DNA of 64,000 nucleotides from [Phormidium] sp. LEGE 05292 (GTDB lineage Bacteria; Cyanobacteriota; Cyanobacteriia; Cyanobacteriales; Aerosakkonemataceae): the NCBI RefSeq assembly GCF_015207735.1, contig NZ_JADEWG010000012.1, positions 1 through 64,000 of the forward strand, in the 5' to 3' direction. Made by a program: the position numbers and the translations under genes. The notes beneath the pieces are model-generated. The model was not told the origin of the DNA. It did not search any database and was given only the letters and a program-made list of their open reading frames with translations. Below, piece after piece: positions 1-64,000 of the stretch. The first letter of the stretch is position 1, and each line of letters begins with the position of its first letter.

Positions 1-86
1 TGAGTTGTTTTCCCTTGCGCTTTAAACTCTAGAACTATCATTTGACGTGGAAAACCTCTACGGCGTTTAGCCTAACACAATTAAAG

Positions 87-103
87 CCGTCCTGCAAGGA
101 CGG
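87..103. repeat. Short palindrome at left edge
   Basis: A 7-bp stem (CCGTCCT / AGGACGG, 3-nt loop) sits in gene-free DNA at the window edge. Such hairpins occur at ends of IS200/IS605-type elements and as dispersed cyanobacterial repeats. No transposase is visible, so the assignment is open. I see nothing else in 1-160. Confidence 0.4.
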
Positions 104-160
104 GGCTTGTACCCATGTTTTTGGTCAGCGACGATAAATAATTATTCACTGTACAATAAG

Positions 161-234
161 GGCGAACGAGGGGACTCGAACCCCCGAGTGGTGGAACCAC
201 AATCCACTGCCTTAACCACTTGGCTACGCTCGCC
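161..234 (-). tRNA. tRNA-His (GTG)
   Basis: Read on the minus strand this folds as a cloverleaf with anticodon GTG in the loop TTGTGGT. The T-loop is TTCGAGT. The acceptor can form eight pairs (GGCGAGCG with CGTTCGCC), as expected for tRNA-His with its extra G-1:C73 pair. No CCA is encoded. It stands alone, about 62 kb from the tRNA array at the other end of the window. Confidence 0.93.
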
Positions 235-349
235 TTGCGATTATTTATCATAGCACTCTTTTCCCAGAAGGATCAAGTCCTTGACCCAGAAACGAAAAAA
301 TTCTTTCAGTGGTAAGCTAACTCTGAACTCAAACGGACACAGTAAATTG

Positions 350-754
350 ATGAAAAGTTGGAATCTTCCCCTATCTTTGGGTACTGCCATTGTCACCGGA
401 TTACTGATGTCCTTGGCTATCAGCAATCCCAGTCAGCCGGAGTACGAGGAGTATGCTAGAGAGCAACTTAGTGAATACTTACAACAAAACGTCTGTCCCC
501 AAGCACCCAAACTTTGGGGAAAGTCCCTCAAACAAGAATGCAAAAGGTTGGTTAATTCCAATCAATCAGAAATCAAAGAGATCATTTCCCAAAGTACAGA
601 AAGATATAATTTTATCTTGTTCAGTATTTACAAAACGGAGTTGTCAATTACTAAAGTTTCGCCATTCTTACCCTCAAACTTATTACCTTCTTACCATTTT
701 GGCACATTAGGAGTTGGGCATAAATTTTATATTTACCAAGTAGAACAGCAATAG
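350..754 (+). CDS. DUF4359 family protein, membrane-anchored
   Basis: A 134-residue protein of the cyanobacterial DUF4359 family, function unknown. An N-terminal hydrophobic segment (about residues 8-25, SLGTAIVTGLLMSLAIS) is followed by the family signature around YEEYAREQLSEYLQQNVC and a pair of cysteines that could form a disulfide outside the membrane. I chose the ATG at 350; an in-frame TTG at 281 would add 23 polar residues ahead of the signal-like segment and seems less likely. It is followed after about 100 bp by the kinase gene on the same strand. The product is probably an exported or inner-membrane-anchored small protein. Confidence 0.75.
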   Translation: MKSWNLPLSLGTAIVTGLLMSLAISNPSQPEYEEYAREQLSEYLQQNVCPQAPKLWGKSLKQECKRLVNSNQSEIKEIISQSTERYNFILFSIYKTELSITKVSPFLPSNLLPSYHFGTLGVGHKFYIYQVEQQ

Positions 755-850
755 TTATTAGTAAATTTTATTTTCAGATACCTTTGTAATCTGTCAACTG
801 GAAGTTCAACTATGTTAATTGTATAGTTAATTGCTTTGTTAGTTGCTACT

Positions 851-2263
851 ATGTCTTACTGTCTTACCCCTGGATGTTTTAGTCCTGTCAACCCTGATAA
901 TGCACAATTTTGCCTGAGTTGTGGTTCTTTGTTAACATTAAAAAACCGATTTCGCCCAATGCAATTAATCGGACAAGGTGGTTTTGGTAAAACTTTTTTA
1001 GCAATAGATGAAGGAACATCCGATCGAGTTCGCTGTGTGGTGAAGCAACTTTATTTACAAAGTAGAGATACTTTATTGGTTAAGAAAGCGGTTCAGTTGT
1101 TTCTTCAGGAAGCGGAACGTTTAAAAGAGTTGGGGAAACATCCGCAAATACCATCGTTATTGGCACATTTTGAACAGCAAAAACAGCTTTATTTAGTCCA
1201 AGAGTTTATTCCCGGACAAACTTTAGATAAAGAGTTGCGGGAAAAGGGGGTGTTTAATGAATCTCAAATTTGGGAATTCCTCAATGATTTGCTTCCGGTG
1301 TTAAAATTTGTCCACGATCGCAAGATAATTCATCGAGACATTAAACCATCAAATATTATCCGTCGTCAAACTGATGGCAAGTTAGTTTTAATTGATTTTG
1401 GGGTAGCTAAATTAATTACTGATAGTGCTTTATTTCGTACTGGTACTGCGGTAGGAACTGCGGAATATGTAGCGCCGGAACAAATGAAGGGAAAGGCTTT
1501 ACCTGCTAGCGATCTTTATAGTTTGGGCGTTACTTGCATTTATTTATTAACTGGTGTGTCTCCTTTTGATTTAACTGATATTGCTAATAATACTTGGGTT
1601 TGGCGAGATTTTTTACCTAAAGGTAGTCAGGTGAGCGATCGCCTAAGTAGAATCTTAGATAAATTAATTAAACCCGCCGTTAATCAGCGTTACCAAAGTG
1701 TTGGCGATGTCTTACAAGCAATATCTATCCTACCATTAAAAACTCCAAAACCTCAACCATTACCAATTTACAAAAACAACCTCTTGACTAATATTTTCCG
1801 CCGCTACACTGCCAAACCCCAAGGCGATCGATTAATCTCGGAGGTAGGAGTTGATTATACAAAGTTACAGCATTTATTAGCTGCTGGTAAATGGAAAGAA
1901 GCTGACCAAGAAACTTGGGTAGTAATGTGTTTAGCTGTCGGGAAATCAACTCATGCTTACTTACAACTTAGTGACATTGAAAAATTGCCTGACGAGGATT
2001 TGCAAACTATCGATCGCTTGTGGGTAAAGTACAGTCAAGGACGCTTCGGCTTCAGTATCCAATCATACATTTTGCCTACTGTTAATGATGATTATGGACG
2101 CTTTTGTGAGACGGTTGGTTGGCCCACACATCAAACTAATAATTCCTACTTAAAATTTAGTCTTTCAGCCCCAGTGGGACATCTACCTTCACGCAGTTGG
2201 ATTGGTGGATCTCAGTGGTGGCGACATGGGGTAATTATGGCATCCAAATTCAGTAAATCTTAA
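851..2263 (+). CDS. Serine/threonine kinase with zinc ribbon and GUN4 domain
   Basis: A 470-residue three-part protein. Residues 4-24 form a zinc-ribbon-like site (C4, C9, C21, C24). Residues about 34-290 are a Hanks-type kinase with glycine-rich loop GQGGFG (from residue 41), catalytic HRD (161-163) and DFG (182-184), so it looks active. Residues about 335-470 are a GUN4 domain (from DYTKLQHLLAAGKWKEAD to the WWRHG region), the fold that binds porphyrins and stimulates Mg-chelatase in free-standing GUN4. Kinase-GUN4 fusions are known in cyanobacteria; a link between tetrapyrrole sensing and phosphorylation is inference. The ATG at 851 is preferred over an in-frame TTG at 836 because it places the zinc ribbon at the N-terminus. 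Substrate unknown. Confidence 0.88.
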   Translation: MSYCLTPGCFSPVNPDNAQFCLSCGSLLTLKNRFRPMQLIGQGGFGKTFLAIDEGTSDRVRCVVKQLYLQSRDTLLVKKAVQLFLQEAERLKELGKHPQIPSLLAHFEQQKQLYLVQEFIPGQTLDKELREKGVFNESQIWEFLNDLLPVLKFVHDRKIIHRDIKPSNIIRRQTDGKLVLIDFGVAKLITDSALFRTGTAVGTAEYVAPEQMKGKALPASDLYSLGVTCIYLLTGVSPFDLTDIANNTWVWRDFLPKGSQVSDRLSRILDKLIKPAVNQRYQSVGDVLQAISILPLKTPKPQPLPIYKNNLLTNIFRRYTAKPQGDRLISEVGVDYTKLQHLLAAGKWKEADQETWVVMCLAVGKSTHAYLQLSDIEKLPDEDLQTIDRLWVKYSQGRFGFSIQSYILPTVNDDYGRFCETVGWPTHQTNNSYLKFSLSAPVGHLPSRSWIGGSQWWRHGVIMASKFSKS

Positions 2264-2537
2264 AATTTTATAAATTAACAGAGCGTTAATTATTCTCATT
2301 TAACTAAAAAGTAAAATTTTTATTTTTTCCTTTTGGTAAGTTTGGTCGTTACCTAACATAGATAGACATTGCGAAATTAGTTGATTATTCTTCCAGCCAA
2401 TCTCTAGCTTAATCAAGTATTAATTATTGATAAAAATTTTCATCAATTGCTAAAAACCTAGTTGACTATGAAAAGGAAAGTGATAGATTGTCAATAGCTG
2501 CAACCAGACTCCTTAAGTAACAGGAAAAGGGGAAAAT

Positions 2538-3092
2538 ATGACCCAAGCTGTAGGTTTGAAACAGGCTGTCGATCAGATTGCTGACAATCCAGTTTTATTG
2601 GAAAAATCCGTTACTGGACCTGTCTGTGAAGGATTAAATATTGCCTTAGCTAGCTTTCAAGCGTTGTATCTGCAATATCAGAAACATCACTTTGTAGTTG
2701 AAGGTAGTGAATTCTATTCTCTACATCAATTCTTTCAAGATAGTTACGGAGAAGTAGAAGGACATATTCATGAAATTGGTGAACGTTTGAATGGCTTAGG
2801 CGGTGTTCCTGTTGCTAGTTTCACCAAACTCGCTGAGTTATGTTGCTTCACTCCTGAAGATGATGGCATTTTTACTAGCCGATCGATGGTAGAACATGAT
2901 TTACAAGCTGAACAAGCTGTAATCAAAGTAATTAGAAGTCAAGCAGCACAAGCAGAGAGTTTAGGCGATCGCGCTACTCGTTATTTATATGAAAAAATCC
3001 TTCTTGAGACAGAAGATAGAGCATTCCATTTAGCTCACTTCCTGGCTCATGATAGTCTGACTCTGGCTTTTGTTGCTCCATCTCATAACTAA
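2538..3092 (+). CDS. dps: Dps-family ferritin (DNA-binding protein from starved cells)
   Basis: A 184-residue Dps-like mini-ferritin that would assemble into 12-mers, oxidise Fe(II) with H2O2 and store the mineral. The ferroxidase region is seen from [13 protein letters not shown] through [23 protein letters not shown] to LNGLGGVP. At the position where E. coli Dps has Asp78 this protein reads His (motif HIHEIGE), so the intersubunit site is of the His-substituted kind described for some cyanobacterial Dps proteins such as Thermosynechococcus DpsA. The purine-rich stretch just before ATG 2538 can act as ribosome binding site. A hairpin terminator follows at 3115. It appears monocistronic. Confidence 0.9.
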
Positions 3093-3114
3093 TGCCAGAA
3101 GGCTCCAAGGAAAG

Positions 3115-3146
3115 AAGGCTAATATAGTAGGTTTTTTAGCCTTTTT
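3115..3146 (+). terminator. Rho-independent-type terminator after dps
   Basis: AAGGCTA (3115-3121) pairs with TAGCCTT (3137-3143), followed by a T run, 22 bp after the dps stop codon. Confidence 0.7.
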
Positions 3147-3220
3147 CAACTGGATAGTTATTTCTCTAGATCCCCGATTTTTTGAAGAAGTCGGGGATTT
3201 GGTTTTACTTCGGTAAGTAC

Positions 3221-3416
3221 TAATGCAAGTTGCTAGTTACAAATATTGTCGATTCGATCCCCCCTAACCCCCCTAAAAGATCCCCCTGGAGCCCCCCTTT
3301 TTAAGGGGGGCTCCAGCGGAAGCTTCGCTATTAACATCACGGGGGGAACCAGATTCAAAGTCCCCCTTTTTAAGGGGGATTTAGGGGGATCGAATCATAA
3401 CTAGCAACTTGCGCTA
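3221..3416. repeat. MITE-like element, copy 1, with nested C-rich palindrome
   Basis: Bounded by TAATGCAAGTTGCTAGTTAC (3221-3240) and its near-perfect reverse complement TAACTAGCAACTTGCGCTA (3398-3416). Inside is a second inverted-repeat unit (GATTCGATCCCCC from about 3251, mirrored by GGGGGATCGAATC ending 3396), a member of the same C-rich family seen at 21800-21915. No reading frame of note, so it would be non-autonomous. Confidence 0.6.
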
Positions 3417-3417
3417 C

Positions 3418-3641
3418 TAATGCAAGTTGCTAATTATATAATTTAGGACTTAGCCTCCCTTGGAAGGAGGGAACTTAATAGCCCCCTTGGGAAGGGGGTT
3501 GGGGGATCTTAGTGCGTAAGTCTTATAATTAATACTGGGATTAGGTACGCTGTTGCGTTGTCTTCGCTCTGATGCCAGTTGTAACAAAGCGAAGACAGCG
3601 CAACAAAATACCCTGATGCAGATAACTAGCAACTTGCGTTA
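3418..3641. repeat. MITE-like element, copy 2, with long internal hairpin
   Basis: Terminal inverted repeats 3418-3436 (TAATGCAAGTTGCTAATTA) and 3623-3641 (TAACTAGCAACTTGCGTTA). An internal 18-bp hairpin pairs 3551-3568 (TGTTGCGTTGTCTTCGCT) with 3588-3605 (AGCGAAGACAGCGCAACA) with one G-T. Related internal sequence and ends recur at 30145-30273. Confidence 0.6.
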
Positions 3642-3749
3642 ACAAAATATAAGAGATAGCGCCCAAAGAGTAACAAGTTAAGCCAGCCAATAATTCTATA
3701 GGATTTGCCATAAAAATTAGTACAAAAGGTTAGTTAAAAAAGGAAAATT

Positions 3750-4784
3750 ATGCAATTTATCGATCAAGTAGAAATTGAAGTCGAGGCTGGTAAAGGTGGC
3801 GATGGAATTGTAGCATTTCGCCGGGAAAAGTATGTTCCGGCTGGTGGGCCTTCTGGTGGAAATGGGGGTAAAGGCGGTTCTTGTATTCTTGTGGCTACAT
3901 CAGACTTGCAGACTTTGCTGGATTTTAAATACAATCATCGGTTTAAGGCTGAGGATGGTTCGCGTGGGGGGCCAAATAATCGCACTGGGGCGAATGGTGG
4001 CGATCGCATCATCCAAGTTCCCTGCGGTACAGTCGTTTATGATGCCGAAACAGACGAAATTTTGGGAGATATTGTGGAAGTTGGGCAAACTCTTTGTGTG
4101 GCGCAAGGTGGCAAAGGTGGTTTAGGAAATCAGCATTTTCTCAGTAATCGTAACCGTGCTCCTGAATATGCTTTACCAGGTTTACCTGGAGAACAGCGAC
4201 TCCTCCGTTTGGAATTAAAACTGTTAGCTGAAGTGGGAATTATTGGGCTACCAAATGCAGGAAAATCTACCTTGATTTCTACCATTTCTGCTGCTAAACC
4301 GAAAATTGCTGATTATCCGTTTACAACTTTAGTTCCGAACTTAGGTGTAGTGCAGAAACCGGATGGAGATGGCGCAGTTTTTGCTGATATTCCCGGACTT
4401 ATTGAAGGTGCTCATTTAGGTGTGGGTTTAGGGCATGATTTTTTACGTCATATTGAACGCACTCGTTTATTGCTGCATTTAATTGATGCGACTGCGGAAG
4501 ATCCGATCGCAAATTATCACACCATTCAAGAAGAATTATTAGCTTATGGTCGGGGTTTAGCGGAACATCCGCAACTTTTAGCTTTGAGTAAAATTGATGC
4601 GATCGATCCGGCACAAACTGATTTAGAACAACTGCGTCAGCAATTGCAAGAATTGAGTGGAAATCAAGTTTTTCTGATTTCTTCTGCTACCCGTTCTGGA
4701 CTGGAAATTTTGTTACAACAAATTTGGCAAATGTTGGAACAAACCGAACAATTAGAATCAGAAACTCAACTTCTTCCATCATAG
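3750..4784 (+). CDS. obgE: Obg/CgtA family GTPase
   Basis: A 344-residue Obg GTPase, an essential ribosome-assembly and stress-response factor that associates with the 50S subunit. Residues 1-157 are the glycine-rich Obg fold (repeated GGxGG turns from GKGGDG to [10 protein letters not shown]). Residues about 158-330 are the G domain with P-loop GLPNAGKST, switch I ending in [16 protein letters not shown] (G3) and SKID (G4). It stops shortly after the G domain, so it lacks the longer C-terminal extension of some family members. The start ATG at 3750 follows AAAAAAGGAAAATT, an acceptable ribosome binding site. No partner gene is adjacent. Confidence 0.96.
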
Positions 4785-5308
4785 TTTGAGCGGCGCTTTT
4801 GTACTTGTGGTAAATGGGGACTGAGGATGACAGGCAAGATGCCTGTCCTACGGGACTGGGATTATTGATAAATCAAGTATTACCCAGTTTTTTAGGTAAT
4901 TTAGGACTTATATCAATTACCTAAATGTTTGCTACAGATGTAAGGGAAAGGGCGGGTTTTGATTTCAATTTTATTGCTGGGATTCTCACCTTTTGGCTAA
5001 ACCCGCCCCTACAAATTATTTGTATCAACCTTAACGTGAAATGGGATTACGCATAAGAAACCAGTTTCTAGTGCAAGGCGACAGAAATAACCAATTAGTT
5101 GGAAAAAGGTAGAAAGCTGATTGTATAAACCTTCTTTACTTCTGCGATAGCACTGTTTATTAAAAAAAAAACTACCTTCAGACATAAAGCAGAAGTAAAG
5201 CTTGGTAAATTCTGCCAAAAGGTAGAGTAGGACTTATAAAAATTAATGGAAAATTACAATGGAAGGATCTGCTGATTTAGTGCAGCAATTGCCATCTGGG
5301 TTAGAAAA
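4785..5308. other. Gene-free interval with small inverted repeats
   Basis: No convincing gene. Visible structures: an AGGCA/TGCCT hairpin near 4831-4850, and an inverted pair GGGCGGGTTT (4950-4959) / AAACCCGCCC (4999-5008) of a dispersed cyanobacterial type. A 69-codon minus-strand frame at 5009-5218 has no ribosome binding site or recognisable product. A 22-codon frame (5259-5327) overlaps the start of the next gene. Confidence 0.6.
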
Positions 5309-8300
5309 ATGGAACAAGAAGAATTGATGACTAAAACTCTTGTCGATCGAATTGCTGCACTAGAACAGCGAGTTCAACAACTAGAAGATTCGGAAAGAGA
5401 GTGTCAGAAAGAAAAGAAGGCACTGCAACAAGAATTGGCGGAAATTAAAGACAAAAGCGATCGCGCAACGCAATTAGAGCAAGTTGAAGATCATCTTCGC
5501 CAAACTGAAGAACGCTTACAGTTAGCCCTCAACTCTGCCAAGATGATTGTCTGGGAAATAAACTTAAAGACAAATCAAGTCGTATGTTGTGAGAATGCGA
5601 CAAAAGTCTGGGGCATTCAAACAGGTACAGGAGAAGAGTTTTTTGCACTTGTGCATCCAGACGATCGGCAAAACATCATCCAAGCTCACGAACAAGCTTT
5701 AGCTGGCGAAACTACCTACATTCAACCATTTCGGGTAATTAGTCCTGATGGACAGGTGCGTTGGTTGCATAGTCAGGGAACTGTATATTTTGATGCAGCA
5801 GGAGAACCAGAACGCTTAATCGGAATTTCTGTAGATATTACGGAACGCAAACAAGTACAAGCCGAATTACAGGAAAGAGAGCAACGCTTTACTACCTTGT
5901 TCAATGGCATGGAAGATTGGGTATTGGTGTATCATCTTACGCCTGAGTATCTACCAGGAAAGTTCATCGAAGTTAATGAGCAAGCTTGTAAGCGGTTAGG
6001 CTACACCAGAGAAGAACTGTTAACCATGTGCGTTACCGATATTTTAGGTTCCCCAACGGTGATTCCACAAGTTCTGATTGAAAAAGTACAAACACACAAA
6101 CATATTGTTTTAGAATCAATTCACCGTACTAAAGCAGGTGAACTAATTCCTGTAGAAGTTAGTGCTACCTTATTTACTCTCAATGATTTACCGACAATTC
6201 AAGCAATTTGTCGTGATATTACTGGGCGCAAACAAGCCGCAGAAACACTCCGCGCTAGTCAGGAACGTTTAGTATTAGCAAATCAGGTGGGCAAAATTGG
6301 TACTTGTGAATGGGACTTTACTACGGGAAAATTAACTTGGTCGGAAGAAATGGAAGCCTTATTTCATTTGGCTCCTGGCAGTTTTGAAGGTAGTTATGAG
6401 CATTGGTTAAAACGGGTACATCCAGACGATCGCGCCCATGCTGATGCTGCCGCCCAACGTACCGCAACTGAAGGAATTGATTTTGATACTGAGTTTCGGA
6501 TTCTACTTCCTGATGGGACTGTGCGCTGGGTAGTAGGAAAAGCACAAGTATTCAAAGATTCTTCAGGAAAACCGTACCGTTTGATTGGTGTAAATATGGA
6601 TATCACCGATCACAAACAAGTGGAAGAATTATTACGTACAAATGCTGAACGCTTACGCTTGGCGTTAACAGCTGCCAAAATGGGCGACTGGAGTTGGGAT
6701 GCAACAACAGATATGGTGACATTTTCCTCCAGAGCGGCGGAAATGTTTGGCATTCCAGCGGGAACTTATATGAGTTGGACAGAGATGCGAAATTTATTAC
6801 ATTCAGAAGATCGCGACCGCGCAAAATTAGCAGTAGAAAAAGCTATTGCCGAAAACAGTGATTATGATATCGAATATCGAGTAATTCATCCTGATGGAGA
6901 ACAGCGTTGGGTTGCGGTCAAGGGAAGAGCGCAGTACAATGCTTCCGGGCAAGTTATGGGAATGTTGGGTGTGGTACAAGATATCACTTCACGCAAACAA
7001 GTAGAAGCGGAAAGAGAACAATTATTGTTAAGAGAACAAACCGCTAGGGTAGAAGCGGAAAGTGCTAAAGAAGAGATTAGTGAAATTTTGGAAAGTATTA
7101 CTGATGGTTTTGTCGCTTTCGATCGGCAATGGCGTTTCACATACATTAACCATAAAGGTACTCGGACTGTAGGAAAATCTGCCCAAGAGTTGCTGGGAAA
7201 AAATCTTTGGGAGGAGTTACCAGAGTTAGCAGCAACAAGTTTTGGTCGTTTGTTTCAACAAGCAATGGTAGAAAGAGTACCGTTAGAATTAGAAGATTAT
7301 TACCCACCTTTTAATTCTTGGTTTTCGGTGCGAGTTTATCCCTCCGATGCGGGAATTGTGCTATATTTTCGCAACATTAGCGATCGCAAACAAGCTGAAG
7401 CCGAAATTGCCAAGTTAAACCGCAATTTACAAAATCGAATTAGCGAATTACAAACTCTATTTGAAGTAATTCCGATCGGCATTTTAATTAGCGACGATCC
7501 TGAATTCAAACAGATCCGTGCTAATCCTGCCTTTGCCAAAATTCTGGGAATTAAGGTCAACGATCATGCTTCCTTCACACCACCAACAGGTAGTTCTCAC
7601 CCTGGTTACAAAGTTTTTAGTAACGGCAAAGAACTCGCCCCAGACGAAATACCTTTACGTTATGCGGCGATTCACAATGTCCAATTGCAAGGTGTAGAAG
7701 TTGATATTTTACGCGGCGATGGAGTATTGTTTAATTTATATGGGTATGCTTCTCCTTTGTTGGATGAACAAGGTAAACCCAGAGGTGCGGTAGGAGCATT
7801 TTTGGATATTACCGATCGCAAACGCGCCGAAGCCGAACGCGAACAATTATTAGCACGAGAAAAAATTGCTCGTGAACAAGCCGAAGCAGCTAACCGTGTG
7901 AAAGATGAATTTTTAGCAGTACTTTCTCACGAATTGCGAACTCCCTTAAATCCGATTCTCGGTTGGACAAGACTATTACAAACTGGAAAATTAGACCAGC
8001 AAAAAACTGCTTTGGCTCTGGCAACAATTGAACGCAATACTAAGTTACAAACCCAATTAATTGAAGATTTATTAGATATTTCGCGGATATTACAAGGCAA
8101 ATTAACACTGCAAGTATATCCAGTAGATTTAGCCATGACTATTGAAGCAGCGAAGGAAACAGTGCGTTTAGCCGCAGAAGCTAAAATGATTGAAATTCGC
8201 ACAGATTTACCATCCGCAGTTTGGATGATGGGTGATGCTAACCGACTGCAACAAGTAATCTGGAATTTACTCAGTAATGCCGTAAAATTTACCCCAACAG

Positions 8301-8992
8301 GCGGATTAATTAATGTCAAGTTAGAAGTAATTGACTCTGGTGCTCAAATTACAGTTAAAGATACAGGTAAGGGAATTTCTCCTGAATTTCTACCTTATGT
8401 ATTTGAGTATTTCCGACAAGCAGATAGTTCGATCACGCGCCAATTTGGGGGCTTAGGTTTAGGTTTAGCGATCGCTCGACAAATAGTAGAACTTCATGGT
8501 GGTACTATCAAAGCAGAAAGCCCCGGAGAAGGATTGGGTGCAACTTTTACAATGCGATTGCCACTAATACCAGTTACTACAGCCATCAACCAAAACAATA
8601 GGATATTAAATCATAATTTAACCTTGCAAAATAAGCAAATTTTGATTGTGGATGATGAAGCAGATACGAGAGAATTAATTGCTTTTGTATTGCAGGAATA
8701 TGGCGCAAAAATAATCACCGCAGCCTCGGCACAAGAAGCATTAATTTTGCTACAAGAATTAACTCTAGATTTATTAATTAGTGATATTGGAATGCCAGAG
8801 ATGGATGGTTACAGTCTGATGCGTCAGGTGCGATCGCTAAACCTAACTAAACAAATTCCTGCTATTGCTTTAACTGCTTACGCCACCGAAGCAGATCAAA
8901 AACAAGCAATTCTTTCCGGGTTTCAATTACACATTGCTAAACCTTTAGAAATAGAGCAATTAATTCAGGCAATTGTTAGTTTACTAAATTGA
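5309..8992 (+). CDS. Six-PAS hybrid sensor histidine kinase with receiver domain
   Basis: A 1227-residue soluble hybrid kinase without membrane segments. Residues 1-70 form a coiled coil, followed by about six PAS/PAC units (roughly 70-180, 190-310, 320-435, 445-565, 590-700, 715-835), several ending in the usual DITxRKQ linker. Then comes HisKA with phospho-acceptor H874 in LSHELRTP, an HATPase_c domain (N box in NLLSNAVKF) and a C-terminal receiver with predicted phospho-Asp D1159 in LLISDIGMPEMDG. All catalytic motifs look intact. The input ligand cannot be told. ATG at 5309 is used; a second in-frame ATG lies six codons downstream. It is 167 bp upstream of the lanthionine synthetase on the same strand, but no evidence shows it regulates that locus. 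Confidence 0.93.
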   Translation: MEQEELMTKTLVDRIAALEQRVQQLEDSERECQKEKKALQQELAEIKDKSDRATQLEQVEDHLRQTEERLQLALNSAKMIVWEINLKTNQVVCCENATKVWGIQTGTGEEFFALVHPDDRQNIIQAHEQALAGETTYIQPFRVISPDGQVRWLHSQGTVYFDAAGEPERLIGISVDITERKQVQAELQEREQRFTTLFNGMEDWVLVYHLTPEYLPGKFIEVNEQACKRLGYTREELLTMCVTDILGSPTVIPQVLIEKVQTHKHIVLESIHRTKAGELIPVEVSATLFTLNDLPTIQAICRDITGRKQAAETLRASQERLVLANQVGKIGTCEWDFTTGKLTWSEEMEALFHLAPGSFEGSYEHWLKRVHPDDRAHADAAAQRTATEGIDFDTEFRILLPDGTVRWVVGKAQVFKDSSGKPYRLIGVNMDITDHKQVEELLRTNAERLRLALTAAKMGDWSWDATTDMVTFSSRAAEMFGIPAGTYMSWTEMRNLLHSEDRDRAKLAVEKAIAENSDYDIEYRVIHPDGEQRWVAVKGRAQYNASGQVMGMLGVVQDITSRKQVEAEREQLLLREQTARVEAESAKEEISEILESITDGFVAFDRQWRFTYINHKGTRTVGKSAQELLGKNLWEELPELAATSFGRLFQQAMVERVPLELEDYYPPFNSWFSVRVYPSDAGIVLYFRNISDRKQAEAEIAKLNRNLQNRISELQTLFEVIPIGILISDDPEFKQIRANPAFAKILGIKVNDHASFTPPTGSSHPGYKVFSNGKELAPDEIPLRYAAIHNVQLQGVEVDILRGDGVLFNLYGYASPLLDEQGKPRGAVGAFLDITDRKRAEAEREQLLAREKIAREQAEAANRVKDEFLAVLSHELRTPLNPILGWTRLLQTGKLDQQKTALALATIERNTKLQTQLIEDLLDISRILQGKLTLQVYPVDLAMTIEAAKETVRLAAEAKMIEIRTDLPSAVWMMGDANRLQQVIWNLLSNAVKFTPTGGLINVKLEVIDSGAQITVKDTGKGISPEFLPYVFEYFRQADSSITRQFGGLGLGLAIARQIVELHGGTIKAESPGEGLGATFTMRLPLIPVTTAINQNNRILNHNLTLQNKQILIVDDEADTRELIAFVLQEYGAKIITAASAQEALILLQELTLDLLISDIGMPEMDGYSLMRQVRSLNLTKQIPAIALTAYATEADQKQAILSGFQLHIAKPLEIEQLIQAIVSLLN

Positions 8993-9159
8993 TTTATGAG
9001 TATGCTAATTTGGGAATAATAAAGCTGGTGAGATTTTCTGCAAAGACTATGATAGGCTGACGCTTCTCTTTTTGGCTCTTTTTTGGTAGTCGGTAATCAA
9101 CTGTTTTATTCATACTTACTACCAACTACCAGCTACCGATTACCAAATACCGTAACATT

Positions 9160-12100
9160 ATGAAGATCGCAAAATCCGACTTAGCAAAAATTGTAGCCCA
9201 AGCTAGCTCTCTGTCAGAGCGCTTCTCAGTGGAGTCGTTTGCAGTTAATGATACAGATACTCAGGAATCACAACATCATCCTCGCCTCGATCGCTGGTGT
9301 CAAGTGGTGGCTCAAGGAAACTGGGAAAAGTTTGCCAAACGGTTAATCTGGGATGATTTGAATTTAAAGCAAGCAGATAAAATAGTGCGAGCGCTTCCGC
9401 CTATAGATCCTGAAGTTTTGCCAACTTGGGCAGAAACCTTACATGAAATTATCCAGGCTGCTTGGTTATTCGCTAACGATCCAGAAAAAAGAGCAGAAAT
9501 TTTTGCCTGTGACTTAAAAGATCGGCATAATTTTGCTTCTGAAGATGAGTATAATTATCCAGCCATTAATCAAATCGATCGATTACCTTTAGATCCAGGA
9601 ATAAAACTACCCTTTAAAGAAGTATTACTTCCAGCGATTTCTGTAGCAAGGCAGAAATTATTAAATTCTCTAAATTATCCAACATCTTTGCCTTTAGAAT
9701 TGCTTTCTCATTCAGCTTATTTTACATTAGAACGCAATTTACTGAATCAACTATTAAATCTGAGTGGAAAAACTTTAGAATATGAATTTGCTCGTTCTCG
9801 TCCTTTAGGTCAAAATTTGCTGAATTTGTTACGGCAATCAACTGGCGATCGCGCACAAATAAAAGTTCAATACGATGCTTTTATCCACAAACTTTTGCAA
9901 GACGGAATGCTAAGTTTTTTCCAAAATTATCCTGTGCTAGGACGCTTAATCGCAACAGCAATTGATTTTTGGGTAGAAGCAACAGCCAAATTTTTACACC
10001 GCTTGCAAACCAACTTAAATGATATCCAGCAAGTATTTCAACCAGAAAATAATTCCTTCTATAAATTAGGCAAAATTATTAAAATTAAGCCTGCTCTTTC
10101 CGATCCTCATAATTCTGGCGATAGCGTAATTGCGTTCACCTTTCAAAGTGGATTGCAGCTAGTTTACAAACCCAAAGGTTTAGGAGCAGAAGTAGCTTAC
10201 ACTCAGTTTTTAGAATGGTGCAATCAGCAAGGAATTGCCTTGCCATTTAAAGTTTTAAAAGTCTGCGATTACCAAACTCATGGCTGGGTGGAATATGTAG
10301 AACATTTACCCTGTGAAGATGAAGCCGCAGCCCAGCGTTTTTATCAACGCGCTGGAATGTTATTATGCCTGCTTTATGCACTGCGAGTAGTTGACTGCCA
10401 CCGGGAAAATTTAATCGCTCACGGAGAACATTTGGTGTTAATTGACATGGAAACTATCATGCACCAAGAAGCCAATCCTTTAACCCAATTGCAAGAAGAA
10501 ACAGAAGCCGAAACAACTGTAAATTTCCACTTTGCTGACTCAGTTTTACGCACAGGGTTATTACCCCGTTGGGAATTTGGAAAAAACAAACGTCTGGCTT
10601 ATGATACCAGTGCATTAGGTAGTATTGAAGCGCAAGTAACTGCACCACCAGAAGAACAGGGAGAAACCAAAGATTTGCAATTTTCTATTCCTCCCAATAT
10701 ACCAATCTTAAATAATTTTCCCCTCTCTCCGAATGATTATTTATCAGAGATAATCACTGGATTTGAGCAAATGTATCAGTTTTTGATTGAAAAACGTGAA
10801 ATTTTGCTAGCACCTGATACGCCACTATTATTAATGAAAAATCAGAGAGTGAGGTTTATCTTTCGCGCCACCAAAATTTATTGGACAATTTTACAAAAAA
10901 CTTTTGCACCCCAATTTCTCCGCGATGGGATCGATCGCAGCATTGAACTAGACATACTCGCTCGTGCTTTTTTAGTTGCCAATCAAAAACCAAATGCTTG
11001 GTCAATATTTCATGCGGAACTGAAAGCAATGGAGCAAATGGATATTCCCTACTTTGCCGCCTATCCTGACAGTCAAGACTTAACAATTGGTTTAGAACAA
11101 CCCATTGAACAATATTTTAAAAAATCCAGTTATCACGAAGTAATCTCACAATTACAAAATTTAAATGAAACCAATTTAGCCCAACAAATAGAGATAATTA
11201 AAGGCTCATTTTATGCCAGAGTAGTGCGGAATAATTTAAGTAATAACCCCATAATCACCAATTTATCCACCCTAGTTCCCACAGATTTATCGCAACTTTA
11301 CCCCTTAACCAAAAAGCAATTAATTCAAGAAGCAACTCGCATTGCCAAAGAAATTGAACAACGAGCCATTTGGGGAAAAGATGGCAGCGTAAAATGGATT
11401 AGTTTTGCCTATATTCCTAACGTCGAAATCTTTCAACTAATGCCTTTGCCAGAAGACCTTTACAACGGTAACGGCGGGATTGCATTATTTTTATCAGCCT
11501 TAGATTATGTCAGAGGTACACAACAATTTCATGAGCTAAGTTTAGCAGCTTTTCAATCAATACAGAAATTTCTCCAAACTGCTGATTTTGAATCTACTCG
11601 CAGATTCGTGCGCTTAGGAATTGGCGGTGGTACAGGACTAGGTTCCATGATCTACGCCTTAGTAAAATCTAGTCACTTTCTTCAAGAACCTACACTTTTA
11701 GAAAATGCTTTAGCTATTGCTCAATTAATTACTCCCGAACTCATTACCACTGACAAACAATTTGATATCATTGGCGGAGCAGCCGGAGCAATTCTAGGAT
11801 TATTGGCATTATACGCAGCAACAAAAGAACCAAAGGTTTTAGCAACAGCTATTAATTGCGGTCAACATTTACTCGCCCACCAAACAGAACCAATAAAACA
11901 ATTTTATTCTCCAAATTTACCAATTCAAAATCTGAAATCTGGGAAAGCGTGGAATATTTTAGGACAGAAATATTACACAGGTTTTTCTCACGGTGCAGCT
12001 GGCATTGCTTATGCTCTATTACGGCTTTATGCAGTAACTCAAACAGAAGCCTTTTTGACAGCAGCCACTGATGGTATTACTTATGAACATAGTGTATTTT

Positions 12101-12570
12101 CTCCTACAGTTTCAAATTGGCCTGATTTTCGCGCATTTGCTCAACAAAATGGTCAACCTGGTTTCATGGTGAGTTGGTGTCATGGTGCAACTGGAATTGG
12201 ATTAGCCAGGTTAGGAGGTTTGTCAGTATTAAAGACAAATCAAATAGAACAGGATATAGAAATTGCTTTGCAAACAACTCAAAAGTATAGTTTGCAGGAT
12301 GTGGATTGTGTTTGTTGTGGGAATTTCGGTCGCATCGAACTGTTGCAGGTAGCCGCTGAAAAATTATCCCGTCCCGACTTGAAAGAAATTGCCGAACAAA
12401 GAACTACTTGGGCAGTCAACTGGGCAGAAAAATCAGGAGGATATAAATTACCCAATTTGCCCAATTCCGTATTTAGCCCTAGCTTTTTTCAGGGAACATC
12501 GGGAATTGGCTATGAATTACTCCGGCTAGCATACCCAGAACTGTTACCTTCCGTTTTGTTGTGGGATTAG
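9160..12570 (+). CDS. lanM: LanM-type class II lanthionine synthetase
   Basis: A 1136-residue bifunctional enzyme that phosphorylates and dehydrates Ser/Thr of a precursor peptide, then cyclises Cys onto the dehydro residues. The N-terminal dehydratase (DUF4135) keeps the kinase-like catalytic set: D412-x-H414-x-x-N417 (in DCHREN) and D429-x-E431 (in LIDMET). The C-terminal LanC-like cyclase has H944 (FSHGAAG), C1007 (SWCHGATG) and C1052-C1053 (CVCCGNFG). The CCG in place of the usual CHG gives a three-Cys zinc site, the hallmark of the relaxed-specificity ProcM-like group known from cyanobacteria. Two precursor genes follow downstream on the same strand. The enzyme looks complete and active. 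ATG at 9160 is the only sensible start. Confidence 0.93.
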   Translation: MKIAKSDLAKIVAQASSLSERFSVESFAVNDTDTQESQHHPRLDRWCQVVAQGNWEKFAKRLIWDDLNLKQADKIVRALPPIDPEVLPTWAETLHEIIQAAWLFANDPEKRAEIFACDLKDRHNFASEDEYNYPAINQIDRLPLDPGIKLPFKEVLLPAISVARQKLLNSLNYPTSLPLELLSHSAYFTLERNLLNQLLNLSGKTLEYEFARSRPLGQNLLNLLRQSTGDRAQIKVQYDAFIHKLLQDGMLSFFQNYPVLGRLIATAIDFWVEATAKFLHRLQTNLNDIQQVFQPENNSFYKLGKIIKIKPALSDPHNSGDSVIAFTFQSGLQLVYKPKGLGAEVAYTQFLEWCNQQGIALPFKVLKVCDYQTHGWVEYVEHLPCEDEAAAQRFYQRAGMLLCLLYALRVVDCHRENLIAHGEHLVLIDMETIMHQEANPLTQLQEETEAETTVNFHFADSVLRTGLLPRWEFGKNKRLAYDTSALGSIEAQVTAPPEEQGETKDLQFSIPPNIPILNNFPLSPNDYLSEIITGFEQMYQFLIEKREILLAPDTPLLLMKNQRVRFIFRATKIYWTILQKTFAPQFLRDGIDRSIELDILARAFLVANQKPNAWSIFHAELKAMEQMDIPYFAAYPDSQDLTIGLEQPIEQYFKKSSYHEVISQLQNLNETNLAQQIEIIKGSFYARVVRNNLSNNPIITNLSTLVPTDLSQLYPLTKKQLIQEATRIAKEIEQRAIWGKDGSVKWISFAYIPNVEIFQLMPLPEDLYNGNGGIALFLSALDYVRGTQQFHELSLAAFQSIQKFLQTADFESTRRFVRLGIGGGTGLGSMIYALVKSSHFLQEPTLLENALAIAQLITPELITTDKQFDIIGGAAGAILGLLALYAATKEPKVLATAINCGQHLLAHQTEPIKQFYSPNLPIQNLKSGKAWNILGQKYYTGFSHGAAGIAYALLRLYAVTQTEAFLTAATDGITYEHSVFSPTVSNWPDFRAFAQQNGQPGFMVSWCHGATGIGLARLGGLSVLKTNQIEQDIEIALQTTQKYSLQDVDCVCCGNFGRIELLQVAAEKLSRPDLKEIAEQRTTWAVNWAEKSGGYKLPNLPNSVFSPSFFQGTSGIGYELLRLAYPELLPSVLLWD

Positions 12571-13145
12571 TTTAGGGGTTAAAAAAGATACATTGTTGCG
12601 CTTTAGTGCTCTTATCTAGGGCTAAATCGCAATAACGTACCTAGAAAATTCACTTTAGCAACGGACATATCGGTTAGGACATGGTATTTTGATGTAAAAG
12701 AAATAGGGAAGAGGGAACAGGAAATACAGAAACATCCTAACAATTGTGGTGATTACTTGATTAGTAAAGATTAAGTAAAGTCTTGTATTAGACAGTCATC
12801 ACCAGAGGTTAATCCTTTAATTAGATTACAGAATTATACTTAATTTTCCTGTATTTAAATACGAAAGCTTTAAAGTGTATAAAGAATTACAATTACAAAA
12901 AATTTTTTTCTTGGTATTTAGCCGTATATTTACGGAAGATTCTTGACAAAAATGTTGAAATCTTATTGAAATTTTCACAGACAATTTATCCTTATTTAAA
13001 AATATTTCGTTTAAGCTTTACCTATGGTTGAAAAAAACCATGAGTGAGGATAAAATTTACTTCAATCACATCTGATTTAATTGATTTAATAACAGATTAC
13101 ACTCAGTCTGGATAACTCAAAACGTTCGATTTCCAAGTAAAAGTT
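12571..13145. other. Long non-coding leader between lanM and first precursor
   Basis: AT-rich 575 bp with no supportable gene. An imperfect inverted repeat at about 12593-12634 (TTGTTGCGCTTTAGTGCT mirrored by GGGCTAAATCGCAATAA) lies just after lanM and may act as a terminator. It resembles the perfect palindrome at 57500-57529. The rest most likely carries the precursor promoter and a long 5' leader, because the precursors would need much higher expression than the enzyme. Confidence 0.55.
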
Positions 13146-13739
13146 ATGATGTCACATCTTTCGGTTCAATCAATTAATGTAGAAGAATTACCTGCCCAAG
13201 AGTACAGCTTCGTCAAAACTCAACAAGCTATCTACAATTTATGTACAGAGATAGAAAATAATAGCGAGCTCAAATCCCAAATAGAGGAAATACAAGATAT
13301 TAGTTCTTTCCTCACCATAGCAGCTGAAAATGGCTATGAATTTACAGCTTCCGACTTGCAAACTGCCCTGAGTTTGGCTTTAGAAAATACTTACGGAATT
13401 TCTGATGAATTTGATGATTACGAACTGGATGAAGAAGAGTTGGAAGCAGTTGCAGGCGGTGCTAGAGCCGCAGCCAAGAATAGCTATTGGCATGAAACAG
13501 GGATTGATGTTGATGGTCAATGTTTCTACTTGTTACAACAATCCCTTGAACAACGACAGGTGGTAGTCCAAGCGCTACGAGATATGGACAAATGGGAATG
13601 GCTTGGCAATAATTCAGTGAAGGTCACTGATACTCATGGAAAATTGGGTTCATTCGTAATATCTAATATCACGAATAACGGTGCTTTTACTAAAGATATC
13701 AGTACGTTAGATTACTCTTTTTGGGAAAAAATTTTATAA
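13146..13739 (+). CDS. Nif11-type leader RiPP precursor with long core, paralogue 1
   Basis: A 197-residue precursor-like protein. Residues 1-105 are a Nif11-like leader (signature FLTIAAENGYEFTASDLQ at 55-72) ending in an acidic helix and the double-Gly site EAVAGG (104-105). A C39 peptidase would cut there, leaving a core of about 92 residues starting ARAA. The core has one Cys (C126) and conserved S113 and T118 upstream of it, so at most one lanthionine or methyllanthionine ring is possible. The rest is Trp/Asn-rich and protein-like, far longer than common lanthipeptides. ATG codons at 13146 and 13149 are both usable. The second paralogue follows after 183 bp. It is inferred to be the LanM substrate and exporter cargo. 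Confidence 0.85.
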   Translation: MMSHLSVQSINVEELPAQEYSFVKTQQAIYNLCTEIENNSELKSQIEEIQDISSFLTIAAENGYEFTASDLQTALSLALENTYGISDEFDDYELDEEELEAVAGGARAAAKNSYWHETGIDVDGQCFYLLQQSLEQRQVVVQALRDMDKWEWLGNNSVKVTDTHGKLGSFVISNITNNGAFTKDISTLDYSFWEKIL

Positions 13740-13922
13740 CTGTGGAGAATAAGCAAAATTTAATCATGATTATTTGCTGAAAATTGAGAAATTTTCTATT
13801 ATCTCAACAGAACATAATTTTTTTAGGTTATCATCTTAAAATCTATGACAATTAATTAAGTTTACAGCCTATAGATCTCCTATCTATAGAAACTTTATGT
13901 TGAACTTTGGAGAAAATTACTG

Positions 13923-14543
13923 ATGTTGCAAAACTCGATCGAGCCAATCAATGCAGAAGATTTACCCGTCGATGAATATCGTTTTGTCAAAGCTCAACAA
14001 AATATTTATGAACTATGCCAAAATCTTGAACAAGAACAAACATTAAAATCTTCTTTGGAAAATGCCAAAAACACCGAAGAATTTCGGCAAATTGCTGGAG
14101 AATATGGCTACGAGTTTACAATTTCAGATTTGCAATTTGCTCTACATTGGGCTGGGCAAAAAACAGACCCGAATTTTGATGAATTAGATGATTATGAACT
14201 GGATGAAGAAGAGTTGGAAGCAGTTGCAGGTGGTGCGAGAGCAGCCACTAAAAATAGTTACTGGCATCAGACTGGTATTTTAGTTAACCAACAATGTTTT
14301 CATTTAGTTGACCAATCAACTGAAGCACGCGCTCAGATAGAAACAGCACTGCAAACAATGGAACTTTGGGTATGGGAAGGCAATAACACCGTATCACTGA
14401 TCGATCTCGATGGGCAATATAGCCCGTACAAGTTGACTGGTATTGCTTATGATGGGCTGGCTTTAAGTTTGTTACAGAATACATCGGATCGAAATAAATG
14501 GTCGAATTACTCATCTGGTAACATCACAAACCTTCTTCTTTAA
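13923..14543 (+). CDS. Nif11-type leader RiPP precursor with long core, paralogue 2
   Basis: A 206-residue paralogue of the preceding gene. The leader (1-104) has the Nif11 signature around GEYGYEFTISDLQ and the same acidic stretch ending EAVAGG. The predicted core (105-206, about 102 residues) begins ARAATKNSYWHQTG and shares with paralogue 1 the pattern S-Y-W-H-x-T-G-I-x-V-x-x-Q-C-F, then Q-S-x-E-x-R and W-x-W-x-GNN-x-V. C125 is the only core Cys; S112 and T117 are the conserved candidate dehydration sites. The C-terminal 30 residues differ from paralogue 1 and are rich in Ser, Asn and Thr. A terminator lies 29 bp downstream. The ATG at 13923 is preceded by TTTGGAGAAAATTACTG, with GGAG at a suitable distance. 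Confidence 0.85.
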   Translation: MLQNSIEPINAEDLPVDEYRFVKAQQNIYELCQNLEQEQTLKSSLENAKNTEEFRQIAGEYGYEFTISDLQFALHWAGQKTDPNFDELDDYELDEEELEAVAGGARAATKNSYWHQTGILVNQQCFHLVDQSTEARAQIETALQTMELWVWEGNNTVSLIDLDGQYSPYKLTGIAYDGLALSLLQNTSDRNKWSNYSSGNITNLLL

Positions 14544-14571
14544 AATGCTTGGTGTATTATTTTGCATAAAC

Positions 14572-14607
14572 GTAGAGACGTTTCATTAAATGTCTCTACA
14601 TTTTTTT
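14572..14607 (+). terminator. Rho-independent terminator after precursor genes
   Basis: GTAGAGACGTTT (14572-14583) pairs with AAATGTCTCTAC (14588-14599) with one mismatch, followed by A and seven T. It separates the precursors from the downstream haemagglutinin-CHAT-exporter genes. Nearly the same hairpin recurs at 63211-63238. Confidence 0.8.
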
Positions 14608-14730
14608 ATGCTTACAGCCTTAATCATGATTGACTAGTTATAATAGTGCCGACTTGATTAATTTGTGTAATATAGATAACTTTACAAAATTGTTAAATTT
14701 TTATACTTTTTCCTCAAGGTGGTTTATCAA

Positions 14731-17532
14731 ATGCAAACTTGTGCTTGGAAAAGATTTGGCTGGCGGTTGAGTCAGTTAGGTTACTTAACTTTTAGTGGAA
14801 TTGCTTTATCAACTCAAGTTAGTTTAGCTCAGATTGTTCCTGATGCGACTTTAGGGAATGAAAGCTCTGTTGTTACTCCCAGTGCAATCAAAGATCTTCC
14901 TAGCGATCGAATTAATGGGGGAGCAGTTCGCGGTAATAATTTGTTTCACAGTTTTCGAGAATTTAATGTTGGTGCTGGGCGGGGGGTTTATTTTGCTAAC
15001 CCTGATGGGGTGACGAGGATTTTGACTAGAGTAACAGGAAATAATGTTTCGCAAATCTTAGGAACTTTGGGTGTTCTGGGTAATGCGGATTTATTTTTAA
15101 TTAATCCCAATGGAATTATTTTTGGGCAGGGTGCAAGATTAGATCTTAATGGTTCATTTATTGGCAGTACGGCTAGCAAAATTAGTTTTGGGGATGGTTT
15201 AGAATTTAGTGCAACTAATCCGCAAGCGTCACCATTGCTGAGTGTTAATGTTCCGATCGGGTTACAATTTGGCACAAATCCGGGTCGAATAGTGAATCAA
15301 AGTACAGATGAAGGGAACAATATCGCTCCACTCCGTCCGTATTATCCCGTACCTAGATTAAGAGTAGCTCCGGGAAGAACTTTTGCGTTGATAGGTGGTG
15401 ATGTGCTGATTGAAGGCGGCACTATGGGAGCTTTTGAAGGAAGAATTGAGTTAGGTAGTGTTGGTGATAATGGTTTTGTGGGTTTAAGTCCGATCGCACA
15501 AGGTTGGGCATTGAATTACGATCGAGTACAAAACTTTGGTGACATTAACCTATCTCAAAATGCCGTTGTTGATACCAGTGGGCAAAGAGGCGGCGATATT
15601 CAAGTACGAGCCAGAAACTTAACTCTCCAAGAAGGCGCAATCATTTATTATGTCCATGAAGGTTCAGAAGTTGGGGGAAATCTAGATGTCACCACCACTG
15701 ATTCAGTCGAACTTATTGGTGGACTTAATCCGTTTTTTTCGGTTCCTACCCTTGATACCTATACTCAGATCTCTGCTACTACCCGGGGAACTGCAACTGG
15801 AACTGCTGGTAATGTAACAGTTAAAACTCGCAGATTAACTATTCGAGATGGCGCGAGTCTAAGTAATATTTCTAATGGCAATGGAAATGCAGGAAACTTA
15901 ACAGTTTTAGCCTCAGAATTAGTAGAAGTGACTGGTATAGCAGCAGACGAATCTATACCTAGCAACATAGTTAATCAAACTTACAAGATTGATGGGGATG
16001 GTATACCGATTGGTAATGCTGGAAATATCACCATTGAAACCGAACGACTACTAATTGAAGATGGAGCGTTCGTAAGTAGTGGCACTTATACCGCAGGTCA
16101 GGCGGGAAATCTGACTATTAAGGCTGCGGAGTCTGTAGAAATCATTGGTGCAACCCGTGAAACTGATTTTTTAACAGGGATTGCCGCAACAGTTGAGTTT
16201 GACCAATTCACCAATATTCGGGCTACAGGCAATGGGGGTAATTTGACGATTCAAACCAGAAGACTATCAGTTCAAAATGGAGGACAAATCGCTAGTTCTA
16301 CCAGTGCAGATGGAAATGCCGGGAATTTAGTAATTGATGCTTCTGAGTCTGTCGAACTAGTTGGCGTTGATCCAAATGCTGATGCAGTATTAGGTAGCAG
16401 TGGTTTGTTTGTCTCCGCAGAAAGAGGTAGAAATGGAAACCCAGGAGATGCTACTGGTAATGTAGGGAATTTAACAGTGAACACGAGAAGATTGCTGATT
16501 CAAGATGGAGGGAGAATTTCTGCTGATAATTTTGGCTCTGGAACTGGGGGAGATTTAACGATTAATGCTAGAGAAGTGAACCTGCAAAGTGGGGGAACAG
16601 TGAGAGCAAATTCTTTTAGCACTGGCTCTGGGGGAATGTTAACTGTGAATGCTGAAAATGTGAATATCAGTGGCAGCAGAATTTTAGGAGATCAGTTAAT
16701 TAATAGTGGCTTATTTGTAAGTGGTGCGGGTTCTGGTGCGGCGGGTAGTTTGGAAGTGAATGCGGCAAAAGTTCAACTTGATAATACAGGGAGATTGGCA
16801 GCTGATAGCACAGCTGGGTCTGGGAATATCAGGGTGCAAGCACGAGATTTATTATTGTTACGTGGTAATAGCTTAATTAGTACTAATTCTACAGGTGAAG
16901 AACCAGGGGGAAATATTAGCCTGACAACAAATAATTTAGTAGCTTTAGGAAATAGTGATATTACAGCTAATGCTACTAATAGCCAGGGCGGTCGAGTAAG
17001 TATTAACGCAACTGGTATTTTTGGGCCACAATATCGATTAGAACAAACTCCCAATAGCGATATTACAGCTACCGGGGGAAATCCTGAATTAAATGGAGTA
17101 GTAGAAATCAATTCGCCTGAAGTTGATGTGAATTCTGGGTTAGTTTATTTACCTACAAATCTGATTGATGTATCTGGATTAGTTGCTCAAAATGCTTGTA
17201 CATCACAACAAGCAGAGGGTAGTTCTTTTGTGGTGACAGGTCGGGGTGGTTTACCACCTAATCCTGTTAATCCGGCAACTAATGAAGCGGTAATGGTGGA
17301 ATGGGCAAGAGTTGCTGATATGAATCAAAATGTTAACTCTCAGAGACGTACAAATAGCAGGAGTAATTCTCATGTTAGGGCGGCAAGAAACTATGAGCAA
17401 ATTGTGGAAGCTCAAGGTTGGGTTGTTGGGGCTGATGGCAGAGTGGTGTTGACTGCTGAAGGAGGAAGAACAACGCCTCAAAGTTTTAGTTTAATTCATC
17501 CTAGCTGCGATATTTTACCAGTTCAAAACTAG
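14731..17532 (+). CDS. Filamentous haemagglutinin-like secreted protein (TPS domain)
   Basis: A 933-residue secreted protein. A Sec signal peptide (cut after about SLAQ, residue 34) is followed by a two-partner-secretion N-terminal domain (IVPDATL, then NPDGVTRI and FLINPNGIIFGQGARLDLNGSF). The remainder is repetitive beta-helix with many GNAGNLTV/GGDLTINAR-type turns. The C-terminal part has ACTSQQ...GRGGLPPNP, common in cyanobacterial members. The ATG at 14731 is preferred over a GTG at 14719 because AAGGTGG lies directly upstream at good spacing. A TpsB outer-membrane pore (FhaC/ShlB type), normally needed for export, is not in this window. The CHAT gene follows after 21 bp, so the two are probably co-transcribed. 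Confidence 0.88.
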   Translation: MQTCAWKRFGWRLSQLGYLTFSGIALSTQVSLAQIVPDATLGNESSVVTPSAIKDLPSDRINGGAVRGNNLFHSFREFNVGAGRGVYFANPDGVTRILTRVTGNNVSQILGTLGVLGNADLFLINPNGIIFGQGARLDLNGSFIGSTASKISFGDGLEFSATNPQASPLLSVNVPIGLQFGTNPGRIVNQSTDEGNNIAPLRPYYPVPRLRVAPGRTFALIGGDVLIEGGTMGAFEGRIELGSVGDNGFVGLSPIAQGWALNYDRVQNFGDINLSQNAVVDTSGQRGGDIQVRARNLTLQEGAIIYYVHEGSEVGGNLDVTTTDSVELIGGLNPFFSVPTLDTYTQISATTRGTATGTAGNVTVKTRRLTIRDGASLSNISNGNGNAGNLTVLASELVEVTGIAADESIPSNIVNQTYKIDGDGIPIGNAGNITIETERLLIEDGAFVSSGTYTAGQAGNLTIKAAESVEIIGATRETDFLTGIAATVEFDQFTNIRATGNGGNLTIQTRRLSVQNGGQIASSTSADGNAGNLVIDASESVELVGVDPNADAVLGSSGLFVSAERGRNGNPGDATGNVGNLTVNTRRLLIQDGGRISADNFGSGTGGDLTINAREVNLQSGGTVRANSFSTGSGGMLTVNAENVNISGSRILGDQLINSGLFVSGAGSGAAGSLEVNAAKVQLDNTGRLAADSTAGSGNIRVQARDLLLLRGNSLISTNSTGEEPGGNISLTTNNLVALGNSDITANATNSQGGRVSINATGIFGPQYRLEQTPNSDITATGGNPELNGVVEINSPEVDVNSGLVYLPTNLIDVSGLVAQNACTSQQAEGSSFVVTGRGGLPPNPVNPATNEAVMVEWARVADMNQNVNSQRRTNSRSNSHVRAARNYEQIVEAQGWVVGADGRVVLTAEGGRTTPQSFSLIHPSCDILPVQN

Positions 17533-17553
17533 TTTGGGGTAGGGAATCAGTTA

Positions 17554-20166
17554 ATGAAAATTAAGAATATATTAATTATATGTTTGGGAATTTTATCTTT
17601 TTTCGGCGTGATTTGGTGGGGGAAAAATGCGATGTCACTTTCGCTTTTTCCAGACAGCGAAGTAAGTTTAAAGCAGTTAATTGTTGATAATTCAGTGAGT
17701 GATTGGGAAGCGCAAGCAGAAAAATTTTATACAGAGGGAAGGTTTGGGGATGCGATCGCTCTTTTAGAAAAACTAAACAATAATTATGTGGCTCAAGGTA
17801 ATGAGTTGGGTCAAGCGAGAGTGGCGAGAAATTTGGCTTTAGTTTATCAACAAACTGGAGAGTGGTCTAAGGCTCAATCAGCAATTACTCAGAGTTTAAA
17901 TCTGCTGGACAAACAAGCTAATAGCAAAGAACGTCAACTATTATTAGCGCAAGCTTTAGAAGTTCAAGGACTTTTACAATTAGCGATCGGTCAGCCGGAA
18001 AAAGCTTTGGATACTTGGCAAAAAGCTACAATTAATTATCAAGAGATTGGTGATTTTACTGGGGTAACTCGAAATCAAATTAATCAATCCCAAGCTTTAG
18101 AAAGATTGGGTTTATATCGTCAGACAATTAAAGTTTTGGATAGGTTAAATGCAACATTGCAACAGCAACCAGATAGTTTAGTAAAGGTTAAATGTTTGCA
18201 AAGTTTGGGAGATGCTTTGCGAGTAGTGGGGGACTTAGATCGATCGCAAAAAATTTTAGAACAAGGTTTAGCAATTGCGGAAAATTTAAAAGCAGCTGAT
18301 GCGATCGCGTCAATGCTATTAAGTTTAGGAGAAACAGCAAGACTAGCGCAAGAGTTACCCACCGCTTTGGATTACTATCAAAAGGCAGTGCAAACTACTA
18401 CTTCTCCATATATTAAAACTCAAGCTATGCTAAATTATTTAAATGTTTTAGTTAATCAGAAAGAAGGGGAAAAAGCACTGGAATTGTTACCGCAAATTCA
18501 AGCTAGTTTAACTCAGTTACCTTTGAGCAGACAAGCAATTAATGCGCGGATTAATTTAGCGAGAAAGTTAATGCAGCTGAGGAAAGAAGCAAGTAATCAA
18601 TTATCACTTCCTAGTAATGCGGAAGTTGGTAAAATGTTAGCAACCGCAGTCCAACAAGCTGAAACTTTACAAGATCAACGGACATTATCTTATGCTGTTG
18701 GAAACTTCGGTAGGTTGTATGAAGAAAACCAACAATGGGATTTTGCTCAACAATTAACGAAAAAAGCTTTACTGTTATCTCAAAGTATTAATGCTACTGA
18801 TATTAACTTTCGTTGGCAGTGGCAATTAGGGAGAATTTATAAACAGCAGGGGAATCGTCAAGAGGCGATCGCAGCTTATAATCAAGCTGTTAATTCTCTG
18901 CAATCTATTCGCAGCGATTTAGTAGCAATTTCCGCAGAAGCTCAGTTTGATTTTCGAGATACCATAGAACCAGTTTATCGAGAATTAGTCGATTTACTCT
19001 TACCAGTAGGACAAGTTGTAGAACAATCTGATTTGCAAAGAGCACGGACTTTAATTGATTCTTTACAATTAGCTGAACTGGATAACTTTTTCCGAGATGC
19101 TTGTTTAAAAACCCAAGCTGTTAAAATTGACCAAATCGATCCGAAAGCTGCGGTTATTTCTACAATTATTTTAAGTAATACCAATACTTCGAGTATAAAC
19201 GAACGGATAGAAGTAATTGCAGCATTGCCAGGAAAACCTTTGCGGCGATACACAACTGTTTTACCTAGCAAAGAAATTGAAGCAACAATAACAAGAGCTA
19301 ACGATGCTCTGACTATTCCTCGACTACGACTTTCGCAAAAAAATTATTTTATTGAAGCTAAAAAATTCTACGATTGGTTAATTCATCCCATTGAAAATGA
19401 TTTAGCAAATAGTGGTATACAAACTTTAGTATTTGTCTTAGATGGTTCCTTAAGAAATATCTCGCTCGCAGGGATTTATGATGGACAAAAGTATTTAGTG
19501 CAAAAATACAGTGTGGCGATCGCGCCAGGGTTACAATTAGTAGATGCCAAACCTTTACAATATCATGATATGAGAGTGCTAACGGCGGGATTAAGCGAAG
19601 CGCGTCAAGGATTTGCCCCACTTCCTAATGTATCTACCGAATTGAATGATATTGCTAAAGAAATTCATACTGAAAAGCTACTAAATCAATCTTTTACAGC
19701 ATCTAATTTTAAAACAAAAGTTCAAAGCGATAAATTTCCTATCATTCATTTAGCAACTCATGGTAAATTTAGTTCTAAAGCAGCTGATACTTTTATTTTG
19801 ACTTGGGATAAAAAGATTAATGCCAAGGACTTAGACACGCTTTTACGTAGCAATCAGAGCGTTACTAACCCAATAGAATTATTAGTTTTTAGTGCTTGTC
19901 AAACTGCTGCTGGAGATAATCGAGCAACTTTAGGATTGACGGGAATTGCTGTGCGAGCAGGGGCACGAAGTACTTTGGCAACTTTGTGGAGTGTTGATGA
20001 TGAAGCGACTGCTTTATTTATGTCACATTTTTACAAAGAGTTAAATAATAACAAAGTTACAAAAGCCGAAGCTTTACGTCGTACTCAACAGTTATTTTTG
20101 CAGGATAGCCAATTTTCTCATCCCTATTTTTGGTCAGCGTTTGTTTTAGTAGGAAATTGGTTATGA
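17554..20166 (+). CDS. TPR repeat protein with C-terminal CHAT protease-like domain
   Basis: An 870-residue protein with an N-terminal hydrophobic anchor (about residues 5-22, IILIICLGILSFFGVIWW or similar). Tetratricopeptide repeats follow (about 50-480), then a CHAT domain (about 620-870), a caspase-like fold. The catalytic dyad is visible: H736 in IHLATHG and C782 in VFSACQT. CHAT proteins are proven proteases in a few systems; in cyanobacteria they often neighbour haemagglutinin-like genes. The stop codon TGA (20164-20166) overlaps the ATG of the HlyD adaptor gene (20163) in the arrangement ATGA, so the two are translationally coupled. This ties it to the peptide exporter. A role in processing or activating a secreted product is inference. 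Confidence 0.88.
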   Translation: MKIKNILIICLGILSFFGVIWWGKNAMSLSLFPDSEVSLKQLIVDNSVSDWEAQAEKFYTEGRFGDAIALLEKLNNNYVAQGNELGQARVARNLALVYQQTGEWSKAQSAITQSLNLLDKQANSKERQLLLAQALEVQGLLQLAIGQPEKALDTWQKATINYQEIGDFTGVTRNQINQSQALERLGLYRQTIKVLDRLNATLQQQPDSLVKVKCLQSLGDALRVVGDLDRSQKILEQGLAIAENLKAADAIASMLLSLGETARLAQELPTALDYYQKAVQTTTSPYIKTQAMLNYLNVLVNQKEGEKALELLPQIQASLTQLPLSRQAINARINLARKLMQLRKEASNQLSLPSNAEVGKMLATAVQQAETLQDQRTLSYAVGNFGRLYEENQQWDFAQQLTKKALLLSQSINATDINFRWQWQLGRIYKQQGNRQEAIAAYNQAVNSLQSIRSDLVAISAEAQFDFRDTIEPVYRELVDLLLPVGQVVEQSDLQRARTLIDSLQLAELDNFFRDACLKTQAVKIDQIDPKAAVISTIILSNTNTSSINERIEVIAALPGKPLRRYTTVLPSKEIEATITRANDALTIPRLRLSQKNYFIEAKKFYDWLIHPIENDLANSGIQTLVFVLDGSLRNISLAGIYDGQKYLVQKYSVAIAPGLQLVDAKPLQYHDMRVLTAGLSEARQGFAPLPNVSTELNDIAKEIHTEKLLNQSFTASNFKTKVQSDKFPIIHLATHGKFSSKAADTFILTWDKKINAKDLDTLLRSNQSVTNPIELLVFSACQTAAGDNRATLGLTGIAVRAGARSTLATLWSVDDEATALFMSHFYKELNNNKVTKAEALRRTQQLFLQDSQFSHPYFWSAFVLVGNWL

Positions 20167-21788
20167 ATAGTCCAGAAAAAAGAAAAATTTTTCGTAGAGA
20201 ATCGCTGAATTATTTATCTACTCCAGAGCGTTTAGATGAGTTAATTAAAGTAATTAGTCCTCAAGATTGGATTCCTTTGGTGACATTAGGTGGATTGGTA
20301 TTAGTTGGTTTAGTTTGGAGTATTTTTGGTAGAATTCCGATTACGGTTGCTGGTCAAGGGGTGTTATTGCGATCGCGCCAAGTGGTAGAATTGCAATCTC
20401 CCATTTCGGGACAGTTGCAAGAATTAAAAGTTAAAGAGGGTGATTGTCTGCCCAATCCTCAAGGAATGATAGCTACTATTGAGCCTTTGGAATTAAAACA
20501 AAAACGAGAATTAGAAATGCAGAAATTAGCGGAATTACAAAAGCAAGACCGGGAAGCTAGTGCGATCGCATTACAAAAAAATCAACTAGAAAAAATAGAA
20601 TTAAATCAGCAAAAAACCAGCTTAAAACAACGTTTACAAGATGCTCAATCTCTTACACCATTACTAAAAAATCAAAGTACAAGTTCCATTACTAAACAAG
20701 GAGAAAGCTTAAAACAACGTCTGCAAAACTTACAATCTTTAACGCCAGTTCTTCGGAGTAAAAGAAGCGGTGCAATTCAACAGAAACGAGAAAGTTTACA
20801 ACAACGTCTACAAGATGCTAAAGCCCAAGCTCCTGTGCTGAAAGAAAGGCTAGAAATCCGGCAGGAATTAGCAAAACAAGGAGCAATTCCCAAGGATCAA
20901 GTATTAGAAGCAGAACGACAATACAGAGATAGTTTGCAAAATGTAGCAGAAGTTCAAGCTCAATTAAAACAATTAGATGTCGATCAAACCCAAGCGGAAC
21001 AAGCTTTCTTAGAAAATTTGAATTCAATTGGCGAAATTCAATCTCAGCTAAAAAAGCTGGAACTTGACAAAACGGAAGCTGAACAAAGATATGTCGATAA
21101 TTTGAATAAAATTTCCGAAATCGGAACGCAGTTAAACGAGTTAGATACTAAAGCAAAAACTCTGGAACAACAAAACTTAGATACTACCAATAATCGCAAA
21201 AATCAAATTCTAGAAGTTGAGAATCAAGTTAAAGCTTTTGACCAACAAATTCAAATAAACAGCGTCATTACAAGCCCTTATGAGGGATGTATTCTCGAAC
21301 TTACTGTTACTAATGGTCAAGTTGTGAGTCCGGGGAGTCGTATTGGCTCAATTCAAATTCAAAAATCTGCTCAACCGCTATTAGCAGTTACTTATTTTGC
21401 TGTGAGAGATGGTAAGCAAATTAAACCAGGGATGCCAATTCAAATTACACCGAGTCTTGTAAAACGGGAAAGATTTGGAGGAATTGTGGGAAATGTGGTT
21501 TCAGTTTCGCCATTTCCGGTGACTAAACAAGGTGCTGCTAGTACAATTGGTAATCCAGAAATAGTAGAAAGTTTGCTGTCTCAATCTAAAGAAGCACAGA
21601 TAGAAGTTTGGGCAGAATTAAAGGAAAATCCTCGTAATTTTAGTGGCTATGAATGGTCTTCTTCCCAAGGGCCATTAGATGTAAAAATGTCTACTGGTAC
21701 CACGACTTCAGCACAAGTTACTGTACAACAACGCGCACCAATTGAGTTTGTTTTACCATTTTTGCGGGAATGGAGTGGGATTAAGTGA
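20163..21788 (+). CDS. HlyD-family adaptor of NHLP-type peptide export system
   Basis: A 541-residue membrane-fusion adaptor for a peptide ABC exporter. One membrane segment (about residues 40-60, IPLVTLGGLVLVGLVWSIFG) is followed by a biotinyl/lipoyl-like half (VVELQSPISGQLQELKVKEGD). Then come a long coiled-coil hairpin (about 105-360) and the returning lipoyl and beta-barrel parts (ITSPYEGCILELTVTNGQVVSPGS). The hairpin includes three tandem copies of a unit like LKQRLQDAQSLTPLL. The start ATG at 20163 overlaps the CHAT gene stop; a GTG at 20130 is not credible. Position immediately before two NHLP ABC genes matches the usual three-gene secretion module. Confidence 0.88.
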   Translation: MNSPEKRKIFRRESLNYLSTPERLDELIKVISPQDWIPLVTLGGLVLVGLVWSIFGRIPITVAGQGVLLRSRQVVELQSPISGQLQELKVKEGDCLPNPQGMIATIEPLELKQKRELEMQKLAELQKQDREASAIALQKNQLEKIELNQQKTSLKQRLQDAQSLTPLLKNQSTSSITKQGESLKQRLQNLQSLTPVLRSKRSGAIQQKRESLQQRLQDAKAQAPVLKERLEIRQELAKQGAIPKDQVLEAERQYRDSLQNVAEVQAQLKQLDVDQTQAEQAFLENLNSIGEIQSQLKKLELDKTEAEQRYVDNLNKISEIGTQLNELDTKAKTLEQQNLDTTNNRKNQILEVENQVKAFDQQIQINSVITSPYEGCILELTVTNGQVVSPGSRIGSIQIQKSAQPLLAVTYFAVRDGKQIKPGMPIQITPSLVKRERFGGIVGNVVSVSPFPVTKQGAASTIGNPEIVESLLSQSKEAQIEVWAELKENPRNFSGYEWSSSQGPLDVKMSTGTTTSAQVTVQQRAPIEFVLPFLREWSGIK

Positions 21789-21799
21789 TATCAGAAAAA

Positions 21800-21915
21800 G
21801 ATCCCCCTAAATCCCCCTTAATAAGGGGGACTTAAAGCCGAGTCTTGTTCCCCCTTTAAAAGAAACTTAAAACCCAGTCTTGTTCCCCCCTTGTTAAGGG
21901 GGGTTAGGGGGGATC
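21800..21915. repeat. C/G-run palindromic repeat between exporter genes
   Basis: Bounded by GATCCCCCTA and TAGGGGGGATC, with internal copies of CAGTCTTGTTCCCCC and GAGTCTTGTTCCCCC. It belongs to the same family as the nested unit near 3251-3396. It lies between the HlyD gene and the first ABC gene and could attenuate or process the mRNA there. Confidence 0.6.
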
Positions 21916-21965
21916 AACTATGTGTAGCAAAGCCAACTTTTAGGTAATTTATATAATTTAAAACA

Positions 21966-24146
21966 ATGGCAATCAAAAATAAAAAATCAAACATTGTCAA
22001 GACTCCGACAGTACTACAAATGGAGGCTGTAGAATGTGGTGCTGCTGCTTTGGGAATGATTTTAAGTTATTACGGCAAATTTGTACCTTTAGCGGAACTT
22101 CGGCAAGAGTGTGGAGTATCTCGTGATGGTATGAATGCCGCTAATTTATTGAAAGCTGCTAGACATTATGGAATGAAAGCTAAAGGTTATAAAAAAGGTT
22201 TAGAAACTTTAAAAGAAATGCCAGTTCCTTATATAGTATTTTGGAATTTTGACCATTTTTTAGTCGTAGAAGGGTATGAGCGCGATCGCGTTTTTCTCAA
22301 TGACCCAGCTAGTGGTAGACGCAAAGTAACAAAACAGGAATTTTCCCAGGCATACACGGGAGTTGTGTTGGAAATAAAACCGGGAACTGAGTTTCAAAAA
22401 GGTGGACAAAAACGCAATACAATTTTGGCTTTACATTCTCGGCTAAAAAATTCTTATGATGCAGTTTTGTTGTCTATTCTAGCAGGGTTGTTTTTGACTT
22501 TTCCCCGTTTAGCAGTACCCGCTTTTAGTCAAGTTTTTACTGATGAAATTTTGGTGCAAGGTCGAGAAGATTGGTTACGACCTTTATTAATTGGAATGGT
22601 GATTACTGCGATCGTGCAAAGTCTATTATCCAGATTACGCCTAATCTACTTACGGCGACTAACAATTAAGCTTTCTATGGTAATGACAGGGCAGTTTATT
22701 TGGCATACTTTACGCTTACCAGTAGGATTTTATGCCCAACGTTTTGCAGGTGAAATTGGCAATCGCGCCGCCATCAATAATAAAGTTGTCGGTGTAATCA
22801 ACAGTATTTCCACTACTGTAATTGACAGCATGATGTTAATATTTTACGCAGCTTTAATGTTTATGTACGATTGGGTGCTAACAGTAATGACTATCAGTTT
22901 TGCTATAATTAATATTATCACATTGCAATTATTACGCCGGATTCGTCTAGATGCTAACTTAAAAATTAGTCAACAAAGTAGTAAACTGTCTGGGGTAACA
23001 ATTGACAGTTTACAATCAATTGAAACAATAAAAGCTTCTGGTTTAGAATCTGATTTATTTGCTAAGTTTGCTGGTTATCACGCTAAAACAATTAACGCCC
23101 AACAGGAATTAGCTTTACAAAGCCAAACTTTAACTTTATTACCAACAATTTTAAGCTCATTGGCAACAACTGCTCTTTTAGTAGTTGGCGGCTTCCGGGT
23201 AATGGATGGTAGTTTAACAATTGGAATGTTGGTAGCTTATCAAACTTTAATTAGCAGCTTTTTAGCGCCAGTAAATAGTTTAGTTAATTTTGGCAGTACC
23301 TTACAAATTTTAGAAGCGGATCTCGATCGCCTTGATGATGTTTTACAAAACCCTGTCGATCCAGAAGTTATCAGAGAAGAAACAGTAAATCAATTAACTA
23401 TTAATAACTTTCCATCTTTTAAATTACTAGGTTATGTTGAATTACATAATATTTCTTTTGGCTATAATCGCTTAGAAACTCCTTTGATTGAAAACTTAAA
23501 TTTATCCTTAAAACCTGGACAGCGAGTAGCGATAATTGGTAGTAGTGGTTCTGGTAAATCTACCATAGCAAAACTAATTTCAGGTTTGTATGTTCCTTGG
23601 TCAGGCAAAATTTTATTTGATGGTATTTCTCGCCTGGAAATTCCCCGCTTAGTTTTAGCAAATTCACTGGCAATGGTGGAACAAGATATATTTATATTCA
23701 AAGGTTCTGTACGAGAAAATTTAACGCTTTGGAATTCAACTATAAGTGAAGAAAACTTGGTGCAAGCTTGTCAAGATGCAGCAATTCATGACTTTATTTT
23801 ATCCAGTTTAGGAGGATATAGCGCCGAAATTGCTGAGGGAGGAATTAATTTGAGTGGCGGGCAACGTCAACGTTTAGAAATTGCCAGGGCGCTAGTCATG
23901 AATCCGAGAATTTTAGTATTAGATGAAGCTACAAGTTTTTTAGATGCGGAAACTGAATTAATTATCGATCGCAATCTGCGGCGACGTGGTTGTTCTTGCA
24001 TTGTCATCGCCCATCGCCTCAGCACAATTCGTGATTGTGATGAAATTATTGTCATGGAAAGAGGTAAAGTTGCCCAAAGAGGAACCCATGAAGAATTACA
24101 GCAACAGGGAGGAACTTATGCTAACTTACTATTAGCTACTAGCTGA
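21966..24146 (+). CDS. NHLP-family ABC exporter with C39 peptidase domain
   Basis: A 726-residue peptidase-containing ABC transporter that would cleave leaders after Gly-Gly and export the core. Residues 1-140 are a C39 peptidase with oxyanion Gln Q18, catalytic C24 (EAVECGAA), H97 (FDHFLVVEG) and D113 (LNDPASG), all present. Residues about 160-450 are a six-helix permease. Residues about 490-726 are the ATPase with Walker A GSSGSGKST, signature LSGGQ and Walker B ILVLDEAT. It corresponds to the peptidase/permease/ATPase member of the NHLM secretion module that accompanies Nif11- or nitrile-hydratase-type leaders. The VAGG sites of the two precursors are its likely cleavage points. Confidence 0.93.
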   Translation: MAIKNKKSNIVKTPTVLQMEAVECGAAALGMILSYYGKFVPLAELRQECGVSRDGMNAANLLKAARHYGMKAKGYKKGLETLKEMPVPYIVFWNFDHFLVVEGYERDRVFLNDPASGRRKVTKQEFSQAYTGVVLEIKPGTEFQKGGQKRNTILALHSRLKNSYDAVLLSILAGLFLTFPRLAVPAFSQVFTDEILVQGREDWLRPLLIGMVITAIVQSLLSRLRLIYLRRLTIKLSMVMTGQFIWHTLRLPVGFYAQRFAGEIGNRAAINNKVVGVINSISTTVIDSMMLIFYAALMFMYDWVLTVMTISFAIINIITLQLLRRIRLDANLKISQQSSKLSGVTIDSLQSIETIKASGLESDLFAKFAGYHAKTINAQQELALQSQTLTLLPTILSSLATTALLVVGGFRVMDGSLTIGMLVAYQTLISSFLAPVNSLVNFGSTLQILEADLDRLDDVLQNPVDPEVIREETVNQLTINNFPSFKLLGYVELHNISFGYNRLETPLIENLNLSLKPGQRVAIIGSSGSGKSTIAKLISGLYVPWSGKILFDGISRLEIPRLVLANSLAMVEQDIFIFKGSVRENLTLWNSTISEENLVQACQDAAIHDFILSSLGGYSAEIAEGGINLSGGQRQRLEIARALVMNPRILVLDEATSFLDAETELIIDRNLRRRGCSCIVIAHRLSTIRDCDEIIVMERGKVAQRGTHEELQQQGGTYANLLLATS

Positions 24147-24185
24147 TGACAATTATTAGCTATTAGCAATTTATAGCTATTAGCG

Positions 24186-27116
24186 ATGTTAAATTCTGAT
24201 TTATTTAAATTACTGCATAACTTTAAAGGCAACCAACCTTTACTACTAGATAATCCCCAGAAGGTTTGGGTAGTTCAAGCTGGTACAATGGCGATTTTTG
24301 TTACCAAAATTGTAGCAGGAGAAGCTATAGGCGATCGACGTTATCTGTTTAGTGTTAGTGCGGGAGAAGCATTATTTGGTGTTGCTTTATGGGGAGAAGA
24401 AACACCGGAAAATGTAGAGTTAGACGAAAATTTTCCATCTTTTAACTATGGACTTTTAGCAGTTGCTATTCAAGAAAGTGTAGTTTTAGAACTAGATTTT
24501 GCCGATTTAATTTCCCAGATAGCAGCAGGTGACACAGAAGTAATTCTTTTATTAGAAAGTTGGATCGATCGCATCAGTAAATTAGTTGCTACTCCGGGCA
24601 TATCAAATTCAAAAAATCAAATACAATCCACAGATTCTAGCCCGGATAAATTATCTAAAGGGCAAGTACTACAAGCATCTTCTAAAACAATTTTTTGGGT
24701 GAAAGTTCATCAAGGTAGTACAGCTTGGATGGGCATAGAAGAATTAAGCTTAGATCCTAAATCTCCCCCGTTTCCCCTCGCTGCTTCTACCTGGGTAGAA
24801 TCACTTAATCTTGTTGAAATTGACATAATTAAAACTGTGGAAATTGCGGAAGAGTTATCTCAGAGTTTAGCTTTATTTCATTCTTATGCTTGCCGCTATC
24901 TTGAAATCAAACATCAACAGAAATTAGAAGCAGAAATTCAACAATTTCAGCAACTACAACTGTTAAATCATCAAGTAACCGAAAATGCTTTTAATTCCTT
25001 AGCTTCCGCCTTACAACCGCAACAAATACAGCCAGAAGAAACGCCTTTATTAATCGCTGCTGGGGCTGTTGCTAGAGCAATGGAAATTCCAATTCGTCAC
25101 CCAATTAAATCAGTAAATTTACAGCAAATAGATCCGGTAGAGGCGATCGCCATAGCCTGGAAAATTCGCATCCGGCGTGTTTCCTTAAATGGGGAATGGT
25201 GGAAACAAGAATATAACCCACTTTTAGCTTTTACCACTGATAAGCGTCCAGTAGCTTTGTTAGTTGATAAAAGCAAAGGTTATCGTTATTTTTTGTTCGA
25301 TCCAGAAACTCGCACTCGCACATTAGTTAATAGAAATATTGCCTCTACTTTAGCCTCAGAAGCTTATATATTTTATCGTCCTTTACCGCAAGTAATTAAT
25401 CAAGCATTTGAAGTGTTTAAATTTGGCATCAAAGGATATGAAACTGAAACAATTAAAATTATCATTGTGGGAATTGTGGGTACAATTTTGGGGATGGCGG
25501 TTCCCCAAGCCACAGCAATTTTAATTAATCAAGCAATTCCTGATGGCGACCGCCTACTTTTATTACAACTAGCATTAGCTTTATTAGCAGTATCTTTTGG
25601 CAAAACTGCATTTAATCTATATCAAGGATTAGTTGCTTTACGAGTTAGTAACGGAATTAATAGCACTCTTCAAATAGCTATTTGGGATAGATTACTAAGA
25701 TTAAATCCGTCATTAATTAGGCAATTCACCACTGGCGATTTGCTAGTACGGATTATGTCTATTAGCCAAATATATAGCATTTTTAGCGGTGCTACTCAAC
25801 GCACTTTATTAAGTGGTTTATTTTCTTTGTTAAATTTAGGATTAATGTTTATTTACGACCTAAAACTAACTTTAGTAGCTATAGCAGTGACTTTGCTAGC
25901 AGTAATTTTAACCATTATTTCTAGTTTTCTGTTATTAGGTAAAGAGCGACGGCAAGAGGAATTAAGTGGCGAAATTCAAGGATTAGTAGTACAACTAATT
26001 AATGGTGTACCTAAATTGCGAGTAGCAGTAGCAGAATCACGGGCTTTTGCAGCTTGGGCAAAAAGATATAGCGAACAAAACCAATTAACTAAGGAAATTA
26101 TTCAAGTTAATGATATCGTTTCTGTACTCAACGAATTACTATCTTTAATTAGTTTAATTTTATTATATTGGTTTGGATTTTCAGCTATTCAAAGTTCCCT
26201 AACGGGCGAAAGTAACTTAACACTGGGAACATTTCTAGCATTTAATTCTGCTTTTGGGATATTTTTTGGCGGGGTGACTTCTTTAAGTAATACTTTAATT
26301 AAACTGATAGAAATTGCGCCTTTATGGGAGCGATCGCAACCGATTTTACAAGGCACGTTAGAATTTGATGAACACAGAGCTAATCCCGGTCTTTTGAGTG
26401 GACAAATAAGATTAGAAAATATTACTTTCCGTTACCGAGAAGATAGCCCAATTATTCTTCATGAAGTAAACATCCACGCCAATCCAGGAGAATTTATCGC
26501 TATTGTTGGCCCTTCTGGAAGTGGTAAATCAACTATTTTTCGCTTATTATTAGGCTTTGAAACTCCTCAAAATGGCAAAGTTTATTATGATGGACAAGAT
26601 TTAGCTAATTTAGATTTACAAGCAGTGCGGCGACAATTAGGAGTAGTTTTACAAAATGGTCGAGTTACCCAAGGTTCAATTTTGGAAAACATTACTGGTG
26701 GCGCATTAGTTACAGTTGAAGAAGCTTGGGAAGCAGCAAGAATGGCGGGATTAGCTGAAGATATTGAACAAATGCCAATGGGAATACAAACGATCGTTAG
26801 TGAAGGAGGTACAAATCTTTCTGGAGGACAAAGACAAAGGTTATTAATTGCGCGATCGCTCATCTTTAAACCACCTATTATTCTCTTAGATGAAGCTACC
26901 AGTTATCTTGATAATAACACTCAAGCAATAGTGACAGAAAGCTTAGAAAAAATGAATGCTACAAGAATAATTATTGCCCATCGTTTGAGTACAATTCGCC
27001 ACGCCGATCGCATTTACGTCTTAGAATCAGGTCGCATATTACAAGTCGGTTCTTTTGCCGAATTAGTAAATCAACCAGGACTATTTGCTAAATTAGTAGC
27101 CCGACAATTAGAGTAA
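24186..27116 (+). CDS. NHLP-family ABC exporter, second subunit without peptidase
   Basis: A 976-residue ABC transporter starting 39 bp after the preceding one. The N-terminal 400 residues lack C39 motifs and form the soluble domain typical of the permease/ATPase partner in NHLM systems, with an initial segment resembling a cyclic-nucleotide-binding fold. Membrane helices occupy about 410-700. The ATPase follows with Walker A GPSGSGKST (around residue 775), signature LSGGQ and Walker B IILLDEAT, so ATP hydrolysis is likely. It probably forms a heterodimer with the C39 exporter, working with the HlyD adaptor. The gene ends the unidirectional locus; a MITE-like element begins one base after the stop codon. 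Confidence 0.9.
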   Translation: MLNSDLFKLLHNFKGNQPLLLDNPQKVWVVQAGTMAIFVTKIVAGEAIGDRRYLFSVSAGEALFGVALWGEETPENVELDENFPSFNYGLLAVAIQESVVLELDFADLISQIAAGDTEVILLLESWIDRISKLVATPGISNSKNQIQSTDSSPDKLSKGQVLQASSKTIFWVKVHQGSTAWMGIEELSLDPKSPPFPLAASTWVESLNLVEIDIIKTVEIAEELSQSLALFHSYACRYLEIKHQQKLEAEIQQFQQLQLLNHQVTENAFNSLASALQPQQIQPEETPLLIAAGAVARAMEIPIRHPIKSVNLQQIDPVEAIAIAWKIRIRRVSLNGEWWKQEYNPLLAFTTDKRPVALLVDKSKGYRYFLFDPETRTRTLVNRNIASTLASEAYIFYRPLPQVINQAFEVFKFGIKGYETETIKIIIVGIVGTILGMAVPQATAILINQAIPDGDRLLLLQLALALLAVSFGKTAFNLYQGLVALRVSNGINSTLQIAIWDRLLRLNPSLIRQFTTGDLLVRIMSISQIYSIFSGATQRTLLSGLFSLLNLGLMFIYDLKLTLVAIAVTLLAVILTIISSFLLLGKERRQEELSGEIQGLVVQLINGVPKLRVAVAESRAFAAWAKRYSEQNQLTKEIIQVNDIVSVLNELLSLISLILLYWFGFSAIQSSLTGESNLTLGTFLAFNSAFGIFFGGVTSLSNTLIKLIEIAPLWERSQPILQGTLEFDEHRANPGLLSGQIRLENITFRYREDSPIILHEVNIHANPGEFIAIVGPSGSGKSTIFRLLLGFETPQNGKVYYDGQDLANLDLQAVRRQLGVVLQNGRVTQGSILENITGGALVTVEEAWEAARMAGLAEDIEQMPMGIQTIVSEGGTNLSGGQRQRLLIARSLIFKPPIILLDEATSYLDNNTQAIVTESLEKMNATRIIIAHRLSTIRHADRIYVLESGRILQVGSFAELVNQPGLFAKLVARQLE

Positions 27117-27321
27117 TACCAAATCTGGGTTAATTATCCCCTCTATCTTTTCCTTCTTTCCTCTGTGTCCTCTGTGCCTCTGTGGTTCATTATATTTATT
27201 AGACACTTGCGTAATACTAAATCCGGGTGAAAAACCCTCTTTATTAATGAACCGCAGAGGACGCAGAGGACGCAGAGAAAAGAGGGAGGAGATATAGGGG
27301 GTAAATAACCCGGATTTGGTA
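27117..27321. repeat. MITE-like element of a second family, copy 1
   Basis: Inverted ends TACCAAATCTGGGTTAATTA (27117 onward) and, at 27297-27321, GGGGG followed by TAAATAACCCGGATTTGGTA. The centre holds a palindromic run of CCTCTGTG/CGCAGAGGA units. No coding capacity. A related element is at 40087-40280. The rest of the interval to 27443 holds only low-complexity text-like repeats (CAAAACTCAAAAC and similar) and no gene. Confidence 0.6.
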
Positions 27322-27443
27322 TTAGTCATATAACAGTGGAAAATTCAAAACTTAAAACTTGCTCCCTAACTCAAAACTCAAAACGTGCTACGCACCGCTA
27401 CGCTAACAAAACTCAAAACTTTCTTCTGCCTTCTGCCTTCAAT

Positions 27444-30065
27444 TTACCATTGAGGTTGTTCAGCTAATAATGCCGTTGCCGCTTCACTATTTAGTGGTTT
27501 AGAAAAATAATATCCTTGTCCATATTCACATTCCAACTCTCGCAATATTTCCATTTGTGAGGCTTTTTCTACTCCCTCAGCAACTACATCCATACCTAAT
27601 TTATGACTGAGCATGATTACAGTTTCGACGATCGCTAAATTTTCACTACTATCTTCCATCCTGCTCACAAAAGAGCGATCGACTTTTAAAGTATCTACAG
27701 GCAAGCGATGTAAATAACTCAAAGATGAATATCCAGTACCAAAATCATCAATACTAAAACGTAAATTAAAAGCTTTTAAACGTAAGATAGTAGCAATAGT
27801 AATCTCCACATCTTGCATTGCCATACTTTCAGTAATTTCTAGTTTTAAAGTATGTCCATCTACCTTTGTTTCCTTGAGAATTTGTTCAACTCGTTCAGTT
27901 AAATCGGGTTGAGAAAACTGTTGCGTGGAAAGATTCACACTTAAGGATAAAGATGATTGCAGGGAAAATTGCTCTTGCCAAATTTTTAACTGACGGCAAG
28001 ATTCTTTTAAAATCCATTCACCCAAAGGAATAATTAAACCAGTTTCTTCAGCCAAAGGAATAAATTCAGCAGGGGAAATGAATTTACCAGGAGGTTGCCA
28101 ACGAATTAAAGCTTCAAAACCTGCTATTCTACCCGTTTTAAATGATATAATTGGTTGATAAAAAACGATAAATTCTTGACTCGTTCCCGCAGTTAAAGCA
28201 GCGATCGCTCTACGTAAATCATTTTCTAAATGCAAACGCGAAACTATTTGGTTACGCATACCCGTAGAAAACACTTCATAACGTGCTTTACCCAATGATT
28301 TTGCCCGATACATTGCCGTATGAGCATCTCGCAACAGTTCTTCTGGTTGGCGATTAACTAATAATTCTACATCATCAGATTGCTCGCAACTTATCTGATT
28401 AAAAGCAATACCAAAGCTAGCCGAAATAAATATTTCTTCACCTTTCAGCTTAAATGGCAAAGTCAATTGATGTTGCATTTCATCGGCTACCAATTTTGCC
28501 TGAGTAACATTACTAATATTTGTCAATAAGACAGCAAACTCATCGCCGCCAATCCGAGCTACTGTATCTTGACGACTTAGACAAGATTTTAATCTTTTGG
28601 CTACAGCAATTAATAATCGATCGCCAATTTGATGGGTAAAATTATCATTAATCATGTTAAAGCGATCCAGATCTAAAAATATTACTGCAACTAAAGAATT
28701 ATCTTTTTGTTGAGCGCGAGTAATTTCTTTTTCTATTTTTTTGATAAGAAAACTTCTATTTGGTAAACCAGTTAAACTATCATAAAAAGTATCATGAAAT
28801 AACTTATAAGTTGCTACACTACTGCCTGTAACTAATAATCCCAATGCTGGTACTATTAGCGGCACCCATCCTGCTTGCAAAAAACTAACAAAGAAAACAG
28901 TCAATAAAGTTACTAACGCAGTTAATGTCGCAATTCCTAAGAATAATGGTCGGCGAAAGCGCCAAACTATTATTCCTCCTATGAGCGACCAACACCAGAT
29001 CCAAAACCATTCTAACCATTGAGGCCAAAACCAAAATAAAGGTTGATTATCTTCCAGAATGCTGATAATTTGACTTACCATCTGAGCATGAATCAGCACT
29101 CCGGGCATGGTGGCTTTATCGCGATCGGTTGCCGTATAAGGAGTGAAAAGTAGATCTTTTTGGCTGGGTGCTACCGTACCAATTATGACTATTTTATTTT
29201 TTACTAAAGCTGGATCTACTTCTCCATTTAAAACTTGAGTTAATGTTACTTGGGGCGCTATATTTTGACTTCTAGCTCGATATTTTAATAATATTTGATA
29301 ACCTCCTGTATCAATATTTTGGTATCCTCCAGAGTCAGCCTCTAAATTGGGGAAAACTTTCTCACCCAATTTAAGCTGATGAGGCTCTGCTTTTAAAGCA
29401 AAATTACGCTCTTGCAAATATTTTAAACTGATTCGTAACCCAAAAGAGTAGTATGCTTCGCCTTTGACGCTAGCAAATATAAAATTTCGCCGAATCACTC
29501 CATCGGGATCGAGTACAAAATCATTAAAACTAATTTGTTGCTTTGCTGCACTAGGAGGCGGCTTGACACTTTCATTTTCACTATCTATTAATTTAGTAAT
29601 TACGACTACATTTTGCGCTTGTAATTCCTTAACCAGTTCAGCATGACCGGGCGGATACGGTATTTCCCGGTATAAATCTAAACCAATAACTTTTGGTTGA
29701 GACAATTGCAACTTTGCTATTAGCCTAGCCAATGTTCGATCTGACAGAGGCCATTTCTTTTGTGCTTGGATATCTGAGTCGGTAATTCCTACAATCAAAA
29801 TTCTCTGATCTGGCTTCTTCTCCGGTTTTAATTGGGTGGCGCGATCGAATTCCATTAACTCCAACGGCTGCAATATTTCCATCTGTCTGATTGCTAACAG
29901 CGAACCCGTAACCAGTAAGCTAGTAATCAAAACAGGTTGTTGAAAAATCAGAAATGATTTGTAGGCCAATTTTTTGACCCCAGCATGAACGGTGTTTTTA
30001 GACAATAGCTGAGGTAGTTTCTGAAAAAGTTTAGCAGGCACAAAATTAAGCAAAAGCACTACCAA
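27444..30065 (-). CDS. CHASE2 sensor with GGDEF and EAL domains (cyclic-di-GMP)
   Basis: An 873-residue membrane protein that makes and/or breaks cyclic-di-GMP. After an N-terminal hydrophobic segment comes an extracytoplasmic CHASE2 sensor (about 65-345). Two or three membrane segments follow (about 345-430), then GGDEF (G506-G507-D508-E509-F510 in RIGGDEF) and EAL (E651-A652-L653 in GFEALIRW, plus DDFGTGYSS). Both motifs are canonical, so both activities are possible. The only start that keeps the whole N-terminus is a TTG at 30065; a GTG two codons further is an alternative, so the exact start is unsure. It is divergent from the DUF928 gene. It lies convergent with the RiPP exporter genes, separated by a repeat element. 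Confidence 0.9.
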   Translation of the reverse strand: MVVLLLNFVPAKLFQKLPQLLSKNTVHAGVKKLAYKSFLIFQQPVLITSLLVTGSLLAIRQMEILQPLELMEFDRATQLKPEKKPDQRILIVGITDSDIQAQKKWPLSDRTLARLIAKLQLSQPKVIGLDLYREIPYPPGHAELVKELQAQNVVVITKLIDSENESVKPPPSAAKQQISFNDFVLDPDGVIRRNFIFASVKGEAYYSFGLRISLKYLQERNFALKAEPHQLKLGEKVFPNLEADSGGYQNIDTGGYQILLKYRARSQNIAPQVTLTQVLNGEVDPALVKNKIVIIGTVAPSQKDLLFTPYTATDRDKATMPGVLIHAQMVSQIISILEDNQPLFWFWPQWLEWFWIWCWSLIGGIIVWRFRRPLFLGIATLTALVTLLTVFFVSFLQAGWVPLIVPALGLLVTGSSVATYKLFHDTFYDSLTGLPNRSFLIKKIEKEITRAQQKDNSLVAVIFLDLDRFNMINDNFTHQIGDRLLIAVAKRLKSCLSRQDTVARIGGDEFAVLLTNISNVTQAKLVADEMQHQLTLPFKLKGEEIFISASFGIAFNQISCEQSDDVELLVNRQPEELLRDAHTAMYRAKSLGKARYEVFSTGMRNQIVSRLHLENDLRRAIAALTAGTSQEFIVFYQPIISFKTGRIAGFEALIRWQPPGKFISPAEFIPLAEETGLIIPLGEWILKESCRQLKIWQEQFSLQSSLSLSVNLSTQQFSQPDLTERVEQILKETKVDGHTLKLEITESMAMQDVEITIATILRLKAFNLRFSIDDFGTGYSSLSYLHRLPVDTLKVDRSFVSRMEDSSENLAIVETVIMLSHKLGMDVVAEGVEKASQMEILRELECEYGQGYYFSKPLNSEAATALLAEQPQW

Positions 30066-30809
30066 GTATCACTTTTCAAGCGGATTTTCGTAACTCAACA
30101 AGGATTTCTTGCGATCGCCTTTTTATTTCTCTCTTACACCCTATTAACGCAAGTTGCTAGTTATATAATTAATCCTGTGATTAGGTAAGTTTTTCTGCTG
30201 TTTTCGCTCGTTATCCTAGTTGTCATAAGAGCGAAGACAGCGCAATAACATACCTTACGCAAGTTACTAGTTACTTGGGTTATTACTTTATTTTAGATCT
30301 TAGAGAGAATTTTACCAGAGATTTTATACCCATATAGATAAAATTATTTTATGATTCTTTATTAACTTGTAACACTATTAGATAACTAAATCAGTAAAAA
30401 TTTTACTTAGCTTAATCAAAATTTTAAAAAGAGCGGCAAATAACTTAATAAAATTTAAATCCTACAAATTTTTTTAAATTCGAGGTAGGTGATAAATTGA
30501 AACAATTAATTATCTATTGTAAAAATTTGTCCCTTAAGATAGATGATAGAAAATAAAGTTGTAACTAGTAAAGGATTATGTAACTGAAATCCTGTATAGA
30601 AAAATATAGCAATTATTACCGTTTTGAGCTAGCCGATCTTGTAAATATACAGAAATAATCAAAATTAACAATTGTGTGTTTTTACGGAACCATTTGCCAG
30701 AAGAATGTGCTTATAATGAACACAAGACTGTTTCCACAGAAAAATACTAACCTGGGAACAAGTTTTTCCAATTAACCATAAAAGTTATTTCATTTAACAA
30801 TTGGTTTCT
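30066..30809. other. Divergent intergenic region with MITE-like copy and AT-rich DNA
   Basis: No gene seen in 744 bp. It should carry the promoters of the CHASE2 gene (left) and the DUF928 gene (right). The left part holds a repeat element (30145-30273); the right 500 bp are strongly AT-rich. Confidence 0.6.
30145..30273. repeat. MITE-like element, copy 3, ends in direct orientation
   Basis: TAACGCAAGTTGCTAGTTA (30145-30163) and TTACGCAAGTTACTAGTTA (30255-30273) flank an interior like that of the 3418-3641 element, including AGCGAAGACAGCGCAATAAC. Here both ends point the same way, unlike the inverted ends at 3418-3641, so this copy looks rearranged. Confidence 0.55.
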
Positions 30810-31529
30810 ATGCGTAGCGTAATTTTGCCTCAAATCATCGCAGCCCTTTGTTTGTTATCAACATTCACTTTTTTTTCCAGTAGCGGCTCAAAACAAGTAT
30901 TAGCAGAAGATGTTAGCCAAGCGAGAGAAGGTTTACCAGGAAGACGAGTGGGTGGTGGTACCCGTTCCGATATGTTTATTTCTGAAACACCTGTAGTAGC
31001 TTTGGTTCCAGACAATAATCAAGGGTTGACTGGATCGGCAGCTCCCACATTTTTTTTCTATGTCCCTAAAACTCAGAAGCCGCAAATGGTGGAATTTGTG
31101 TTGATAGACGAAAATGAACGCCAGATATATGAAACACAGTTTACAACTGACGGAAATTCAGGAGTAGTTGGAATTACAATTCCCGGAAATGAACCAACCA
31201 AAACCCTGGAAGTTGGCAAAACTTACCGTTGGTATTTTGCGATAGTTCCCGATCGAGAAAATCGCCGATCGGATATTTATGTGCAAGGTTCTATTAAACG
31301 AGTCGCAGTGAACCAGGATTTAGAGAATAAACTAAAACAAGGTGCTTCTTTAGACCTTGCTGATAGTTATAAAGCGAATAATCTCTGGTACGATGCTATG
31401 GCAACTGTAGCTGAGTTACGTCGTTCCCGTCCTACTGATACAGCTGTAGCAGCTAAATGGGAACAGCTATTGAATTCTGTGAATTTGCAAAAACTGGCAC
31501 AAGAACCTTTAGTCGGATATAGCAAATAG
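30810..31529 (+). CDS. DUF928 family exported protein
   Basis: A 239-residue protein of the cyanobacterial DUF928 family, molecular function unknown. A signal peptide (about residues 1-32) is followed by the family hallmark GRRVGGGTR and a mainly beta domain (VEFVLIDENERQIYET, YRWYFAIVPDRENRRSDIYVQG). A helical C-terminal third contains LADSYKANNLWYDAMATVAEL. The ATG at 30810 gives a proper signal peptide; a TTG at 30801 is less likely. DUF928 genes in cyanobacteria are often seen near CHASE2, CHAT-TPR and haemagglutinin-like genes. All of these occur within 16 kb here, which supports a cell-surface or secretion-related role. Confidence 0.82.
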   Translation: MRSVILPQIIAALCLLSTFTFFSSSGSKQVLAEDVSQAREGLPGRRVGGGTRSDMFISETPVVALVPDNNQGLTGSAAPTFFFYVPKTQKPQMVEFVLIDENERQIYETQFTTDGNSGVVGITIPGNEPTKTLEVGKTYRWYFAIVPDRENRRSDIYVQGSIKRVAVNQDLENKLKQGASLDLADSYKANNLWYDAMATVAELRRSRPTDTAVAAKWEQLLNSVNLQKLAQEPLVGYSK

Positions 31530-31724
31530 TTATTGGACATCTAAAGTAAAGGGTAGTTTTGTGATTTTTTGATGCGCGATTACGTAAACCCGTAGTTTGA
31601 CTTTACGGGTTTTCCGTGCGATCGCGGTTGTTTTTACTTAGTTACTACTGATTTAATTAACATAGGTGAATATTTATTAATTAATTTACTACCAGTAATT
31701 TTTACTTACCAGAGGTCAGTAGTA

Positions 31725-34700
31725 ATGGTTCCCAGCAAAACCGAGAGTCTTGAAATAGAAGCTTTATCTGCTTTGAAGAAAACTCAAGGACTTTTGGAAA
31801 CAATTATTGACAGTCTGCCTTTTCCTATCTGGGTTAAAGATAATTCTGGATGCTATTTATTAGCTAATTCGGCTGTTGTAGAAAATTTTCAAATACCTAA
31901 AGAAGAAATAATCGGTAAAAATACTTACCAAGTATTTCCTACAGAAATAGCCACAAACCTTACTAACAAAGAGCAGCAAACAATTAATGATTATCAGCAG
32001 CAAATAATTCGCGAAACTTTTCATGTAAATGGAAGGGAAAAAAGTTATCTCACCACAATTCAACCTTGGTGCGACGAACAAGGAAATATTGCGGGAATAA
32101 TTGGGATTTCTCAAGAAGATCCCCTAGCAATTGAAAATAGCACTAATCTCTTGCATACCGTAATCGAATCAATCCCAGAAATATTCTATGTTAAAGATAT
32201 TCAAGGGCGGTATGTATTAATTAATTCTGTAGCAGCTACCAATATTGGCAAAACAGCCAGCGATTTTATCGGCAAAGATGACACAGAAATATTTCCTTTA
32301 GAATTTGCCCAACAAATTCAAGAAAACGATCGCCAGATCGTGGAGACAGGAGAACCGCAAATTATCGAAGAAACTTTCAATTATGAAAATCATCAGCAGG
32401 TTTTTTTATCACGCAAAAATGTTTGGCGAGACTCCCAAGGAAACATTATTGGTTTAGTTGGTTTTACGCAGGATATTACTACGCAAAAACTTCAAGAAGT
32501 CACTTTAAAACAACAAGCAAGAGTTTTAGATCAATTATCTGATTCAGTAATTACTACCGATCTTAAAGGTATAGTTAATCGTTGGAATAAAGCAGCAGAA
32601 CGTATCTATGGCTATAGTGCAACCGAGGCAATAGGTAAGTCGATAACTTTTCTTTATCCACCAGAAGAACAGGAATATTTTGCAACCCAAATTATTCCGA
32701 CTTTACAACAGCAAGGTGTTTACGAAGGAGAACTCAAAGTTTGTCGTAAAGGAGGAGAAATTGTTGATATTTTCGTCAACATTTCCTGGGAAAATAACGA
32801 ACAAGGAGAAGTTGTGGGAATGATTGGCTATGCGATCGACATTACTGAACGCAAACGCCTAGAAGAAGAACGCTGCCTACAGGAAATAGCACTGCGAAAA
32901 AGTGAAGAACTTTATCGCACATTAATCGAACATATTCCTAATGGATCGGTATTTTTATTCGATCGCGACCGCCGCTTTTTAGTCACAGGTGGTTCTGAAC
33001 TGGCGAAAGCTGGACTTTCTCCAGCTGATTTAGAAGGCAAATTTCCTGATGATATTTGGCCTGCAAATGAATATCAACTATTCGCTAAATTTTACCAAGC
33101 AGCTTTAGCAGGTGAAATGCTAAAAGATGAAATATCTTATTACAATACTATTTACTTGACACAAGCTGTACCAGTAAAAAACTCATTAGGAGAAATCTTC
33201 GCTGGATTGCTAATTTTGCAAAACATTACTGAACGCAAACAAGCCGAATCAGCAATTGAAGAATCAGCAAATCGCCTAGAACTGCTCAATAGAATTGCTG
33301 AACAAATTCGGGCTTCTCTAGATTTAGATACAATCTTAGAAACAGTAGTGACTAGTGTCCGTGAATTATTTGAAATTGACGCTTGTACATTTGTCTGGTA
33401 CTTAGGCGATAATTCCTTAGCATCAGACAATGAAACTTTTTTAGGTTCTCTGAGCAACTGTGGAAATATTGAACAACCTGAAACAGCAGTTTGGCAAGCA
33501 GTTAAAGAAGCCAGAAATCCCAGTTTACCTAGTTTTTTGGGTATTTATCCTGACTCATTAATTAAACCAATTGCTGTGAAAAGTTTGCGACAAGAAATAA
33601 TCATTGTCGATGATACAGAAGCAGTTAGAGATCAGAAACTAAAGCAACTTCTACAATCCTTTAATTGTCGATCTCTTTTGACAGTTCCCTTTCAAACCAA
33701 TGGTGGTAAAGTAGGGTTTTTGAGTTGTTCTCATCACACAGGAAAAAAAGTTTGGCAAGAAAGTGAAATCGAATTAATTTTAGGGATAGCTGATAATTTA
33801 GCGATCGCCATATCCCAAGCCGAACTTTACCACAACAGCCAAAAATCCGCCAAAATTGCCTCAGAAAGGGCTTTACAATTAGAAAAAGCATTACAAGACT
33901 TGCAACGCACCCAAACTCAGTTAATTCAATCAGAAAAAATGTCCTCTCTCGGACAATTAGTAGCAGGAGTCGCACACGAAATTAATAACCCAGTTAGCTT
34001 TATTTATGGGAACATTACCCCCGCACAGCAATACATTTCTGATTTACTCGAATTGGTGGAATTATATCAAACGGAATATCCTGAACCTACAGCAAAAATC
34101 CAGTCCAAAATTGAATCAATTGATTTAGACTTTTTAATGGAAGATGTGCCCAAAATTATCGATTCCATGAAAGTAGGGGCGGAACGTATTAGAGAAATTG
34201 TGCTGTCGCTGCGGAATTTCTCTCGGATGGATGAAGCACAAATCAAAAAAGTTTGTATTCATGATGGAATTGATAGCACCTTAAAATTGCTGCAAAATCG
34301 GCTCAAAGCTAAACCCGAACATCCAGAAATTTTAGTAGTGAAAAACTATGGTAAATTGCCATTAGTGGAATGCTATGCAGGACAATTAAATCAGGTATTT
34401 ATGAATTTGCTGGCTAATGCTATTGATGTTTTAGAAGAACGAGACAAAAAGCGATCGCTAACTGAAATTAAAGCCAAGCCCAGTCAAATTGAAATCACTA
34501 CTAAATTAGTTGATTCTGGGCGAATAGCGATTACTTTTAAGGATAATGGCTCAGGAATGTCGCCAGAAATTCAAGCGCGAATTTTTGATCCCTTCTTTAC
34601 TACTAAACCAGTAGGTAAAGGTACAGGTTTAGGATTAGCAATTAGTTATCAAGTAGTAGTTGAAAAACATTTAGGCAGTTTGCGGTGTTGTTCTCTACCG

Positions 34701-34802
34701 GGTGAAGGCACAAAATTTACTCTGGAAATCCCCCTGAAGCAAAAAGTTCAAAAACAAATAATTACACAAAAAAGCCTGACCGATCCGGAAAGATTTAGTT
34801 AA
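31725..34802 (+). CDS. PAS/GAF sensor histidine kinase
   Basis: A 1025-residue soluble histidine kinase. It has four PAS units (about 18-130, 140-255, 265-380, 395-505), then a GAF domain (about 520-710) that lacks an obvious bilin-binding Cys in a phytochrome-type motif. A coiled coil leads to HisKA with H751 in VAHEINNP, and HATPase_c follows (N box MNLLANAIDV, G box DNGSGMSPE, GKGTGLGLAI). The AHEINNP dimerisation box and LRNFSRMDE spacing put it in the HWE-unlike, NtrB/AtoS-like class common in cyanobacteria. There is no receiver domain and no adjacent response regulator, so the partner is unknown. The ATG at 31725 is preceded by AGAGG. Confidence 0.92.
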   Translation: MVPSKTESLEIEALSALKKTQGLLETIIDSLPFPIWVKDNSGCYLLANSAVVENFQIPKEEIIGKNTYQVFPTEIATNLTNKEQQTINDYQQQIIRETFHVNGREKSYLTTIQPWCDEQGNIAGIIGISQEDPLAIENSTNLLHTVIESIPEIFYVKDIQGRYVLINSVAATNIGKTASDFIGKDDTEIFPLEFAQQIQENDRQIVETGEPQIIEETFNYENHQQVFLSRKNVWRDSQGNIIGLVGFTQDITTQKLQEVTLKQQARVLDQLSDSVITTDLKGIVNRWNKAAERIYGYSATEAIGKSITFLYPPEEQEYFATQIIPTLQQQGVYEGELKVCRKGGEIVDIFVNISWENNEQGEVVGMIGYAIDITERKRLEEERCLQEIALRKSEELYRTLIEHIPNGSVFLFDRDRRFLVTGGSELAKAGLSPADLEGKFPDDIWPANEYQLFAKFYQAALAGEMLKDEISYYNTIYLTQAVPVKNSLGEIFAGLLILQNITERKQAESAIEESANRLELLNRIAEQIRASLDLDTILETVVTSVRELFEIDACTFVWYLGDNSLASDNETFLGSLSNCGNIEQPETAVWQAVKEARNPSLPSFLGIYPDSLIKPIAVKSLRQEIIIVDDTEAVRDQKLKQLLQSFNCRSLLTVPFQTNGGKVGFLSCSHHTGKKVWQESEIELILGIADNLAIAISQAELYHNSQKSAKIASERALQLEKALQDLQRTQTQLIQSEKMSSLGQLVAGVAHEINNPVSFIYGNITPAQQYISDLLELVELYQTEYPEPTAKIQSKIESIDLDFLMEDVPKIIDSMKVGAERIREIVLSLRNFSRMDEAQIKKVCIHDGIDSTLKLLQNRLKAKPEHPEILVVKNYGKLPLVECYAGQLNQVFMNLLANAIDVLEERDKKRSLTEIKAKPSQIEITTKLVDSGRIAITFKDNGSGMSPEIQARIFDPFFTTKPVGKGTGLGLAISYQVVVEKHLGSLRCCSLPGEGTKFTLEIPLKQKVQKQIITQKSLTDPERFS

Positions 34803-34935
34803 AATTATGCTATCTTTAAGGATAAACAAATCTATTTTTTCTGAAATAATTGTCTTCCCTAGTTTTTCTCGATCGCTTCCTATATTGATAGCTAACCAAA
34901 AAATCCTATTGAGCAAAATATACTTAAATAAAAAA

Positions 34936-35151
34936 ATGGAAGCGATTCGGTTGAGAAAACTAGTTAACTTTTTACAAGAGGAGTTGAAAATACCCGCGAA
35001 CTCCCTTTCCCTAGCCTTGCAACACTGCGAACAATCTACCACATCTTTACCCATGACACTTTGGCAGTATGGGTTAGTCAGTCTCAATCAATTAGAAAAA
35101 ATCTTTGATTGGCTAGAAACAGCCGCAACTCCCGTGTCTTTGCATTACTAA
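34936..35151 (+). CDS. DUF2949 family small protein
   Basis: A 71-residue cyanobacterial DUF2949 protein of unknown function. The family core runs from RKLVNFLQEELKIPANSLSLAL through LPMTLWQYGLVSLNQLEKIFDWLE, predicted all-helical. I chose ATG 34936 because it starts directly at the conserved region; an in-frame ATG at 34807 would add 43 residues with no family similarity, although it sits only 5 bp after the histidine kinase stop. If that upstream start were used the gene would be coupled to the kinase. Confidence 0.7.
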   Translation: MEAIRLRKLVNFLQEELKIPANSLSLALQHCEQSTTSLPMTLWQYGLVSLNQLEKIFDWLETAATPVSLHY

Positions 35152-35292
35152 ATTCTCAACTATTGATATTGCTTTGAGATGTAGATAAAATTTATTATCA
35201 AAGTAATATAAAATCAGCGAAAAAAAATAAATCTATCTTAGGGAAGATGTATTAAATAGTGATATGCTGCTAACGGCAGAGTTAAATTCACT

Positions 35293-35529
35293 ATGAAAAA
35301 AGTATTTTGGAAAGTAGAAACTTGCCCCAAATGCACCTCCTTTGCGGTCAAAAGCCTTGATGAGTTTTGGGGATGTTTGAATTGTGGCGACTTGTCCGAA
35401 CTGGCAATCAACAACTTTTTAGCCGGAAATTGTGCATTTTGTGGCAAACCGATAATTCCCCTTATGGACGCTTGCTTATGTTGCGGCAATCAGCCAAAGT
35501 ATTTAAGTACAGCTTTAAAAAATTATTAA
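35293..35529 (+). CDS. Small double zinc-ribbon protein, function unknown
   Basis: A 78-residue protein not assigned to a named family. It has four Cys pairs: C11/C14, C28/C31, C47/C50 and C61/C64 (with an extra C63). They make two zinc-ribbon-like sites: the first holds CPKC and CLNC, the second CAFC and CLCC. There is no signal peptide or membrane segment. The start ATG follows an AAATTCACT stretch with no strong ribosome binding site. Genes on both sides are in the same direction but with gaps over 70 bp, so no operon is evident. Nucleic-acid or protein binding is possible but only inferred from the fold type. Confidence 0.65.
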   Translation: MKKVFWKVETCPKCTSFAVKSLDEFWGCLNCGDLSELAINNFLAGNCAFCGKPIIPLMDACLCCGNQPKYLSTALKNY

Positions 35530-35605
35530 TTTAGTTTATTATCATTTGTTATCGGTCATTTGTCATTTGTCATTTGTCAAAGTATAGTATTAATTTGCTT
35601 AACTA

Positions 35606-36040
35606 ATGAATAATGACCAACAACTAATGACTATGCAAAAATTTACGACCCAACTAAGGGTAAGACATTATGAAATGGATGCCCTTGGTCATGTTAATAA
35701 TGCGGTTTATCAACATTATTTAGAACAAGCTGCGATCGAACATTCCGAACATTTAGGTTTTACAGTTTCACTTTACCGAGAATTAGGCGGCGTATTTGTG
35801 ATGCGGCGAGTAGAAATTGATTATCTGCGTCCTGCTGCTTCTGGCGATATTTTAGAAATTACTACTTGGGTAAAAGAAATGCGGGGAACTCGCAGCAGAA
35901 GGCATTATGAAATACGCCTTTTGGGGGAAGAAGATTTAGTTGTAAAAGCGGAAGCTTTATGGGTATGGGTGGATGTTGAAACTATGCGACCTCGACCTAT
36001 TCCATCAGAAGTATTAACAGCATTTTTGCAACAAGATTAA
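35606..36040 (+). CDS. Hotdog-fold acyl-CoA thioesterase (4HBT/YbgC-FadM type)
   Basis: A 144-residue single hotdog-domain protein that would hydrolyse acyl thioesters. The active-site region is RVRHYEMDALGHVNNAVYQHYLEQA, with the Asp of YEMD as the expected catalytic residue. The second motif is GVFVMRRVEIDYLRPAASGD. Length fits the family. Start uncertain: ATG codons at 35606, 35627 and 35633 are all in frame; the conserved domain begins near MQKFTT, so the shorter forms are possible. The next gene (GAF) starts 10 bp downstream, which suggests co-transcription. The substrate cannot be predicted from sequence. Confidence 0.85.
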   Translation: MNNDQQLMTMQKFTTQLRVRHYEMDALGHVNNAVYQHYLEQAAIEHSEHLGFTVSLYRELGGVFVMRRVEIDYLRPAASGDILEITTWVKEMRGTRSRRHYEIRLLGEEDLVVKAEALWVWVDVETMRPRPIPSEVLTAFLQQD

Positions 36041-36050
36041 ACGATTAGTT

Positions 36051-36590
36051 ATGCAGCAAAATTTACCTAGTGAAATAGAGGAAGTTTTTAGCAAAAACAA
36101 CACACCAGAAGCAGTTTTTTCTGCTTTATTACCTGCGTTGGGTGAGGTGTTGAAGTGCGATCGAATTTTCCTATATTTACGAAATCCTCACACCCAAATG
36201 GGTAAAATCCCTTTCTGTTGGCGGCGAAGTTCCGAATATCCCGAAGTTATTCGTTCAGATTGGGAAAAAGATCCAGAATCATTACCAGATGAAGACCCAT
36301 TATTTGCTGCTGGATTGCATAATAAACCCTCGGTTTTTGTTGAAGATGTCGAGACAGCTAACCCCGAAGTACTTAACAAAGATTATGAACGTCAAAACTT
36401 TGGGCATCGCGCCTTAATTCATGCCCATTTATGTGAAAATAATTTATTTTGGAGAGTTTTGCAGCCTGCTATTTTTGGACAACCGAGAATCTGGACTGAA
36501 TTTGATCATTTTGTAATTGATGAAGTTACCAAAAAAATTACTCCATTAGCTGTTGAGTATGTAAAATCTACCTATAACGATAAAATATAG
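36051..36590 (+). CDS. GAF-domain protein
   Basis: A 179-residue stand-alone GAF-like domain (about residues 5-170: VFSALLPALGEVLKCDRIFLYLRNP through FGHRALIHAHLCENNLFWRVLQPAIFGQPRIWTEFD). No effector domain is attached. A Cys in the LKCDRIFLY segment is not in the position typical of bilin attachment, so chromophore binding is not supported. It is 10 bp after the thioesterase gene and probably in one transcript. Its last 23 bp overlap the end of the convergent SemiSWEET gene. Confidence 0.7.
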   Translation: MQQNLPSEIEEVFSKNNTPEAVFSALLPALGEVLKCDRIFLYLRNPHTQMGKIPFCWRRSSEYPEVIRSDWEKDPESLPDEDPLFAAGLHNKPSVFVEDVETANPEVLNKDYERQNFGHRALIHAHLCENNLFWRVLQPAIFGQPRIWTEFDHFVIDEVTKKITPLAVEYVKSTYNDKI

Positions 36591-36831
36591 CTAAACAGGT
36601 AACAACTCCACAACAGATAAAACTAATTAAATTACCATAAGCCAAAATTAAATCCTTTTGGTAGTAACCATAAAGAATACTATTTAATTGGATTAAATTA
36701 AATCCAAGAAAAGTAATTATAGAGACACCTTTGGCGCTTTTAGTTCGCAAAATTCTAATTGCTTGGGGAATAAACAAACTGGCATTAAACAAAAATCCCA
36801 ACCCGAATAAAAAAGTAACAATCTCCTTCAT
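36568..36831 (-). CDS. SemiSWEET-type PQ-loop membrane protein
   Basis: An 87-residue three-helix protein of the SemiSWEET/MtN3 class, small sugar transporters that work as dimers. The PQ motif is seen in FIPQAIRILRTKSAKGVS (about residues 21-38), with the helix 2 NLIQLNSILYGYYQKD region and a final helix. Length and layout fit SemiSWEETs. The gene is convergent with the GAF gene and overlaps its 3' end by 23 bp. It follows the GH31 glucosidase gene on the other side of a 64-bp gap, on the same strand and downstream of it. Hydrolysis of a glucoside and movement of the released sugar could therefore be linked (inference). Confidence 0.82.
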   Translation of the reverse strand: MKEIVTFLFGLGFLFNASLFIPQAIRILRTKSAKGVSIITFLGFNLIQLNSILYGYYQKDLILAYGNLISFICCGVVTCLAIFYRYR

Positions 36832-36895
36832 ACAACCTCAAAAAACTTTGTTGTAAGCGATTGGGCGCTTTTCCCACTGAAGTGGGAACAACGAA

Positions 36896-39247
36896 CTAGA
36901 AAGTTAATCTTCTGGGAGTTCCATCATCTTGAAAACGCTGTTCGCCAACACCAACTACTTGTACAATTACTTCTCGAATTGGTGGTTTCCATTCTCCTTG
37001 TCGTGCGGCAATTTCTACAATTATTTGTTGTTCTTGATGGTAAACTTTGTAATTTGTAGTGGCATAAATGCCATTTTCGTAAGCGAAACTTTCCCCATCA
37101 TCTTCATAGAAACTTAACTCGCTATTTGCACCTGGGTAAATTCGTAAAGTTAAAGGATCGATCGCCCTTTCTCCCACATATTGCATGACGGGAGACATGG
37201 GAATTATTGCCCCTGCACGCGCAAAAAGCGGCATTTTTTCTAATGGTGCATCTGCTAAAATATGGGTTGAACCTTGATATTTTTCACCCGTCCACCAATC
37301 ATACCAAATACCTGCGGGTAAGTAGACCGATCGACACTCCACCCCAGGTCGATAAATTGGTGCAGCTAAGATATTAGAACCGAGTAATACTTGATCGTAA
37401 AGATGATAAGTTTTCTGGTCATTAGGATAATGATAAAGTAGCGGTCTTAAAATTGGTGCGCCAGTAGTTGCAGCTTCCCAAAACAGGGTGTAAATGTAAG
37501 GAATTAGCTGATAGCGTAACTCGATATATTCTCGGCAAATCTTTTCTACTCTTTCGCCAAAAACCCAAGGTTCATGTCTTGCTGTACTTAACGCTGAATG
37601 TCCGCGCATTAATGGGTAAAGCATACCTACTTGCATCCAACGGGCGAACATTTCCGCCGTTGCATTGCCAGCAAAACCGCCAATATCACAACCAACAAAT
37701 GCGACTCCTGATAATCCCATGTTACAAAGCATTGGCAGGGACATTTCCAAATGTTCCCACAAAGATTGATTATCGCCCATCCAAACAGAAGACCATTTTT
37801 GAATGCCAGCAAAACCCGATCGCGTCAAGACAAAAGAACGTTTTTCCCGATGTTTTTTCAACCCTTGAAAACAAGCTTTAGACATCGATAAACCATATAA
37901 ATTATGTGCTTCGGTGTGGGTTGTGCGTTCATCTTTTGGCCCTTGGGGTGCGTCTAAAGGAAACCAAATTTTATTACCTGGATCTCCGAAAGGTCGATCG
38001 TCTAAAGCGGGTTCATTCATATCATTCCAAATTCCCGCTACCCCAATATCTGTGAGAGATTTTTGTAAGTCTCCCCACCAGTTTTGTACATGAGGATTGA
38101 GAAAATCAGGAAATACTGCTTTATCAGGCCAAACATAACCATGAAACAGTTTTCCATCAGCTTTTCTGACAAAGCAATCTTGTTCGATTCCTCGATCGAA
38201 AACATGGTAATCTGCTTCTGGTTCGTACTTCACACCCGGATCGATAATGGTGACAGTTTTAAAACCATTATTTGCTAAATCTTCAATTAATTTTGCTGGT
38301 TCCGGGAAACGTTTCGGACTCCAAGTAAACACCCGATAACCCTGCATATAATCAATGTCTAAATGAATTACATCACAGGGAATTTTGCGCGATCGAAATT
38401 CTTCTGCTAATTCCCTAACTACTGTTTCTGATTCATAACTCCACCGACATTGATGATATCCTAAAGACCACTTCGGCGGCATTGGCATTCGTCCAGTTAG
38501 TTCGGTGTAAGTGCGGAGAATTTCGGGAATTTCCGGGCCATAAATAATGTAATAATCTAACTCTGGCGCGTGAGTTCCCATCTGCAAAATTCCTGGTTGT
38601 TGGGCACCAATATTAAATTGACTCCAAAAAGTAGTGTTAAAGAAAATACCATAAGCAAACCCTGTTTCTTGTTCATCCGGGCGCAAAGCAATAAAAAAGG
38701 GAATTGCTTGATACATTTCATCGGTAAGAATGCCGTAATCTAAAGCATCAACCGTCCAATTAGTTTTAATTTCACTTAATTTATTGAGTAAACCTGTGCG
38801 TTCCCCAAAACCATAAAAGTTTTCGTTAGGTTCGATTTTTTTCCAAGCTGCAACGCTACCCATGCGCCAACCCATGTTTAACTGTGCATCATGAGCGAAG
38901 GGACGGTCATATTTATCAAAACACGCGATCGCACAAGGTTGGCGTTGAATATAAACTCGGATTTGGTCGGTTTCAAGTACGATTTTTTCTGGTGTTTCGC
39001 GAATTTCAAATTGAACGGATGACCATTCGCGATCGTCCTTAGTAACTGCCCAAGAACGACGGGGAAAAATGTCACCCATGGGTGACATTTTTACTCGGAC
39101 AAGGTTAGGTGCTAGGATAGCGATCGCCAAACTTGCGCCTTCACACTCACATAAAACGCCACGTTCATCACGTTTGACAGTTTGCACTGCCCCAATAGAT
39201 GACCATGCTTGTTCATTTATGGGTAATTGCCCGAAGTATTGTGGCAT
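36896..39247 (-). CDS. GH31 alpha-glucosidase
   Basis: A 783-residue glycoside hydrolase family 31 enzyme that releases alpha-linked glucose from non-reducing ends. The N-terminal beta-sandwich is followed by the (beta/alpha)8 barrel. It carries the nucleophile Asp in GIWNDMNEP, the HLDIDYMQGYRVFTW substrate motif, and the second carboxylate region VGCDIGGFAGN. The C-terminal beta domains include FYEDDGESF. No signal peptide is seen, so it should be cytoplasmic and act on storage glucans or imported oligosaccharides. The ATG at 39247 fits. It is divergent from the Uma2 gene and upstream of the SemiSWEET gene. Confidence 0.94.
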   Translation of the reverse strand: MPQYFGQLPINEQAWSSIGAVQTVKRDERGVLCECEGASLAIAILAPNLVRVKMSPMGDIFPRRSWAVTKDDREWSSVQFEIRETPEKIVLETDQIRVYIQRQPCAIACFDKYDRPFAHDAQLNMGWRMGSVAAWKKIEPNENFYGFGERTGLLNKLSEIKTNWTVDALDYGILTDEMYQAIPFFIALRPDEQETGFAYGIFFNTTFWSQFNIGAQQPGILQMGTHAPELDYYIIYGPEIPEILRTYTELTGRMPMPPKWSLGYHQCRWSYESETVVRELAEEFRSRKIPCDVIHLDIDYMQGYRVFTWSPKRFPEPAKLIEDLANNGFKTVTIIDPGVKYEPEADYHVFDRGIEQDCFVRKADGKLFHGYVWPDKAVFPDFLNPHVQNWWGDLQKSLTDIGVAGIWNDMNEPALDDRPFGDPGNKIWFPLDAPQGPKDERTTHTEAHNLYGLSMSKACFQGLKKHREKRSFVLTRSGFAGIQKWSSVWMGDNQSLWEHLEMSLPMLCNMGLSGVAFVGCDIGGFAGNATAEMFARWMQVGMLYPLMRGHSALSTARHEPWVFGERVEKICREYIELRYQLIPYIYTLFWEAATTGAPILRPLLYHYPNDQKTYHLYDQVLLGSNILAAPIYRPGVECRSVYLPAGIWYDWWTGEKYQGSTHILADAPLEKMPLFARAGAIIPMSPVMQYVGERAIDPLTLRIYPGANSELSFYEDDGESFAYENGIYATTNYKVYHQEQQIIVEIAARQGEWKPPIREVIVQVVGVGEQRFQDDGTPRRLTF

Positions 39248-39357
39248 AACTTAAATTATTAGCAGCTAAAAGCATCTAACAACCAACCAGGGAATTCGAT
39301 CACCTATCGATAGGTTGATAATAGAATCAACATTGATTTTTATGCAGTAAAATTACC

Positions 39358-40056
39358 ATGTCTCAACCGCTACGTGCAGGATTATCTATTCCACCTTTGG
39401 AAAATGGCGATCGCTTAATCCGTCCTGAATTTGAACGCCGTTACCATGCTATGCCCCATTTAAAAAAAGCTGAATTAATAGAAGGTATTGTTTACATGGC
39501 ATCTCCCTTAAGATTTGAACCTCATGCTGAACCACACGCTGATTTAATGATTTGGTTGGGAAATTACAAAGTCGCTACTCCCGGAGTGAGACTGGGTGAT
39601 AATCCAACAGTGTTACTAGATTTAGATAACGAACCTCAACCGGATGCAGTATTATTAATTAACCATTTATCAGGAGGGCAGTCTCGCTTCAGTGCAGATG
39701 GTTATATTGAGGGCGCACCAGAATTAATTGCTGAGATTGCGGCTAGTACTGCGGCGATCGATCTAAGAGATAAAAAACGTGCTTATCGTCGCAACGGTGT
39801 ACAGGAATATATTGTTTGGCAAGTATTTGAGCAAAAAATCGATTGGTTTAGGTTACAAAATGGTGACTATGTATCGTTAATGCCTGATGAAAATGGTGTA
39901 ATTTGTAGTCAAGTTTTTCCTGGTTTATGGTTATCAGTATCGGCATTAGTGTTAGGAAATATGCAGCAAGTTTTAGCTGTATTACAAACAGGTTTGAGTT
40001 CAGCAGAACATAATTTTTTTGTGCAAGAGTTGGCAAATGCAAGCACAAATTCTTAA
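39358..40056 (+). CDS. Uma2-family (DUF820) putative restriction-endonuclease-fold protein
   Basis: A 232-residue Uma2/DUF820 protein, a family greatly expanded in cyanobacteria with a PD-(D/E)xK nuclease-like fold and no established function. The motif residues are visible: Asp in EPQPDAVLLI, Glu in PELIAEIAAST, Lys in DLRDKKRAYRRNGVQEYIVW. The active site therefore looks intact. ATG at 39358. No toxin-antitoxin-like partner lies beside it. MITE-like DNA follows directly. Confidence 0.85.
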   Translation: MSQPLRAGLSIPPLENGDRLIRPEFERRYHAMPHLKKAELIEGIVYMASPLRFEPHAEPHADLMIWLGNYKVATPGVRLGDNPTVLLDLDNEPQPDAVLLINHLSGGQSRFSADGYIEGAPELIAEIAASTAAIDLRDKKRAYRRNGVQEYIVWQVFEQKIDWFRLQNGDYVSLMPDENGVICSQVFPGLWLSVSALVLGNMQQVLAVLQTGLSSAEHNFFVQELANASTNS

Positions 40057-40361
40057 TTTATTACCACAGATGAACACCATTAGTCACACCAAATCCGGCT
40101 TAACTACCCCCGTTATCTTCTTTCGTTTCTTTCTTCTTCTTTCTTCGTGTTCTAATTCGCTATCGCGAATCGCTACGCTACCGTGTCTTACGCGCTACGC
40201 GCACGCTACGCGAACGTGGTTCAAAAAAAGTCATCAATCTGGATTAAGTATAAAGGGGGTAATCAACCCGGATTTAGTATCACACCCCTCCCCGTTTACG
40301 GGGAGGGGATGGGGGTAGGGTACAATGGGAATTATGGATAATCAAGCGAACTTGATATAAC
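40057..40361. other. Gene-free repeat interval
   Basis: No gene. It contains a MITE-like element (40087-40280) with a nested run of CGCTACGC-type palindromes (about 40155-40215), and a strong hairpin CCCCTCCCCGT / ACGGGGAGGGG at 40285-40308. The same hairpin occurs at 54263-54286. Confidence 0.6.
40087..40280. repeat. MITE-like element of the second family, copy 2
   Basis: The left end ACCAAATCCGGCTTAACTAC mirrors the right end GTAATCAACCCGGATTTAGT (40259-40278), the same termini as at 27117-27321. The interior differs in detail but also has TTCTTTC/GTGTTC low-complexity DNA, so this is a diverged copy. Confidence 0.55.
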
Positions 40362-41801
40362 TCAATTAAAAATACGCTTGAGGGCAGGAATACGAGCCAA
40401 TACCAAATAATCCAACAGCAGGACAATAATGAGTGAAAGCCCCACAAGCGGAAAAACAATCCCTAAAACAGCGACAATTGTTAGAGGTACTATCGATTGC
40501 TGAACATGGGCGGGCATTGTAGGCGCACCCAGCCAACCTGTTCTAAAAGGACGACGCTGCCACCACATCACCCCACCACTAACTGATAACACAATCAAAA
40601 TTAATGATGCAATCAACATCAACAGTTGATTACTCAATCCAAAATATTTGCCGATATGGATAGAGATTCCCATTTCCACTGCTTTGGGTACTAACCCATA
40701 ATCTTTCCAACGCACATCTGCTAGTACCGCACCACTGTATCGATCGATGTGCATAGTGACTTCTTGCGTCGGATCGTCTGGAAATGCCGAAACTGTATAT
40801 ACTCCCGTTTCGGATTCTGGAAAACTCACGCTAAATCCAGGGGGTGCGCCTTTGGCTTTGGCTAAAGCCACAACAGTATCTAAATTTACCGACTTGTCAG
40901 CCGGGATTCGTTTTGCAGATGTTTCGTGGTTTCCTGTATTATGCTCATGTTCATGTGTACTTGATTTAGGCATCGGTAGTTGTTCAACTGCCCAAGGCAC
41001 AACTTGATTACCCTGCTGATTGAGTGAGCCTGTGAGTACCGTCGATTTAGGCACATTATCCCACATTTGGGCTGGATAGTAGCTTGTCAAACGAGCAAAG
41101 GTATGTCCCCAAAAACCTGTCCAGGGTAGTCCAGTAACGATCAGGAAGCCAATCAGCAATATGCCATAAAATCCAGAAACAGCGTGCAAGTCCCGCCAAA
41201 ACACCCGCCGATTGTGACTCCATAGACGCGGAATCAGTGTCCCCAAAAAAGTTACTCTGTGACGAGGCAACCATAGATACAATCCGCTAATCAGCAGCAC
41301 CAGTCCCCAACAAGCAGCAAGTTCTACTAAATAATCTCCCAAATTTCCGATCGCTAATTCACCATGAATCTTACGAGCGATCGCTTGGAGATTATTATTT
41401 TCATCCCGCTGCCCTAAAATTTTCGCTGTATAGGGATTGACAAAAATAGCTAACGTTCGTTCATCTTTAGTAGATATTGTTACTTCAGCACTACGGTTAG
41501 CAGCAACACTGGGCGTAAATTTTGTTACTTTGGCATCAGGATAAGTTCGTTGCACAACTGCCACTTGTTGAGTATAAGGCATCGCTACATCCGCAGGCTT
41601 CACGAACATTCGATCGTGATACATCGCAGCATCTAATTGTGGTTTAAACAGGTAAATTATGCCTGTAATTGACAAAATCACCATGAAAGGAATCACAAAT
41701 AAACCTGCATAAAAGTGCCATCGCCAAACCGTGCGATAAAAGCGATTGCTGGGAGGTTCAGCAACTTGTGATGAGTTTAAAGCAGCGTTAATTTTACTCA
41801 T
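40362..41801 (-). CDS. PepSY-associated membrane protein
   Basis: A 479-residue inner-membrane protein of the PepSY-TM family, often linked to siderophore or iron reduction. It has four main membrane segments: about 20-42 (FYAGLFVIPFMVILSITGIIYLF), 165-190, 220-245 and 390-410, plus a C-terminal pair at about 425-470. The large periplasmic loops carry PepSY-like domains. A His-rich loop (STHEHEHNTGNHE, near residue 285) could bind metal. Start: ATG at 41801 used; a GTG at 41831 would add ten residues. No TonB receptor or siderophore gene is nearby, so the iron link rests only on family knowledge. Confidence 0.82.
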   Translation of the reverse strand: MSKINAALNSSQVAEPPSNRFYRTVWRWHFYAGLFVIPFMVILSITGIIYLFKPQLDAAMYHDRMFVKPADVAMPYTQQVAVVQRTYPDAKVTKFTPSVAANRSAEVTISTKDERTLAIFVNPYTAKILGQRDENNNLQAIARKIHGELAIGNLGDYLVELAACWGLVLLISGLYLWLPRHRVTFLGTLIPRLWSHNRRVFWRDLHAVSGFYGILLIGFLIVTGLPWTGFWGHTFARLTSYYPAQMWDNVPKSTVLTGSLNQQGNQVVPWAVEQLPMPKSSTHEHEHNTGNHETSAKRIPADKSVNLDTVVALAKAKGAPPGFSVSFPESETGVYTVSAFPDDPTQEVTMHIDRYSGAVLADVRWKDYGLVPKAVEMGISIHIGKYFGLSNQLLMLIASLILIVLSVSGGVMWWQRRPFRTGWLGAPTMPAHVQQSIVPLTIVAVLGIVFPLVGLSLIIVLLLDYLVLARIPALKRIFN

Positions 41802-42060
41802 TGCTTTTTGCCAAAGTAAAGATAGAGGCACTAATCACTATAAGTCCATGAAATTAAATAAATGTCAAAAGACAGGCTGTAAAGCCATTTCAAATCCAGA
41901 GAAGTATAGCAACCGCCAAGGCGATTAAGCCATTCTTGATTGCCCAAATCATGCTCAAATCATTGATTTTCTTTTGTCTTACCTTCTGCCTTCTGCCTTT
42001 TGCTATACCTGTTTCTGTCTATGGTTAAAGCAGTAATTCCAAAAGGTGACTTTGGAAGAA

Positions 42061-42090
42061 TCCCCCGTCACAGCAATGCTTCACGGGGGA
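42061..42090. repeat. Hairpin downstream of enolase
   Basis: TCCCCCGT and ACGGGGGA enclose a partly self-complementary loop. It lies 38 bp past the enolase stop. It may terminate enolase transcription, although no T run follows on that strand. It also resembles the hairpin ends of IS200/IS605-type elements, so it could be a remnant. Confidence 0.5.
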
Positions 42091-42127
42091 GTATGTCAAT
42101 TTAATTCTCTTTGCTTGTTTCTCTCAC

Positions 42128-43432
<1,305 letters not shown>

Positions 43433-43584
43433 TTATATCAAGTGGTACTATCCGCTTAACGATTAAACCAGAATAATTGATTTCCTTATCAGTAGTTTTG
43501 TATTCTTTTAATCTATGTTTGCATGGTGCGATCGATTCTGTATTGACAAATACTTTTACTCTCAAAGCCAAATTACAAATTAAT

Positions 43585-43848
43585 TTATTCTCCCCTGCGC
43601 CGCTGCACCCCTGCACCACTGCCTTCCGCTTCTTCCTCATCTCGCTGTTTTTTCAGCTGTCTAATTGATTCTTGACATCCACCAATAATAAATCCCGCTA
43701 CACCGCCTACTACAGCATACTTGGCGGGGATATTTTGGTAAATTTGACTGCTATATTTTGGGCCGAAAACTTTACCCACACCAAACCCTAACATTGCTCC
43801 AATTATGGCAGTTATTAAACTGGAAAAAACTATCAGTTTCAAATTCAT
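43585..43848 (-). CDS. Small glycine-rich membrane protein, unknown function
   Basis: An 87-residue protein with two predicted membrane helices (about 4-26, LIVFSSLITAIIGAMLGFGVGKV, and 44-60, YAVVGGVAGFIIGGC) and a charged C-terminal tail (KKQRDEEEAEG). The start codon ATG at 43848 overlaps the stop of the upstream channel gene (which ends at 43845), so the two are translationally coupled. A role as a small partner or regulator of the channel is possible but only inferred from this overlap. Family not recognised. Confidence 0.65.
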   Translation of the reverse strand: MNLKLIVFSSLITAIIGAMLGFGVGKVFGPKYSSQIYQNIPAKYAVVGGVAGFIIGGCQESIRQLKKQRDEEEAEGSGAGVQRRRGE

Positions 43849-44570
43849 TTGTTTTTCTCCTTTTCTTTTAACTTTTCTTCTCCAGAGGATTTTCCCTGTT
43901 CGTTACTGTAAATTCCTACCAATCTAGAAATATAAATAGCCGGATACATTATTCCCACAATTGCCTCTAAATTTGCTAAAACTCTAGCAATACTAGTCAC
44001 TGGAGTAATATCACCATAGCCCACAGTAGTTAAGGTTATATAACTAAAATAAAGCAGATCTGCTTGGCTATGTGAACTCGCTATTCCGTTAAATGAGTTA
44101 GAATTAAAACTATAAATTATTTGATAAATATTATCCCATAATAAACCCAATAACAAGTAAACGCACACCCCGCCTTTAATGGTGTCGCCTGTTACCTTCC
44201 GAGTCGGAAATATTTCTCGAACAATTAAGTTTATTGATATAGCCATAAAAAACAATACAATTACATTACTAATCGTAAAAATAACTAGTATTTTGTCTTG
44301 AAGAAATAAATTCAACGATCCAATAAAATAACAAATTAATGCTATTAACGCCAGTATTAAATACCAGCAAAAAAATTTTTTACTATGTTCTAGTTCGGTA
44401 ATTATTAAAATAATAGTTCCTAAAAAACTAAAGAAAAAGACTAGCGTAAAAACAATGTTTACTATTTGATTATTCTGAACCAAAGGAAACATGAATAAAC
44501 CTAATAACTGAACAAACAGTAATCGATTGTATTTATTTTTTGTTAAAATTTTTAATTGGCTATATTGCAT
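43845..44570 (-). CDS. Potassium channel family protein (Ion_trans_2)
   Basis: A 241-residue membrane protein with about six to seven helices. The last pair forms a channel pore: pore helix and selectivity filter TLTTVGYGDITPV (around residue 186), followed by the inner helix IARVLANLEAIVGIMYPAIYISRLV. The filter TVGYGD is typical of K+ selective channels. The N-terminal helices lack an S4-like row of Arg/Lys, so voltage gating is not evident. The small membrane protein gene overlaps its stop codon by 4 bp. Confidence 0.85.
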   Translation of the reverse strand: MQYSQLKILTKNKYNRLLFVQLLGLFMFPLVQNNQIVNIVFTLVFFFSFLGTIILIITELEHSKKFFCWYLILALIALICYFIGSLNLFLQDKILVIFTISNVIVLFFMAISINLIVREIFPTRKVTGDTIKGGVCVYLLLGLLWDNIYQIIYSFNSNSFNGIASSHSQADLLYFSYITLTTVGYGDITPVTSIARVLANLEAIVGIMYPAIYISRLVGIYSNEQGKSSGEEKLKEKEKNK

Positions 44571-44794
44571 AATTCCCCCATTTTTTGCATCTCCTAAGAA
44601 TTCATTCTTTCAAAAATAGCTGAAACAGAAGGTGAGTACCTTGTCAAATAACTAAAGATCCAAAATTTGATGCAAGAGTCAATAATTACTGGAACAGTGG
44701 CGATAAAACCATTAATAAATACTTTACTTTCTGGCAATTTTTGCTAATTGATGCTAGGTAGCAGGTTACTTTTGCCCTACCCACTACCCATTAC

Positions 44795-47700
44795 TTACAG
44801 GGGTTTATTATCACCTTGGGGCTTCACTGTTTCGGAATCTTCGGCAGCCGGAGAAGAAGGCATTTCCTGATGATCCTCTGGTTGAATTGTCGTATCACTT
44901 GAAGAAGTATTTGATGGTGGATAGTAAATAGTTGGTGAGTCGCCATTACCCAATACTACAGACCCTCGACTATCTGCATCGGAACTAACAGCATTAGCAG
45001 GTGTTTCTTCACTCTCTTGTTCCTCTTCGCTTCTGCCTTCAATTGGTGCTTCCGTTACTGGTGCAACCTTACTTTTCTTCTTCTTCCCTCCAAAGACAAA
45101 TTCTGCCACTTGCTTAATTACCACATACAAAACAGGTACTAAGAAGAAACTCATAATAGTGGCGACAAAAAACCCGCCAAAAACTGCCACTCCCAAAGAC
45201 CAACGACTAGCAGCGGAAGCACCAGAAGCGACAACCAAAGGCCAAAAACCCACCAAAGTTGAACAAGCTGTCATCAAAATTGGGCGAAAACGTTCCTTCG
45301 CCGCATTCGCCGCAGCTTGGGGAATAGTCATCCCGAAACTTTCTCTTGATTGGTTGGCAAATTCTACGATCAAAATTGCGTTTTTCGATGCTAACCCAAT
45401 CAACATTACTAAAGCAATTTGGCAGTAAAGATCGTTGACTAACTCTCTAGGGTCAAGAGAAATAAATAACATTGCCCCGAAAACTGCCATCGGTACTGTG
45501 AGCAAAATAATTACAGGATCAATGTAATTTTCGTATTGTGCTGCTAATACTAAGAAGACAATAACTAGACCCAAAGCCATAATTATAGCAACTTGACCAC
45601 CTGATTGAATTTCCTCACGAGTTAGTCCAGACCATTCATAAGATAAACCGGAAATTCCTAACGATCGAAACACCTGATCCATCGCTTGAATTGCTTCTCC
45701 AGAAGACCTACCTGGTGCTGGGTTGCCTTGGATTTTAATACTAGGAAATAAGTTAAAGTTAGAAATTACTGATGGGCCAACAATTTCTCTAATTGTGGCG
45801 AACTCTTTAAGTTGGACTAGCTGGTTATTGCGCGATCGTACATACACCTGTCCTAAATCTTCCGGCCTACTCCGAAACTGTTCGTCTGCTTGCACCATCA
45901 CCCGGTAATTCCGTTGTCCCATACTAAAATCATTCACATAACGACCGCCAATATAAGTACCTAAAGTCGTCATTGCTTGGACAAAATCAATATTTAAACT
46001 AGCTAATCTATCCCGGTTAATATCAATTTCCAACTGCGGAGTATTAGCAGTAAACTGCGTGAAAACTCTACTTAAATTCGGGTTTTGGTTTGCTTTAGCA
46101 ATAATTTCATTCGCACTTTTCAGGAATTGATCAAAAGTTAATTGTCCCCCCGATGTATTTTGCAACTGAAACTCAAAACCACCCGTAGCACTAAATCCTG
46201 GTACAGGAGGTAAGTTAAATGCCTGAATAATTGCTTGTTGATTTTGAGCAAATTTGCGATTTAACTTCGCCAAAATTGCTCTCACACTTTGGTCTTTTTT
46301 AGTTCTTTCTGCCCAATTTGTTAACTTGACAAAAAACGTGCCTCTACTTGGCCCGCTACCATCTAAACCGAACCCACTTACAATTAACGATCCTTCTACT
46401 TCCGGTACTTCTTTCAGTTCTTGATAAACTGTATTTGCCACTCTATTGGTATAGTTTAAAGCCACTCCTTCCGGTGATTGAATAATCCCCAAAAACAAAC
46501 CTTGATCTTCTTCAGGGATAAACCCGCTTGGCACTGCCATATAAAGCAAAACCGTACCTGTTAACAAAGCAATAAAAATACCAAAAACAACTAATTTCAA
46601 CTTAATTAGAAGTTTAACAACTTTGGCATAACCCGCCATAATTTTCTCAAACACGCGGTTAAATTGCCGGAAAAACCAAGCTAAAGGCCCTCTACCTTCT
46701 CCTTGTTTAGTTCGCAATAATATTGCTGCCATACTTGGAGAAAAAGTTAAGGCATTAAAGGTAGAAACGATAATGGAAAAGATAATAACTAAGGCAAATT
46801 GTTGATACATAATCCCTGTTGCACCAGGGAAAAACGTCACAGGTAAAAATACAGCTATCAACACTAAGGAAGTAGAAACAACTGCCCCTCCTAATTCATT
46901 CATTGATTGTAAAGCAGCTTGACGCGGGCTCATTCCCTGTTCCATTTTCCCCGCAACTGCTTCTACCACCACAATTCCATCATCTACCACTAAACCTGTT
47001 GCCAAAATCAAAGCAAACATAGTTAGGGTGTTCAAAGAAAAACCAAAGGCTAAAGTAAATCCCATTGTCCCTAACAAAGACACCGGAATTGCTACAGCAG
47101 GAATAATCGTAGTTCGCCAATCTTGTAAGAAGATAAAAATGATTAAAATTACTAACAAAATCGCTTCGATCAGAGTTTTAAACACTTCTTGTAAAGAAGT
47201 TTCAATAAACTCTGTAATGTCATAAACTAAATGAGATTTTAATCCAGGGGGAAAAGATTTTTCTAACCCCGCCATTATTTCTTTAATTTTTGCGGCTATA
47301 TCTACCGCGTTACTTCCTGGTAATTGATAGATCGCAATACCTATACCAGGTTGACCATTTACTAATGCTTGTAAATCGTAATTTTCTGCCCCTAATTCTG
47401 CTCGTCCAACATCTCTTAGTCTTAGTAAACTGCCGTTAGGTTCCGATCGAATAATTAAGTTTTCAAATTCTGCTTCATTTTGGAATCTTCCTTGCACTCT
47501 CACTGGAAAACTAAATGACTGATCGGCTGGTGCGGGTTGGCTACCAATTCTACCTATCCCTACTTGCACATTTTGTGATTGCAAAGCGGAAATTACATCA
47601 GGTGGGGTTAATCCTCTAGCTGCCATTCTATTAGGATCGAGCCAAATTCTCATGGAGTATTGGCGTTGACCTAAAATCGTCAAATCTCCTACACCTGGAA

Positions 47701-48220
47701 CTCTTCGCAGAGTATCTGTAACGTACAAATCTAAGTAATTGCTGATAAAAGTATCGTCATATTTGTTGTTTTCGGCGTTGAAACCATAGACCAACAAAAT
47801 ACTAGTTGATGATGCTCTTACTGCTACCCCATTTTGTCTGACTATATCTGGTAATTGGGGTTGGGCGAGGGTTACTTGGTTTTGAACGTTAACTTGGTTA
47901 ATGTTTCTATCTGTATCGACACCAAAGAATGCTTGAATCGAACTTGCGCCAGAACTGGTGCTTTGAGAAGTAATGAATTGTAAACCTTCAACACCGTTAA
48001 TTTGCCTTTGAAGTGTGGTAGTTACGGTGTCTGCTACTGTTTGAGCATCAGCACCAGTGTAGGTGCCGTTGACTTGGATTTGAATTGGTGCAATATCTGG
48101 TAAGTTGTTGATGGGTAATAGTGGGATACAAATAGTACCGATTAGTACAATGAGGATTGTACAAACTGTGGTCAGTACTGGTCGTTTAATGAAGTTATCT
48201 GAAATTGAGAATACAGCCAT
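44795..48220 (-). CDS. RND multidrug efflux permease (AcrB/HAE1 type)
   Basis: A 1141-residue inner-membrane RND transporter that uses the proton gradient to expel hydrophobic compounds through an adaptor and outer-membrane channel. It has twelve membrane segments in the usual 1+5+1+5 pattern with two large periplasmic loops. The TM4 proton-relay aspartates are in TGLVVDDGIVVVEAV. The C-terminal cytoplasmic tail (about 90 residues, acidic and Ser/Thr-rich, ending near VKPQGDNKPL) is longer than in AcrB. The adaptor gene lies 91 bp upstream on the same strand, so the two form an operon. No TolC-like gene is present in the window. Confidence 0.95.
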   Translation of the reverse strand: MAVFSISDNFIKRPVLTTVCTILIVLIGTICIPLLPINNLPDIAPIQIQVNGTYTGADAQTVADTVTTTLQRQINGVEGLQFITSQSTSSGASSIQAFFGVDTDRNINQVNVQNQVTLAQPQLPDIVRQNGVAVRASSTSILLVYGFNAENNKYDDTFISNYLDLYVTDTLRRVPGVGDLTILGQRQYSMRIWLDPNRMAARGLTPPDVISALQSQNVQVGIGRIGSQPAPADQSFSFPVRVQGRFQNEAEFENLIIRSEPNGSLLRLRDVGRAELGAENYDLQALVNGQPGIGIAIYQLPGSNAVDIAAKIKEIMAGLEKSFPPGLKSHLVYDITEFIETSLQEVFKTLIEAILLVILIIFIFLQDWRTTIIPAVAIPVSLLGTMGFTLAFGFSLNTLTMFALILATGLVVDDGIVVVEAVAGKMEQGMSPRQAALQSMNELGGAVVSTSLVLIAVFLPVTFFPGATGIMYQQFALVIIFSIIVSTFNALTFSPSMAAILLRTKQGEGRGPLAWFFRQFNRVFEKIMAGYAKVVKLLIKLKLVVFGIFIALLTGTVLLYMAVPSGFIPEEDQGLFLGIIQSPEGVALNYTNRVANTVYQELKEVPEVEGSLIVSGFGLDGSGPSRGTFFVKLTNWAERTKKDQSVRAILAKLNRKFAQNQQAIIQAFNLPPVPGFSATGGFEFQLQNTSGGQLTFDQFLKSANEIIAKANQNPNLSRVFTQFTANTPQLEIDINRDRLASLNIDFVQAMTTLGTYIGGRYVNDFSMGQRNYRVMVQADEQFRSRPEDLGQVYVRSRNNQLVQLKEFATIREIVGPSVISNFNLFPSIKIQGNPAPGRSSGEAIQAMDQVFRSLGISGLSYEWSGLTREEIQSGGQVAIIMALGLVIVFLVLAAQYENYIDPVIILLTVPMAVFGAMLFISLDPRELVNDLYCQIALVMLIGLASKNAILIVEFANQSRESFGMTIPQAAANAAKERFRPILMTACSTLVGFWPLVVASGASAASRWSLGVAVFGGFFVATIMSFFLVPVLYVVIKQVAEFVFGGKKKKSKVAPVTEAPIEGRSEEEQESEETPANAVSSDADSRGSVVLGNGDSPTIYYPPSNTSSSDTTIQPEDHQEMPSSPAAEDSETVKPQGDNKPL

Positions 48221-48311
48221 GTTTTTTAATGAGTTTGGAGTTTGGAGTTTGGAGTTTTGAGTAAAAACTCGATTTAGCTGTTAGGGATTAATTGCCGAAA
48301 TCCGATCGCAC

Positions 48312-49844
48312 TTAAGGTTCGGGAGTAATTGGTACACCATTTCTTAATCTGAGAATATTGCTGACAGCAATACTTTGCCCTGTTTGTAAACCTTCTTTGA
48401 CTTGAAAATTATTTCCTTGAACTGGCCCTAATTGCACGGTTGTTTGATTCACGGTCATTTGTGATTTCCCGTCCTTATCTTTACTTTCCTGTGCCACAAA
48501 TACGAAAGGTTGATTGCCAATTCTAGTGACAGATTCAGTGGGAATTAAAATTCCTGTGCCTTCGTTCCAAACAATTTTCGCTGTTACTGTTAGTTGATCT
48601 CTCAGATAATCTTTAACGTTAGGAAATACAGCTTTAGTTAAGATTGTTTGGCTTGCTCGATCGATTTGCGGTGAAATAAAGCTAATACTTCCAATAACGG
48701 CAGGTTTGTTATTTTGTGGATTAATAATTTGTACTGGTAAACCCAATTTTAGTTGCGGGGTGCGTTGCACGGAAACGGGAATTTGCAGTTCAAAAGCGTC
48801 GTTTTGAATAATACTTGTAACTTGCTGTCCGGTATTGACAAAATCTCCTACTCTGACTGGAATAGTCCCGACTACACCATTAATGGGGGCAACGACTTTG
48901 TTATAGCCCAGGGCTGTGTTTGCTGCTTTGACATTGGCTTCGGCTTGGGATACGCCTGCTTGGGCTTGAGCTACGGTAGCTTGAGCAGCTTTGATGTTGG
49001 CTTCGGCTTGAGTTACGGTAGCTTGGGCCGATCTGATGTTGGCTTGGGCTTGAGTTACGGTGGATTGAGCAGCTGTAACGTTGGCTTGAGCACTACTTAA
49101 GGATTTTTGAGCGGCTACTAGTTGTTGTCGGGCAACGTTGACGGCGGCTCTGGCATTATTTAGTTGGGCTGTTCTTTGGTCTAGCTCTTGTCTGGGTAAT
49201 GCTCCTTGATTGACTAGGGATTTGGCGCGATCGTAATTTACCTGCGCTAGCCGCAACTCTCCTTCCCTAGCTTGAATTTCGGCTCTCGCTGCTTCTACTT
49301 GTGCTTGTTGACGGGCTACATCTGCTTGGGCGGCGGTAACTCTGGCTTGGGCATTTGCCAAGTTGCTTTGTTGTGCTTTGACTTGGGCTTGGGCATTTGC
49401 TAAGCTGCTTTGTTGCCCTGTGACTTGGGCTTGGGCGTTGGCTAAGTTGCTTTTCTGTGCTTGAACTTGCGCTTGTGCCCCTTGCACATCTGCTTGACTT
49501 TTTTCGGGACTCAATAGCATTATTTGTTCCCCAGTTTTAACGCTTTGTCCTTGGGTAACATTTATTTGTTGAATGCGACCGCTGGTTTGCGGTGCTAATG
49601 AAACTCTTTTTACTGCTTGCAGTTGACCTTGGTATTGGGTTGTTTCTTCTATCTTGGTAGGTTCTATTTTTAGCAATTTGACAGGAACCGCAGCTGGTGG
49701 TGCTCCTGCTGTGGCGGCAGGTTGTTTCTTTTCACTACAGGCTGTACTTGTTAGAGAAACTAGTAAGACTGCACTTATTAGTTGAATCGGGAATGATACA
49801 TTAGCTTTTTTCGTAGTAGTAGTTGCAATATGAAGTTTTGTCAT
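48312..49844 (-). CDS. RND periplasmic adaptor (membrane fusion protein, AcrA type)
   Basis: A 510-residue adaptor. The N-terminal export signal ends near LTSTACSEKK; the Cys may be lipidated though the lipobox is weak. Lipoyl half-motifs (VSLAPQTSGRIQQINVTQGQSVKTG and VVAPINGVVGTIPVRVGDFVNTG) flank an exceptionally long alpha-helical hairpin (about 110-310). It is built from repeats such as NAQAQV, AQSTVTQAQANI and AEANIKAAQ, a low-complexity Ala/Gln coiled coil also visible as DNA repeats at 48,900-49,500. Beta-barrel and membrane-proximal domains follow. The gene is the first of the efflux operon. The antisense reading frame here is a by-product of the repeats. Confidence 0.92.
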   Translation of the reverse strand: MTKLHIATTTTKKANVSFPIQLISAVLLVSLTSTACSEKKQPAATAGAPPAAVPVKLLKIEPTKIEETTQYQGQLQAVKRVSLAPQTSGRIQQINVTQGQSVKTGEQIMLLSPEKSQADVQGAQAQVQAQKSNLANAQAQVTGQQSSLANAQAQVKAQQSNLANAQARVTAAQADVARQQAQVEAARAEIQAREGELRLAQVNYDRAKSLVNQGALPRQELDQRTAQLNNARAAVNVARQQLVAAQKSLSSAQANVTAAQSTVTQAQANIRSAQATVTQAEANIKAAQATVAQAQAGVSQAEANVKAANTALGYNKVVAPINGVVGTIPVRVGDFVNTGQQVTSIIQNDAFELQIPVSVQRTPQLKLGLPVQIINPQNNKPAVIGSISFISPQIDRASQTILTKAVFPNVKDYLRDQLTVTAKIVWNEGTGILIPTESVTRIGNQPFVFVAQESKDKDGKSQMTVNQTTVQLGPVQGNNFQVKEGLQTGQSIAVSNILRLRNGVPITPEP

Positions 49845-50038
49845 GTTTATTTTTGATTAAATTTGTCACTATGCCCCATTAACAGGATTGAATTATACAA
49901 GTTTTTTGCTCGGTATAGATAATTTTAAAGAATTTCTCAAGCTTGCAGTTACTCTAATACAACTGCACTAGAGATTTGGGGATCTAATTAGGGTAAAGAA
50001 TAAAGATATGAATTTTATAGGAACTTGAGGTTTGGGTG

Positions 50039-51310
50039 TCAAGCTTTGGGAGCTAAAACTGTTAACCCACCAGGAATACACTCAACTTCGATCGGTGTTG
50101 TACCAATAATTTCTCCGTCTACTACTACTTTTTGCGGGGGATTTGTGGTTAATTTAAGCCACTTAGCCCGTCCATGAATGACATTTTTATGTTCAAATTC
50201 AGTTCTAGTAATTGCTGCACCAAACATTCTTAGCATGGCGGAAACTGCGTCTAATTTGTTTTCCGGCGTGGCGATCGTAACATCTAGTAATCCATCATCA
50301 AATATTACTTGTCCTGCACCTTGAGCTAATACGGAAGTTGGTGGTGCGGCATTAGCTATTGTAATTGCTGTTGCTTGAAAATTATAATTTTTTCCTTCTT
50401 CAGTTTCGATTTCTGTGTCAAAGAGAACTGATTCATCAAGTAGTTGCCAACCTGCCATTAAGTATGCCATTGCACCCCACTGATCTTTTAATTCTCGACT
50501 AGCTCTTTCTACTGTTGCAGCTTCGTAACCTATGCCTGCTAATAAAATCATTGGTAAGCCATTACATCTAGCAACGTCTACTGTACGAGTGTTGTTGGCT
50601 AAGATGATTTGACAGGCATTTCTAATTGGTAATAATCTAGGAATTCCTAAAGAAACGGCAAAGGCATTAGCAGTTCCTCTGGGAATAATTCCTAATGGAA
50701 TGCCACTACCAATTAAGGCTCCGGCAACTGCGGAAACTGTGCCATCTCCACCGGAAGCAATTATTATATCGGCTTTGGTGGCGATCGCTCTTTCTGCCAA
50801 ACTAACAGGATCGACTTCTGGTTCGGTAAAGTGAATTTGTAAATGTAAATGTGGTTCTAATAATTCCCGAATTAATGTTAACTCTTGTTCGGCGTTACCT
50901 TGCCCAGCAACGGGATTATAGATTAAATGGGCAACTAAGGTTTTGGCTAGGGAAGTTGCGATCGCCTCTGCGGTTGATAAATTAGTCGCTATGGCAACAT
51001 TATGAACCTGACAAACTTGTAAAATTGTCTGTACGTTCGGTTCATAAGGTTGGACATAAAAAGACTCCACTAAGAAGATCACCGCAATCACATTACCTGT
51101 TACCACTTCGGCGGCAATTTGTACATCTCCGCCCCTACTACCAGCAGCCAGTTTTTCTACATTCAACCCGGTTTCTGCGGCAATGCGTTCTCCTGTATTA
51201 GCTGTGGCAATTAATTTGTAACGCCCTAGCAAAGGTGCGTGTTTTCTAGCAAAGTTAACTAGATCATCTTTCTTGGCATCATGAGCAATTAAGGCAATTG
51301 TTGCAGGCAT
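50039..51310 (-). CDS. Methylglyoxal-synthase-like / diacylglycerol-kinase fusion protein
   Basis: A 423-residue fusion. Residues 1-125 match methylglyoxal synthase (IALIAHDAKK, TANTGERI, GSRGGDVQ, AIATNLSTA). Residues about 128-423 are a lipid/diacylglycerol-kinase catalytic domain (LIYNPVAGQGNAEQEL, nucleotide motif ASGGDGTVSAV, IPRGTANAFA). Compared with E. coli methylglyoxal synthase, His19 and Asp71 are kept, but Asp91 reads Glu, His98 reads Tyr and Asp101 reads Asn. The N-terminal domain is thus probably not a working synthase and may be a phosphate-compound sensor. The kinase part looks intact. ATG at 51310. Confidence 0.88.
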   Translation of the reverse strand: MPATIALIAHDAKKDDLVNFARKHAPLLGRYKLIATANTGERIAAETGLNVEKLAAGSRGGDVQIAAEVVTGNVIAVIFLVESFYVQPYEPNVQTILQVCQVHNVAIATNLSTAEAIATSLAKTLVAHLIYNPVAGQGNAEQELTLIRELLEPHLHLQIHFTEPEVDPVSLAERAIATKADIIIASGGDGTVSAVAGALIGSGIPLGIIPRGTANAFAVSLGIPRLLPIRNACQIILANNTRTVDVARCNGLPMILLAGIGYEAATVERASRELKDQWGAMAYLMAGWQLLDESVLFDTEIETEEGKNYNFQATAITIANAAPPTSVLAQGAGQVIFDDGLLDVTIATPENKLDAVSAMLRMFGAAITRTEFEHKNVIHGRAKWLKLTTNPPQKVVVDGEIIGTTPIEVECIPGGLTVLAPKA

Positions 51311-51448
51311 AATTAATATTGGTAAATTTAGTATATTATAGTTGCTAAATAAAAAACTCTATCCTATATTATATGCAATCCATCTATAAAACAAAATTCG
51401 GATTGGCAGAATATGTTTGCCAACCCGAAACTTGCTTCTTAAGTTAGC

Positions 51449-51958
51449 TTAGGAAGCAGTAGCGGGAGTAGTGCTAGTACCACTCAAAGCATCTTGCAAT
51501 TTCTTTTCTGCATCATTAGACAGAGAAGTTCGCAATACTTTGGCATTATATTTCTGTAGTTCTGGTAACACCTTTTCGGGTGTTGCTTTTCTAACTAAAA
51601 CAAACAGTGCCGAAGTGCCAGGTTGCATTGACTGTGCTAATTCTCTCATAAATTGGTCATTAACACCAATGTCAGATAAAGCACCACCAAGAGCACCGGA
51701 AGCAGCACCCACTGCGGCACCCAAAATCGGCATTAAGAAAAGAGTCCCAATTAACAAACCCCAAAAGCTACCACTAATTGCCCCTGTAGCTGTTAAGTCT
51801 ACTGCTTGTTTGAGCTTAACTTTGCCTTCTTTGTTCTTAACTACTACTGCGGCATCTTCTAAATCAACTAAATGCTCAACTTGCATTTTAGCTAAGGTAA
51901 GACGAGCTTCTTCGGCTTTATACTCGTCATCAAAACCAAGTACAATTAATTCACTCAT
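51449..51958 (-). CDS. DUF1269 family membrane-associated protein
   Basis: A 169-residue DUF1269 protein of unknown function. It starts MSELIVLGFDDEYKAEEARLTLAKM. A glycine/alanine-rich hydrophobic segment (about 70-105, TGAISGSFWGLLIGTLFLMPILGAAVGAASGALGGAL) could insert in the membrane, followed by a soluble part with LFVLVRKATPEKVL. I chose the ATG at 51958 because AGGAG lies 13 nt upstream and the family begins there; a longer in-frame form to 51994 adds 12 residues without support. It is 138 bp upstream of the fusion kinase gene on the same strand. Confidence 0.8.
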   Translation of the reverse strand: MSELIVLGFDDEYKAEEARLTLAKMQVEHLVDLEDAAVVVKNKEGKVKLKQAVDLTATGAISGSFWGLLIGTLFLMPILGAAVGAASGALGGALSDIGVNDQFMRELAQSMQPGTSALFVLVRKATPEKVLPELQKYNAKVLRTSLSNDAEKKLQDALSGTSTTPATAS

Positions 51959-52123
51959 GATGCTCAAAAAACTCCTGTTTAATGGGGAAAACAAAGATTG
52001 AAAATCTAGTTTTTGTTCCTGGCTTAAAATTTCTCAACTATTTTCTTAAGTTTGTGTGAAGTTAATAGCTGTGTACTACTGATATTGTGCAATAGTAATG
52101 TAAGCCATTATATTTTTTATCGT

Positions 52124-53905
52124 ATGTTTCTCATCACATCATCCACCTTAAGAAATAAAAAGCCTCAGTCTGTTAAGCCAGTGGCTAGTTCAACAGAAAG
52201 AAAGAAAAATTTATTAAGTTTTTTGTCTATCTGTTGTGTTTTTACTTTAGGTATTGGAGCAACAGCCTTAAGACCTAAACCAGTTTTAGGTGCAGAAAAA
52301 ATTGTTATATCTTATGGCGTATTTGAATTTTCCTTACCAGTAAATTCTTTGGAAAAATTTGCTAAAACTGGCGAAGTCGATCGAGATTTAAGTTTTTATG
52401 CTAGGTTCCTCAAAGAAGATGGGTTAGCCAATTTCCGAAAATTCTTGCAAAGACGTTTCGATGTTACTCCTGTAGTAATGTCCCAATTAACATACGCACC
52501 AATTGGAGTCGATGTACTGCAAAAATTAGGAAATGTGATTCGCACAGGAAGCAGATTAGATGGATTTCATGCCCTGCGAGCCGCTTTAATTTTATCAGCG
52601 GCTGACCCAGAAGGGATGACGATAGTTAATATTATGCGAAAGTTTCCTACGTCGGAAATTTACATGGATGCTAGACAATTATTAGAATTACAAGCGCAGT
52701 TTACCACACTTTTTGATTATCAAAAAGCAGCTGTAGCTGCTGTTTCCCAAGCAACAGAACAAGAAGCACAATCAAGTCCTAATATTCCCTCACTTGGTAA
52801 TTTGACAAAACCAGGAAGATTTCGCTTTTACCACCGTACATTACAATTAACTCGGAATCGTCAACCTTTAGTGGGAACTAATTCTCAACATAGTTTTCGT
52901 GTTGAGTTATACATCCCGGAAGGGTTATCTCAAAGAGCACCAGTGGTGGTAATTTCTCATGGTTTAGGTTCCGATCCAAAAGGATTTGCTTATTTGGGGC
53001 AACATTTAGCTTCTCATGGTTTTGTAGCTGTTTTACCGCAACATATTGGTAGTGATGCGGCAAAGAGAGAAGCTTTTCTTTTAGGGATAGGTAGCAGCAG
53101 TACCGATCCTATGGAATTTGTCGATCGCCCATTAGATATTAAGTATACTCTCGATCAATTAGAAAGGTTATCCCAAGGGGAATTAGCCGGAAAAATGAAT
53201 CTGCAACAAGTTGGGGTAATAGGACATTCTTATGGAGGTTATACTGCTTTAGCATTGGCAGGAGCTAAATTCAATCAAGCCCGAATAGCGCAAGCTTGTA
53301 GCAACAGAAAAGTCAGTCTCAATGCTTCTATATTTTTACAATGTTTAGCAACAGATTTGCCTCCTGTAACTGAGAATTTCAGAGACCCGAGAATTAAAGC
53401 TGTAATTGCACTTAATCCCTTAACTAGTATAGTTTTTGGGCCTGAAGGTATGAGTAATATTCAAATTCCGACCATGATTTTAGGTGGTAGTGCTGATATT
53501 ATTACTTCGGTAGTTCAAGAACAAATTCAACCTTTTATTTGGATGAAAAATCCCGAAAAATATCTATCAGTGGTTATTCCCAGTGGACACGCTGCTGCCG
53601 ATCAATTTGATGGTACAGATAACCAACCAGCACCGAACACTTTGGGATTTTTATTGTCTGGTCGAGACCCTAAATTAGCACGAGATTATATTAAAGGTTT
53701 AAGCCTAGCCTTTATGCAAGCTTACCTCAACGATCGCTCAGAATATAAAGATATTATTAATGCGGCTTATGCTCAATCTGTTAGTCGAGAACCGCTTAAA
53801 TTAGATCTAATTCGTTCTTTAACTCCCGAACAATTAGAACAATCTTTTGGTGGCAAACCACCAATTCCAATCATTCCTAAACCTGTAACTACCGATCGCC
53901 GTTAG
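52124..53905 (+). CDS. Alpha/beta hydrolase with N-terminal DUF1400 domain
   Basis: A 593-residue exported or membrane-anchored hydrolase. A basic N-terminus and hydrophobic segment (about 30-50) act as signal or anchor. Then comes the cyanobacterial DUF1400 region (about 55-190, EKIVISYGVFEFSLPVNSLEKFAKTG), and an alpha/beta hydrolase (about 240-560) with oxyanion motif ISHGLGSDP and nucleophile S369 in GHSYGG. The C-terminal His is likely in PSGHAAADQF. The substrate is unknown; relatives are annotated as lipases or dienelactone-hydrolase-like. The ATG at 52124 is chosen over a GTG at 52052, because the latter adds a Cys-rich stretch with no similarity. Confidence 0.83.
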   Translation: MFLITSSTLRNKKPQSVKPVASSTERKKNLLSFLSICCVFTLGIGATALRPKPVLGAEKIVISYGVFEFSLPVNSLEKFAKTGEVDRDLSFYARFLKEDGLANFRKFLQRRFDVTPVVMSQLTYAPIGVDVLQKLGNVIRTGSRLDGFHALRAALILSAADPEGMTIVNIMRKFPTSEIYMDARQLLELQAQFTTLFDYQKAAVAAVSQATEQEAQSSPNIPSLGNLTKPGRFRFYHRTLQLTRNRQPLVGTNSQHSFRVELYIPEGLSQRAPVVVISHGLGSDPKGFAYLGQHLASHGFVAVLPQHIGSDAAKREAFLLGIGSSSTDPMEFVDRPLDIKYTLDQLERLSQGELAGKMNLQQVGVIGHSYGGYTALALAGAKFNQARIAQACSNRKVSLNASIFLQCLATDLPPVTENFRDPRIKAVIALNPLTSIVFGPEGMSNIQIPTMILGGSADIITSVVQEQIQPFIWMKNPEKYLSVVIPSGHAAADQFDGTDNQPAPNTLGFLLSGRDPKLARDYIKGLSLAFMQAYLNDRSEYKDIINAAYAQSVSREPLKLDLIRSLTPEQLEQSFGGKPPIPIIPKPVTTDRR

Positions 53906-53966
53906 CGGTAATCTGTTAGTTAAATTACTGTTTGATAAATTACTTTAAAGAAGTTAGGAGGAAAAA

Positions 53967-54224
53967 ATGGAAATCGATCGTCCTAATGCTAAAGAACCAA
54001 CTGCCGAAGAGTTAGCACAACTAGAAAGACTCAAAGGTATCATTGAAAAAGCAATGGCAGATGGCAAAATTACTTCCCATGAGTATCAAAACATTAAAAA
54101 AGAAATTTATGCTCATGGAAAAGTTTCTACCGATCAATTTTATCGGGAAATTGAATTGTACAGAAGTTTAGTGCAAGAAAAGCTAGAAAAAGGAGAATTA
54201 GAGTACGACGCGCCAGGAATGTAA
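53967..54224 (+). CDS. Conserved small acidic helical protein
   Basis: An 85-residue soluble protein with a strong ribosome binding site (AGGAGG, 5 bp before ATG 53967). It is predicted to be nearly all helix (AEELAQLERLKGIIEKAMADGKITSHEYQNIKKEIYAHG), with a DGKIT turn resembling a TerB- or EF-like loop. Function unknown. The strong ribosome binding site and clean codon use make it a real gene. It is 61 bp after the hydrolase gene, in the same direction. Confidence 0.8.
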   Translation: MEIDRPNAKEPTAEELAQLERLKGIIEKAMADGKITSHEYQNIKKEIYAHGKVSTDQFYREIELYRSLVQEKLEKGELEYDAPGM

Positions 54225-54227
54225 GTT

Positions 54228-54331
54228 ATACCAATTCTCCGTAAAATTCTGCTTAATCATTGCCCCTCCCCGTAGACGGGGAGGGGTTTGGGGTGGGGTG
54301 AATTAAGCGCATCTTCATAGAGAATTGGTAT
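54228..54331. repeat. MITE-like inverted-repeat element with strong inner hairpin
   Basis: ATACCAATTCTC (54228-54239) is the exact reverse complement of GAGAATTGGTAT (54320-54331). Inside is the hairpin CCCCTCCCCGT (54263-54273) / ACGGGGAGGGG (54276-54286), also found at 40285-40308. It may also terminate transcription of the preceding small gene. Confidence 0.6.
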
Positions 54332-54481
54332 TAGTAGGGTGTGTTAATAACGCACCCCTATAGCTTCCTTAACTATTCCTCAATCGTAAAATTTGATTAA
54401 ATATCATTGCAAGATGGTAAAATCTGCCAGGTAAACAAGGTAGAATGCTTTCCTAACTTCTAGAGCATTGATTAATAACAA

Positions 54482-55105
54482 ATGCTTAACTTACTTGAAT
54501 CAAATTCTCCTCCAAGTGTGCGGCGCATTGCTACAGAAATGCGACTAATTGGCTGGACAGGTTTTTGGTTACAAATGTTTTTTGGTTTTATTCCCATTAG
54601 TTTCGCAATATCTTTTCTGTTTATTCCCAGAAATCCTAATAAATTGGGTGGTTCTGGAAGCGTAGCCTTCTTTTTTGGTTATGCTTCGTTAATTGCCCTA
54701 ATTTTCACTCTCTATTGGTGTTTTCGTTATACGAGAATTGGGCAAAGATTACCAAATCCTGATATACGTCCCTCTAGAGTAGAAGTAATTCGCACTTTAT
54801 CAATTGGCTTACTTGTGAATCTAGCGGGAATGATTTTTGCGGTAATTGTTGCTATGTACCAAGTGAATAATTTGTTGGTTAAGCTACTATCATTGCCTCA
54901 AGGATCATCTACAATATTTACTCCCACTCAGGGGGCAGCTGTGATGGCAAGAGTGCCAATTACGCCATTACAAATGATGGGATTGCAAGCGGTAATTAGT
55001 GCGATCGCAGCCCAAATAATTGGCTTAATTGTCTCCCTCTGGTTGTTACATCGAGTCAACCAACGCCCAGCTATGGAAATCAAGGAAAACTACGACAATG
55101 AATGA
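54482..55105 (+). CDS. DUF3611 family membrane protein
   Basis: A 207-residue integral membrane protein of the cyanobacterial and plastid DUF3611 family, function unknown. Four membrane segments are visible (about 25-50, 62-85, 105-128 and 168-192). It starts MLNLLESNSPPSVRRIATEMRLIGWTGFWLQMFFGF, where the RRIATEMRLIGWTGFW part is typical of the family. Its last 8 bp overlap the next gene (ATG 55098), so the two are coupled translationally. Confidence 0.82.
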   Translation: MLNLLESNSPPSVRRIATEMRLIGWTGFWLQMFFGFIPISFAISFLFIPRNPNKLGGSGSVAFFFGYASLIALIFTLYWCFRYTRIGQRLPNPDIRPSRVEVIRTLSIGLLVNLAGMIFAVIVAMYQVNNLLVKLLSLPQGSSTIFTPTQGAAVMARVPITPLQMMGLQAVISAIAAQIIGLIVSLWLLHRVNQRPAMEIKENYDNE

Positions 55106-56150
55106 ACCGCCTAAAAATAGTATTTGGCAACAACTCAGTAACTCATCGCGAGTTCGTTCTTTACTAATGTTTTTGCTTCTGTTTATTTGTGGTTGGGCAT
55201 TTATACAGTTAATCACTTACTTTAGTACGCTGATTTTTGTGTTTACTACAGCGTCAATTGCCGCAGCTTTACTTAATTATCCAGTTAACTGGCTTTCTCG
55301 CTTAGTTCCGCGAAAAATAGCTGTAACAGTAGTTTTTCTCGTTAGTTTATTATTGATAATAACTTTTGTTGTCACTGTCGGTTTAGAAATTTTAAATCAG
55401 GGACAAGGATTGGTAGCAAGAATTAAAGAATTTATCGATACTGCTGAACCTGTTATCCCATCATTAAGAAATTTGAGAATAGAAGAAAATTTGGATAGAA
55501 TTTTGAAAACCCTCCAGTCAGGTTTAATTACTGGCTTAGGTTTTGTACAAGCTTTATTTTCCAATTTTCTTCTGTTTATCATTATTGCTGTCATTTGTTT
55601 ATATATGTTATTTGATGGCAGCAGAATTTGGCATACAGTTTTAAAACTAGTACCTTTGGATGTACGCGATCGCTTTGCCTACAAAACCCAAAAAAGCTTT
55701 TTAGGCTTCTTTCGCGCCCAACTAACCTTAATGGCATTTCTCACCATTGCCAGTTTAATTGTATTCAATATTTTGGGAATTAGATATTCTTTAATTTTGT
55801 CGCTAGTTATCGGAATTATGGACGCTATACCCGGAATTGGTGCAACTTTGGGAGTGCTGATAGTCACCACATTAGTATTATCTTCCCAAAGCTTTTGGAT
55901 GGCGGTAAAAGTTTTAGTAGCTTGTATTGTATTACAACAAATTCAAGATAACTTTATCTCTCCCAAAATCATGAAAGATTCGCTGAATTTACATCCAGTA
56001 TTGTTATTTTTTGCCATATTTGTCGGCGAAAGAGTCGCTGGAGTTTTGGGTATTTTTCTCTCAATCCCGATTGCTGCTATGATTGCAACTTGGACTGATG
56101 AAAAAGATAGTCCTGAACTAAAATTAGAACCAAAACTAGAAGAAGACTAA
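55098..56150 (+). CDS. AI-2E family transporter (PerM-like)
   Basis: A 350-residue membrane protein of the AI-2E/PerM family with about eight helices. Named for E. coli TqsA, its members include Na+/H+ antiporters and other permeases, so the substrate is not predictable. The family region GIMDAIPGIGATLGVL and IQDNFISPKIMKDSLNLHPVLLFFAIFVGERVAG is clear near residues 240-320. ATG 55098 is used since it overlaps the DUF3611 stop; a longer GTG-started frame from 55029 lies inside the previous gene and is not credible. Confidence 0.88.
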   Translation: MNEPPKNSIWQQLSNSSRVRSLLMFLLLFICGWAFIQLITYFSTLIFVFTTASIAAALLNYPVNWLSRLVPRKIAVTVVFLVSLLLIITFVVTVGLEILNQGQGLVARIKEFIDTAEPVIPSLRNLRIEENLDRILKTLQSGLITGLGFVQALFSNFLLFIIIAVICLYMLFDGSRIWHTVLKLVPLDVRDRFAYKTQKSFLGFFRAQLTLMAFLTIASLIVFNILGIRYSLILSLVIGIMDAIPGIGATLGVLIVTTLVLSSQSFWMAVKVLVACIVLQQIQDNFISPKIMKDSLNLHPVLLFFAIFVGERVAGVLGIFLSIPIAAMIATWTDEKDSPELKLEPKLEED

Positions 56151-56305
56151 GAAACTTTAGATTAAATAATTCACGATTAGTGTTCAGAGTGCGGCTTGAC
56201 CTTAATATATAGCAGAAGGCAGAAGGCAGAAGGGAAAAACCGTAAAAACAAGGGTTCTGGTTTTTCATCTTGCCTTCACTTCTATCCTGATTTGAGTTAC
56301 TAGCT

Positions 56306-57403
56306 TCAAACTCTGACTAACTCTGCCATCAACTCAGCAACAGGTATAATCCGTTCCGCACGTCCAGCATTACTACCGGAAAAAACCAAACCATTTTCCA
56401 CATCACCCCGCGCTGCTTTGTCCAACGCCTGAACAATGCAATAAAGTTCTCCAGCTTCTCGGAAACGGCAAACTTGTAAACAGTTTAACTTACATCCTTT
56501 TTCTGATGGTGCAGAATCGGACATTGCCTTTTCCACAAAGGGGTTTAGTAACGCCCGTCCTGGCAATCCCACTGGACTTTTCACTACTACTACATCTTCC
56601 GGTTGCGCGTGCAAATGAAATTCTTTATAACGAATATCAGCATCACACTCGTCTGTAGTAATAAAACGAGTACCCATTTGCACCCCACTTGCCCCTAACT
56701 CTAGCATCCTCTCGATATCGGCCCGATCCCAAACACCGCCCGCTGCAATCACTGGAATCTGTTTACCAAGTTCGTTAGTCAAATAATTTACCAGTTCAGG
56801 AATCACCTGTTCTGCTTCTAAGGCTGGATCGTCCAGTTCTTCGTACTTCGCGCCTAAATGTCCCCCAGCATTATTGGGATTTTCCACGACAAAGGCATCC
56901 GGCAGCCGTTTGTACTTTTGTTCCCATTTCCGGCAAATCACCCTAGCTGCACGAGTGGTGGAGACGATCGGCACTAACGCCACTTCTGGATATTCTAAAG
57001 TGTATTCCGGCAACTGAAGCGGCAAACCTGCACCAGAAATAATTAAATTTACCCCTTGTTCTGCCGATGTGCGAATCAAAGTTTCATAATCTCGTGCCGC
57101 TACCATCACATTGACACCGATAATTCCATTCGGGCTAAGTTCGCGGGCTTTTTTGATTTCATCAATCAGCGCCAGTCGATTCGCTGCAAAAAACTCTTCT
57201 CTTCTCTGTCTAGCGTTCGGCTGGTTAATGTCGAAGTAAGGCGAGTTGAGCCCTAATCCTACCGCTGAGACGATCCCGATTCCTCCGGCATTAGCCACCG
57301 CAGCGGCGAGATTTGCTCCAGAAATGCGAATACCCATTCCTCCTTGGACGATCGGGTAACGAGCAATGTGTTGACCAATTTGTAATGAAGGTAATGTTTG
57401 CAT
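56306..57403 (-). CDS. NAD(P)H-dependent flavin oxidoreductase / nitronate monooxygenase family
   Basis: A 365-residue FMN-binding TIM-barrel protein of the nitronate monooxygenase / 2-nitropropane dioxygenase family. Motifs seen: IVQGGMGIRISGANLAAAVANAGGIGIVSA near the N-terminus, VENPNNAGGHLG, PVIAAGGVWDRADIERMLELGASGVQMGTRF and the C-terminal Cys-containing loop CKLNCLQVCRF. The last has several Cys not typical of simple nitronate monooxygenases; the reaction is therefore uncertain. It is soluble, with ATG at 57403. It is divergent from the HdrB-like gene across a 285-bp gap containing a perfect palindrome. Confidence 0.85.
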   Translation of the reverse strand: MQTLPSLQIGQHIARYPIVQGGMGIRISGANLAAAVANAGGIGIVSAVGLGLNSPYFDINQPNARQRREEFFAANRLALIDEIKKARELSPNGIIGVNVMVAARDYETLIRTSAEQGVNLIISGAGLPLQLPEYTLEYPEVALVPIVSTTRAARVICRKWEQKYKRLPDAFVVENPNNAGGHLGAKYEELDDPALEAEQVIPELVNYLTNELGKQIPVIAAGGVWDRADIERMLELGASGVQMGTRFITTDECDADIRYKEFHLHAQPEDVVVVKSPVGLPGRALLNPFVEKAMSDSAPSEKGCKLNCLQVCRFREAGELYCIVQALDKAARGDVENGLVFSGSNAGRAERIIPVAELMAELVRV

Positions 57404-57499
57404 AAGTTTCTAGTGTTGAATAGATCGGCTAGCTTGGGTATAAATACTTTTTATTGATTTTACAGCTAAATAGTTAAAAAGCTATTGATTGATGGTAAG

Positions 57500-57529
57500 T
57501 TGTTGCGCTTTAGCGCTAAAGCGCAACAA
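57500..57529. repeat. Perfect 30-bp palindrome in divergent promoter region
   Basis: Fifteen bases (TTGTTGCGCTTTAGC) are followed directly by their exact reverse complement. It lies in the gap between two divergent genes. It could be a dyad operator, a cruciform-forming repeat or a dispersed palindrome; an imperfect relative is at 12593-12634. Confidence 0.75.
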
Positions 57530-57688
57530 TTTACTTAGAATATTAAGCATAATTACTTATTGAAAATTATTCTCAAAGCCTTTTATATTACCAATAAGCA
57601 ATATAGTTATAAAATAAAACTTACCAAACGACCGCATCAATGCCGGGGAAAGAGGCATTAGATAAAGAGTTACCAAGGAGAAAATTTG

Positions 57689-58735
57689 ATGAAACTCGCA
57701 GGAAAGAACAAAGCTTGGGAAAAACACCAGAAAGCTGTTCCCAGCATCGATGACCAAGGTGGAAAATTGTGGGGTTGCTTCCGTAGCTGTTTCCTGCAAA
57801 GTGCTGCGCCTTACTCGGAAGGCGTTGCTTACAAGATTTTACAGAATGATTTGGGGATAGATTTGCGGGAAGCGCCGGGGCATACTTCTTGTGGTGCGAT
57901 CGGATATCACGGCGATGTATCATGTTTAGAAACCCAAATGGTTGTAGCCGCCCGGAACTTTTCCCTAGCCCATCACGAACAAGGCGTTGATAATCTTTTT
58001 TCCTTCTGCGTCACTTCCTTTGCCAACTACACCGAAATGATCAAACTCTGGGAAGAAGAACCACAGTTGCAAGAATACACCAGAAAAACCTTGAAAGAAA
58101 CCACTGGAAGAGAGTTTTGGATTCCTCATGTTTCTGGTGGTAGACCTTCCGTTGTCCATGCTTCGGATGTTTTCTTTGCTAATCGCGATAAACTTGCAGC
58201 AAAGGCAAAGTATAGCCTCAAGGGAATCAAAGCAACCGAGCACGTTGGCTGCCATTACGGAAAGATTTTTCCCGATCATGCAATGGGTGGCGCTGAGTTC
58301 CCCCAAGTCTTAGTCGGATTGCTGGAAGCTTTTGGTGCAGAGGTTGTGGATTATCCAGAACGCAGACATTGCTGTGGCATGGGTTTCCGGCAATGTGCAT
58401 TCCCAGAAAACCGAGATTATACCGCAAGTCACGTTTACAAAAAGTTAAAAAGTCTCAAAGAAATGCACCCAGACTGCAACTTAATGCTTACCAATTGTCC
58501 GGGTTGCACGGTATTTCTTGATGCTGAACAGGGAGCTATCAAGGATCTGATGGAAGAAGAGTTTAATGTGAACATCCTCGACTATGCACAATTGACTGGG
58601 TTGCTGTTAGGTTACGATCCTTTTAAAGATTGCGGTATGAATGCGAAAGCCGTTCCGATCGAGCCTTTGCTGGATCAAATTGGCATTCCCTACGACAAAT
58701 CTAAAACTGCGGAAGAACGCAGAAGACCTTTTTAA
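57689..58735 (+). CDS. Heterodisulfide reductase subunit B-like CCG-domain protein
   Basis: A 348-residue protein with two Cys-rich CCG domains, as in HdrB, where they bind noncubane Fe-S clusters. CCG-type segments: ATEHVGCHYG (near 188), RRHCCGMGFRQC (near 225) and TNCPGCTVFLD (near 267); the N-terminal half carries WGCFRSCF and TSCGAIG. In methanogens HdrB reduces a heterodisulfide; cyanobacterial relatives have no CoM/CoB and their partner is unknown, probably another thiol or quinone system. The ATG at 57689 is chosen with AAGGAG at 57675 and correct spacing; a TTG one codon earlier is in frame. No HdrA or HdrC lies next to it. Confidence 0.88.
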   Translation: MKLAGKNKAWEKHQKAVPSIDDQGGKLWGCFRSCFLQSAAPYSEGVAYKILQNDLGIDLREAPGHTSCGAIGYHGDVSCLETQMVVAARNFSLAHHEQGVDNLFSFCVTSFANYTEMIKLWEEEPQLQEYTRKTLKETTGREFWIPHVSGGRPSVVHASDVFFANRDKLAAKAKYSLKGIKATEHVGCHYGKIFPDHAMGGAEFPQVLVGLLEAFGAEVVDYPERRHCCGMGFRQCAFPENRDYTASHVYKKLKSLKEMHPDCNLMLTNCPGCTVFLDAEQGAIKDLMEEEFNVNILDYAQLTGLLLGYDPFKDCGMNAKAVPIEPLLDQIGIPYDKSKTAEERRRPF

Positions 58736-59082
58736 CAGGAATTCATCTTTAGCCACAATTGTTTACTTAGAATCAACAGAACTTAATTTATTTAATTACT
58801 AGGTAGACATATAATAATGTAGTAGAGCAAAAATGGGTAATCCTTACTGCTTGTGTTAGCTATGACAAAGGGCGAAGCATACCCTTCGGGAACTGCTTCG
58901 CAGAACGGATAGAAAATCTAGGGTTTGAGTCAATAAATTATCGCCCAAATAATTCGCCCCTACTAACATTTTTGGCTAATTAGTGGCTATGGATTACCTC
59001 ACTTGAAAAGCCAAAAGGAAGCGTTTAATTCAGCTTCAATAACGAAAATTTTTCGTTTTTCTAGCATTAGGAGTATTGTTCT
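58736..59082. other. Upstream region of the divergent psbA gene
   Basis: No gene in 347 bp. A hairpin GCGAAGCA (58872-58879) / TGCTTCGC (58894-58901) encloses CCCTTCGGG, a dispersed cyanobacterial repeat type. The promoter of the D1-like gene should lie in 58930-59070. AGGAG at 59070-59074 is its ribosome binding site. Confidence 0.6.
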
Positions 59083-60177
59083 ATGAGTACCGTTTTACAA
59101 CGCCGAAATGAACTGGATATCGGTGAATTGTGGTCAAAATTTGCTAGCTGGATCACCAGTACCGAAAACCGCATTTATATTGGTTGGTTTGGTGTTTTGA
59201 TGATTCCGACAATTTTGGTGGCTGCGATCGCTTTTACGATCGCCTTTATTGCTGCACCTCCAGTAGATATGGAAGGAATTCGGGAACCGATTTTTGGCTC
59301 AATTCTCGGTAATCAAAATTTCATTACTGCCGCAGTAGTGCCGACTTCAGCTGCGATCGGGTTACATTTTTATCCCATTTGGGAAGCTAGTTCTTTAGAT
59401 GAATGGCTTTACAATGGTGGCCCTTATCAACTCATAGTTTTGCATTTTTTGATCGGTGTTTGGTGTTATTTAGGTCGGTTGTGGGAGTTAAGCTATCGCC
59501 TGGGAATGCGCCCCTGGATTGCAGTTGCTTTTTCCGCACCCGCCGCCGCAGCTACCGCTATTTTGCTCGTTTATCCGATCGGACAAGGTAGTTTTTCCGA
59601 AGGAATGCCTTTAGGAATTTCTGGAACTTTCTATTTCATGTTTTCTCTACAAGCACAGCACAATGTATTAATGCACCCCTTTCATCAGATCGGTGTTGCT
59701 GGTGTGTTGGGCGGTGCTTTGTTGAGTTCTTTACATGGTTCATTAGTTACCAGTAGTTTAATTCGAGAAACTAGTGAACTAGAATCTACAAATGCCGGAT
59801 ATAAGTTTGGGCAACAAGAAGGAACTTATAATCTTTTAGCCGGACACGCTGGTTATTTAGGACGTTTGTTAGTTCCGGGAGTTGGCGTTCGCAACAGTCG
59901 TTCTGTACATTTTCTCATGGGTGCTTTACCCACAATTGGAATTTGGTTTGCGTCTCTGGGAATTTGTGCAATGTCCTTTAATTTGAATGGATTTAATTTT
60001 AACCATTCAGTTCTTGATGCTAGTGGAAATGTGATTCCTACTGATGCTGATTTAGTCAATCGGGCAACGTTAGGAATTCAAGAAATGCGGGCTCCAAATA
60101 CTCATCATTTTCCACTTTTGATTTCTGGTAATCAGATGAGTCCAATTAGTGTGAAGAGTGCTCCTGCTGTTAGTTAG
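59083..60177 (+). CDS. psbA: Highly divergent photosystem II D1 paralogue (rogue/sentinel type)
   Basis: A 364-residue D1-family protein with five membrane helices. By standard D1 numbering, it keeps Tyr161, His190, His198, His215 and His272, so P680, TyrZ and iron ligation look intact. Manganese-cluster ligands are lost: Asp170 is Glu, Glu189 is Gln, His332 is Arg, Glu333 is Ala, Asp342 is Leu, and the C-terminus runs on about 16 residues past Ala344. The QB site also changed (Ser264 is Gly, Phe265 is Val), with one residue inserted near His252. Position 130-131 is Leu-Trp, not the Gln-Asp linked to chlorophyll f synthase. It cannot support water oxidation and resembles rogue/sentinel D1, thought to form non-oxygen-evolving PSII. 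ATG 59083 follows TAGGAGTATTG. Confidence 0.93.
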
Positions 60178-60347
60178 TTAGTTAGTTAAGTTATAGCAGT
60201 CCTCATTTTTTATGAACCGCTCCAGGCGCAGAGAACACAGAGAGAAGAGAGAGAGGATTGCTATATTTTTTGTCTAAGTGATGCAGCGGCTTAAATTTAT
60301 TTATGGGGTCGCTGCATTAGTTTTCAAAGTTGATTTAGGATTGCTTT

Positions 60348-60950
60348 ATGTGGAAAGGTTTTTATCGGTTAGTTATTGGTTTGTTTGCGATCGCCATTTA
60401 CCTAATTCCCCTACCTGCACAAGCTGAAACAAATCCCGCTGAATTAGCGAAAGCTATTGAAGCAATTGAAAATCTCGATTTGATGCGTTCTGGATTAGCT
60501 TCAACATTGGAAGGAAGGACGGAACCGCCAACATTACAAACGATGAAAGAAGTATGTCGTCCGGTGGGAATGCAAGCGATAAAATTGAGTCAGGAAAATG
60601 GCTGGCAGGTGAAACAAATTGCTAGTAAATATCGCAATCCTAGTCATGCGCCGGATAATTTACAAGCGAAAATTGCCTTGGCAAGGTTTGAACAAGATCC
60701 AAAATTAATGGGTTTTTGGCAGCGAGAAACAATTAATGGAGAAGCGGGAACTCGTTATTATCGGCGGATTAATGTCGAAGCTAGTTGTTTGGTTTGTCAT
60801 GGGCAAAAAGGCGATCGACCTCAGTTTGTCAAAGATAAATATCCTGAAGATTTAGCATACAACTTTAATGTTGGTGATTTGCGGGGAATGTATGCTGCAT
60901 TTATTCCCGATTTACAACAAGCATTGTCAGATTCAACCAGCAATGATTAA
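60348..60950 (+). CDS. DUF3365 c-type haem protein (Tll0287-like)
   Basis: A 200-residue exported protein. A signal peptide (about 1-26, ending LPAQA) is followed by a DUF3365/PAS-like domain. The haem-binding C147-x-x-C150-H151 (CLVCHG) lies in the second half. The structurally known relative is Tll0287 of Thermosynechococcus, a PAS-like monohaem protein with His/Cys haem ligation. The expected activity is electron transfer or redox/gas sensing at the lumen or periplasm. It starts 170 bp after the divergent D1 gene and ends 21 bp before the DUF3122 gene, so the three may be co-transcribed. Confidence 0.85.
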   Translation: MWKGFYRLVIGLFAIAIYLIPLPAQAETNPAELAKAIEAIENLDLMRSGLASTLEGRTEPPTLQTMKEVCRPVGMQAIKLSQENGWQVKQIASKYRNPSHAPDNLQAKIALARFEQDPKLMGFWQRETINGEAGTRYYRRINVEASCLVCHGQKGDRPQFVKDKYPEDLAYNFNVGDLRGMYAAFIPDLQQALSDSTSND

Positions 60951-60971
60951 ACTTTAAATTGGGAATTACTT

Positions 60972-61499
60972 ATGAAATATCCTGTGAAAAAACTATTTTC
61001 TTCGTTGCTGTTAGTGGCTGTTTTAGTGTTGACTATATTAATGGTAGCTGACATTTTAAATACTGCAACCGCAGCCGCAGCAATTCGCCAGTTAGAAGAA
61101 GCGCCAGGACAAGTAGTTTATCAGTCTAGAGAAACTTTAAAAGATCAGTATGGAAATCGTTGGGGTGCGATCGCTTTTAAACGGATTCGTCCTGATGGGA
61201 AAGCAACTTTTGATTTAAGATTAGTGGGTTTTCCGGGGATGGTAGAGATCGATCGGACCAAACCCCTATTACTAACAAATTCACTCGGTAAAACTTGGCA
61301 AGCTAATGATGCTTCCGCTAATATTTTTACTGATGAGATCCAACCTCATGTAGGACAGTACGATCTTCAGCCATTAGTCACACAGTTCCAGACAGCAATT
61401 CCCCTAACATTGACACTACCAACAGTTAATGGAGAACCTGTTAAATTATCAATTCCCCCATCTTTAGTTCAAGAATGGCAAACTGTTGCTAACTATTAA
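60972..61499 (+). CDS. DUF3122 family exported protein
   Basis: A 175-residue protein with an N-terminal signal anchor (about 10-28) and a DUF3122 domain (APGQVVYQSRETLKDQYGNRWGAIAFKRIRPDG through GEPVKLSIPPSLVQEWQTV), function unknown. The beta-rich domain would be in the periplasm or lumen. It lies 21 bp after the haem protein gene on the same strand, which supports a shared transcript with the D1 paralogue. The start ATG at 60972 is preceded by GGGAATTACTT. Confidence 0.82.
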   Translation: MKYPVKKLFSSLLLVAVLVLTILMVADILNTATAAAAIRQLEEAPGQVVYQSRETLKDQYGNRWGAIAFKRIRPDGKATFDLRLVGFPGMVEIDRTKPLLLTNSLGKTWQANDASANIFTDEIQPHVGQYDLQPLVTQFQTAIPLTLTLPTVNGEPVKLSIPPSLVQEWQTVANY

Positions 61500-61597
61500 T
61501 GCGATCGCCCTAAATCCCCTGGAAAAACAAGTAGGGTGCGTTAGTGCTAACGTAACGCACCATTCCACTATTAATTTAAATAAATTAGGAGAAAGCA

Positions 61598-61702
61598 ATG
61601 AATAATAATTTCAAAAATCAGCCAACTTTGCGCTCAACTGCGTCAAGTTTCCCAAACAAGACATCTTCCCGCTTTTCAACGCTGTGGAGGTCGCTGAAAT
61701 AG
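61598..61702 (+). CDS. Possible 34-residue basic peptide
   Basis: A short frame with a good ribosome binding site (AGGAG at 61588-61592, 5 bp before the ATG). It encodes a Ser/Thr/Asn/Arg-rich, basic peptide (MNNNFKNQPTLRSTASSF and so on) with no hydrophobic segment. It is 98 bp after the DUF3122 gene. It may be a genuine small protein or the start of a gene broken by deletion. Codon use resembles its neighbours. Family not recognised. Confidence 0.4.
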   Translation: MNNNFKNQPTLRSTASSFPNKTSSRFSTLWRSLK

Positions 61703-62120
61703 CCAACGATATATATACAACACTGAATTAAAAACCATCGAAATGCGATCGCCTTGATTTGTTTTAATACAAAACTTGATAGCGATCGCTGCTAAGGATG
61801 AGCAACATCATTACAGTATAAACAAATTCAAGTGATTGCTGAATTTACTTATTTTCTTAAGCATTCTAAATGAAGGCTGAAAACCTTGATTCAGCTAGAT
61901 TATAAGCTTGTTTTATCACCACTATTACGGAAGAGCCACAATTATTTCTGTCATACACACCTGCTGCAAACTCCAAAAAAATACCTGCCCAGTTAATGAG
62001 CAGGAAGCAGCGGAACGATTACATAACCCTTTACCTTATATATAGGTCTGATTCCTAGCCACCTATGCAGTACTGAATTAAATTTCATCGAAATTCGTTG
62101 GCGTAGCCTGCCGTAGGCAT

Positions 62121-62155
62121 ATCGCCCTAAGTTGTATTACCCAACTCAGGGCGAT
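62121..62155. terminator. Terminator-like hairpin
   Basis: ATCGCCCTAAGTTG (62121-62134) pairs with CAACTCAGGGCGAT (62142-62155) with one G-T, followed by TTAATTTTG on the plus strand. It is well placed to end transcription from the D1-DUF3122 side, though far from the last gene. Confidence 0.5.
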
Positions 62156-62264
62156 TTAATTTTGTATTTTGTTGTAGTATGCCAAGGCTTTTTCAGCAAA
62201 ACCCCTGATATTACTAGTTTTCAGCCATAAACTAAAAAGAGAAAAAAATTTTTTCCCAAAACCC

Positions 62265-62294
62265 TTGACACTTTTGTAGTATATTTTGTAGTAT
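62265..62294 (+). promoter_or_regulatory. Candidate promoter of the tRNA array
   Basis: TTGACA (62265-62270), an 18-bp spacer and TAGTAT (62289-62294), about 95 bp upstream of tRNA-Asp. The motif TTTGTAGTATA is repeated across the -10 area. This fits a strong sigma-70-type promoter driving the whole array. Confidence 0.5.
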
Positions 62295-62391
62295 ATAAAT
62301 GTAGCGCGAAAGGGAAAGCGCCAAAAGCCAAACCCCAAGCGCGATTCCACAAATTGAACCTTGAAAACTAAATAAGAAAGCCCATTTTTTT

Positions 62392-62465
62392 GAGGCTGTA
62401 ACTCAGTGGTCAAGAGTGCTTGTCTGTCGAACAAGAAGTCGCGGGTTCAAATCCCGTCAGCCTCG
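62392..62465 (+). tRNA. tRNA-Asp (GTC)
   Basis: Acceptor GAGGCTG/CAGCCTC, anticodon loop CTGTCGA, T-loop TTCAAAT. First gene of the array. No encoded CCA. Confidence 0.92.
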
Positions 62466-62472
62466 CTCAAAT

Positions 62473-62546
62473 AGTCCCGTAGGCGAATTGGTATAAGCCG
62501 TCACCCCCTCAAGGTGAAGATGCCAGTTCAAATCTGGTCGGGACTA
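62473..62546 (+). tRNA. tRNA-Glu-like (CTC), atypical loop
   Basis: Acceptor AGTCCCG/CGGGACT, 5-bp anticodon stem TCACC/GGTGA, loop CCCTCAA giving anticodon CTC (Glu) but with C at position 33 instead of the universal U. T-loop TTCAAAT. CCA is encoded (62547-62549). The odd position 33 makes identity or function uncertain. Confidence 0.7.
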
Positions 62547-62552
62547 CCAAAT

Positions 62553-62629
62553 GGTCAGGTAGCCAAGTGGTTGAAGGCATCAGACTGCAAATCTGATTTT
62601 CGTCGTGGGTTCAAATCCCACTCTGACCT
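62553..62629 (+). tRNA. tRNA-Cys (GCA)
   Basis: Acceptor GGTCAGG/TCTGACC (one G-T), anticodon loop CTGCAAA, T-loop TTCAAAT. Discriminator T. Confidence 0.9.
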
Positions 62630-62640
62630 CTTGGTAACAT

Positions 62641-62713
62641 CGCAGCGTAGCTTAACCAGCAAAGCCCCAAGCTCATAACTTGGTTGATACGGGTGCAAAT
62701 CCCGTCGCTGTTA
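62641..62713 (+). tRNA. tRNA-Met-like (CAT)
   Basis: Standard geometry: acceptor CGCAGCG/CGCTGTT with a C-T mismatch at the end, D-stem GCTT/AAGC, anticodon stem CCAAG/CTTGG, loop CTCATAA, T-stem ACGGG/CCCGT. CCA encoded (62714-62716). No GGG/CCC anticodon stem, so not a usual initiator. It could be elongator Met or lysidine-type Ile (CAT). Flanking GGTAACA/TGTTACC also pair. Confidence 0.8.
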
Positions 62714-62719
62714 CCAAAT

Positions 62720-62791
62720 GCAGGGATGGTGTTAACGGCAGCACAGGGGTCTCCAAAGCCTTTGGTCTGGGTTCAAATCCTAGTCTCTGCG
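62720..62791 (+). tRNA. tRNA-Trp (CCA)
   Basis: Acceptor GCAGGGA/TCTCTGC, D-stem GTGT/GCAC, anticodon stem GGGGT/GCCTT with G-T pairs, loop CTCCAAA, T-loop TTCAAAT, discriminator G. Confidence 0.85.
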
Positions 62792-62813
62792 TTCTACTGC
62801 GTGACCTCACAGA

Positions 62814-62885
62814 TAAAGCTTACACACATCTGGTGAAATGGTTCGTCCAAAGAATCATAGGTAGGTTCGATTCCTGCAACCTCCG
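62814..62885 (+). pseudogene. tRNA-like remnant (anticodon would be CCA)
   Basis: A clear T-arm (GTAGG TTCGATT CCTGC) and anticodon hairpin (GGTTC, loop GTCCAAA, GAATC) are present. The 3' acceptor AACCTCC has no partner GGAGGTT at the expected 5' position, and no normal D-arm is seen. It is probably a decayed array member. Confidence 0.4.
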
Positions 62886-62945
62886 CCTAACTTGGAGGTT
62901 ATCAAAAAAAGCTTTTTAAACTTGCACGGAGTAGAAATTTCCCAT

Positions 62946-63020
62946 AGTGCTGTACGCAAATGGCTTAAGCGGCTTGACTTTCAATCAGGTGATTTGCGGG
63001 TTCAAATCCCGTCAGCACTA
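62946..63020 (+). tRNA. tRNA-Glu (TTC)
   Basis: Acceptor AGTGCTG/CAGCACT, anticodon loop CTTTCAA, T-stem GCGGG/CCCGT with loop TTCAAAT, discriminator A. Confidence 0.88.
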
Positions 63021-63031
63021 TCAAAATTCTT

Positions 63032-63113
63032 GGGTTGGCTCACCTATTGGCGTAGGTAGCTGTCTGTAAAACAGTAGCTTAAAGCGTTGCAAGTTCAATT
63101 CTTGCCCGACCCA
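63032..63113 (+). tRNA. tRNA-Tyr (GTA)
   Basis: Acceptor GGGTTGG/CCGACCC, anticodon loop CTGTAAA, long variable arm as expected for bacterial tRNA-Tyr, T-loop TTCAATT, discriminator A. Confidence 0.9.
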
Positions 63114-63114
63114 T

Positions 63115-63186
63115 TGCGGGATAGAGTAGTGGTCACTCACGAGTCTCATAAGCTCGTTTACGAAGGTTCAATTCCTTCTCCCGCGT
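63115..63186 (+). tRNA. tRNA-Met-like (CAT), second copy
   Basis: Acceptor TGCGGGA/TCCCGCG, D-stem GAGT/ACTC, anticodon stem CGAGT/GCTCG with loop CTCATAA, T-stem GAAGG/CCTTC. CCA encoded (63187-63189). Met, or Ile if the C34 is modified; sequence alone does not decide. Confidence 0.82.
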
Positions 63187-63192
63187 CCAATA

Positions 63193-63280
63193 GACCTCTC
63201 AAAAAAGAATGTAGAGACGTTTCATGAAACGTCTCTACAACAAGGATTCTAGGTAACGCAAGTTTAATTTTGCAGAGGTC
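63193..63280. repeat. Small inverted-repeat insertion within the array
   Basis: AGACCTCT near 63192-63199 and AGAGGTC near 63274-63280 bracket a perfect 28-bp palindrome (63211-63238, GTAGAGACGTTTCA and its complement). It is the only sizeable non-tRNA insert in this part of the array and shares the hairpin of 14572-14599. Confidence 0.55.
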
Positions 63281-63286
63281 GATCGT

Positions 63287-63373
63287 GGAGAGGTGGCCGA
63301 GTGGCTTAAGGCACTTTCCTGCTAAGAAAGAGCGGTTTAACAGCCGCCGAGGGTTCAAATCCCTCCTTCTCCG
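63287..63373 (+). tRNA. tRNA-Ser (GCT)
   Basis: Acceptor GGAGAGG/CTTCTCC, anticodon loop CTGCTAA, long class II variable arm, T-loop TTCAAAT, discriminator G. Confidence 0.92.
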
Positions 63374-63379
63374 CCTTGA

Positions 63380-63454
63380 GAGAGTGGTGTAACGGGATAA
63401 CATCTCAGCCTACGAAACTGAAGAATTTGGGGGTTCAAATCCCTCCGCTCTCGT
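63380..63454 (+). tRNA. tRNA-Arg (ACG)
   Basis: Acceptor GAGAGTG/CGCTCTC, anticodon stem TCAGC/ACTGA with a mismatched last pair, loop CTACGAA (A34 expected to become inosine), T-stem GGGGG/CCCTC, discriminator G. Confidence 0.82.
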
Positions 63455-63457
63455 TTC

Positions 63458-63530
63458 CCCCGGTAGCTCAGTTGGTCAGAGCACTTGACTGAAAATCAAG
63501 GGGTCGTCAGTTCAATACTGACCTGGGGGG
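63458..63530 (+). tRNA. tRNA-Phe (GAA)
   Basis: Acceptor CCCCCGG/CTGGGGG, D-arm GCTCAGTTGGTCAGAGC, anticodon loop CTGAAAA, T-loop TTCAATA, discriminator G. Confidence 0.9.
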
Positions 63531-63535
63531 TTCGT

Positions 63536-63608
63536 TGTCCTGTAGCTCAGTGGTAGTAGCAGTCGCCTGTTAAGCGAATGGTCGTAGGTTCAATCCCTAC
63601 CAGGACAG
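63536..63608 (+). tRNA. tRNA-Asn (GTT)
   Basis: Acceptor TGTCCTG/CAGGACA, anticodon loop CTGTTAA, T-loop TTCAATC, discriminator G. CCA encoded (63609-63611). Confidence 0.9.
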
Positions 63609-63620
63609 CCATTTATTTAT

Positions 63621-63694
63621 TGCCGGGTAGACGAATCGGAAAAGTCGCATCGCTCTGAACGATGAGATTGCAGGTTCGAGACCTGCTCCGGCAT
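63621..63694 (+). tRNA. tRNA-Gln (CTG)
   Basis: Acceptor TGCCGGG/TCCGGCA, anticodon stem CATCG/CGATG, loop CTCTGAA, T-loop TTCGAGA. CCA encoded (63695-63697). Confidence 0.85.
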
Positions 63695-63702
63695 CCACTT
63701 AT

Positions 63703-63775
63703 TGCCCTGTGGTGTAACTGGCAACATCTCCCGCTTTGAACGGGAAGAGTCTTGGTTCAAACCCAGGCAGGGCAG
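63703..63775 (+). tRNA. tRNA-Gln (TTG)
   Basis: Acceptor TGCCCTG/CAGGGCA, anticodon stem TCCCG/CGGGA, loop CTTTGAA, T-loop TTCAAAC, discriminator G. The U1-A72 pair is typical of tRNA-Gln. Confidence 0.88.
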
Positions 63776-63784
63776 CCTATTTTT

Positions 63785-63858
63785 GCTCCTGTAGCCCAAT
63801 CGGAAGAGGCAGCAAGCTTAAACCTTGCTCGTTGCTGGTTCAAATCCAGTCAGGAGTA
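63785..63858 (+). tRNA. tRNA with Leu anticodon (TAA) on class I body
   Basis: Acceptor GCTCCTG/CAGGAGT, anticodon stem GCAAG/CTTGC, loop CTTAAAC, T-stem GCTGG/CCAGT. The variable loop is only 5 nt, whereas bacterial tRNA-Leu needs a long variable arm. Anticodon reads Leu codons but the body does not fit LeuRS recognition. Confidence 0.8.
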
Positions 63859-63861
63859 TTA

Positions 63862-63935
63862 CGGGGTGTAGCGCAGCTTGGTAGCGCGTCTGCTTTGGGA
63901 GCAGAATGTCGTAGGTTCAAATCCTGCCACCCCGA
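63862..63935 (+). tRNA. tRNA-Pro (TGG)
   Basis: Acceptor CGGGGTG/CACCCCG, anticodon stem TCTGC/GCAGA, loop TTTGGGA, T-loop TTCAAAT, discriminator A, all as expected for tRNA-Pro. Confidence 0.92.
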
Positions 63936-63938
63936 TAT

Positions 63939-64000
63939 GCCCCTGTGACGTAATTGGAAACCGTCGCAAGCTCAAACCTTGCGTTTTGCTGGTTCGACTC
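63939..64000 (+). tRNA. Partial tRNA with Leu anticodon (CAA) on class I body
   Basis: Starts GCCCCTG; D-stem ACG/CGT; anticodon stem GCAAG/CTTGC with loop CTCAAAC; variable loop about 5 nt; T-arm begins GCTGG TTCGACT and is cut by the window end. Anticodon arm nearly identical to the TAA tRNA at 63785, so the two are duplicates that diverged at position 34. Confidence 0.72.

Follow-up and report, generated by a model that had tools for sequence, protein, structure and literature searches.

Organization of the Locus

The window, which is the whole 64,000-nucleotide stretch of DNA that was analyzed, lies on contig C43 of genome G000. On the plus strand are found, in order, a LanM, two paralogous precursors (P0001 and P0002), a two-partner-secretion (TPS) exoprotein, a TPR-CHAT protein, an HlyD adaptor, a C39 exporter, and a second ABC subunit. 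The LanM is upstream of the precursors, with a gap of 575 bases between its end and P0001. The individual features are given below.

9160..12570, plus strand: LanM, class II lanthipeptide synthetase, 1136 aa (TIGR03897, 956.6 bits, 1.2e-287; PF13575 and PF05147, LANC_like)
13146..13739, plus strand: precursor paralogue 1 (P0001), 197 aa (ORF)
13146..13460, plus strand: Nif11-type leader of P0001 with VAGG end (TIGR03798, 42.1 bits, 7.4e-11; PF07862, 3.1e-8)
13461..13736, plus strand: core of P0001, 92 residues (AlphaFold2 core model mef23dc60cfba)
13497..13499, plus strand: codon for Thr118 of P0001 (core Thr13), proposed dehydration site (Thr in 11 of 13 cores)
13521..13523, plus strand: codon for Cys126 of P0001 (core Cys21), proposed thioether donor (Cys in 11 of 13 cores)
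13923..14543, plus strand: precursor paralogue 2 (P0002), 206 aa (ORF)
13923..14234, plus strand: Nif11-type leader of P0002 with VAGG end (TIGR03798, 37.3 bits, 2.4e-9; PF07862, 1.3e-8)
14235..14540, plus strand: core of P0002, 102 residues (AlphaFold2 full-length model mdd38cc75aae7)
14271..14273, plus strand: codon for Thr117 of P0002 (core Thr13; core alignment)
14295..14297, plus strand: codon for Cys125 of P0002 (core Cys21; core alignment)
14719..17532, plus strand: TPS (filamentous-haemagglutinin-like) exoprotein (PF05860, 2.8e-59; TIGR01901; synteny)
17554..20166, plus strand: TPR-CHAT protein (PF12770, 1.3e-55)
20130..21788, plus strand: NHLM-type HlyD adaptor, whose true start is possibly the ATG at 20163 (TIGR03794, 1.2e-101)
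21966..24146, plus strand: C39-peptidase ABC exporter, NHLM_micro_ABC1 (TIGR03796, 1107.3 bits; Peptidase_C39, 3.1e-39)
24186..27116, plus strand: second NHLM ABC subunit, NHLM_micro_ABC2 (TIGR03797, 1.7e-281)

The LanM contains both a DUF4135 dehydratase domain and a LanC-like cyclase domain, the combination that defines a class II lanthipeptide locus. The NHLM/C39 set for double-glycine export is complete, with TIGR03794, TIGR03796, and TIGR03797 all above their cut-offs, and the C39-peptidase ABC exporter possesses Cys24 and the DH motif. Judged from its sequence, this exporter (21966..24146) is likely the Gly-Gly protease and exporter of the precursors. Beyond the exporter block, a CHASE2-GGDEF-EAL protein and a DUF928 protein are encoded at 27447-31526 of the window. 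DUF928-like proteins, judged by eye, are also found near the clusters in L020, L022, and L059, which hints at a wider module.

Precursor Leaders and Cores

Both leaders terminate in ELEAVAGG, with the Gly-Gly at residues 104-105 of P0001 and 103-104 of P0002. Their assignment to the Nif11 family follows from this ending and from scores of 42.1 and 37.3 bits against a TIGR03798 cut-off of 32.3. The initial annotation had described unusually long regions after the Gly-Gly, and the ORF translations agree: the cores are 92 (P0001) and 102 (P0002) residues in length. The motifs that it had singled out (S-Y-W-H-x-T-G-I, Q-C-F, and W-x-W-x-GNN) are all found in the window cores, and the conserved Thr is indeed located eight residues before the Cys (T118/C126 in P0001 and T117/C125 in P0002, core positions 13 and 21 in both). 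It had also described the cores as having a single Cys. This holds for the two window cores but not across the family, where the number of Cys is one in 8 of 13 cores, two in 3, and zero in 2. With 13 and 18 Ser/Thr and a single Cys apiece, the window cores contain the residues required of a class II core (Ser/Thr and at least one Cys); 2 of the 13 homologues do not.

The core could not be assigned to a known family: no Pfam or NCBIfam match above the curated cut-off covers it, and a PHROGs search gave none at 0.01. Weak matches near the Gly-Gly site were obtained to Bacteriocin_IIc (0.019 and 0.029) and to cyan_ocin_like (4.4e-4 and 8.6e-4). A match of NF010112 to residues 122-166 of P0002 (0.0051; 16.4 bits against a cut-off of 243) was taken as chance, as were the weak matches into the core of NF003065 (0.043), Peptidase_M41 (0.084), Dehydratase_MU (0.14), and Latarcin (0.2).

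Distribution and Conservation of the Core

A search with the P0002 core gave matches in 9 of the 388 genomes of an order-level draw, and a profile built from 13 cores likewise matched 9 of the 388, with 8 genomes common to both searches. For the profile search of this draw and for the search of the phylum draw, up to 13 first-look candidates were scored per genome. Two matches were dropped as spurious, that in G260 for stops in frame and that in G068 as 28 residues within a 938-aa frame. There are 13 intact precursors in 8 genomes, two each in G000, G125, G074, G055, and G139, and one each in G032, G108, and G241. Since only one precursor is seen in G032 and G241, the presence of two components is not universal. 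All 13 cores stand behind a Nif11 leader ending in VAGG, and all 8 genomes possess a LanM. The case named in advance as fatal to the initial annotation, namely the core occurring as an ordinary protein without leader or LanM, was not encountered in the genome searches made. The cores of the family are 87-105 residues long with 0-2 Cys, and nine columns are invariant in 13 of 13.

The core is shared by relatives that include Argonema antarcticum A004/B2, MAG PMM_0008, and MAG UBA8803. In the Argonema genome paper (PMC9065122), the terms lanthipeptide, bacteriocin, RiPP, antiSMASH, and biosynthetic gene cluster do not occur. In the phylum draw (386 genomes), the sole match besides G000 was one of 43 residues in G621 with a stop in frame. 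No core was found in plasmids searched with P0002 or in viral contigs searched with the core alignment. Decayed precursor remnants accompany the intact genes of G074 and G108; C-terminal remnants of a further precursor paralogue lie at L019 7994-8230 and L023 10678-10848 in these two genomes.

A search with the leader covered 148 genomes, and 7 loci with long frames were followed up. This identified a ninth genome, G104, with a 197-aa precursor that reads SSYYHRTGI after the Gly-Gly and has a single core Cys. The G104 core has diverged, keeping the SYYHRTGI motif while most of the remainder is changed, and its Cys is 13 rather than 8 residues past the Thr, aligned to an insertion. When this core was compared with the 13-core profile, 1 of 2000 self-shuffles scored equal or better, which supports the relationship. 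The G104 LanM is 56% or 61% identical to that of the window, depending on the comparison. In G150, from the same genus, the leader is 91% identical and is truncated by the contig end. The pattern Y-x-H-x-T-G-I was also sought in the DNA of 62 genomes (the LanM-positive ones plus G121, excluding G032, G055, G074, G108, and G139). It occurs at 23 places, 6 of which are in precursors (two each in G000 and G125, one each in G241 and G104); the other 17 are in short or unrelated frames, and a reversed control pattern gave 8.

For eight Cys-bearing pairs of nine, dN/dS was 0.125-0.408 in the core and 0.069-0.245 in the leader, with synonymous change close to saturation in several pairs; the value for the core was higher in 7 of the 8. 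With 13 homologues intact and evolving under purifying selection, chance ORFs are ruled out. We do not claim that selection has been relaxed on the Cys-less cores, since their core dN/dS of 1.165 (0.349 for the leader) reflects a small number of changes and one member of the pair is a MAG rich in broken genes. In a tree of the 13 precursors, the six paralogue-2 sequences cluster (92/90), and no single supported clade unites the paralogue-1 sequences. An old duplication appears to have given rise to the two paralogues.

The Thr13-Cys21 Pair

The 11 Cys-bearing cores share the invariant columns S8, Y9, H11, T13, G14, I15, C21, F22, M42, N50, and D57, of which 8 fall within core residues 8-22. 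The two cores that lack Cys, each a paralogue 1 (from G074 and from G108), depart from this set at exactly two columns, Thr13 to Lys and Cys21 to Ser, and retain the other nine. If two of the 11 columns were to change at random, this pair would be expected once in 55. The initial annotation had already named Thr13 and Cys21 as the likely ring partners from two sequences. G074 and G108 belong to the same genus, so the joint loss is counted as one evolutionary event. Ser8 is kept in 13 of 13 cores and Ser28 in 12 of 13, the Cys-less ones included, and these residues are less likely ring partners because both stay when the Cys is lost. At the level of sequence, the co-loss supports a single putative Thr13-Cys21 methyllanthionine. 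The two Cys-less homologues contain no Cys anywhere, yet have open frames; 2 of the 13 are therefore unable to form any lanthionine.

Predicted Fold of the Core

AlphaFold2 models were built from alignments of 6 rows (the window and L043-L045 only). The P0001 core model has predicted strands at 8-11, 14-17, and 20-24, a helix at 29-41, strands at 44-49, 52-56, 64-68, and 70-75, and a last helix of low confidence at 86-91. Its mean pLDDT is 70.2, with block means of 62-84 over residues 11-80 and 80-84 over residues 31-70; the five models differ, from 70.2 for the best to 55.5 for the worst. The full-length model of P0002 has a mean pLDDT of 56.5 and block means of 65-87 over residues 111-180. 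Residues 112-179 of P0002 (core 8-75) follow the same order as the P0001 core: three strands, one helix, and four strands. With moderate confidence, both cores are predicted to share this seven-strand, one-helix order, and, together with the purifying selection, this supports the initial proposal that the core behaves like a conserved small domain.

Foldseek found no match among solved structures at E ≤ 0.001. VIA returned two rows, the better a designed protein (Z 2.8, rmsd 3.2, 65 aligned), and the best hmmsearch hit of the core against solved structures had an E of 0.41. None of the candidates from Foldseek or VIA was convincing. By inference from the DSSP string, residue 16 would lie opposite 21 and residue 13 opposite 24 in the hairpin 14-17/20-24, so the predicted fold of the unmodified chain offers no obvious approach of Thr13 to Cys21.

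LanM and Its Relatives

When aligned to LicM2 and CylM, the window LanM is seen to possess the dehydratase motifs VYKPK, DCHREN, and LIDMET and the cyclase motifs WCHG and CVCCG. From ProcM-type enzymes, we take WCHG and CCG to be the source of the zinc Cys in these LanMs. Each of the 8 genomes of the order draw that carry the core also carries a LanM. It adjoins the precursors in G000, G125, G055, G139, and G241 (where the copy is cut by the contig start), is separated from them by ~39 kb of a shared contig in G032, is on another contig in G074, and is in pieces in G108. Across the 388 genomes, with 2 first-look candidates scored per genome, a LanM at E ≤ 1e-200 was found in 65. The enzyme also occurs where the core is absent, namely in G091, G152, and G165.

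Twenty further LanM loci, 52-61% identical to the window LanM, were fetched, and precursors were sought with a sequence motif filter. Short-core precursors (7-35 residues, 0-4 Cys) are found at 14 of these, a long core that we designate family B at one (L086), and none by the filter at 5. A 41-residue "core" at L072 was dropped because it overlaps the LanM end. In a tree of 25 LanMs, a 100/100 branch has on one side the 9 of the present type (G150 and 8 whose core was seen) together with the 2 of family B, and on the other side 14 LanMs labeled "short"; for 12 of these, all but G352 and G355, a precursor with a short core was seen. Taken by themselves, the 9 present-type LanMs do not make up a single group, since family B is nested with G241 (92/67). 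The second zinc motif is D-C-[VL]-C-C-G in 9 of 9 present-type LanMs (eight with the core, plus G150), and His or Tyr replaces its first Cys in 8 of 8 other LanMs outside family B that were aligned.

Family B comprises precursor-like ORFs with a Gly-Ala site at L052 3652-4218 on the minus strand (G125, contig C67) and L086 6775-7296 on the plus strand (G302, contig C60), with their LanMs at L052 508-3654 and L086 7831-10971. It resembles the present system in its long cores (~91-100 residues) and in the adjacent LanM, an enzyme that falls on the present-type side of the LanM tree. Unlike the present precursors, those of family B have no Nif11 or other Pfam match and no detectable core homology. 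For the G125 member, hhalign gave a probability of 0.2%, and by HMM score 291 (G125) and 1492 (G302) of 2000 shuffles were equal or better, so family B was rejected as a relative of the core. Its LanMs also differ: the dehydratase motifs are kept, whereas WCHG aligns to SKFDI or SRFDI, which contain no Cys, and CCG aligns to ECG. By this one alignment of two loci, the two family B LanMs would lack two of the three presumed zinc Cys.

Substrates and Neighboring Genes

G000 has one LanM and four Nif11-leader matches at E ≤ 1e-4. The matches listed comprise P0001 together with two small ORFs of 77 and 86 aa, both lacking Gly-Gly and Cys; P0002 presumably accounts for the remaining one. The NHLP matches all fall within one 206-aa ORF without Gly-Gly, which we take to be nitrile hydratase alpha. 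As no other Gly-Gly Nif11 or NHLP substrate is present among the matches listed, P0001 and P0002 are the only Gly-Gly substrates found in G000. The sister species G125 encodes one more Nif11 ORF with a Gly-Gly site; it lies on contig C37, and its core is short and lacks Cys.

The TPS exoprotein directly follows the precursors in 8 of 9 family genomes (the window, G074, G055, G032, G108 in pieces, G139, G241, and G104, in which it is the gene directly after the precursor). G000 contains 8 TPS matches in 7.5 Mb at E ≤ 1e-10. In G125, the TPS exoprotein is located with CHAT, HlyD, C39, and ABC2 genes on another contig. This arrangement weakens the case for the exoprotein as a partner of the precursors, and the tie may instead be to the exporter module.

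Several further loci were observed in passing. TPS exoproteins lie inside 19-kb stretches with short-core LanM clusters at L074, L076, L077, and L078 (G382, G077, G002, and G320), accompanied by CHAT proteins in three of the four; a TPS/CHAT-LanM link may be wider in these cyanobacteria. At L059 7717-8637 (G032, contig C29), a 307-aa ORF that has a Nif11-like start followed by a long region of a different kind is found close to another LanM of the genome, a distant one with 27% identity; a Nif11 match in a 320-aa frame beside a distant LanM at L070 (G084) may resemble it. Nif11-leader ORFs with proline-rich cores of ~50-85 residues and repeated LYGV-like motifs occur at L065, L066, and L067 (G042, G091, and G084), and no LanM matched in the stretches fetched there. 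At L068 7209-8939 (G081, contig C37), a Nif11 leader and Gly-Gly read into a sensor-like protein (577 aa), perhaps a fusion.

Proposed Modification and Alternatives

The locus is best read as a variant of the Nif11/LanM lanthipeptide system in which the core is long and bears a domain, and the interpretation offered in the initial annotation is partly supported. In the proposed scheme, P0001 and P0002 would be dedicated substrates of the adjacent LanM, to which they would be brought by the Nif11 leader. LanM would dehydrate core Thr13, and addition of Cys21 by the same enzyme would close a single methyllanthionine ring toward the N-terminal end of a chain of ~95 residues. The stapled chain could then fold into a small, mainly-beta domain, and the C39 peptidase/ABC exporter with its NHLM partners would cut after the Gly-Gly and secrete it. 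The two paralogues may act as two extracellular components, possibly with the neighboring TPS exoprotein. The action of LanM on the precursors, the ring itself, the order of events, and the extracellular role are what we infer. We judge the chances to be slightly better than even that, all taken together, LanM modifies Thr13 and Cys21 under guidance of the leader, the core folds, and the C39 exporter cleaves and secretes the product.

The cores could instead be ordinary secreted small proteins that never become lanthionines, with the leader used for C39 export only and the LanM acting elsewhere. A C39 exporter requires just a Gly-Gly leader, and one Cys per ~95 residues, two Cys-less homologues, a predicted ordered fold, and strong conservation are what would be anticipated of such proteins. 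We nevertheless regard this explanation as unlikely: among the matches listed for G000 there is no other Gly-Gly Nif11/NHLP substrate, the LanM retains its cyclase motifs and is present in 8 of 8 core-bearing genomes, and Thr13 and Cys21 were lost jointly.

The concentration of 8 of 11 invariant columns in core residues 8-22, and the survival of SYYHRTGI in the otherwise largely changed G104 core, would fit a product in which core residues ~1-25 alone become a short lanthipeptide and the remainder is a follower or carrier domain that is removed later. This is improbable, given that M42, N50, and D57 are invariant too, that the whole core is under purifying selection, and that the helix and most strands are in the later part of the core.

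Dehydration by LanM of Thr13 and other Ser/Thr, with a product acting via dehydro-residues or via a Cys21 disulfide dimer of the paralogues, is consistent with the retention of Ser8 and Ser28, with the dehydratase motifs and reduced zinc Cys of the family B LanMs, and with the Cys-less NHLP substrates beside LanM that are expected to stay dehydrated according to an earlier study (PMC2887384), but it is very improbable because the nine aligned present-type LanMs retain the zinc motifs and the joint loss fits a Thr-Cys partnership.

The preferred reading, a LanM-modified domain with one Thr13-Cys21 ring, can be extended to family B. A branch of cyanobacterial LanMs may have switched from short ring-rich peptides to secreted domains of ~90-105 residues, with a Thr-Cys staple in the present system and only dehydrated residues in the unrelated long core of family B, where two of three presumed cyclase zinc ligands would have been lost. 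We put this forward tentatively and consider it somewhat doubtful.

Relation to Known Systems

Lanthionine synthetases are known for converting short leader-guided peptides to ring-rich products. In a prochlorosin-type system, one LanM is combined with many precursors with diverse cores; here, in contrast, one LanM is found with two related Gly-Gly Nif11 precursors among the matches listed. The present system is like the N11P and prochlorosin LanM substrates in its TIGR03798 leader, Gly-Gly site, LanM, and NHLM/C39 export. N11P beside LanM has been described in cyanobacteria, and, according to that report, similarity across the N11P family stops at the Gly-Gly, and NHLP-type cores beside LanM have an average length of 26 and high variability (PMC2887384). 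Here, the similarity continues through conserved cores of 87-105 residues, and with nine core columns invariant in 13 of 13 the window-type group does not have the variable core of N11P. RODEO family II 26 consists of cyanobacterial Nif11 lanthipeptide precursors (PMC7268733); these share the leader and the phylum with the present precursors and differ in their non-conserved cores. The other LanMs of the order (52-61% identical) belong to the same enzyme family and have double-glycine precursors nearby, mostly with short cores. In the portions of the open-licence PMC literature covered by a limited look, no description was found of LanM substrates with domain-sized cores.

In one large mining study, ORFs of 30-120 aa were scored and those without a core Cys were dropped (PMC7268733). 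Precursors of ~200 aa would be outside that search, and long precursors can be missed by mining with such length and Cys filters. Built-in controls for the purpose of the ring would be available in the paralogue that naturally lacks Cys and in the LanMs whose zinc sites are incomplete. If the proposed scheme is true, a LanM lineage for whole small domains would widen the substrate range of these enzymes and would suggest a natural route to thioether-stapled proteins.
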